Positions 1 to 35,886 of a DNA stretch of 35,886 nt are shown piece by piece (position 1 is the stretch's first letter; every line of letters starts with the position of its first letter). The stretch is from Merismopedia glauca CCAP 1448/3. GTDB taxonomy: Bacteria > Cyanobacteriota > Cyanobacteriia > Cyanobacteriales > CCAP-1448. The notes under the pieces were generated by a model. That model saw only the letters and a program-made list of their open reading frames with translations. It searched no databases and had not been told where the DNA came from. The translations under genes and the position numbers were made by a program. The DNA lies in the NCBI RefSeq assembly GCF_003003775.1, contig NZ_PVWJ01000050.1, positions 1 to 35,886 of the forward strand, given 5' to 3'.

Positions 1-483
1 CCAATGCTGCAAGATGTTGGCGTTCGGTATGTCATTGTGGGTCATAGCGAGCGTCGGCAGTTTTTTGGCGAAACTAATGAAACTGTGAATCTGAGGCTCA
101 AAGCTGCTCAGAATCATGGTTTAATCCCAATTTTGTGCGTAGGAGAAACTAAACAACAAAGAGATGCAGGTGAAACAGAAGCTTGGATTAGCCAGCAACT
201 AGCTCAAGGGTTGGCAGGTATAGACCTACAAAAGCTGATTATTGCCTACGAGCCAATTTGGGCAATTGGAACCGGAGATACTTGCGAAACCAAAGAAGCT
301 AATCGAATTATTGGCTTAATTCGCTCTCAGCTTATCTATCAAGATGTTCCCATTCAGTATGGTGGCTCTGTCAAACCAGAGAATATAGACGAAATTATGG
401 CTCAGCCAGAAATTGACGGTGTTCTAGTGGGAGGAGCTAGTTTAGATCCAGCTAGTTTCGCTCGGATTGTTAATTATCATTAA
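1..483 (+). CDS. tpiA: Triosephosphate isomerase, 3' part (5' end outside window)
   Basis: This glycolysis and Calvin-cycle enzyme interconverts dihydroxyacetone phosphate and glyceraldehyde 3-phosphate. The reading frame is open from base 1 (the first codon is CCA), so the ATG at 4 is internal and the gene starts upstream of the window. About 160 residues are present, against a usual length near 245, so roughly the first third is missing. Visible motifs are GHSERR with the electrophilic His, [11 protein letters not shown] with the catalytic Glu in the family signature, and the phosphate-binding segments YGGSVKPEN and [10 protein letters not shown] near the C-terminus. The stop is TAA at 481-483. 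The assignment is secure. Confidence 0.97.
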
Positions 484-497
484 ATCTAGGGCTATTT

Positions 498-516
498 CCA
501 CCCCAATTAGGGGTGG
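498..516. terminator. Hairpin downstream of tpiA
   Basis: A perfect 7-bp inverted repeat, CCACCCC (498-504) and GGGGTGG (510-516) with loop AATTA, lies 15 nt after the tpiA stop. No T-run follows, so it may be a factor-dependent terminator or an mRNA-stabilising hairpin rather than a classical intrinsic terminator. Confidence 0.4.
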
Positions 517-556
517 CTTGCCCAAAGTAGCCGAATCGCGAATTGCTTGAGATCGG

Positions 557-576
557 GCGATGCCTAACAGCATCGC
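557..576. repeat. Second inverted repeat between tpiA and hemE
   Basis: GCGATGC (557-563) and GCATCGC (570-576) pair perfectly over 7 bp around the six-base loop CTAACA. It lies about 50 nt before the hemE start. It could be a terminator, a leader hairpin or a dispersed palindrome; no function is shown by the sequence. Confidence 0.35.
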
Positions 577-629
577 GAAGATGATAAGCTAACAAATGCG
601 TTAAAAAAGTATGTTCAGGTGGAGTTTAA

Positions 630-1691
630 ATGGCTGAGTTAAGCCAGGTTCCTTACTTATTAAGAGCGGCTCGTGGCGAAGTTTTAGACCGTCCTCCGGT
701 ATGGATGATGCGCCAAGCAGGACGGTATATGAAGGCTTACCGCGATTTACGGGAGAAGTATCCTTCTTTTCGAGAACGCTCAGAGATTCCCGAAGTAGCG
801 ATTGAAGTATCCTTGCAACCTTGGCGAGCTTTTCAACCAGATGGGGTGATTTTATTTTCTGATATCGTCACCCCTTTACCTGGTTTAGGGATTGAGATGG
901 ACATTGCTGAGGGGAAAGGTCCGATTATCCACTCTCCCATCCGTACCCAAGCCCAAGTAGACCAATTGCGTCCTTTAGAGCCAGAAGAGTCATTACCTTT
1001 TATCAAAACAATTTTACAAGCCCTACGGCAAGAAGTTGGAAATCAGTCTACAGTTTTAGGATTTGTCGGCGCGCCTTGGACTTTAGCTGCTTATGTGGTG
1101 GAAGGAAAAGGCTCGAAAACCTATTCTGTAATTAAAGGAATGGCGTTTTCCGATCCGACGATGCTGCATCAATTTTTGGGTAAACTAGCAGATGCGATCG
1201 CAATTTACGTCCGCTATCAAATCGATTGTGGCGCACAAGTAGTCCAAATGTTCGATTCTTGGGCGGGTCAACTCAGCCCTCAAGATTATGAAACTTTTGC
1301 TTTACCCTATCAACAACGGGTAATTCAGCAAGTCAAACAAACTCACCCCGATACACCACTGATTTTACTAGTTAGTGGTAGTGCTGGGTTGCTAGAGAAA
1401 ATGGCTAAGTCTGGAGCCGATATCATTACAGTAGACTGGACTGTAGATATGGCAGATGCTAGAACTAGATTGGGCAACCTCAAGGTACAAGGTAATCTCG
1501 ATCCTGGGGTGCTATTCGGTTCCCATGAGTTTATCAAAGAGCGCATCTTAGATACCATTCGCAAAGCCGGACATGGCGGTCATATTCTCAATCTCGGTCA
1601 TGGAGTGCTACCCAATACTCCCGAAGAAAATGTCGCTTACTTCTTTGAAACGGCTAAACAGGCTGATAACTTATTAGCAGTTCATGCCTAA
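630..1691 (+). CDS. hemE: Uroporphyrinogen decarboxylase HemE
   Basis: A cytosolic enzyme of tetrapyrrole synthesis that decarboxylates the four acetate side chains of uroporphyrinogen III to give coproporphyrinogen III, on the way to haem, chlorophyll and phycobilins. The 353-residue length is typical. The N-terminal signature [14 protein letters not shown] (residues 21-34) holds the substrate-binding arginines, and [12 protein letters not shown] contains the invariant Asp78. VGAPWTLA and the C-terminal [13 protein letters not shown] also match the family. The ATG at 630 is preceded by AGGTGGAG (617-624), a good ribosome-binding site. There are no frameshifts or odd features. Confidence 0.98.
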
Positions 1692-1736
1692 ATTTGGTCG
1701 ATAGACCCATTCAATTAGCGATAATAAAGATTCTCT

Positions 1737-1761
1737 AGAGACGTTGCTTAGCAGCGTCTCT
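1737..1761. repeat. Palindromic AGAGACG hairpin downstream of hemE
   Basis: A 25-base near-perfect palindrome: AGAGACGTTGCT (1737-1748), one unpaired T, then AGCAGCGTCTCT (1750-1761), with a single G-T wobble. It shares the AGAGACG arm with the palindrome at 27228-27255 and a half-site at 8981-8990, so it belongs to a dispersed family. It may end the hemE transcript, but no T-run follows directly. Confidence 0.5.
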
Positions 1762-1802
1762 CTGCTTAATTAAACCTAAAATCGGCGAACAATTAAGACG
1801 GT

Positions 1803-2759
1803 ATGTCTCCCAAAAAGATTTTCATTACAGGTGCCAGTGGTTGTATCGGTCAATATATTAGCGAATTACTGATTCAAGAAACAGATTACGAATTATATTT
1901 ATTAGTCAGAAACCCAGACAAACTCAAAATCAACTATCAAGCCCGTTCTGGAGTCAATATTTTAGTTGGAGATTTACAAGAGATCGAAAAATTTAGCGAT
2001 CTTTTGCCAACTATGAACCAAGCAATTTTAACTGCTGCGGCTTGGGGAGGAGAATTAGAAACGACTACAGTTAATATTACTAAAACTCTAAAATTACTAA
2101 GTTTATTGAGTTTAGAAAATTGCGAACAAGTTATCTATTTTTCGACAGCTTCTATTTTAGATAGAGATCACAACTTACTATCGGAAGCTGGGGAAATTGG
2201 CACAGAATACATTAGAACAAAATACGAGTGTTTTACTAGGTTACCAGAAGTTGCGATCGCTCCCCGCATCACGTCTGTTTTTCCTACCCTAGTATTTGGT
2301 GGTGGTAGCGATAATAAACCATTATCTCACCTCTCTGGGGGCTTATCAGAAGTAGTCAAGTATATAGATATAATTCGCCATCTCAAAGCCGATGGTAGTT
2401 TCCATTTTATTCACGGTCAAGATATTGCTCAAGTAGTACTTTATCTAATTCAACATCCAGGTGAATATGCAGGTCAAAAGTTAGTTTTAGGAAATCAATG
2501 TTTGACTGCTGATGAAGCCGTAGAACAAGCTTGTCACTACTTAGGAAAAAAGGTTTCGTGGCGCATTCCTTTATCTTTAGGTTTAGCCAATGTCATCATT
2601 AATGTTTTTCGGATTCAGATGGCAGCCTGGGACAGATTTTGTCTGCAATATCGTCATTTCAACTATCATAATCCTGTCAATCCAGCTAGATTGGGAATGA
2701 AAGCTTATTATCCTACTCTAGATGACATTTTTAGAACCAGTGGTGTCTCTAAAAATTGA
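1803..2759 (+). CDS. NAD(P)-dependent epimerase/dehydratase family protein (extended SDR)
   Basis: A 318-residue Rossmann-fold protein. The N-terminus carries the dinucleotide-binding motif GASGCIG (residues 10-16) after a beta strand. The short-chain dehydrogenase YxxxK pair is Y136-K140 (EYIRTKY), with the STAS stretch about 20 residues earlier supplying the usual Ser or Thr. FIHGQDIAQVVLYLIQHPG is the region that in extended SDRs precedes the substrate-binding C-terminal domain. The substrate cannot be deduced; sugar-nucleotide epimerases, dehydratases and isoflavone-reductase-like proteins share this plan. It stands alone after hemE with a 111-nt gap and converges on the next gene. Confidence 0.85.
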   Translation: MSPKKIFITGASGCIGQYISELLIQETDYELYLLVRNPDKLKINYQARSGVNILVGDLQEIEKFSDLLPTMNQAILTAAAWGGELETTTVNITKTLKLLSLLSLENCEQVIYFSTASILDRDHNLLSEAGEIGTEYIRTKYECFTRLPEVAIAPRITSVFPTLVFGGGSDNKPLSHLSGGLSEVVKYIDIIRHLKADGSFHFIHGQDIAQVVLYLIQHPGEYAGQKLVLGNQCLTADEAVEQACHYLGKKVSWRIPLSLGLANVIINVFRIQMAAWDRFCLQYRHFNYHNPVNPARLGMKAYYPTLDDIFRTSGVSKN

Positions 2760-2791
2760 TTTAGTATACTTGGTATCTCTCCCGAAATGAT

Positions 2792-2816
2792 GTAGTGATT
2801 GGTTCTCTTTCACTAC
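2792..2816. terminator. Hairpin between convergent genes
   Basis: GTAGTGA (2792-2798) and TCACTAC (2810-2816) form a 7-bp stem around an 11-nt pyrimidine-rich loop, in the 57-nt gap between two genes that converge and abutting the stop codon of the minus-strand gene. The position suits a bidirectional terminator. The stem is short and there is no long T-run. Confidence 0.4.
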
Positions 2817-4604
2817 TCAAAATTTCCAAAGTAACTGAGTAGAAAACTCATCAGCTTTATAACCACCACCACCTTGAGTAGCAGAAATGTTGAAGTGGTG
2901 ATATTGCATTTTTAAACTAGTTTGGGGCGAAAATTGCCAATTTAAACCTGTAGTTAAGTCTAAAGAAAGTTCGCGATCGCCTTCATTTATTTGTTGGATA
3001 CCAATCAGATTTCGAGAAAACAAATTCAAGGTTTTATCAAGCGGTAAATTGACACTAACTAATGCACCATGTTGGACAAATTGACTGGGACTAAAATATC
3101 CTAATCCAGGTGTATTTCTATAACCCAAGTTACGAAATAGATACCCAAATTCTAAGCGAAAAGGTTTGACTAAAAGTATCCTATTAGCATAGAGAAAAAT
3201 TCCATCTCGACGATTATCAGGATTAAATATAGCTTGCTCAATTCCTAATCCCAATTGACTTTTATCGTCTAAGGTAAAATCGCCGCCTATGCTATAACTC
3301 GTCAGAGAGATCTCATTATTTATAGTTTCAACAGTAGCACCTAAAGGTTGATGATTAACTTGAGCATATAAGCTAATTTTGTCTGTAGGTTGCCAACGAC
3401 TGCGGAGATACCAAAGGTGATCGCTACTAAAATCTGTGATGCCTAATCCACCACTAATTTGCCATTGAGAATCGATGACTTGATTTAAACTTAAGTTATA
3501 TATAGTTGCGGTAGTTGGATCGAAATTGGGTTGTTTGATATCGCTGCGATTAACTTCTAGTTCTAATTGGGATTGAGGAGCAATAAAGGTATTGAACTTA
3601 CCTGTGTAAGTTTGGCTAGTTAGATCGTCACTATCTGTTAGAGTATTAAAGCCAAATTGCACTCTAGAGTTGAAAGATTTTTTGATTTCAGCTAATAGTT
3701 TATTAGCATCGCGATCGCCTGACTTAACTAATGGTTCAATTAGTTTTAATGCCTTGCCACTAGCTTGCTGGGTATGATAAACTTTCGCTAATCCAACTAT
3801 TAGTTCTGGATCGTCAGGAAAGGTTTCTAGAGCTTGTTTGTATAAAGCGATCGCTCTAATCGGTTTTCCCAACCAAAAGGTAATTTGCGCTCTCCCAGCT
3901 AAGGCTTTACTAGATTCTGGATGCTGAGCTACAATTTTTTCATACAGACCTAGTGCGGCATCTAACCGATCCGCCCAACCCAAAAGTTGAGCTATTTTGA
4001 GTTTTAAAGTTAGATTGTCAGGTTCGGTCTTCAAAATTTCTTGATAAGTAGCAATAGCTGCATCAAACTCGCTGTTCCAGCCATAAGCTTCGGCTAATCC
4101 CAATTTAGCTGCACGGTTTGTACTATCTAACTTGATAATTTGCTGATAAGTGGCGATCGCACCTTTAAAATCTCCTTTCCAGCTATATACTGTAGCTAGT
4201 TGTAGCAGGAGTTCTAAATTATCCGGTTCGTCTTTAATTAACTCTTGATATAACTTGAGACTAGAATCTAGTTGATTATCCCAAGCCAACGTCAGCGCCA
4301 AACCCATTTTCGCATCCTTTTGCTCAGGTTCTTGAGCTAGAATCTGTTGATAAATCGCGATCGCATCCTTTAATTTCCCTTCGTTTCTTAATTCTCGTGC
4401 CTGCCTTAGCTCTGCTTCCCACAGAGAAGGCTCTGCTTGTACTAACTGAATACCAATTTTATTTACTGAGGTGGTGGCACTAGTTAACTGGCAAAAACCA
4501 CCTAAAATTGCTAATATCACCAGGCAAAACCTAGGTATTAGCCTCCATTGACCTAAAGTTAAACCTATAATTAGCACTTGTTCGATTCTAATCTGGACAA
4601 TCAA
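2817..4604 (-). CDS. Exported TPR protein with C-terminal beta-barrel domain (YaiO-like)
   Basis: A 595-residue protein of unknown function. Residues 20-43 form a hydrophobic export signal (FCLVILAILGGFCQLTSA). Residues 60-300 are about seven tetratricopeptide repeats of the form A-IAIYQQIL--EP. Residues 310-595 change to alternating beta-type sequence rich in aromatic residues and end in LLWKF; a terminal Phe is typical of outer-membrane barrels. The combination resembles YaiO-type outer-membrane proteins, some of which act in polysaccharide or envelope processes. The annotated start gives a rather long N-region before the signal, so a later start is possible. A lone receiver gene lies 89 nt upstream on the same strand, but an ATGCCCC array separates them. 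Confidence 0.75.
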   Translation of the reverse strand: MIVQIRIEQVLIIGLTLGQWRLIPRFCLVILAILGGFCQLTSATTSVNKIGIQLVQAEPSLWEAELRQARELRNEGKLKDAIAIYQQILAQEPEQKDAKMGLALTLAWDNQLDSSLKLYQELIKDEPDNLELLLQLATVYSWKGDFKGAIATYQQIIKLDSTNRAAKLGLAEAYGWNSEFDAAIATYQEILKTEPDNLTLKLKIAQLLGWADRLDAALGLYEKIVAQHPESSKALAGRAQITFWLGKPIRAIALYKQALETFPDDPELIVGLAKVYHTQQASGKALKLIEPLVKSGDRDANKLLAEIKKSFNSRVQFGFNTLTDSDDLTSQTYTGKFNTFIAPQSQLELEVNRSDIKQPNFDPTTATIYNLSLNQVIDSQWQISGGLGITDFSSDHLWYLRSRWQPTDKISLYAQVNHQPLGATVETINNEISLTSYSIGGDFTLDDKSQLGLGIEQAIFNPDNRRDGIFLYANRILLVKPFRLEFGYLFRNLGYRNTPGLGYFSPSQFVQHGALVSVNLPLDKTLNLFSRNLIGIQQINEGDRELSLDLTTGLNWQFSPQTSLKMQYHHFNISATQGGGGYKADEFSTQLLWKF

Positions 4605-4662
4605 TTGCTTTCTTGAGAATATGGGAAAAACTTATCATAAGGTTACCCACATTTCAGATTTT

Positions 4663-4690
4663 ATGCCCCATGCCCCATGCCCCATGCCCC
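4663..4690. repeat. Tandem heptamer ATGCCCC x4
   Basis: Four exact direct copies of ATGCCCC lie between the TPR/barrel gene and the receiver gene. This matches the CCCCATG type of short tandemly repeated repetitive sequences (STRR) described in cyanobacteria. Confidence 0.9.
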
Positions 4691-4693
4691 AAC

Positions 4694-5095
4694 TTATTCA
4701 GCCGCGATCGCTGATTGAGAACGCAACAATCTTCTCAAGCGTGCCATCAACTCTCCAGTTCTAAAGGGTTTGAGAACATAATCATCTGCACCTGCATCTA
4801 AAGCCTGAATGACGTGTTGCTCGGTAGTATCTGTGGTTAAAACAATAATAGGTACATTTCGCCATTGACTATTCTGACGGATTCGAGGTATCAAATCTAA
4901 ACCGCTCATGTACGGCAAAATCACATCTAACAAGATGGCACTAGTTGGAGGTTGATGGTTAATTACCTCTAGTGCCTGGTTTCCGTCTTTAGCCAAGCGG
5001 ATCTCAAAATTTTCGCGACTTAACAAAAAATTTAGAATGTGAATAGTAATTTCATCATCTTCTACTACTAATATCTGATGATTTTTTACGGACAT
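4694..5095 (-). CDS. Single-domain response regulator (receiver only)
   Basis: A 133-residue CheY-like receiver with no output domain. The acidic pocket is E12-D13-D14 (VVEDDE), the phosphoacceptor is D57 (ILLDVILPYMSG), the conserved Thr is T87 or T88 (VLTTD), and the conserved Lys is K109 (VLKPF). All catalytic positions are intact, so it should be phosphorylated. It is divergent from the CHASE2 hybrid kinase across a 136-nt promoter region, which makes that kinase a plausible partner. That is inference only, because the kinase already carries two receivers and an HPt domain that could pass phosphate to this protein. Confidence 0.92.
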   Translation of the reverse strand: MSVKNHQILVVEDDEITIHILNFLLSRENFEIRLAKDGNQALEVINHQPPTSAILLDVILPYMSGLDLIPRIRQNSQWRNVPIIVLTTDTTEQHVIQALDAGADDYVLKPFRTGELMARLRRLLRSQSAIAAE

Positions 5096-5231
5096 ACGAG
5101 TAAACTGCTAGTTAATATCGACCATATATATTTACCGATCTAATCTAATACTTAGCAAATCTTCTGAGCGACAGATCTTTAATTTCTGTCCTGATTCTAG
5201 CATAAAGACATATTACCAACTGGCAGTAAAT

Positions 5232-8200
5232 GTGAATTGGAAGTTATCTGATATAGCTTGGCGGTGTTTACCAGGAACCTTTTCGGCGATCGTGGTAGGA
5301 ATGTTATGGCAAGTAGGTGCTTGGCAGCAGCTAGAGTATATTGCCTATAACAAGATGTTGCAAATCCGTGGCGAACAGCCTTGGGACGATCGCATAGTCG
5401 TAGTGGAAATAGATCGCGCTACTTTAAAGGCAATGGGTCAGAAAACCGTGCCAAGAGAGAAATATGCCGAATTTTTAGACATTATGTCAGAAGCCAAGGT
5501 GAGTTTTGTCCTTTTAGATGTATTGTTTCCTGAAAAGGACAAAACTGCTGATGAGAAGCTAGCTAAAGCTATGTTTAAGCAAGGAAGCGTCGTATTAGCT
5601 GTAGCTGCTGAAAAAGATCGGGAAATAACTCGACCAAATCCTCAATTAGAGGAAATGTCAGCCGCTCTAGGTCATATTAACAAGAAAGAAGATGCTGATG
5701 GGGTTATTCGTTATGTAGAGCGAGACGTAGAATTCCAGGACAAAACTACTAGTGAAATCACTAATTTGTCAACTTTAAGTTTAGCTGGAATAGATTGGTA
5801 TCAATTCAACTCAGATAATAATAACTCTAATGTTCCTATTAAGTTACCTTCTCTAGAAGACAAACTTTGGTTAAATTGGCCAGGTCCAGTCGCTAAAGCT
5901 CATAAATATAGTTTTATAAAAGTATTAGAATGCAAAGATGCCTCAGAATGCACAGTACCCCTTCATACTTTTGAAAATAAGTTTATTTTAGTTGGAGTTA
6001 CAGCGACTGGAGTCGATCCGATTATCACCCCATTCGATGTGACACCTCCTGCTAGCGGTGTCTATATGCACGCAGTTACCCTGCAAAACTTGTTGCGTGG
6101 GGAATTACTCACAGTCAAAGTCAGCAATCCCAACGATCCCAATGCGATCCAGGTCTATTTAATTCTACTGCTAGGAGGACCGCTCTTAGGCTGGTTAATG
6201 ACTCGTCAGGGAGCTTGGCAGCGTTTAGCAATAGTCATCGGTTTAGCGGCTACTTGTGGGGTAATTGGGGCGATCGCATTTAACTCTAATTACTGGTTAC
6301 CAGTTGCTTTACCCATTGGATTAGTCATTTTAACTGGAGGTACTGTAGCTTTAAATCAGCGTTTGCGAACTGATTTCTTGATCGAACAAAAGATCAAACA
6401 GTTGTGGAATAGTTATTACTCAGATCTGATGGATCAAATTAATCCCTCAGTTCAAGAGGAATTGATTCAAGCCAATCAGAGTCGTGGAGAATTCGGAAAA
6501 GTAGAGAAACTTACGAATCTAACCGAAGAATTTGGTCGATCTAGATCGGCTTTAGCCAAAATAACTGACACGCTACCATTTGCGGTAGTCGTAGCCGAAT
6601 TAGATCCAAAAGATGAAGATAAAAACGAACGAGTCTGGTTTCGCAATCATGTCGCCAAAGATTATTTTGATGTTCATGTCAATGAAAAATTATCAGCTAG
6701 TCTAATTCCCAATTGGCTAACTGCTACAGAATGGAAAAATGCCTTAAAAATTATTAGTCAGGGAGATTCTGTCAAGCCGAAAGAATTGCGGTTAGAAGAT
6801 AAGTGGTTTGTTCTTAAATTAGAACCTTTAGATAATTGGTTGGCAATTCCCAATCAACTCAATTTTGACCAAAGAAGTGAAACCAAAGCGCCTATATCTG
6901 GGGTATTGGTAGTTTTAGAAGACGTGACAATAGATCGTCAACGTCGCGAAGAGTTAGACCAAAAAAATCAGGCTTTAGACCACGCACGTCAAGTAGCAGA
7001 ATCAGCGACTAAAGTCAAAAGTTCATTTTTGGCGAATATGAGTCACGAAATTCGGACTCCGATGAATGCAGTCGTAGGAATGACGGGATTGCTATTGGAA
7101 ACAAATCTCAGTTTAGAACAAAAAGAGTTTGTCGAAATTGTCAAAGTTAGTGGCGATACTCTCTTAACAATTATCAATGAAATTCTCGATTTTTCCAAAA
7201 TAGAAGCTGGAGAAATTAAGTTAGAAAAAACTAACTTTAATTTAGTTAAATGCATTGAAGATGTCATAGAACTTTTGGCAAATTCAGCTCAGAAAAAAGG
7301 GATTGAGTTAGTATCTTTAATTGAACCAAATATTCCCTTAAATTTAGAGGGAGATCCCACTAGAATTAAACAAGTTTTAACTAACTTAATTGGCAACGCG
7401 GTTAAGTTTACGGCATTGGGTGGAGTTTGCGTACAAGTAAATCAGATCTCTGAAACAGCATCTCAAATCAATCTCAAATTTAATGTTATTGATACAGGAA
7501 TTGGCATTTCTCTTTCCAACCAGCAGAAGCTTTTTCAATCTTTTTCTCAAGCTGATGCATCAACGACTAGAAAGTATGGCGGTACGGGACTAGGATTGGC
7601 AATTTGCAAAGGCTTGGTTGAAATTATGGGAGGTAATATAGGCGTTAATAGCGTTCAAGGAGAAGGTTCAACTTTTTCGTTTGACATAGTTTTAAATAAA
7701 GAACAACATCCTGGTGAACCACTAAGATTGCAAGATCGAGATCGAGTACTTGCTGGAAGAAAATTGCTGATCGTAGACGATTATTTTTATAGTCGAAAAG
7801 CATTATTAACTTATTGTAGTGCTTGGAATATGGAAGTCGATGCAGTTCCCAATGGGTTAATGGCACTTCAGAAGCTGAGAGAAGGTATTAGGGAAAATCG
7901 ACCGTATCACATAGCTTTAATCGATTTAGAAATGCCAGTAATGGATGGAGAAAATTTATGTCAACAAATTAAATCTGATTCAGAACTAGCGACAACACAA
8001 TTAATTTTAATAACTACAATTGGTCAACGCGATCGCGCTAAACATATAGCCGAAACCACCAACATTAGTTATATATTTAAACCGATTAAAGCCCTGCGCT
8101 TATTTGAAACTTTAATCAAAGTCATCAAACCAGAAATAGCTGAATTATCTACTCAAGATTTAGCCGAAGTAGACAATAGTAACTCTCAAGAAACTGATGA

Positions 8201-8960
8201 AAAAGTCAAATCTCAAAGGGCTAAAATCAAAGTTTTATTAGCCGAAGATAATCGGGTCAATCAAAAAGTAGCGATGAAACAACTAGAAAGTATTGGATAT
8301 CAGGCTGAGGTGGTTAATAATGGACAAGAAGTTCTGGAAAAACTGAGGAATCAGAACTATGATATTATTTTAATGGATTGTCAAATGCCAATAGTTGATG
8401 GCTACGAAGCGACTAAAGAAATTCGGCAAATTGAAGGCGATCGCCATCATACAGTAATTATTGCTTTGACTGCCAGTGCGATGAAAGAAGATTTAGATAG
8501 ATGCTTCACCGTGGGGATGGATGACTGTTTATCTAAACCAGTTCGCAAAGAAGATTTGCAAAGAAAGTTAGATTATTGGACTAATGATAAAACAACTAAT
8601 AATAGATCCCATGAAAATCAAATTAAACCACCGCCGATAGACTTCATTTATTTACATAAATTATCCGAAGGAAATCGTGAGTTTGAACAAGATATTTTGA
8701 AAGTATTTACTCAAGATACTCAAGCAAGTTTAAGAGTTATTAGAAATGCGATCGCCTCGAAAGATTGGTCTAGCGTTGTTAAAGAATCTCACAAAATCAA
8801 AGGTTCTAGTACCAATGTTGGCGCTCGATCTTTGCATTATTTAGCTGGTAAATTAGAAAAGCAAGTGAAAGCAGATTCTTTAGACTCCGTAGACAGCTTA
8901 TTATCAGATTTAGAAAAAGAGTTAGTTCAAGTTATCTCATTTATTGATAGAGAAGCATAG
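5232..8960 (+). CDS. CHASE2 hybrid sensor histidine kinase with two receivers and HPt
   Basis: A 1242-residue membrane sensor. Order: a membrane segment near residues 14-32; an extracytoplasmic CHASE2 domain at about 35-300 ([11 protein letters not shown], then [18 protein letters not shown]); three membrane helices at about 305-375; a coiled linker and a PAS-like region to about 570; HisKA with H605 ([10 protein letters not shown]); HATPase with N722, D754 and GTGLGLAI at 784-791. Then come receiver 1 with D898 and K950, receiver 2 with D1049 and K1102, and a C-terminal HPt with H1187 (ESHKIKGSS). All phosphotransfer residues are present, so a full His-Asp-His relay is possible. The start is GTG: the overlapping ATG two bases earlier reads straight into TGA, and the GTG is needed to include the first membrane helix. 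An exported FecR-TPR protein follows after 55 nt. The signal sensed is unknown. Confidence 0.93.
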
Positions 8961-8980
8961 CAAAAGTCAGAAATCATTCG

Positions 8981-8990
8981 TAGAGACGTA
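8981..8990. repeat. GTAGAGACGT half-site
   Basis: One arm (GTAGAGACGT) of the palindromic repeat family seen complete at 27228-27255, lying in the 55-nt gap between the CHASE2 kinase and the FecR-TPR gene. The second arm is missing, so this is a remnant or a chance match. Confidence 0.35.
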
Positions 8991-9015
8991 AAAATCAGTT
9001 GTATTAGCGGTAGCC

Positions 9016-10428
9016 ATGTTTAAGTTTTGTCGTCTGCACTTTTTATTGCTCTTGGGGCCGATCTTAACGGTGATTTTAGGACAAAAACTCACCTCGATCG
9101 CAGCTACAGACATATCTCTACCGAATAACCGACCAACGTACTGGTTAGAAATACGTCAATTCCGCAGTCAAGTAACTTACCAACCTGTCAAGAATCGATC
9201 TCGCAGTGCGAGAATCGGCGATCGCTTGCAAAAAATCGGCGATCGCATTACTACCGCTAAACTAGCTGAAGCTACACTGGTTTTTGATGATGGGATTGGT
9301 AGCGTCAAAGTTACAGAAGATACCATATTGCAAATCAAACGGATGCAAACTACCCCCAGTGGAGGTAGAATTACCCTCCTGTCAGTCCCCAAAGGCTTGG
9401 CTAGATTACAAATCCGTCGGTTTAAAAATACTAGCTCTCGACTCCAAATTCAAACCCCTGCTGGAGTCGCAGGAGTCAGAGGAACAGAATTTGGGGTGGG
9501 TGTCGATTCAACTGGTAAAACTTTAGTCGCGACCTATTCTGGAATGGTGACTGCTACCGCTCAAGGAAAGACCGTCAATGTCAATCCTGGCTTTTTTTCC
9601 GTGATTATTCCCGGTCAACCCCCCACCAATCCCCAACCCATAGAGAAGGAAATTTGTCTCAATGTTCAAACTTTAACTGAAGTCGATACAGATAAAGCTA
9701 GGTTAATCGCTCAAGTTAAGCCTTCAAGTATGGTGTTTGTCGATGGTCAATCTGTTCCCACCAGCAAAGAAGGGAAATTCGAGATTCAAGCCCCAATAAA
9801 CAGCGATCGCCGCGTATCGGTATCAGTACGCAATCCTGGAGGCGAAGAAAAGACCTATCTCCTCAAAGTAGGTTTAGATCCCTGGAGATTCTATCGCCAA
9901 GGAAATATCTCCCAAGCCGAACAAATCTTTCGCCAGCAACTTCAAGAAGATGAAAAAAATGCCGATGCTTTACTAGGTTTAGGATATATTGCCTATCGAC
10001 GGAATAATCTACCCCTAGCTCAACAAAGATTTGAGCAAGCATTAGGTGCAAATTCCAATCATGTTGATGCTCAAATTGGTTTAGCCAGAATCGCCTTGCG
10101 TCAGTCAGATCCTAAACCAGAAGAATTAAAGCGAATTGAAGATTTATTACTACAACAAATTAAGCAACAGCCTGATAATCTTGATTATTGGATATTACTG
10201 GGTTATGTAACCCAAAAACAAGGCAATTTACTTTTAGCTGCGGAAAGATTCCAGGAAGTTTTAAATCGCTCTCCCAATGACCTTGATGGCTTAATTGGAT
10301 TGGGACTGGTAAAACTGAACCAACAAAATAAAGTCGAAGCTTTAGCCTTGTTGGAAAAAGCAGCAAAACAAACTAACGATCCAGGTAGATTGGCAGAAAT
10401 ACAAACCTACATTGACCGCGCTAAATGA
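9016..10428 (+). CDS. Exported FecR-domain protein with TPR repeats
   Basis: A 470-residue protein beginning with a hydrophobic signal sequence (residues 8-30, LLLLGPILTVILGQ), so it probably acts in the periplasm. Residues about 60-200 form a FecR-type domain: it opens with ARIGDRLQKIGDRI, continues through a beta-rich core, and contains the signature GVAGVRGTEFGVGV followed by GMVTATAQGKTVNVNPG. Residues about 215-285 are a further beta-rich segment. From about 290 there are at least four TPR-like helical repeats. FecR in iron uptake passes a periplasmic signal to a sigma factor; here there is no sigma gene, but a CHASE2 kinase lies immediately upstream on the same strand. A shared role in envelope sensing is therefore plausible but inferred. 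Confidence 0.85.
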   Translation: MFKFCRLHFLLLLGPILTVILGQKLTSIAATDISLPNNRPTYWLEIRQFRSQVTYQPVKNRSRSARIGDRLQKIGDRITTAKLAEATLVFDDGIGSVKVTEDTILQIKRMQTTPSGGRITLLSVPKGLARLQIRRFKNTSSRLQIQTPAGVAGVRGTEFGVGVDSTGKTLVATYSGMVTATAQGKTVNVNPGFFSVIIPGQPPTNPQPIEKEICLNVQTLTEVDTDKARLIAQVKPSSMVFVDGQSVPTSKEGKFEIQAPINSDRRVSVSVRNPGGEEKTYLLKVGLDPWRFYRQGNISQAEQIFRQQLQEDEKNADALLGLGYIAYRRNNLPLAQQRFEQALGANSNHVDAQIGLARIALRQSDPKPEELKRIEDLLLQQIKQQPDNLDYWILLGYVTQKQGNLLLAAERFQEVLNRSPNDLDGLIGLGLVKLNQQNKVEALALLEKAAKQTNDPGRLAEIQTYIDRAK

Positions 10429-10430
10429 TG

Positions 10431-10620
10431 AAAAAATCGGCATTGCTGATTTGAAGTATGAATTGTTGATTGTTGATTGTTGATTGTTGATTGTTGATTG
10501 TTGATTGTTGATTGTTGATTGTTGATTGTTGATTGGGTTTTCTTTCGCCCCGATCTCTCACTATTGCGAATTGGGGTGTCAACCTAGTTCATACCCTTGA
10601 TTCAGCAACGCCAAAAAATC
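10431..10620. mobile_element. MITE copy A (174 bp) with 8-bp target-site duplication
   Basis: The element spans 10439-10612. The left end GGCATTGCTGATTTGAAG and the right end, read in reverse complement, GGCGTTGCTGAATCAAGG form imperfect terminal inverted repeats that continue through GTATGAA. It is flanked by exact direct repeats AAAAAATC at 10431-10438 and 10613-10620. Inside are ten TGTTGAT units (10464-10533), then a CCCCGAT...ATTGGGG inverted pair. It encodes no protein, so it would have to be moved by a transposase supplied elsewhere. Two more copies lie in this window. Confidence 0.88.
10464..10533. repeat. Tandem heptamer TGTTGAT x10
   Basis: Ten exact consecutive copies of TGTTGAT lie inside MITE copy A. 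The same array has four units in the copy at 26669 and three (as ATCAACA) in the copy at 22939, which indicates slippage within one element family. Confidence 0.97.
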
Positions 10621-10635
10621 AATTCCTCCTGAAGA

Positions 10636-10692
10636 GGGCGGGTTTTGTTTAATATCGATAGCTTCGTATAAATTTGCTTGCTAAACCCGCCC
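10636..10692. repeat. 57-bp inverted-repeat element, GGGCGGGTTT family, copy 1
   Basis: GGGCGGGTTT (10636-10645) and AAACCCGCCC (10683-10692) are perfect 10-bp inverted ends. An inverted copy of the whole element is at 27146-27203 and shares the flanking CTGAAGA, the adjoining TTGTTT and ATATC, and GCTAAACC. The right end reaches the ggt stop codon (10693-10695), so it could also fold at the 3' end of the ggt transcript. Confidence 0.75.
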
Positions 10693-12459
10693 CTAATCTC
10701 CTCTAGCAGCGCCATCGCGGCGGGGATCGACTCCTCCAATTAAACCTTCATCGGTCACTAGAATAGCGTGAGAACCACTGGCTTGTTCGACTACCTCGAC
10801 TAAATGACCTAATCCTTCTAGATTGGTCTTCAAACCAGTAATATTTGTCTGTGCTTCCAGTTCTGTAGCACCGTTGCGGTTGCCGAAATTGGGTAGAGAA
10901 ATGGCTTGCTGGCTGTCCAATTTCCAGTCCAGAACCGCTACTAATGCCTTAGCCACATAATTGATAATTCGGGAACCGCCAGCAGAACCGACAACCAGGA
11001 CTAACTTACCGTTACGGTTAAATACCAACGTTGGCGACATCGAACTTCTGGGGCGCTTTTTGGCTTCTACACGATTGGCAATGGGTTTACCATCTGGTGT
11101 GGTGGGTGAAAAAGAAAAATCTGTGAGTTGGTTGTTCAGTAAAAAGCCTCGTACCATTAACCGAGAGCCAAAGTTATCTTCAATACTGGTGGTCATCGAC
11201 ACTGCGTTACCATAGCGATCGACGATCGCTATATGAGTAGTAGAAGGAAACTCTAAAGCATCATCTTTTCCCCAGAGAAAGCTATTTTTTACAGGTATTT
11301 GACCTGGTTGAGCTTCCTTCATCGCTCGTTTGGGATCGATTAACTGAGCGCGGCTTTGGAGGTATTCAGGATCGATTAATTCATTGACTGGTACGGGGAC
11401 GAAATCGGCATCTGCCATGTAAACCCCTCGATCTGCATATGCCAGTCGCCCAGCTTCAGCAAATAAATGTACGGCTGCGGTAGATTCTGGTTTGAGAGTA
11501 TTTATGGGAAAACGTTCCAGCATTCCTAAGATTTGCAGCACAGTTAAACCGCCAGAACTAGGCGGCCCCATGCCGCAAACTTTGTAAACTCGGTAAACTC
11601 CACAGACAGGCGATCGCTCTATGGCTCGGTAGCTTGCCAGGTCTTTTGTGGTTAAATCTCCTGACAATTTTGCCTTTTGAACTGTAGATGCGATAGCTTC
11701 GGCAATTTCTCCTTTATAAAAGCCATTCGCCCCCAAAATAGCAATTTTACGCAGAACCCTAGCATAAGGACGATTCACCAAAATCGCCCCTACAGGCTTC
11801 GCTGTACCATCTGGTTGATAAAAATAGCTTCTGGCTGGTTCTTGGCGCGATAGATACTGTTCTTTAGTTAACAGAAGATGCAACCGAGGCTCGATCGGAA
11901 ACCCTCTCCTAGATAGTCGAATTGCTGGTTGAAACAGATCTCGCCAAGGCAACTTACCATGACCTTTGTGAGCCATTTCTAGCATCCTGATTGTGCCTGG
12001 AACGCCTACAGATTTGCCACCGATAACCGCATCGTAGAATGGAAGCGGTTTCCCGTCTTTATCTAGAAAACGGTTAGGTTGGGCAGCCGCCGGAGCCGTT
12101 TCTCGACCATCATAAGTCCGAATTTGCTGATTTTTAGCATCGTAATAAACCAATAAACCGCCACCCCCGATGCCAGAAGCGTTTGGTTCCACTAAACCCA
12201 AGACTAACTGAACGGCGATCGCCGCATCAATGGCAGTCCCTCCCTTTTTCAGAATCTCGCTGCCTACCTGCGCCGCAATCGGGTTAGCTGCTACTACCAT
12301 ATACTTGCGAGTGCGGACACTTGGGCGATCGATGCGCCTATTCCCCGTCTCTGTTTCTACTTGAGCCATTCCTCTTCCTGAAGGTAGGATTGTACTGAGG
12401 ACAAGGGCTAGCAAACTAAACTGGAAACATCTTTGCCAAAACATAAGCGACCTCGCCAT
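10693..12459 (-). CDS. ggt: Gamma-glutamyltranspeptidase
   Basis: An N-terminal nucleophile hydrolase that removes or transfers the gamma-glutamyl group of glutathione and related peptides, normally in the periplasm. It has 588 residues, the usual length. The N-terminus has a signal sequence (about residues 10-32, ending SGRGMAQ). Family motifs are NASGIGGGG near residue 93, the autocleavage site with nucleophile T408 in STTHIAIVD, RPRSSMSP with the serine pair, and the oxyanion segment GSAGGSRI. Self-cleavage should give chains of about 407 (precursor) and 181 residues. It lies 44 nt after the DHOD-like gene on the same strand and could be the last gene of the hox-hyp-nifJ run, though no functional link to hydrogenase is obvious. 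Confidence 0.96.
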   Translation of the reverse strand: MARSLMFWQRCFQFSLLALVLSTILPSGRGMAQVETETGNRRIDRPSVRTRKYMVVAANPIAAQVGSEILKKGGTAIDAAIAVQLVLGLVEPNASGIGGGGLLVYYDAKNQQIRTYDGRETAPAAAQPNRFLDKDGKPLPFYDAVIGGKSVGVPGTIRMLEMAHKGHGKLPWRDLFQPAIRLSRRGFPIEPRLHLLLTKEQYLSRQEPARSYFYQPDGTAKPVGAILVNRPYARVLRKIAILGANGFYKGEIAEAIASTVQKAKLSGDLTTKDLASYRAIERSPVCGVYRVYKVCGMGPPSSGGLTVLQILGMLERFPINTLKPESTAAVHLFAEAGRLAYADRGVYMADADFVPVPVNELIDPEYLQSRAQLIDPKRAMKEAQPGQIPVKNSFLWGKDDALEFPSTTHIAIVDRYGNAVSMTTSIEDNFGSRLMVRGFLLNNQLTDFSFSPTTPDGKPIANRVEAKKRPRSSMSPTLVFNRNGKLVLVVGSAGGSRIINYVAKALVAVLDWKLDSQQAISLPNFGNRNGATELEAQTNITGLKTNLEGLGHLVEVVEQASGSHAILVTDEGLIGGVDPRRDGAARGD

Positions 12460-12503
12460 TTAAATTTTGTCTTTAAACTATCTAAGCTTGTAATAGCAAA
12501 ACT

Positions 12504-13526
12504 TCATACGTGCTTTTCAACCGTTAACCAGTCGGGATGGTAGGTTTGCAATGTCTTCATATACTGCACCCGCTCAAACTCGCTAGGATTGGGGCAGTGT
12601 TGCTGACTCATGATGCCCTGGATTTGGGATACGGATTCGTAATCGTGCTGAGTTAACCAGTTTTCGAGATCTTGTTCAATGCTGCATAAATGAGTAACCC
12701 CATACCGTATCAGGGCACTGACGATCATAGTGACACTTGCCCCAGCCATAAGCAAGCGCACCACGTCATGGGCATCGTGAATGCCACTAGTCGCGGCTAA
12801 ATCGGTTTGAATGCGTCCGTAAAGAATGCCGATCCAGTGCATGGGTAGCCGCAATGATTGGGGAGTACTTAACAGAAGTTGCGATCGCACTTCTAGTGTT
12901 TCGATATCGATGTCGGGTTGGTAGAATCGATTGAATAATACTAGTCCGTTGGCTCCCGCTTCGCACAGGCGTTTTGCCATGTTGGCAGTGTTGCTAAAGA
13001 AAGGACTCAGTTTGACGGCAACTGGAATTTTAACTCGTGCTTTAACTGCTTTGAGGATTTCTAAATATTGCAACTCTACCTCCGCGCCAGAAAGATTTGG
13101 ATCGGTAGGAATCCAGTAGATGTTCAGTTCGATGGCATCTGCGCCCGCTTCCTCGATGTTTTGGGCATATTCGACCCATCCCCCTAAAGAAGAACCATTC
13201 AAACTGCCAATAATGGGAATTTCTAGGCTTTCTTTCGCTTGAATAATCTGTTCTAGATATTGTTCGGCTCCAACGTGAAAAATCTCCGGTTCGGGAAAGT
13301 AGGTGAGGGCTTCAGCAAAGCTATGAGTGCCGTATTCGAGGTGGTGGTGTAGTTCCAACACGTCCTGGCGAATTTGTTCCTCGAACACCGAATGCATGAC
13401 GATCGCCGCAGCACTAGCATCTTCTAGCCGTTTGAGGGTATCTAGGTCTTCGCTAAGAGGGGCAGCAGCACCAACAACGAGGGGCGATCGCAAGGTTAAG
13501 CCAAGGTAGGATGTAGTTAAGTTCAT
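12504..13526 (-). CDS. Dihydroorotate-dehydrogenase-like FMN protein
   Basis: A 340-residue TIM-barrel protein of the dihydroorotate dehydrogenase superfamily: LRSPLVVGAAAPLS at the N-terminus, AGADAIELN as the third-strand signature, VAVKLSPFFSN with the FMN-contacting Lys172, and GIHDAHDVVRLLMAGAS as the phosphate-binding strand. The loop that in true PyrD reads N-x-S/C-x-P-N with the catalytic Ser or Cys is here ELNIYWIPTDPN (133-144), with neither residue, so orotate formation is doubtful. The ATG overlaps the nifJ stop by 4 nt (ATGA), which implies translational coupling to PFOR. The substrate is unknown. Confidence 0.85.
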   Translation of the reverse strand: MNLTTSYLGLTLRSPLVVGAAAPLSEDLDTLKRLEDASAAAIVMHSVFEEQIRQDVLELHHHLEYGTHSFAEALTYFPEPEIFHVGAEQYLEQIIQAKESLEIPIIGSLNGSSLGGWVEYAQNIEEAGADAIELNIYWIPTDPNLSGAEVELQYLEILKAVKARVKIPVAVKLSPFFSNTANMAKRLCEAGANGLVLFNRFYQPDIDIETLEVRSQLLLSTPQSLRLPMHWIGILYGRIQTDLAATSGIHDAHDVVRLLMAGASVTMIVSALIRYGVTHLCSIEQDLENWLTQHDYESVSQIQGIMSQQHCPNPSEFERVQYMKTLQTYHPDWLTVEKHV

Positions 13527-16500
13527 GAGGGTATCTCCTGACTGGGTGAAGTGGAACGAGCAGCTAGGTATTGATACATTTTCCAGCGCGCATTTACTTC
13601 TGATTGGGCTTCTTTTAAAAGACGTTTGGCATCTTCTGGCTGACTGCGGGCGAGCATTTTAAAGCGGTTTTCGCTGTACATGGCAGCTTCGATGGGAATT
13701 TTAGGCGAAGCTCTTCGATCGGTCTCCGACCAACGCGAATCTAGCAGCAAGGGATTTTCGCCTCGTTCGGTGCGACGCGGATCGTAGCGGTACAGCAGCC
13801 AGCGACCCGAATCTACAGCCAGTTTTTGCTGCTGCATCCCTTTTTGCATATCGATGCCGTGAGCGATGCAGTGAGAATAGGCAATAATCAGCGAAGGACC
13901 ATTGTAGGATTCTGCTTCGAGGAACGCTCTCAAGGTATGTTCGTCTTTTGCGCCCATTGCCACGCTAGCGACGTAGACGTTTCCGTAGGTCATTGCCATC
14001 AGTCCTAAATCTTTTTTGGGGGAGGACTTACCTCCGGCGGCAAATTTAGCAACTGCGCCTTTGGGGGTAGATCCCGACATCTGACCGCCTGTATTGGAAT
14101 AAACTTCGGTATCTAGCACCAGAATATTGACGTTGCGATCGCTAGATATAACCCGATCCAAGCCGCCGTAACCAATGTCGTAAGCCCAGCCGTCGCCGCC
14201 GATTATCCAGACGCTTTTTTTAACAAGATAATCTGCTAAAGAGAGGAGGGAGCTAATTTTTTCGCTTAGGTTGGGGCGATCGCTCCAGTTGGTCAGATAG
14301 TGTTTGAGTAGCTCGACTCGCGATCGCTGTTCGTAGATCTCGGCTTCGTCGGTTTGAGGGGTGTTAATTAGTGCTGTCACCAAATCGGCAGGGAGGGGAG
14401 AATCGTCTTGACTGGCGAGATCTTGGAGTAGGGCGATCGCTTGTTCTATGTGTCTATCCAAAGCAATCCGAAAGCCCAATCCGAATTCGGCGTTGTCTTC
14501 AAATAAAGAGTTCGACCAGGCGGGGCCGCGTCCCTCGGCATTATGAGTCCAAGGCGTGGTGGGGAGATTGCCGCCGTAGATGGAGGAACAGCCAGTGGCA
14601 TTGGCAACCAACATCCGATCGCCAAATAGTTGCGTCGCCAGCTTAATATAAGGCGTTTCCCCGCATCCGCTACAGGCTCCCGAAAACTCGAATAAAGGTT
14701 CTTGTAGTTGCTGTTGACCGATTTTGTGGAGATTCAGGTGGGTGCGATCGGGGTTGGGTAGATTGAGGAAAAAGTCCCAATTTTCCCGTTCTTGCTCCCG
14801 CAAGGGAAGTTGCGGAGCCATGTTAATGGCTTTGAAACGCGGTTCTAGTTTGTTTTTGGCAGGACAGACATCTACGCAGATCCCGCAACCCGTACAGTCT
14901 TCGGCGGCTACCTGAATTGTAAACCTGAGATCGTGCCAATCGGGGTCGCGGGCGGGGGTAGATTTAAAGTTGGCGGGAGCATTGGCGAGTTTATCGGGTT
15001 CGTAGACTTTGGCGCGGATGACGCTGTGGGGGCAGACCATGACGCATTTGCCGCACTGAACGCATACATCCGAGTCCCAGACGGGGATTTCGGCGGCGAT
15101 GTTGCGCTTTTCCCATTTGGCAGTACCGCTTGGATAAGTGCCATCTACGGGTAAGGCGCTGACGGGGAGGCGATCGCCGTGACGGGCTATCATTTCTCCC
15201 AGTACGTCGCGCACGAATGTGGGTGCGTTGTTGGGAATGGGGGGATGAATGGTGGTAGATCCGAGGGAAACGGGTTCGCTGACGGATACTTCGTAGAGGC
15301 GATCGAGGGTGCGGTCTACGGCAGTAAGGTTCATTTGTACGACCTCTTCGCCTTTTTTGCCATAGGTTTTGCGAATAGATTTCTTAATTTGGGCGATCGC
15401 CTCTTCTCTGGGCAATACTCCTGCTATGGCAAAGAAACAAACCTGCATCACGGTATTGATCCGACCTTTCATCCCCGCCTCACGAGCGACTTGGGTGGCA
15501 TCTATGACGTAAAATTTGAGTTGTCTGGCAAGAATTATCCGTCGCAGTTGGTGGGGGAGACGCTGCCAAGTTTCTTGGGGGCTGTAGGGACTGTTGAGGA
15601 GAAAGGTTGCTCCCGTTTTGGCTTCCTTGAGAATTTCGTACTTTTCGACAAACTCCCACTGATGGCAGGCAACGAAATTAGCACTTTCAACGAGATAGCT
15701 AGAGCGAATCGGATGGGAACCGAAACGGAGGTGGGAAACTGTCACAGAACCAGATTTTTTAGAGTCGTAGACGAAATAGCCTTGGGCGTAATTTTCCGTT
15801 TCTTCGCCGATGATTTTGATGGAGTTTTTGTTAGCTCCCACCGTGCCATCGGAACCCAAGCCGTAAAAAATGGCTCGGACTACGGAATCTGGTTCGATGG
15901 TGAAGTCGGAATCGAAAGCTAAAGAAGTATGGGTTACATCGTCGATAATGCCGATAGTAAAGTGATTTTTGGGTTTAGCCGCCGTTAAATTATCTAAGGT
16001 TGCTTTGACCATCCCTGGCGTAAATTCTTTAGAAGATAGACCGTATCTTCCCCCTACTACCCGAATATGGGCGCGATCGCTTTCTACTAGGGTACTAACG
16101 ACATCTTGATAGAGAGGTTCCCCCAAACTACCTGGTTCCTTAGTCCGATCCAAAACCGCGATCGCTCGTACCGATTCCGGCAATGCTGCTACAAATGCCT
16201 CCAGACTCCAAGGACGATAGAGCCTGACCTTAATAACTCCGATCTTTTCTCCCCGTTCTATCAGGTAATCGACGGTTTCTTCAACCGTCTCGCAACCCGA
16301 TCCCATTAAGACTAAGATCCTTTCGGCAGCAGGATCGCCGTAATAGTCAAATAAACGATAAGCGCGACCCGTAAGTCCAGCCAAGTCGTCCATAGCTGCT
16401 TGTACCAATTTCGGACAAGCCTCGTAAAACGAATTGACGGTTTCTCGTGCCTGAAAGTAGACATCTGGGTTTTGGGCGGTGCCGCGAATTACCGGACGAT

Positions 16501-17146
16501 CTGGGGTCAGGGCGCGGTTTCGGTGTGCCAGAATGGGCGCTTGGGGAATGAGCGATCGCAAATCGTCGTCCTCTAGCAGTTCGATTTTCTGAACTTCGTG
16601 GGAGGTACGGAAGCCATCGAAGAAATGGAGGAAGGGGATGCGAGAATCTAAAGTAGCGCGGCTGGCGATCGCGGCAAAGTCTTGAGCCTCTTGTACGGAA
16701 GCCGAACACAGCAAGGCGCATCCGGTAGTGCGGGTAGCCATAACATCGCTATGGTCGCCGAAAATCGAGAGTCCTTGGGCGGCAAGCGATCGCGCGGCGA
16801 TATGGATGGCAATAGGCGTGAGTTCCCCAGCGATTTTGTAGAGGTTGGGAATCATTAACAGCAAACCTTGGGAAGCTGTAAAGGTAGTGGCTAGCGATCC
16901 GGCTTGGAGCAATCCGTGAACGGCTCCAGCAACGCCCCCCTCGCTTTGAAGTTGGACGACGGTGGGAATTGCGCCCCAAATATTCGGTTGTTTGGCAGCC
17001 GACCAAGCATCAGCCCACTCAGCCATTGGGGAGGAAGGAGTAATGGGATAAATGGCGATCGCTTCGTTGAGGCGGTAGGCAATACGCGCCACAGCCTCAT
17101 TGCCATCGAGGGTTACAAATTTAGGGTTTTTCATCATGTCAGACAT
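13523..17146 (-). CDS. nifJ: Pyruvate:ferredoxin (flavodoxin) oxidoreductase
   Basis: A single-chain, 1207-residue enzyme that oxidatively decarboxylates pyruvate with CoA to acetyl-CoA and CO2 and reduces ferredoxin or flavodoxin. Visible features: YPITPSSPMAEW near the N-terminus; two ferredoxin-type clusters (C695/C698/C701/C705 and C751/C754/C757/C761); C825, C828, C853 and C1093 for the cluster near thiamine diphosphate; and the thiamine diphosphate motif GDGWAYDIGYGG (984-995). All 12 cysteines are present. No clear ribosome-binding site precedes the first ATG; Met4 or Met5 are alternatives. It follows hypC by 54 nt and overlaps the next gene by 4 nt. The setting is a hydrogenase operon with no other nif gene, so a fermentative role is more likely than nitrogen fixation. 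Confidence 0.97.
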   Translation of the reverse strand: MSDMMKNPKFVTLDGNEAVARIAYRLNEAIAIYPITPSSPMAEWADAWSAAKQPNIWGAIPTVVQLQSEGGVAGAVHGLLQAGSLATTFTASQGLLLMIPNLYKIAGELTPIAIHIAARSLAAQGLSIFGDHSDVMATRTTGCALLCSASVQEAQDFAAIASRATLDSRIPFLHFFDGFRTSHEVQKIELLEDDDLRSLIPQAPILAHRNRALTPDRPVIRGTAQNPDVYFQARETVNSFYEACPKLVQAAMDDLAGLTGRAYRLFDYYGDPAAERILVLMGSGCETVEETVDYLIERGEKIGVIKVRLYRPWSLEAFVAALPESVRAIAVLDRTKEPGSLGEPLYQDVVSTLVESDRAHIRVVGGRYGLSSKEFTPGMVKATLDNLTAAKPKNHFTIGIIDDVTHTSLAFDSDFTIEPDSVVRAIFYGLGSDGTVGANKNSIKIIGEETENYAQGYFVYDSKKSGSVTVSHLRFGSHPIRSSYLVESANFVACHQWEFVEKYEILKEAKTGATFLLNSPYSPQETWQRLPHQLRRIILARQLKFYVIDATQVAREAGMKGRINTVMQVCFFAIAGVLPREEAIAQIKKSIRKTYGKKGEEVVQMNLTAVDRTLDRLYEVSVSEPVSLGSTTIHPPIPNNAPTFVRDVLGEMIARHGDRLPVSALPVDGTYPSGTAKWEKRNIAAEIPVWDSDVCVQCGKCVMVCPHSVIRAKVYEPDKLANAPANFKSTPARDPDWHDLRFTIQVAAEDCTGCGICVDVCPAKNKLEPRFKAINMAPQLPLREQERENWDFFLNLPNPDRTHLNLHKIGQQQLQEPLFEFSGACSGCGETPYIKLATQLFGDRMLVANATGCSSIYGGNLPTTPWTHNAEGRGPAWSNSLFEDNAEFGLGFRIALDRHIEQAIALLQDLASQDDSPLPADLVTALINTPQTDEAEIYEQRSRVELLKHYLTNWSDRPNLSEKISSLLSLADYLVKKSVWIIGGDGWAYDIGYGGLDRVISSDRNVNILVLDTEVYSNTGGQMSGSTPKGAVAKFAAGGKSSPKKDLGLMAMTYGNVYVASVAMGAKDEHTLRAFLEAESYNGPSLIIAYSHCIAHGIDMQKGMQQQKLAVDSGRWLLYRYDPRRTERGENPLLLDSRWSETDRRASPKIPIEAAMYSENRFKMLARSQPEDAKRLLKEAQSEVNARWKMYQYLAARSTSPSQEIPS

Positions 17147-17182
17147 TTTTGGTTTTCGGTCGATCGAGGATTCTTATTCCTT

Positions 17183-17201
17183 GTAAGGGCGCAAAGCTTG
17201 C
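17183..17201. repeat. GTAAGGGCGCAA partial hairpin repeat
   Basis: GTAAGGGCGCAAAGCTTGC lies in the 54-nt gap between hypC and nifJ. It matches the left arm of the complete hairpin at 24376-24403 but lacks the closing GCCCCTAC, so it looks like a truncated copy. Confidence 0.5.
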
Positions 17202-17446
17202 TAACCCCTGACTTGGTGCAAGACATCTAATGTTTGCTGTGCCTCATCTTCATCCAAGATGCTGAGGGCAAAACCTGCATGAACGATGACGTAGTTGCCG
17301 ACAGTGGCTTCGGGAACGTAGGCGAGGTTTACTTCTTTCAAAATGCCGCCAAAGCTGACTTTGCCGGAACGATAGAGGTAGCCATTCTCTCGATCTGGGG
17401 GTGGTTCGAGAATAGTTACAATTTGTCCGGGAACGGCTAAACACAT
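17201..17446 (-). CDS. hypC: Hydrogenase maturation chaperone HypC
   Basis: A small chaperone of 81 residues that, with HypD, carries the Fe(CN)2CO moiety to the large hydrogenase subunit. It begins MCLAVPGQI, whose Cys2 is essential in the family, and contains VSFGGILKEVNLAYVPEATVGNYVIVHAGFALSILDEDEA, the standard HypC core. The frame stays open 165 nt further upstream, but the family N-terminus and the strong AAGGAGG (17453-17459) fix the start at 17446. It overlaps the 3' end of hypF by 10 nt. HypD, its obligate partner, is not in this window. Confidence 0.96.
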   Translation of the reverse strand: MCLAVPGQIVTILEPPPDRENGYLYRSGKVSFGGILKEVNLAYVPEATVGNYVIVHAGFALSILDEDEAQQTLDVLHQVRG

Positions 17447-19866
17447 AACAAACCTCCTTGAATTTCTTTTAGTACCCAATAGGCTCCCAATACCTGTCCT
17501 GGTGCGATTCCCCCATCGTTGGGCGGGATTTGATGGTGCCAGTAGGGGATAAATCCTTCGCTGCGGAGTCGCTCGATCGCTCGATCTAGCAAATAGCGAT
17601 TTTGAAAACATCCTCCAGTCAGTACTACTTTCTCTATTCCAACTCGATGAGCGATCGCTACGATGATTTCTACCAAAGTGTTGTGAAATTTGGCGGCGAT
17701 CTTACCTTGAGATTCCTTGTCGTTAAGGATGGCAGCAACCATTGGCTTCCAGTCTAAAACCCAGTTTCCAGCAGAATCTTGCTCCAAATGGTAAGGATAG
17801 ATCGAGGAAGTAGGCTCCAAAATACTTTCTAATTGCATGGCAGATTCTCCCTCAAAGCTATTTTTCTGGCACAATCCTATAAGAGAGGCGATCGCATCGA
17901 ACAATCGTCCGATACTGGAAGTTTTGGGTGTATTAACGCGCTTTTGGAGCATGGTCTGCAATACTTTCACTTCTTGAGCCGAGAAAGCTTGTAAAGTCGG
18001 GCAATCGCATCCAAAGGCTGCTTGTTTGAAAGCTTCGTACAGTAGCCCCAAAGCAGCGCGACGCGGTTCCCGTGCGGCGCGATCACCCCCCAATAGCGGA
18101 AACGTTCGTAAGTGGGCGACGCGATCGAATCCGTTAGAATCTGAAATCGCTAGAAATTCGCCGCCCCAAAGAGTCGCATCTAAACCGTAGCCAGTACCAT
18201 CCCACGCAATGCCCAACACGGGAGGATTTAGATTGTTATCCACCATCCCAGACAAAACGTGAGCGTAGTGGTGCTGAATCGGAATAACTGAAGCGTTCAG
18301 TTGCCGACTCAAAGCTTGGGCAAATTGACTAGAAAGATAATCGGGATGGGCATCGCAGGCGATCGCTACGGGTTGGGCTGCGTAGAGTTTCAGCAACCGA
18401 TCAATGGTTTCTTGAAATCGGGCGAAGGTGCGATCTCGATCTAAATCCCCAAGATGTTGACTGACAAGAATCTGGTTTTCAATTGCCAGAGCTACTGTGT
18501 TTTTTAGATGACCGCCTACAGCTAGAATGCAAGGGATTGCTTCATCCGATCTTAGATTGTCTTTACTGGGAAACGCGGAAAAACTTTTCGAGGCTTCTAT
18601 TTGAAAGGGTATGAGGCTGGAAATCTCTTTTCTTGGTTCGGTAGAAAGAGGCGAAGGGGCATATCCTCGCGCCCGTCGTAGAATCGTAGGGCGATCTTTA
18701 ATAACGAATACTACAGAATCATCCACAGGTCTAGCGATCGCTCGATCGTGCATCAGGAAGGTGTCGGCAATGCTGCCAAGATGCTCTAAGGCTTCTGCAT
18801 TATCGATACAAATCGGTTCTTGCGATCGATTGCCGCTAGTGGCGACTACCGGAAATTTTAGTTCTGCTAGCAAGAGGTGATGCAGTGGAGTATAGGGAAG
18901 CATCACTCCAAAAGTGTTGCTATTGGGTGCAATAGACGCAGCCAAGCCATCTGTTTTCCGACGCAATAAGACAATTGGGGCTGCTGCTGAGAGGAGAAAT
19001 TCTATCTCAACACTAGATCCAAAACAGTCTTCTCGTACCAGATCGAGACTCGGATACATCACCGCTAAAGGTTTCGTCGGGCGATGTTTGCGATCGCGCA
19101 AGCGTTGCACCGCTTCTTCATTCCTGGCATCAACGATAAAGTGGAAGCCGCCTAATCCTTTGAGCGCTAAAATCTTACCCTGTCGAATGTAATCTGCTGC
19201 CAGTGCTATTAATTGACGAGCCGAAGCACCTGGGGCGATCGCATTCCCCTTATTATCCCAAAGTTCCAGATGGGGGCCGCAAACCGAACAAGCATTGGGT
19301 TGGGCGTGAAAGCGTCGATTCTGTGGGTTTTCGTACTCCTGCTGGCAGTTCGGACACATAGCAAAGGCTTGCATCGTCGTATAGGGGCGATCGTAGGGTA
19401 GCGCCGTCAGAATGCTATAGCGGGGGCCGCAGTGGGTGCAGTTAGTAAAGGGATAATAGTACCGTCGATTTTGCGGGTCAAAGATCTCGCTCAAACAATC
19501 AGAACAGGTTGCCAGATCGGGTAAAATCCAGGCTGTTTTGCCAAATGAACCCTCATCAGAGGGATAAATCTCAAAAGCATCGTAGCCGCAAGGCAGCAGC
19601 CAATCAGTTTCCACTTGAGAGACGATCGCGTGGGCGGGGCGATCGCGTTCCAATCGTTCCCAAAAAGTTGTCAGTACCGATGTTATTCCTTCTACTTCGA
19701 TATCGACACCGTTGCGATCGTTTCTCACCCATCCTTTTAACCCCAGTTCCGTGGCTAGAGTATAGACAAAAGGGCGAAATCCAACGCCTTGCACCATTCC
19801 CCGTACCCGCACCTTTAAGCGTTGCAGGGGTGAAGCGATCGGGATCGATGAAGTAGTTCGGTTCAT
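17437..19866 (-). CDS. hypF: Carbamoyltransferase HypF
   Basis: HypF uses carbamoyl phosphate and ATP to make the thiocarboxamide on HypE that becomes the cyanide ligands of the Ni-Fe site. The 809-residue protein shows an acylphosphatase domain ([14 protein letters not shown], 21-34), two paired zinc motifs (C121/C124 with C143/C146, and C171/C174 with C193/C196), a YrdC-like domain ([23 protein letters not shown]) and a Kae1-like domain ([25 protein letters not shown]). An ATG 45 nt upstream is in frame, but the start at 19866 has GGAGG with 7-nt spacing and makes an ATGA overlap with the hypB stop. The stretch between the YrdC and Kae1 domains looks longer than usual. Confidence 0.95.
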
Positions 19867-20612
19867 CGGCAAACCTCCAGAAGCATTAGGGACTGGAGAT
19901 AATTCAGCCATGCTTCCATCCCCAAACCCTTGCGGGCAGAAACTTCAAATAACTTGGCTTGAGGTGCCATGCGGCGAATATTGGCGATCGCCGTTTCTCG
20001 ATCAAATTCTACAGCTTCGGCAAGATCGATTTTGGAGAGGATAACCACATCCGCCGACTGGAAAGCAGTAGGGTATTTTAAAGGTTTATCTTCCCCTTCG
20101 GTAACTGAAAGTAAAACTACGCGCAGGGTTTCGCCCAAATCGTAGGCAGCAGGACACACCAGATTTCCCACATTTTCAACGATTAAAATCTCTAAATTGG
20201 TTAAATATAGATGAGATGCCGCATGAGACACCATATCGGCTTCTAGGTGGCAAGCCGTTCCAGTGGTAATTTGTAAGGCAGTTGCACCCGCAGCCTTGAG
20301 CCGCAGAGCATCATTTTCGGTAGCTAGATCCCCGACGATGACCCCGACTTTATGGGCGCGATCGCCTTTACTTTTAGCTATTTGCTCGATTAAGGTAGTT
20401 TTCCCCGATCCTGGAGAAGACATAATATTCAGTACGAGTAACCCGCAGGATTGGAAGCGATCGCGGTTTTGCATGGCAAAGCTATCGTTTTTGGCAAGTA
20501 AGCGTTCGCGGACTTCGATCGTATGGGTATGTTTGTGGTGATGGTGGTGTGGTTCGCCCTCAATTTGAACCTTTGCAGTATCGACTTGACTACATCCGCA
20601 ATCCGTACACAT
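19863..20612 (-). CDS. hypB: Hydrogenase nickel-insertion GTPase HypB
   Basis: A GTPase that with HypA delivers nickel to the hydrogenase large subunit. The 249 residues begin MCTDCGC, the high-affinity nickel motif, followed by a histidine-rich stretch ([11 protein letters not shown], 22-32) that probably stores nickel. The P-loop is SSPGSGKTT (65-73); C121-H122 and C153 ([10 protein letters not shown]) mark the GTPase-domain metal site, and SKIDL is the guanine-specificity segment. It abuts hypA with no intergenic base and overlaps hypF by 4 nt. It is somewhat shorter than many HypB proteins because the His-rich region is compact. Confidence 0.97.
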
Positions 20613-20954
20613 TTAAGACACCTCCAACGACGTAAGTTCTAGTTCTTTTCCCTGGACGATCGCCATACTCCAGGTTTGACAGGTAGGACATTCGTAATCC
20701 CATTGCGTCGGTTGAAATTGGGTTTGACAAACATGACAAAAACAAAGCGTGGGACAAGATTCAACTATCAGTTTGGCGCGTTCGGCGATCGTGCCTTGGG
20801 TGACGACATCGAAAGCAAATCGCAAGGCATCTGGTTCTACTCCCGAAAGATCGCCAATACGCAAGGTTATTTGCTCGATGCGGCTGGCGCGTTCGCGGGA
20901 GGCATAGTTGAGGGCGATCGCTAAGGCATTTTCCATTAAGCCAACTTCGTGCAT
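20613..20954 (-). CDS. hypA: Hydrogenase nickel chaperone HypA
   Basis: A 113-residue zinc and nickel protein that works with HypB. It starts [11 protein letters not shown]; the Met-His-Glu N-terminus binds nickel in this family, which sets the start at 20954 although the frame is open 54 nt further upstream. The zinc site is C73/C76 and C89/C92 (CHVC and CPTC). It overlaps the hoxW 3' end by 19 nt and ends directly at the hypB start, so translation is probably coupled. Confidence 0.95.
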   Translation of the reverse strand: MHEVGLMENALAIALNYASRERASRIEQITLRIGDLSGVEPDALRFAFDVVTQGTIAERAKLIVESCPTLCFCHVCQTQFQPTQWDYECPTCQTWSMAIVQGKELELTSLEVS

Positions 20955-21412
20955 GGCAATTGCTCCCGATCGGTTGTCAGGTGGGCTTTCATGACGTTCA
21001 GACTCCAATCCATGCCATCTTTGGCGATCGCGGACAGGGATGTGCCGAAGTCAAATTGTCTGGCTGGAATCAGAATTTGATAAGCTACTGGATCTGAGTG
21101 ATAGAGGGTGCTGGCTAGGTGCAAAAGAACGCTCGGACTCCAGCTATGATCCAGGCTGCAAGGAGATGCATTGGGTTGTAAGCGTTCTAGGCGGGGGCGA
21201 TCGTGATGTTCGTTTCCTAAATCCTCCCAAGCATCGATGAAAAATACTTCCTCAACTTGAGCGATTTCCGCAGCTAATTCTGGCAGGAGTTGATGGACGG
21301 CAAGCGATCGCAGGTTCGGCAAGTTCCACTCAGCCACCTCTTCAGCCACGAGAAAGCCAACTCCATCATCGCTTCGTAATGTATTGCCGTAACCAATTAC
21401 TAGGGTTTTCAT
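20936..21412 (-). CDS. hoxW: Hydrogenase large-subunit maturation protease HoxW
   Basis: An endopeptidase of the HyaD/HybD type that trims the HoxH C-terminus after nickel insertion. It has 158 residues. The N-terminal signature [15 protein letters not shown] (5-19) is intact; D16, D60 (FIDAWED) and H89 (SLDHSWSP) occupy the nickel-sensing positions of the family. It overlaps hoxH by 4 nt (ATGA), so it is translated with its substrate. The match between protease and the C-terminal tail of the adjacent HoxH supports the name. Confidence 0.93.
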
Positions 21413-22833
21413 CGGTACACCTCATCGAGTAAGCTGCCATCTGCGGCAATTAACTGAAGGTGCAGGGGCATTTGTCCGACTGCATGGGTAGAACAGGAAA
21501 GGCAAGGATCGTAACAGCGAATCCCCGCTTCTACCCGATTGAGCAAGCCTTCGGGAATTTCCGAACTGTGGATGTAATGTTTGGCAATTTGGGCTACGGT
21601 TTTATTCATTGCCAGATTATTTTGTCCGGTGGCAATAATTAGATTGACTTTCTCGATTAATCCGCGTTCGTCTACCTGGTAATGATGAAACAGCGTTCCC
21701 CGTGGGGCTTCGCTTACGCCCACTACATTAAGTTCGTTCACGCCACCGCGCGCGCGACAGCGATGGGACAAAATATCGGGGTCATCTACTAACTCCTGAA
21801 TTTTTTCAAGACAAGCTAGAATTTCAATCAGACGGGCGTAGTGATACAGGAAAGAAGAAGTGGGAAAACCCCCAGAGCGATCGCGCAATTCCTGCAACTC
21901 TCGATCTGCATTTTCCGTTCCGATCCGGTTGCAAACGTTCAGCCGCGCCAAGGGACCGACGCGATAAATACCGTCAGGATAGCCCAAGGGCTGGTAGTAA
22001 GGAAACTTGAGATAAGACCAGGGTTCGACGGCTTCCCCTAAAAACTGGTGATAATCATCTTCGCTGAGTCCATCGGCGACGATGTTTCCCTGGCTATCCG
22101 TGAATCGTAGTTTCCCATTATAATGCTCCCATTCTCCATTAGAGCCGACTAATCCCATATATAAGGTGGGAAATTCACCAAATATATCTATTTCTTCCCT
22201 CAGTTGCCCGTCCAGCATTCCCTTGAATAATCCCAGCGCCAGAGTCACTGTATCGAAGGCTTCTGGCAAGCGATCGACAATCCACTGTCGTCCTTCTGAG
22301 GAAAGGGGCGATCGCACCCCACCTGGAACCGTCCAAGCTGCATGAATTTTGCGCGCTCCCAGTTTCTCTATAATGGTTTGACCGAACTGCCGCAGCCGAA
22401 TTCCCGCCCGTGCTAGATCGGGATTAGCCGCAATCAGTCCAAAAATGTTCCTTTTCGCCGGATCGCTGTCCCAGCCCAAGAGAAAATCGGGACTACTCAG
22501 GTGAAAAAAAGAAAGTGCGTGAGATTGAGTAATTTGCGCCAAATTCATCATCCGCCGCAATTTTTCAGCAGCAGGCGGAATCTTGACCGCTAAAATTTTG
22601 TCCCCAGTTTTGGCTGAAGCCAGGAGATGGCTGACCGGACAAATACCGCAAATCCGGGCGGTAATCCCTGCCATTTCGGTAAAAGGACGACCTTCGCAGA
22701 ATTTCTCGAAGCCCCGATACTCCACCACATGAAAGCGCGCATCCGAGACTTCCCCAGCATCGTCTAAAAAGATAGAAATTTTGGCGTGTCCTTCAATACG
22801 GGTGACGGGATCGATAACTACTGTTTTACTCAT
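21409..22833 (-). CDS. hoxH: Bidirectional Ni-Fe hydrogenase large subunit HoxH
   Basis: The catalytic subunit carrying the Ni-Fe centre, which reversibly oxidises H2. It has 474 residues. The N-terminal nickel motif is [10 protein letters not shown] with C62 and C65; the C-terminal motif is DPCLSCSTH with C444 and C447. By family precedent HoxW cleaves after H450, removing the last 24 residues (AVGQMPLH...DEVYR). It is separated from hoxY by 251 nt that hold a GTAAGGA array and a MITE copy, whereas it overlaps hoxW downstream. Confidence 0.97.
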
Positions 22834-22872
22834 AAGTCGCTCTCGTATTTAATTAGTTGGTTGGGGGAATGA

Positions 22873-22907
22873 GTAAGGAGTAAGGAGTAAGGAGTAAGGA
22901 GTAAGGA
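22873..22907. repeat. Tandem heptamer GTAAGGA x5
   Basis: Five exact copies of GTAAGGA lie just upstream of hoxH. The heptamer resembles a ribosome-binding sequence but sits 40 nt or more from the hoxH ATG and on the opposite strand sense, so it is a repeat array, not a translation signal. Confidence 0.95.
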
Positions 22908-22930
22908 GGGAATCTGACCACAAATAAGTT

Positions 22931-23063
22931 CGTTTTTTGGCGTTGCTGAATCAAGGTATGAACTAGTGCATGAAGTCAGAAGTCAGAAGTAGGGGCGAAA
23001 GAAAACCCAATCAACAATCAACAATCAACAATTCATACGTCAAATCAGCAATGCCCGTTTTTT
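22931..23063. mobile_element. MITE copy C (117 bp) between hoxH and hoxY, inverted
   Basis: The element spans 22939-23055, in the opposite orientation to copies A and B. Ends are GGCGTTGCTGAATCAAGG and, in reverse complement of the right end, GGCATTGCTGATTTGACG. Exact 8-bp direct repeats CGTTTTTT flank it (22931-22938 and 23056-23063). Inside are three ATCAACA units (23010-23030) and a separate GAAGTCA array (22972-22992, last unit degenerate) where A and B have a different segment. Confidence 0.88.
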
Positions 23064-23084
23064 CTCCTTTGCGCCTCTGCTCCT

Positions 23085-23633
23085 CTACCCAAACTTAATC
23101 ATGTCCCGACCTTCCATTACAGGCATTTCGCCGCGCAAAAGAGGTTCTAGAGTAGCTCGAATGCGATCGGCTGGCGGCGGACATCCCGGCATATAAATTT
23201 CTACGGGAACCACCTGATGCACGGGCAAAACCTGCTCTAATAATTCCGGTACGATCCCTGGTGCGTGGGGGAGTTGGGGGGAGTGTTCTGCTAGTTCCAA
23301 ATAGCCCCTCTTGAGTACGGGTTCGGCACCGCCCAACATATTTCGCATCCCCGGAACGTTAGCTGTAACCGCGCAATCTCCGAAGGAAATCAGAGTTTTG
23401 GTTCGTTGGCGAACTTTTAGCAGTAATTCCAAATTGTCTTCATTGGCAACCCCGCCTTCTACCAAACATACATCCACATTTTGGGGATACTCCTTAATAT
23501 CCGAACCGACGGGACTATATACCACATCCACCTGCTGGGCAAGATCGATCAGCCATTCGTCCAAATCGAGAAAAGACATATGACAGCCCGAACACCCCGC
23601 CAACCAAACCGTAGCGAATCTTATCTTGTCCAT
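23085..23633 (-). CDS. hoxY: Bidirectional Ni-Fe hydrogenase small subunit HoxY
   Basis: It carries the [4Fe-4S] cluster that passes electrons between HoxH and the diaphorase module. The 182 residues start MDKIRFATVWLAGCSGCH. Cluster ligands are C14 and C17 (CSGC), C87 (SFGDCAV) and C151 (MPGCPPP). The frame is open 114 nt further upstream, but that region overlaps hoxU and lacks family similarity; the start at 23633 has GGGAG at 8 nt and gives the usual length. It overlaps the 3' end of hoxU by 13 nt. Confidence 0.96.
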   Translation of the reverse strand: MDKIRFATVWLAGCSGCHMSFLDLDEWLIDLAQQVDVVYSPVGSDIKEYPQNVDVCLVEGGVANEDNLELLLKVRQRTKTLISFGDCAVTANVPGMRNMLGGAEPVLKRGYLELAEHSPQLPHAPGIVPELLEQVLPVHQVVPVEIYMPGCPPPADRIRATLEPLLRGEMPVMEGRDMIKFG

Positions 23634-24337
23634 TGGTGCTTCTCCCGTGCCGTGACTAAAAACTCCAACTTGGCGCGATGGCGTTCTTTTTCGCCAGTGG
23701 TGCTGCCTTGGTGGAAGAGCGCCCCAGTAGGACAGGCATCGACGCATTTACCGCAAGACGTACAGGCATCAACTTCGCCCCAAGGCTGATGCAAACCCGA
23801 CACGATAAAACAATGTTCGCCGCGCTGAGCTACATCCCAAACGTGCGCCCCTTCAATTTCATCGCAGACTCTAACGCAGCGCGTACAGAGAATGCAGCGA
23901 TTGTGGTCTATCCCAAAATGTTCGTGGGAGAGATCTACCTTCCGATCTGGAAAGCGATAGGGAAAGTGCGAGTGATCCATCCCCACTCGAACCGCCAGAT
24001 CCTGAAGTTCGCAGTTGCCGTTCGCCACGCACACCGCACAGACGTGATTCCCTTCAGCAAAGAGCAACTCCACATTCATGCGCCGAAATTCTTGCAGTTT
24101 AGGTGTATTAGTTTGCACCACCATCCCTTCTGCAACTTCTGTAACGCAAGCAGGTTGAAGCTTATGACTGCCTTCAATTTCCACCAGACACATCCGACAG
24201 GCAGCAGGAGGAGAAACCCCTTCCAAAAAGCACAGCGTCGGAATATCAATACCCGCTTCTTTTGCCGCTTGCAGTAGGGTTGCTCCCTGTTTGATCGCGA
24301 CACCTTTTCCGTCAATTTTTAGCGTTTTTACAGACAT
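23621..24337 (-). CDS. hoxU: Hydrogenase diaphorase subunit HoxU
   Basis: An iron-sulfur wire of the diaphorase module, related to the N-terminus of complex I NuoG. In 238 residues it has a plant-type [2Fe-2S] site (C36, C47, C50, C64), a His-Cys3 motif (H98, C100, C103, C109) and two [4Fe-4S] motifs (C148/C151/C154/C158 and C192/C195/C198/C202), all intact. It lies 66 nt after hoxF, a gap occupied largely by a hairpin, and overlaps hoxY. Confidence 0.97.
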   Translation of the reverse strand: MSVKTLKIDGKGVAIKQGATLLQAAKEAGIDIPTLCFLEGVSPPAACRMCLVEIEGSHKLQPACVTEVAEGMVVQTNTPKLQEFRRMNVELLFAEGNHVCAVCVANGNCELQDLAVRVGMDHSHFPYRFPDRKVDLSHEHFGIDHNRCILCTRCVRVCDEIEGAHVWDVAQRGEHCFIVSGLHQPWGEVDACTSCGKCVDACPTGALFHQGSTTGEKERHRAKLEFLVTAREKHQWTR

Positions 24338-24375
24338 AATAGTTTAGTTCTCTAAATGATATATTCCCTGTCACT

Positions 24376-24403
24376 GTAAGGGCGCAAGGCTTTGCGCCCC
24401 TAC
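24376..24403. repeat. GTAAGGGCGCAA hairpin between hoxF and hoxU
   Basis: A 28-base hairpin: GTAAGGGCGCAA (24376-24387) and TTTGCGCCCCTAC (24391-24403) pair almost perfectly around a small GGC loop. It fills nearly half of the hoxF-hoxU gap and would form in the operon mRNA. Related pieces lie at 17183-17201 and 34554-34625, so it is a dispersed repeat as well as a possible mRNA-processing or attenuation element. Confidence 0.65.
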
Positions 24404-25993
24404 TTAATCCTGCTGCAATAGTGCCAAATACTCATCTTTGAAATACCGTAAAGTACTCAATACAGGGTTTGGGGCTGATTGTCCTAAACCGCACAGACTC
24501 ATTTCCTTGACCATCTGACACAGCGCTTCCATCTGTTCGATGTCTGCTAAGGTAGCCTGACGATTCACAATTTTGGTGAGCATCTCATGAAGTTGAACCG
24601 TTCCCGCCCTACAGGGAACGCACTTGCCGCAACTTTCTCCCCGACAAAAATCCATATAAAACTGGGCAATTTCAACCATGCTGGTAGAGTTATCCATAAT
24701 AATCATGCCGCCCGAACCCATCATCGTGCCGAGCCGTTGCAACGATTCGTAATCCACTGGCGTATCGAAAAACTCTGCGGGGATGCAGCCTCCCGATGGT
24801 CCTCCAGTCTGTACTGCTTTGACTTGACCTTCAGACGCGCCGCCGCCCATTTCTGCAACGATTTGGTGCAGTGTCGTTCCCATCGGTACTTCAATCAATC
24901 CCGTATTTTTGACCTGACCCGTCAAGGCAAAAACTTTTGTGCCCTTACTTCCCTCAGTACCGATCTGACTGTACCAATCTGCTCCTCGACGAATAATGGG
25001 AGTAATATTGGCATAGGTTTCGACGTTATTAATCAGGGTGGGACAGCCCCAAAGTCCTGCCTCAGCCGGATAAGGAGGACGGGGACGGGGATTGCCTCGA
25101 CCCCCTTCGATTGAATGAATCAACGCCGTTTCTTCACCGCAAACAAATGCCCCCGCACCAATCCGAATGTCTATTTTGAAGTCAAATCCCGACTCAAAAA
25201 TTTGACTCCCCAGCAATCCGTATTTCTTCGCCTGCTGAATGGCTTTATTTAAATGTGCGATCGCGAGTGGATATTCAGCCCGAACGTAGATAAACCCACG
25301 ATTGGCACTGATCGCGTAACCAGCGATCGCCATCCCTTCCAGCACCCGATGCGGATCGCTCTCCAACACGCTACGATCCATAAATGCTCCAGGATCGCCC
25401 TCATCGGCATTGCAGATGACATACTTTTGCTCTCCTGGCATCTTAGCCACCGTCGCCCATTTCAACCCCGTCGGATAGCCGCCACCACCCCGTCCCCGCA
25501 ATCCACTTTTGGTAATTTCCTCAATGACTTGGGCGGGGGTCATTTCGTAAAGCGCCTGGTACAGTGGCTCATACCCGCCCACCGCGATATATTCTTCGAT
25601 CCGTTCGGGATCGATCTGACCGCTATTTTCCAACACTATGGGCATTTGTCCCGCAAAAAACGGTTGATGGGGATCGCACGGTTGCGCTGTAGCAGTTTCG
25701 CCTTGCAATGAGGCGGCAATGGAAACTGCATCTGCTGTCGTGACTTCCTCGTACAGCATCCCGTCAGGATCGGTAGCCACTAAAGGACCGCGCCCGCAAA
25801 AACGCAGACAACCAACGCTGGCAACTTCTACCTCTTTCTTTAACCCTGCGGTGGCGATCGCCTCTTCTAAAGCTTGTTTTACTGCCTCCGAACCAGAAGA
25901 TTGACAACCTGCTGCGGTACAGCACCGAATGCGTTTTGATTTACGGCGATCGCGCTCCTGTTGGGCGATATGGTATAGCTCGGCAATATCCAT
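24404..25993 (-). CDS. hoxF: Hydrogenase diaphorase subunit HoxF (NAD/FMN)
   Basis: The NAD(H)- and FMN-binding subunit, related to complex I NuoF with a NuoE-like N-terminal [2Fe-2S] domain. In 529 residues: C25, C30, C62 and C66 for [2Fe-2S]; the nucleotide-binding glycine motif GLRGRGGGGYPTGLKW (164-179); CNADEGDPGAFMDR for FMN; and the [4Fe-4S] ligands C455, C458, C461 and C501 (ESCGKCVPC then SLCGLG). It follows hoxE after 43 nt. No disruption is seen. Confidence 0.97.
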   Translation of the reverse strand: MDIAELYHIAQQERDRRKSKRIRCCTAAGCQSSGSEAVKQALEEAIATAGLKKEVEVASVGCLRFCGRGPLVATDPDGMLYEEVTTADAVSIAASLQGETATAQPCDPHQPFFAGQMPIVLENSGQIDPERIEEYIAVGGYEPLYQALYEMTPAQVIEEITKSGLRGRGGGGYPTGLKWATVAKMPGEQKYVICNADEGDPGAFMDRSVLESDPHRVLEGMAIAGYAISANRGFIYVRAEYPLAIAHLNKAIQQAKKYGLLGSQIFESGFDFKIDIRIGAGAFVCGEETALIHSIEGGRGNPRPRPPYPAEAGLWGCPTLINNVETYANITPIIRRGADWYSQIGTEGSKGTKVFALTGQVKNTGLIEVPMGTTLHQIVAEMGGGASEGQVKAVQTGGPSGGCIPAEFFDTPVDYESLQRLGTMMGSGGMIIMDNSTSMVEIAQFYMDFCRGESCGKCVPCRAGTVQLHEMLTKIVNRQATLADIEQMEALCQMVKEMSLCGLGQSAPNPVLSTLRYFKDEYLALLQQD

Positions 25994-26036
25994 TGAAATC
26001 TCCTCAATATACCCAAATAATTAAATTTAATTGGTA

Positions 26037-26609
26037 TTATATGGCTGCAAACTGGCTTGAATTGGCTGTTAGCACCTGCAATTTAACTAATGATTCCTCT
26101 GGCGTGAGTTTACCTCCTACCTCTCCATCAAAGACTGCCGCAGGAGCCAGCCCGCAAGCGCCCAAACACCGCGCTGACAGGAGAGAAATTTGACCGTCAG
26201 ACGTAGTTTCGCCCACCTTAATCCCTAATTCAGCCTCCAGCCGATTCAGAATTTGGTTAGCACCTTTGACATAACAAGCTGTTCCCAAACAAACCACGCA
26301 GTTATGAACGCCGCTAGGGTTCAGGGAAAACAGATGATAAAAGGAGGCTACGCCGTAAACCCGACTTAACGGCAACTTCAACTGACGGGCAATGTAGAGC
26401 AGTATTTCTTCTTCTAAATAGCCGAAGGATTCCTGGGCTTTGTGCAATACTTCAATTAAGGCATCCGGCTGGTAATGGTTGCGCTTGAGGGCGATATCCA
26501 GGGTTTTGTAGCGGCGATCGCAACTAATTAAGTCTTTAGCAACCTCCTTGGTTATGGGCGATACAATTGCTGGATGGTCTGGAAGGGCTTCCGTATTGAT
26601 AGGGGACAT
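26037..26609 (-). CDS. hoxE: Hydrogenase diaphorase subunit HoxE
   Basis: The [2Fe-2S] subunit, related to complex I NuoE, that is proposed to link the Hox diaphorase to ferredoxin or to the membrane. It has 190 residues with ligands C107 and C112 (CLGTAC) and C148 and C152 (CLGAC). YGVASFYHLFS is the family signature before them. The first 25 residues are not conserved, so a later start cannot be excluded, but AGGAAG lies about 10 nt before this ATG. It is the first gene of the operon; a MITE copy begins 59 nt upstream. Confidence 0.95.
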   Translation of the reverse strand: MSPINTEALPDHPAIVSPITKEVAKDLISCDRRYKTLDIALKRNHYQPDALIEVLHKAQESFGYLEEEILLYIARQLKLPLSRVYGVASFYHLFSLNPSGVHNCVVCLGTACYVKGANQILNRLEAELGIKVGETTSDGQISLLSARCLGACGLAPAAVFDGEVGGKLTPEESLVKLQVLTANSSQFAAI

Positions 26610-26660
26610 AGATTACAACTTCCTGCAATGGAAAGCGGGCAGAACATCTTGACCAAAATA

Positions 26661-26807
26661 GTAATTTCGGCATTGCTGATTTGAAGTATGAATTGTTGAT
26701 TGTTGATTGTTGATTGTTGATTGGGTTTTCTTTTGCCCCGATCTCTCACTATTCGGAATTGGGGTGTCAACCTAGTTCATACCTTGATTCAGCAACGCCG
26801 TAATTTT
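26661..26807. mobile_element. MITE copy B (131 bp) upstream of hoxE
   Basis: The element spans 26669-26799 in the same orientation as copy A and is close to identical to it outside the heptamer array. Ends are GGCATTGCTGATTTGAAG and CTTGATTCAGCAACGCC. The flanks GTAATTTC (26661-26668) and GTAATTTT (26800-26807) match at 7 of 8 bases. Four TGTTGAT units lie at 26694-26721. Any hox promoter upstream of it would transcribe the element into the 5' leader. Confidence 0.85.
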
Positions 26808-27145
26808 AAATGCTACGATCTATGGAGAATAACCTCAAAAAATGCTTCAAGAAAACTTTAAACTGATTACGCAAAAGTCCAAATCTAACTTAGTTAAAAA
26901 ATCTCAATTTTGCTGAAAATTATTTTTTTCTATGGCTGTGTTTGTTACTCCAAGTGCTTTTTCGAGCTTTTTCGAGAAAGTAAATAATCGTAACTCCAAC
27001 GAATTTAACAACTCTTCTGTTGTTTTAGTTCTCTCCTCTATTTATGTCTCTATTTTAGATCGCAATTAATTGTCAAGCCATAAAATAAAGGTTTTAAAAA
27101 TTTAGTTTGTGGCGATCGCTACGGCTGCACCGTGCGGGTTTGTAG

Positions 27146-27203
27146 GGGCGGGTTTAGCAGATCGATTTTAATTTTACAGATTGATATCAAACAAAACCCG
27201 CCC
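27146..27203. repeat. 58-bp inverted-repeat element, GGGCGGGTTT family, copy 2
   Basis: GGGCGGGTTT (27146-27155) and AAACCCGCCC (27194-27203) are the same 10-bp ends as at 10636-10692. The element is inverted relative to that copy, so the TCTTCAG flank is now on the right. The central 20 or so bases differ, while the arms and the adjoining TTGTTT and ATATC segments are shared. Confidence 0.75.
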
Positions 27204-27227
27204 TCTTCAGATTCATACGGTGTAACA

Positions 27228-27255
27228 GTAGAGACGTGATATATCACGTCTCTAC
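27228..27255. repeat. Perfect 28-bp palindrome, GTAGAGACG family
   Basis: A perfect palindrome with arms GTAGAGACGTGATA and TATCACGTCTCTAC, upstream of ureD. It shares GAGACG arms with the hairpin at 1737-1761. It is about 93 nt before the ureD start, so it could be an operator-like site or simply a dispersed hairpin repeat. Confidence 0.7.
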
Positions 27256-27348
27256 CGATCCAAAACTTCTCGCCAACACAGTTTAATTACGCCGCTCTAC
27301 TTAGATCGTGGTAGCCTAATAATTAAGGATCGTATCTTTAAGGTTGAA

Positions 27349-28173
27349 ATGAGTTGGGAAGGTAATTTAAAGCTAGAATTTGCTTGTCGAGATGGAAGTA
27401 CGCAGCTAGTTTTAGATTACTCTCAAGCACCGTTGAAGGTGCAAAGACCGTTTTATCCAGAAGGAAATGAGGTTTGTCACAGTACGATTTTGCATACAGC
27501 CGGTGGGGTTGTGGGAGGCGATCGCCTCAACTTAAATCTCCATCTTTCTCCCCAAAGTCAAGCTTTAGTGAGTACTGCCGCAGCCAATAAAATCTATGGC
27601 AGTAACGGGCAAATAGCGCTTCAAAATATCAAAATTCAGCTAGATTCTGAAGCTTGTTTGGAATGGCTGCCGCAAGAAACAATTGTATTTGATGGTGCAA
27701 TTTATCGACAGAATTTAACTGTAGAATTAGCCCCGCAAGCGAGTTGGTTGGGATGGGAAATTACTAGATTTGGGAGAACTGCGCGGGGAGAAAAGTTTGT
27801 TTCGGGAGATTGGCGATCGCATACTGAAGTTTGGCAAGCTGGACAACCTTTGTGGATTGACCGACAATGGTTACCTGGAGACGTATCTGCGCTCGAAAGT
27901 CCTCACGGTTTGGCTGGATGCGCGATCGCTGGTAGTATGGCATGGATTGGCAGTGCTGTGACTCCAGAAATGGTAGCTGAAGCCAGGAAGTTATGGGTGT
28001 CTTCCCCATACGGCTCTCAAGCAGGCGTAACTCGACTAGAGCGCGGGATGTTGTGTCGCTATCTGGGGAATGACATCGCTGAAGTTCGTAACTGGTTCAT
28101 TAGCGTCTGGCAGCTTCTCAGACCGTTTTATTTAGCTAGAAATATCTGTTTACCGAGAGTTTGGCAACTTTAA
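27349..28173 (+). CDS. ureD: Urease accessory protein UreD
   Basis: A 274-residue chaperone (UreD/UreH) that binds the urease apoenzyme and helps UreF and UreG load nickel and carbon dioxide. Family features are [29 protein letters not shown] near residues 35-63, [12 protein letters not shown], and [12 protein letters not shown]. The end ([15 protein letters not shown]) is also typical. ureA follows after 2 nt. UreD shares nickel use with the Hox operon on the other side of the divergent region, but the two maturation pathways are separate. Confidence 0.95.
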
Positions 28174-28175
28174 GT

Positions 28176-28478
28176 ATGCAACTAACACCTCAAGAAAAAG
28201 ATAAACTCCTAATTTTCACTGCTGGTCTAGTCGCAGAAAGACGCAAAAATAGAGGCTTAAAGCTGAATTATCCAGAAGCTGTTGCCTACATTTCGGCAGC
28301 GATTCTAGAGGGTGCTAGAGATGGTAGCACGGTGGCAGAATTGATGACTTACGGTACAACTTTACTGACTAAAGATGATGTGATGGAAGGGATCGCGGAA
28401 ATGTTGCTAGAAGTGCAAGTAGAAGCTACTTTCCCCGATGGAACTAAGTTAGTTACAGTGCATCATCCTATTCGTTAA
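28176..28478 (+). CDS. ureA: Urease gamma subunit UreA
   Basis: The small structural subunit of urease, 100 residues starting [23 protein letters not shown] and ending [11 protein letters not shown], with the family core [13 protein letters not shown] and ILEGARDG. The ATG at 28176, 2 nt after the ureD stop, gives the standard length; an upstream in-frame TTG inside ureD is not needed. ureB and ureC, which usually follow, are absent; a heptamer array begins 35 nt downstream. Confidence 0.96.
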
Positions 28479-28512
28479 GTACCTGTGCCAAATTAATTTA
28501 ACATTTTGGTAA

Positions 28513-28575
28513 GTAACGAGTAACGAGTAACGAGTAACGAGTAACGAGTAACGAGTAACGAGTAACGAGTAGCGA
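28513..28575. repeat. Tandem heptamer GTAACGA x8 plus one variant
   Basis: Eight exact copies of GTAACGA (28513-28568) are followed by one variant, GTAGCGA. The array lies directly downstream of ureA. Confidence 0.96.
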
Positions 28576-28691
28576 CTGAAGTACATAGCCCACCTCATGT
28601 AAATATACAAATAATTTTGCCTACCTACTTAAGCGATCGCTCTTTTCTCACCCCGTCAGCCTATCCAATTGACCTATTCAGTGCTGAAAAC

Positions 28692-28712
28692 GATTCCCGA
28701 CTCCCGACTCCC
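28692..28712. repeat. Short heptamer array GA(T/C)TCCC x3
   Basis: GATTCCC, GACTCCC, GACTCCC in direct succession. The unit resembles the ACTCCCT units found in frame at 30856-30883. Confidence 0.7.
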
Positions 28713-28821
28713 TAAACACCAGTGCAGGTCGGACTTATGCAAGAGGTCTAGTCTAGTATTCAGACATGAGCATCATATTTTTCTCAGAGTGACAGAAGAG
28801 GCTTAGGGAGATTCGGAATAG

Positions 28822-31119
28822 ATGACAGAACTAAGGGTTAACTTAACTAACTGCGACCAAGAACCAATTCACATTCCAGGGCTAATTCAGCCTCACGGTG
28901 TTTTGTTGGTTCTCAAAGAGCTAAAACTCGAAATTATCCAAGTTAGCCATAACACTTCTGAGTTGCTCGGTCATCAGCCTCAAGAATTACTGGGTAAACC
29001 CTTGTCAGATCTGCTCGATGCCAAGCAAATTGCGGCTATCTGGCAATGCCTGTCAGTAGAATTTGAGAGTATCAATCCCTTAAATATATCCATCAAAGGT
29101 CAAACCAAACCCCTGCGTTTTGATGGCATCGTTTATCGCTGGGATAGCGCGATCGTTCTGGAACTGGAGCCGAAAAAGGCGCGACAGAAAACAGACTTCT
29201 TTGATTTTTACCAGCGCGTCAGAGGAACAATTACCAAGATCCAAAAAGCACCTACATTGCTAGAAATGTGCCAGATTGTGGTCAAAGAAGTGCGAAGAAT
29301 CACTGAGTTTGAGCGCGTTATGGTCTATCGGTTTGACACCGAAGGTGCTGGTAGCATCATTGCCGAAGATAAGCCAGATGGGGCGACTCCCTATCTAGAC
29401 TTACACTATCCCGCTAGCGACATTCCCCAACAAGCCAGACAGCTATACACCCTCAACTGGCTGCGGTTAATCCCAGATGTCAATTATCAACCCGTAGAGT
29501 TAATTCCAGCGAACAATCCCGCAACCGATCGCCCGCTAGATATGAGTTTGTCGGTGTTAAGGAGCGCGTCTCCGATTCATATTGAGTATCTTCAAAATAT
29601 GGGCGTGACCGCTTCTATGTCCATCTCACTGATTCAAGATCGGAAATTATGGGGACTGATTGCCTGCCATCACTCGTCACCCAAGTATGTTCCCTATGGG
29701 GTGCGAACGGCTTGTGAGTTCATTGGACAGGTGATGTCGCTAGAACTGGCAACTAAGGAAGCCAACGAAGACTTGGATTACAAAGTGCGTTTGCAGTCGC
29801 TGCTAACCAAGTTTGTCGAATCCCTGTCCCAATTTGAATCCTTCCTAGATGGGATCGTGCAACTGGAATCAAACTTGCTGGATCTGGTGAGTGCGTCAGG
29901 AGCAGTGGTTTGTCTGGGCGAAGGCAAAGCCAAACGTTGCATTCACATCGGTGAAACGCCTCCAGAAGCGGCTCTGCCTGCTTTGCTAGACTGGCTCAAA
30001 CATGAGATACAACTAAATAATCTGTTTCACACGCGATCGCTGTCTCAGGTTTATCCACCAGCAGAGGAATTTAAGGGAATCGCTAGTGGGTTGTTAGCCC
30101 TGGCAATTTCTCAAGTTCACCAAAATTACATTCTCTGGTTTCGTCCTGAAGTGATGCAAACGATTAAATGGGGTGGAAATCCCAATAAAGCGGTAGAAGC
30201 TCTAGAGGATGGCAGTTTGCAGCTACATCCTCGGAAATCATTTACCTTGTGGCAGGAAACGGTCAATGGCTATGCGCTGCCCTGGAAAACTTGTGAAATC
30301 GAAGCCGTTGCCGAACTGCGGAGTTTGCTCGTTGGCGTTATTCTCAGACAGGCAGACGAACTAGCAGCCGTTAATATAGAGTTGAAACGTAGTAACGACG
30401 AACTAGATTCCTTTGCCTACATCGCCTCCCACGATCTTAAGGAACCTCTGCGGGGAATTCATAACTATGCCAATTTCTTGATGGAAGATTACGCCGAAGT
30501 GTTAGATGAAGACGGGATTAGAAAGCTGCAAACCTTGGTGCGGCTAACCCAGCGCCTGGAAAACCTAATTAACTCCCTGTTGCACTTCTCCCGCCTAGGA
30601 CGCACCGAACTCTCTTGGCAAACAGTAAATTTGAATGCTTTAGTCCAACAGGCGATCGCTACTTTGAAGATGAGCCAACAACATAGTTCCGTCCAGTTTC
30701 GTCTGCCTCGCCCTTTACCCACAATCAAGGGCGATCGCACTCAACTCAATGAATTATTCACCAACCTACTGAGCAACGCCAGCAAGTATAACAACAGCCC
30801 CGAAAAATGGGTAGAAATAGGTTTTATAGATAATAGCGCCAGAAAAGCGCCCGCCACTCCCTATTCCCAACTTCCTACTCCCTATACTTTCTACGTTCGC
30901 GACAACGGCATCAGCATTCCCCAAGAACACCTAGACAAGATTTTTCAGATTTTCCGTCGCTTGCACGGACGGGACGAGTATGGCGGTGGCACTGGGGTAG
31001 GTTTAACCATTGCGCGCAAGATAGTAGAACGACATGGCGGCGAGATATGGGTAGAATCTATGGCTAATCAAGGCAGCACATTTTACTTCACTCTACCCAG
31101 GGAGGCAATGGATGACTAG
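28822..31119 (+). CDS. Bacteriophytochrome-type sensor histidine kinase
   Basis: A 765-residue red/far-red photoreceptor kinase. Order: PAS (about 1-115, with C11 in TNCDQEPIHIPGLIQPHG), GAF (about 140-310, with PASDIP at 197-202), PHY (to about 505, with the tongue motif PRKSF at 470-474), HisKA (H537 in ASHDLKEPLRG) and HATPase (DNGISIP, GTGVGLTIA). The Cys that binds phycocyanobilin in Cph1-type phytochromes is Ile252 here (LRSASPIH), with His253 kept; the N-terminal Cys is the biliverdin-binding position of BphP/CphB types. It therefore probably binds biliverdin. The ATPase domain contains a Pro/Tyr-rich insert encoded by degenerate heptamers. The next gene, a receiver, overlaps by 8 nt. 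Confidence 0.93.
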   Translation: MTELRVNLTNCDQEPIHIPGLIQPHGVLLVLKELKLEIIQVSHNTSELLGHQPQELLGKPLSDLLDAKQIAAIWQCLSVEFESINPLNISIKGQTKPLRFDGIVYRWDSAIVLELEPKKARQKTDFFDFYQRVRGTITKIQKAPTLLEMCQIVVKEVRRITEFERVMVYRFDTEGAGSIIAEDKPDGATPYLDLHYPASDIPQQARQLYTLNWLRLIPDVNYQPVELIPANNPATDRPLDMSLSVLRSASPIHIEYLQNMGVTASMSISLIQDRKLWGLIACHHSSPKYVPYGVRTACEFIGQVMSLELATKEANEDLDYKVRLQSLLTKFVESLSQFESFLDGIVQLESNLLDLVSASGAVVCLGEGKAKRCIHIGETPPEAALPALLDWLKHEIQLNNLFHTRSLSQVYPPAEEFKGIASGLLALAISQVHQNYILWFRPEVMQTIKWGGNPNKAVEALEDGSLQLHPRKSFTLWQETVNGYALPWKTCEIEAVAELRSLLVGVILRQADELAAVNIELKRSNDELDSFAYIASHDLKEPLRGIHNYANFLMEDYAEVLDEDGIRKLQTLVRLTQRLENLINSLLHFSRLGRTELSWQTVNLNALVQQAIATLKMSQQHSSVQFRLPRPLPTIKGDRTQLNELFTNLLSNASKYNNSPEKWVEIGFIDNSARKAPATPYSQLPTPYTFYVRDNGISIPQEHLDKIFQIFRRLHGRDEYGGGTGVGLTIARKIVERHGGEIWVESMANQGSTFYFTLPREAMDD
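30856..30883. repeat. In-frame degenerate heptamer array in the phytochrome kinase
   Basis: ACTCCCT, ATTCCCA, ACTTCCT, ACTCCCT in succession, encoding most of TPYSQLPTPY (residues 679-688) between two strands of the HATPase domain. It resembles the intergenic array at 28692-28712. Confidence 0.65.
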
Positions 31120-31585
31120 TACTTTAGCACCTCTACTCAGGCAAACTCCACCCTTATTGATTGTGGAAGATAGCGATGAAGATTTTGAAGCCTTAATGCG
31201 ATTTCTGCGACGCTCTCCCCTGGTTATCCCCGTCGAACGCTGCATGAATGGCGAGCAAGCATTAGCTTTTCTTCACCATACCGACCAGTACGCTAATTGC
31301 GATCACTTCCCCCGTCCCGGCATGATTCTACTAGACCTAAACTTGCCTGGAATCGATGGGCGAGAAGTGTTGCGTCGGCTCAAACTCGACCATAACTTAA
31401 AAACTATTCCTGTGGTCATCTTTACCACGTCAAATCACCCCAATGATATTGAAACCTGTTACCAGCAAGGAGCTAATAGCTATATCATTAAACCAATTGA
31501 TATTAACCAACTAAAACGAAATGTTCAGACGCTGGTGGATTATTGGTTTGAAGTGACTAGGCTCCCTGATGGCTCCGCAGACTAA
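31112..31585 (+). CDS. Rcp1-type response regulator
   Basis: A 157-residue single-domain receiver of the type paired with cyanobacterial phytochromes. It has the acidic pair in IVEDSDEDFEAL, phosphoacceptor Asp in MILLDLNLPGIDGREVL, Thr in VIFTTSNHP and Lys in YIIKPI. The longer insertion before the phosphoacceptor (HHTDQYANCDHFPRPG) is typical of Rcp1 proteins. The start codon overlaps the kinase stop (ATGACTAG), so it is probably co-translated and is the direct phosphoacceptor of that kinase. Confidence 0.94.
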   Translation: MTSTLAPLLRQTPPLLIVEDSDEDFEALMRFLRRSPLVIPVERCMNGEQALAFLHHTDQYANCDHFPRPGMILLDLNLPGIDGREVLRRLKLDHNLKTIPVVIFTTSNHPNDIETCYQQGANSYIIKPIDINQLKRNVQTLVDYWFEVTRLPDGSAD

Positions 31586-31587
31586 TT

Positions 31588-34494
31588 ATGAGTCAGATTC
31601 AGCGTACTGTTTTAATCATTGATGATTCTCCCGAAGATCGCCAGCTATATCGGCGGTATCTCTTGCAGGATAGGGATTACCACTACACCATTTGGGAAGC
31701 ACAATTGGGTCAAGAAGGATTAGAGTTATGGCAGCGTTACCAACCAGATGTAGTTTTGCTGGATTACCGCTTGCCAGATTTAGATGGACTGGAGTTGCTG
31801 GCTCAAATACCGATCCAGATGCCGCATCCCTGCTTACCCGTAATTATGATTACAGGGCAGGGAAATGAAGCGATCGCCGTCCAAGCAATGAAAGCTGGTG
31901 CCCAAGACTATTTGCTCAAAGAGCAGATAACCCCAGATAGTTTGCATCTAGCACTGAATAGGACGATTGAAACCGTGCGGTTACGCACCCAACTGCAACA
32001 GCGCCTCGAACGAGAGCGGCTAGTGGCGCAGATTACTCAGCAAATTTATCAATCGCTGGAACTAGATGAAATTCTCCAGACAACTGTGACAGAGGTGCGG
32101 CAGTTTCTCAAAACCGATCGGGTGCTAATTTTTCGCTTACAGTCAGAGGGCTGGGGTCAGGTAACTAAAGAATCTGTCAGAACTGACTGTATACCCCTGC
32201 TGTCCACCAGCCTCCATGACCCCTGTTTGAACGAACACTACATCGAATCCTTCCGTCAAGGATTAATCACCGTCAAACCCGATATTTACGATAGCAGCAT
32301 CGATCCCTGTCATGTGGAACTCCTAGCTCAGTTGCAGGTACGAGCCAATCTAGTCGTGCCGATTCTCCAAGACAAGCAATTATGGGGGATGCTGATTGTC
32401 CATCATTGTACAGCCCCTCGCCAGTGGCAATCTTTAGAAATTGATTTGCTCAAAGAATTAGCCACTCATGTGGGCATTGCCTTGCAACAGGCAGAACTTT
32501 ATCAGCAAGCCCAGAGCGAACTGGTTGAGCGCAGACGGGCAGAACTGGCATTGCGGGAAAATCAGGTTCAGCTTCAGCAGCAACTGGCGGAAATTGAAGC
32601 TATTTACCAGTCTGCCCCCATTGGCTTGAATGTCTTGGATACTGACCTTCGCTTTGTGCGGATCAATCAACGACTGGCGGAAATCAATGGGTTATCGGTT
32701 GCAGACCATATTGGGCGCACTGTGCGGGAATTACTTCCCGAGCTAGCAGATACTGCCGAACCGTTTCTCCGTGCCATCCTGGAAACTGGGGAACCCCAGT
32801 TGAATGTGGAAATTCAAGGTGAAACTCCGGCGCAACCTGGAGTACAACGCACTTGGCTAGAACACTTTTTGCCCTTGAAAAATGGCGATCGCACCATCGG
32901 CATCAGCACGGTTTGTGAAGAGATTACCGATCGCAAACTTGCCGAAGAGGCTCTGCGGGAAAGCCAGGAGCGCTATCAGTGTTTGGCAGAATTGATCCCG
33001 CAATTAGTCTGGACAGCCAGTGCAGAAGGAATGCTACTTGATGTCAATCAACGCTGGTCAGATTATACAGGTTTAACCCTTGCACAAGCACAAATCTGTG
33101 GCTGGGAAGCAGTGATTCATCCTGACGATCTACCTGTTCTGAGCCAACAATGGGCAGTGACTGTAGAAACTGGCACCCCCTATCAAGCCGAAGGTCGAAT
33201 GCGACGAGCCGATGGAGTGTATCGCTGGCATTTACATCAAGCAATACCTCAAAGGAACGAACGCAATCAAATTATTTGGTTTGGTACGGCAACAGACATA
33301 GAAGCTCAAAAACAACTAGAAATTGAGCGCGATCATCTGCTAGAACGGGAAAAAGCCGCACGGACTGAAGCTGAAAGAGCCAGCCGCCTCAAAGACGAGT
33401 TTTTAGCCATCTTGTCCCACGAGTTGCGATCGCCTCTCAACCCCATCTTAGGTTGGACTAAACTCCTGCAAACCCGCAAGTTTGATGCAGCCAAAACTGC
33501 TGAAGCTCTCTCTACAATTGAACGCAACGCCAAATTACAAACTCAACTAATTGATGACCTACTCGATGTGGCTCGGATTTTACGCGGCAAGCTAACTCTG
33601 AATGCAGCACCCATGAATTTAGTATTTATGATTGAGTCAGCTATTGAAACGGTTCAAACTGCGGCGGTAGCTAAATCAATTTCGCTCCACCCAGTGTTGC
33701 CTAATATTGGGCAGGTTTCGGGTGATTCTGTGCGTTTACAGCAAATAGTTTGGAATCTGCTCTCTAATGCCATTAAGTTCACCCCCAACGGTGGACAAGT
33801 AATGATAGAGCTAGAGCAAATAAACGATATGGCTCAAATTAAAGTGACAGACACTGGCAAAGGCATTAGTTCGGACTTCCTACCCCACATTTTTGAGTCT
33901 TTCCGTCAAGAGGATGCTTCCATTACCCGTCAGCATGGCGGTTTGGGGCTAGGGCTGGCGATCGTTTATAATCTAGTCGAAGCGCACGGGGGCACAATCT
34001 CGGCTGCCAGTCCAGGTCTGGGACAAGGAGCCACATTCACTGTCAGGCTACCTCTACTTAAGGTTGAACCCCAAAGCGATCGCCCTCATGACTCACTCAA
34101 CGGCGAACTTGACTTAACAGGCATCCGAGTTGTGCTGGTTGATGATGACCCCGATACCCGCGAGTTGCTCGCCTTCATACTCAAAGAGTATGGAGCAGAG
34201 GCAATGGTAGTAGCATCGGCGGGTGAAGTTTTGACACTCCTGGAATCCTTCAAACCTGATATCTTGGTTACTGATATTGGGATGCCAGATATGGACGGTT
34301 ATACGTTACTGAGGCAAGTACGTTCTCTACCACCCGAACGAGGAGGACAAGTTCCCGCGATCGCCACCACTGCCTATGCCAGAATGGAAGATCGGCAACA
34401 AGCACTGACAGCAGGTTTCCAAAAGCATATTGCCAAACCAATCGATCCGAGTAAGTTGGTTGCAGCGATCTCTGATTTGCTGAGCCAGAGGTAA
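31588..34494 (+). CDS. Hybrid histidine kinase REC-GAF-PAS-PAS-HK-REC with cyanobacteriochrome-like GAF
   Basis: A 968-residue soluble kinase, starting 2 nt after the Rcp1-type gene. Order: receiver (D59, K111); coiled linker; GAF (about 145-305); PAS (about 330-450); PAS with PAC (about 460-575); HisKA with H611 (LSHELRSPLNP); HATPase (NAIKFTPNGG, DTGKGIS, GLGLGLAIV); C-terminal receiver (D896, K950). The GAF has C241-H242 in CHVELLAQLQVRANLVVPI, the canonical chromophore Cys-His of cyanobacteriochromes, and D211-P-C213-L, close to the DXCF motif that supplies a second Cys in blue-absorbing types. It may therefore bind a bilin; this is unproven, since some related GAFs keep such residues without pigment. 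No membrane segment is visible. The first receiver may take phosphate from the upstream phytochrome. Confidence 0.9.
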   Translation: MSQIQRTVLIIDDSPEDRQLYRRYLLQDRDYHYTIWEAQLGQEGLELWQRYQPDVVLLDYRLPDLDGLELLAQIPIQMPHPCLPVIMITGQGNEAIAVQAMKAGAQDYLLKEQITPDSLHLALNRTIETVRLRTQLQQRLERERLVAQITQQIYQSLELDEILQTTVTEVRQFLKTDRVLIFRLQSEGWGQVTKESVRTDCIPLLSTSLHDPCLNEHYIESFRQGLITVKPDIYDSSIDPCHVELLAQLQVRANLVVPILQDKQLWGMLIVHHCTAPRQWQSLEIDLLKELATHVGIALQQAELYQQAQSELVERRRAELALRENQVQLQQQLAEIEAIYQSAPIGLNVLDTDLRFVRINQRLAEINGLSVADHIGRTVRELLPELADTAEPFLRAILETGEPQLNVEIQGETPAQPGVQRTWLEHFLPLKNGDRTIGISTVCEEITDRKLAEEALRESQERYQCLAELIPQLVWTASAEGMLLDVNQRWSDYTGLTLAQAQICGWEAVIHPDDLPVLSQQWAVTVETGTPYQAEGRMRRADGVYRWHLHQAIPQRNERNQIIWFGTATDIEAQKQLEIERDHLLEREKAARTEAERASRLKDEFLAILSHELRSPLNPILGWTKLLQTRKFDAAKTAEALSTIERNAKLQTQLIDDLLDVARILRGKLTLNAAPMNLVFMIESAIETVQTAAVAKSISLHPVLPNIGQVSGDSVRLQQIVWNLLSNAIKFTPNGGQVMIELEQINDMAQIKVTDTGKGISSDFLPHIFESFRQEDASITRQHGGLGLGLAIVYNLVEAHGGTISAASPGLGQGATFTVRLPLLKVEPQSDRPHDSLNGELDLTGIRVVLVDDDPDTRELLAFILKEYGAEAMVVASAGEVLTLLESFKPDILVTDIGMPDMDGYTLLRQVRSLPPERGGQVPAIATTAYARMEDRQQALTAGFQKHIAKPIDPSKLVAAISDLLSQR

Positions 34495-34806
34495 TACCAA
34501 ATTCCTAAATGTCTGCTATAGATGGTTGACACTCCAGACGCTACAAATTTTTGGTAGGGGACGGTCGCTGAAGGTCTGCCGTGCGACGACAGACCCGCGA
34601 CCTCCGCAACGCGTTGCGCCCCTACAGAGGATTAAAATGTAGAATAGCTGACTCATTTTTAATTACTTTAGATTAAGAGTAGTTTTGATTTGGAAACAAT
34701 TTTGGAAAATTACTTGTCGCTTTTGCTAAGAAATTGGTATACATAACAGTGGAGATGCATTTGGTATTTAAAGCTGCTGTTTGCGCCAAGCACTCCTAAA
34801 CTTTCA
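34495..34806. other. 312-nt intergenic region
   Basis: It contains the GTAGGGG...CCCCTAC repeat described separately. The rest is AT-rich and should include the promoter of the next gene. I recognise no gene or regulator site in it. Confidence 0.5.
34554..34625. repeat. GTAGGGG / CCCCTAC inverted-repeat element
   Basis: GTAGGGG (34554-34560) and CCCCTAC (34619-34625) bound a 72-bp GC-rich element in an AT-rich gap. Inside is the perfect 12-bp palindrome GCAACGCGTTGC (34606-34617). The right end TTGCGCCCCTAC is the same as in the hairpin at 24376-24403. Confidence 0.6.
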
Positions 34807-35817
34807 ATGTATAATTGCTCACTCAGCCTTGGTTACAGGTTTAATTTTATTTATAGCTCGCTCCTAGCAGCTTCTTTATGTTTACTTCCAGCAATTTCTG
34901 TCTTTGCCGAACCAGAAAAGGCTCTGTCTCCCAAAAAAGTTCCGACTCAAGAACTACCCAAAGTCACTCAGCCTGTCGAAAAACAAGATTTAGGCTGGTT
35001 AGAGCGAGTAGTTGATTTGCTATCTCCCCAATTAACCCAAACAGTTGTGTCTTTTGGGGTTAGTTCCTCACGGGTGAGTTTTCCTGACATATTAGCCAAT
35101 CTTCAGGATGTCGCTGGGAAAATGAGTGAAGACTTGACATCAATCGATCCTTTGGATAGTCCCCATCCTGTACCTTGGAGTTGGGTTTTAACGACTCAGG
35201 CTCAAGTGAGCGCTACCGAAAAGGTTGGGGTACGTTATTACCGTACACCTTCTCTCATCTCTCCAGACGGTAAATATGCCGCCTATAGCCGAGTTCAGAT
35301 GTATATTCAGCCAGAATTACATAGTTCTAGGGTACTAAGTACTCTATTTGTCGAAAACTTACAGACAGGGGAATTGGAAAGCATTGTTTCTGCTACTCGT
35401 CATAGTGATAGTGAGACGATTACCAAAGAACTGGGAGAAGAGGCAAATGCCGGACAAATCGCGATTTTGATCCCTATTTCTTGGTCACCCAAAGGCGATC
35501 GCCTCCTAGCTAGGCAATTTGAAGGAATATTTAGTACTTCTGATGCTTATGATGTAGCCTTAGTTTGGGATCGGCGCACTAATAAAACTACTACTATTAC
35601 CCCTCAAGAAGAAGGCTACGAAACCACTGTATTACTGGGTTGGAGTCAGCAGCATCCAGGACGAGTTCTATTCCAAACCAGTAACCTAGAAGATACGGAA
35701 GCTCCTCTGTGGGCAGTAGATTTAAAAGGGGATACTGTAGACGCTACCAGTGATGTACCAGTGGTCTTAGGAACTATTCTGAAGCCCTTATGGTCTGGCG
35801 CGCAACTGGATAAGTAA
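34807..35817 (+). CDS. Exported protein of unknown function
   Basis: A 336-residue protein that I do not recognise. Residues 12-35 form a signal sequence (SSLLAASLCLLPAISVFAEPE), so it is likely periplasmic. A Pro/Lys-rich linker (40-60) is followed by a mostly beta-type domain with two segments, LISPDGKYAAYSRVQMYI and ISWSPKGDRLLARQFEG, that resemble the strands of TolB- or WD-like beta-propeller blades. The length allows only a few blades, so a full propeller is uncertain. The 312-nt gap upstream suggests its own transcription unit. The stop is TAA at 35815-35817. Confidence 0.7.
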   Translation: MYNCSLSLGYRFNFIYSSLLAASLCLLPAISVFAEPEKALSPKKVPTQELPKVTQPVEKQDLGWLERVVDLLSPQLTQTVVSFGVSSSRVSFPDILANLQDVAGKMSEDLTSIDPLDSPHPVPWSWVLTTQAQVSATEKVGVRYYRTPSLISPDGKYAAYSRVQMYIQPELHSSRVLSTLFVENLQTGELESIVSATRHSDSETITKELGEEANAGQIAILIPISWSPKGDRLLARQFEGIFSTSDAYDVALVWDRRTNKTTTITPQEEGYETTVLLGWSQQHPGRVLFQTSNLEDTEAPLWAVDLKGDTVDATSDVPVVLGTILKPLWSGAQLDK

Positions 35818-35886
35818 GCTTGTTGTGCATTGGAATTGTATGTGAAGATAGCAGGGGAGCAGAGGGGCAAGGGGGCAGAGGAGAGC

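Follow-up and report, generated by a model that had tools for sequence, protein, structure and literature searches.

A predicted two-input hybrid kinase in Merismopedia glauca: a PPHK-like receiver joined to a dual-cysteine cyanobacteriochrome-type GAF domain

Organization of the locus

The window, that is the whole stretch of 35,886 nucleotides analysed here, contains a tight cluster of three genes in which a hybrid sensor kinase stands third and last, behind a putative far-red-type phytochrome and an Rcp-like response regulator (table 1). The regulator gene shares its first 8 bases with the phytochrome gene, and 2 bases separate its end from the ATG of the kinase. Two stretches of the kinase match Response_reg in Pfam, the better one at residues 848–961 and the other forming the N-terminal receiver (REC). 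Together with the HisKA and HATPase_c matches, they bear out the first-pass annotation, which had called the protein a dual-receiver hybrid kinase. The kinase motifs (H611, the N and G boxes, the receiver Asp and Lys residues) are all present and give no sign of a dead kinase.

Table 1. Genes and features of the cluster in window coordinates.
Feature	Position	Strand	Basis and remarks
Bacteriophytochrome kinase, PAS_2-GAF-PHY-HisKA-HATPase	28822..31119	+	Pfam; C11; no Cys at GAF 'SPIH' site
Single-domain response regulator, Rcp-like	31112..31585	+	Pfam, motif reading; D75, K127
Hybrid sensor kinase, REC-GAF-PAS-PAS-HisKA-HATPase-REC	31588..34494	+	Pfam; 968 aa, ATG start
N-terminal receiver, residues 1–131	31588..31980	+	Acidic pocket D12/D13, T89, K111; expected phospho-acceptor D59
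GAF, cyanobacteriochrome type, residues 158–299	32059..32484	+	Pfam, PDB matches, tree, Foldseek
DPCL motif, residues 211–214, second Cys C213	32218..32229	+	Sequence and GAF alignment
Canonical bilin Cys-His, C241-H242	32308..32313	+	Sequence and GAF alignment
PAS_4, residues 342–450	32611..32937	+	Pfam
PAS_3, residues 484–564	33037..33279	+	Pfam
HisKA, residues 602–664	33391..33579	+	Pfam, motif reading; expected phospho-acceptor H611 in SHELRSP
HATPase_c, residues 712–823	33721..34056	+	Pfam, motif reading; N, G1 and G2 boxes present
C-terminal receiver, residues 848–961	34129..34470	+	Pfam, motif reading; D896, K950

An N-terminal cysteine together with the lack of a GAF cysteine is the sequence signature of biliverdin-binding bacteriophytochromes. 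The upstream phytochrome carries Cys 11 within NCDQEPIHIPGLIQPHG and has SPIH where the GAF cysteine would be; because of these two features it is assigned, by signature, to the biliverdin type. The same combination occurs in the eight phytochrome homologues aligned with it, and no other protein of the genome has a PHY-domain match. The genome also holds three matches to ferredoxin-dependent bilin reductase and two to haem oxygenase, so that a supply of bilin is possible. A cluster of a phytochrome with a cyanobacteriochrome kinase is not described in the titles and abstract openings listed from the open-licence literature; the PPHK paper (doi 10.1073/pnas.1910855116) may contain such a description.

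The GAF domain and its two cysteines

The GAF domain of the kinase belongs, by several kinds of comparison, with the cyanobacteriochromes (CBCRs). A 180-residue stretch containing it matches PPHK (6oap, 214.4 bits), miRFP670nano (129 bits), TePixJ (3vv4, 117.8 bits) as well as further CBCRs with PDB entries. It aligns through both cysteine motifs without a gap to TePixJ (DPCF/CH) and to PPHK (DQYF/CH), which makes a chance origin of the two-cysteine motif unlikely; the TePixJ pocket residue Q526 aligns with a Leu, which counts against the dual-cysteine reading favoured below. D211-P-C213-L and C241-H242 lie exactly where they had been placed before, with the motif Asp intact. A bilin-GAF fold and a grouping with characterised CBCRs emerge from the trees, the AF2 model and the Foldseek comparison alike.

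Two trees place the domain. GAF rows below 120 bits or spanning fewer than 150 model positions were excluded, as were duplicates, and 150 bits was the threshold for an added set. The resulting 152-row alignment includes eight PDB references. A quick tree of these rows puts the window GAF within a set of 14 (support 98*). A careful tree of 66 rows, 52 of them from the 152 and 14 new, puts it in a 37-row dual-cysteine clade (98/91) inside a 44-row set (100/96). In both trees the domain groups with CBCR-type domains and not with non-pigmented GAFs, which was the phylogenetic check that the first-pass annotation had asked for. Its proposal of a CBCR-type GAF with both bilin-site cysteines is thus supported by PDB matches, trees and alignment with TePixJ and PPHK. 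The GAFs of the clade are mostly preceded by a receiver, and the row closest to the window GAF is 78–79% identical and has both cysteines.

Both cysteines are well conserved. C213 and C241 are each kept in 35 of the 37 clade rows. A second cysteine is found in 94 rows of the 152, every one of which also bears the canonical one. L162, a row added later, is the exception to this rule: it has lost the canonical cysteine alone. In L099 only the second cysteine is lost. L018 has neither cysteine, yet it retains phytochrome, response regulator and REC, and light input would on that account be dispensable in some relatives.

The known CBCR classes share some features with the window GAF and differ in others. 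Part of the text of PMC6955287 describes C494 and C522 of TePixJ as both binding bilin, with C494 forming the adduct. Like TePixJ and other DXCF CBCRs (3VV4, 4GLQ, 6PRU), the window GAF has the Asp, the second cysteine two residues on and the canonical Cys-His at aligned places. Unlike them it has Leu214, not Phe, after the second cysteine, and it sits on a branch apart from TePixJ. The output differs as well: TePixJ chains are named chemotaxis proteins, whereas the window protein is a hybrid kinase. With the extended red/green CBCRs (AnPixJg2, NpR6012g4, Slr1393g3) it shares a motif closed by Leu and the canonical Cys-His. WXDXXL, called a highly conserved motif of that group in an excerpt of PMC11284453, goes there with the lack of a second cysteine; the window GAF instead has L209 at the Trp place, which lies two residues ahead of the Asp, and a Cys at 213. 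In DXCIP CBCRs, too, the Cys of the Asp motif is followed by an aliphatic residue. They have no canonical cysteine according to a passage of PMC5578081, whereas the window GAF keeps it and its motif continues LN rather than IP. The domain is therefore filed, on its motifs, as dual-cysteine DXC[F/L] and not as a strict DXCF member.

The first-pass annotation had suggested that the Leu of DPCL may shift the colour pair or stop the second linkage; that the Leu is a telling variant was not borne out. Across the 94 dual-cysteine rows the second cysteine is followed by Phe (63), Leu (24), Ile (4), Tyr (1), Trp (1) or Met (1), a sample enriched in Leu by the query pattern. The 35 cysteine-bearing rows of the 37-row clade have Leu 17 times, Phe 16 times, and Tyr and Met once each. 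The contig scan used a pattern derived from the window, CLNEHYIE, which inflates the Leu counts among L009–L088; from the 99 confirmed relatives in that scan the best 80 were kept. The 21 clade rows that came from pattern-free protein searches (L090 upwards, with loci for the best matches) comprise 8 with Leu, 10 with Phe, 1 with Tyr, 1 with Met and 1 lacking the cysteine. Leu thus follows the cysteine in 8 of 20 pattern-free rows that bear it; in the remaining 16 rows the count is 9 Leu and 6 Phe, with one row lacking the cysteine.

The two residues are scattered over the trees, with DXCL on separate branches. Parsimony requires at least 12 changes between F and L on the 152-row tree, at least 10 on the 66-row tree, where 29 rows have F and 19 have L, and at least 8 in the 37-row clade, and DXCL as the mark of a special lineage was ruled out on these three row sets. 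The labels denote the ungapped residue after the cysteine; an insertion displaces that column in five dual-cysteine L rows, and the displaced motif columns took no part in tree building. The residue is partly inherited by descent, although without a single origin, because the 10 changes observed on the 66-row tree equal the lowest value among 300 label shuffles (mean 15.2, range 10–19). Leu occupies the same motif position in single-cysteine red/green references (DTHL, DTYL), while a passage of a cited paper on red/green CBCRs counts Phe there among the residues constraining red/green cycles. Leu appears from these alignments to be an ordinary alternative to Phe; it may affect photoproduct colour or spectral tuning. 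In the open-licence literature the motif name DPCL was not found in connection with cyanobacteriochromes, nor DXCL in the papers listed.

Relationship to PPHK and its GAF type

The structure of PPHK of JSC-1, a 'dual sensor histidine kinase', has been solved (PDB 6OAP, 6OAQ, 6OB8). The titles of its PDB entries name a BeF3-bound state and a green-absorbing Pg state; the BeF3 presumably sits on the receiver. A portion of PMC8584932 describes light and phosphorylation signals as being integrated in PPHK as a logic OR, and a portion of PMC11480761 gives 562 nm for the Pg state. Residues 1–309 of the window kinase align end to end with residues 1–309 of PPHK (phmmer, 432 bits), and ungapped identity is 73% in the receiver and 60% in the GAF. 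An AF2 model of residues 1–314 (23 sequences) has a mean pLDDT of 88.8 and a pTM of 0.67. Searched against the PDB with Foldseek, it returned PPHK chains at ranks 1–6, all at 65–66% identity. VIA-align gave Z scores of 31.5–31.8 to three PPHK entries (302–307 residues, 3.2–3.3 Å), against 24.9 or less for the others among the matches listed.

The two proteins therefore share an N-terminal REC-GAF tandem in the same register, the canonical Cys-His and the same predicted fold and arrangement. Their receivers are related: the window, PPHK and L028 receivers share one 37-row REC clade (89/98), most of whose inner forks lack resolution and whose bootstrap had yet to settle completely. L057 and L148 have receivers that fall outside this clade. 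The GAF type is not shared, for PPHK has DQYF and no second cysteine where the window GAF has DPCL, and the dual-cysteine chemistry is accordingly not on view in the PPHK structures. In the 66-row tree the PPHK GAF joins GAF2-type domains (81/82), adjoining an NpR3784 derivative (87/70), outside the 37-row dual-cysteine clade. In the alignment its identity to the second GAF (GAF2) of L012 is 73%, and to the GAF of L028, a PPHK-like domain with DRYF, 72%; identity falls to 61% for the window GAF and to 57% for the first GAF of L012. As far as the GAF is concerned, the tree and these identities do not support a plain orthologue of PPHK; the receiver relationship stands.

Three proteins carry a receiver followed by both GAF types, in the order REC-GAF-GAF. 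They are L012 (also recovered as L144), with DPCF and then DFYF; L145, with HPCL and then DRHF; and L148, with DPCF and then DTYF. AU tests, with groups chosen after the tree was seen, addressed how far apart the two types lie. A grouping in which the GAFs of PPHK and L028, and no others of their type, join the 35 nearest dual-cysteine rows was rejected (p-AU 0.002). A single clade of the 37 rows with all six PPHK/GAF2-type GAFs was 28.4 log units worse and was not rejected (p-AU 0.105). The 37 rows with four PPHK-type GAFs gave p 0.049, and 35 rows with all six gave p 0.052. Because the joint clade is not rejected, the two types are perhaps close kin, for example by tandem duplication; recruitment is the other possible origin. 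The unrejected joint clade weakens the argument for unrelated lineages, while the GAF identities support two types; what is claimed here is two GAF types by sequence, not two unrelated lineages.

The simplest reading is an exchange of the GAF, or alternative loss of one or the other, beside a receiver that was kept; gene fusion in the opposite direction may instead have occurred. Extended across the cyanobacteria, the phospho-input receiver would have been kept, in many cases in a cluster that also encodes a bacteriophytochrome and an Rcp-like regulator. The light-input GAF would have been exchanged between dual-cysteine DXC[F/L] and single-cysteine PPHK-like types, with the REC-GAF-GAF proteins as intermediates or relics. 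The chances of this general scheme appear evenly balanced. If it is true, the colour of the second input is evolvable while the logic stays fixed. Apart from the apparently exchanged colour-sensing domain the kinase is largely ordinary, and the likely novelty, to judge by the sequences compared, lies in a light input that was exchanged while the phospho-input receiver stayed.

Proposed signal integration and alternatives

The reading favoured here, with a probability of roughly three in four, is a two-input kinase of PPHK architecture in which a dual-cysteine CBCR provides the light input. The proposed mechanism is as follows. (i) Phycocyanobilin would be attached at C241 and possibly isomerised to phycoviolobilin. 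(ii) In the dark state C213 would add to C10 of the bilin, as C494 does in TePixJ by analogy, giving blue or violet absorption. (iii) Light would break the C213–C10 bond and yield a longer-wavelength form, teal to orange. (iv) A phosphoryl signal would be taken up at D59 of the N-terminal REC, on the model of PPHK. (v) The donor would plausibly be the phytochrome kinase encoded alongside, or the circuit to which it belongs, as gene position suggests. (vi) Transmitted along a helical spine, both inputs would act on the HisKA/HATPase module and on the C-terminal receiver, and one kinase could thereby integrate red/far-red and short-wavelength light. (vii) The substitution of Leu for Phe would be a common change, neutral or mildly tuning. 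PPHK is a structural model for a single kinase that integrates phosphorylation and light signals. A related kinase whose receiver is 73% identical, but which has a different colour sensor, of dual-cysteine type, and a phytochrome at its side as the likely phospho-donor, would make it possible to test directly whether the logic is independent of the photochemistry. Natural controls are offered by the tandem-GAF proteins, by the cysteine-less L018 and by Phe/Leu pairs for the last residue of the DXCF motif.

The photochemistry could be simpler than proposed. With bilin held at C241 and Leu214 preventing the C213–C10 adduct, the domain would be a single-linkage photoreceptor with a green/red or orange/green pair. 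The Leu of the single-cysteine red/green references fits such a domain, and a section of PMC11284453 reports that AM1_6305g1 forms phycoviolobilin without needing the second cysteine. Retention of C213 in 35 of 37 clade rows, 17 of them with Leu next to it, nevertheless suggests that the thiol is used, and the recurrence of DXCL on separate branches tells in the same direction, which leaves single linkage improbable. A vestigial, non-pigmented GAF in a kinase driven by its receivers and PAS domains finds a precedent in L018, whose cluster persists with both cysteines gone. For the window protein it is very improbable, with both cysteines and the motif Asp in place and a nearest row that has both cysteines too.

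The two inputs might also be less closely tied to the neighbouring genes than the favoured two-input reading supposes. The kinase would then be light-driven and uncoupled from the phytochrome; clustering would reflect co-regulation, and the REC would be phosphorylated by the protein itself or by another kinase. Among 34 loci of the 37 clade rows, those with more than 1 kb upstream, a response regulator precedes the kinase in 19, a phytochrome in 16 and both in 16, including the window; many loci span only about 1.5 kb upstream, so that these counts are lower bounds. The link between phytochrome and kinase family is not universal, since 15 of the 34 upstream stretches (often about 1.5 kb) have no response regulator and 18 have no phytochrome, and this lends the uncoupled kinase some plausibility. 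Against it stand the overlapping and abutting genes of the window and the retention of both partners at 16 of 34 loci, the named ones of which are spread over several genus names. On balance such uncoupling seems unlikely, although it is the most serious of the three alternatives. A phytochrome and a response regulator also lie upstream of L028, with its PPHK-like GAF.

Cysteine loss in relatives of the hybrid kinase

One member of the 37-row clade of receiver-linked dual-Cys GAF domains to which the hybrid kinase belongs, the relative at L018:4608-5543, has lost both bilin cysteines, the motifs reading DPYL and PDD. The phytochrome, the response regulator and the receiver are retained at this locus despite that loss, and the protein is possibly a natural, light-blind variant. 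In another relative (L162) the second Cys is present (ASCL) and the canonical Cys is gone (AQ), a pattern that recalls the single-Cys DXCIP receptors.

Insertions and tandem GAF domains

The Merismopedia glauca genome itself encodes a paralogous REC-GAF protein with DPCL and CH motifs (rows L137 and L007, contig C3). This paralogue carries an insertion of about 19 residues directly behind the DPCL motif, as does the relative L021; five further relatives (L097, L099, L100, L102 and L104) cluster with it and look similar at the insertion site. Three relatives (L012, L145 and L148) have two different cyanobacteriochrome-type GAF domains following the receiver, in the order dual-Cys to single-Cys.

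Phytochrome cluster and other genes of the window

The bacteriophytochrome kinase encoded upstream was the sole PHY-domain match found in the genome. Its G1 box, usually DNGIGI, reads DNGISI (residues 694-699; 30901-30918).

Other features of the window
Coordinates	Feature	Position or strand
5232-8960	CHASE2 hybrid kinase, two receiver stretches and Hpt domain	
12504-25993	fermentation/hydrogenase-type genes	(-)
27349-28478	UreD, then overlapping ORF, presumably urease-gamma-like	
28512-28575	heptamer AGTAACG, about 9 copies	between urease-gamma-like ORF and phytochrome gene
28822-31585	bacteriophytochrome kinase (biliverdin type, complete), then Rcp-like regulator	directly upstream of hybrid kinase

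The heptamer array resembles the short tandem repeats of cyanobacteria. The minus-strand set comprises a dihydroorotate-dehydrogenase-like protein, pyruvate:ferredoxin oxidoreductase, HypF, a nickel-dependent hydrogenase and a NuoF-like subunit.
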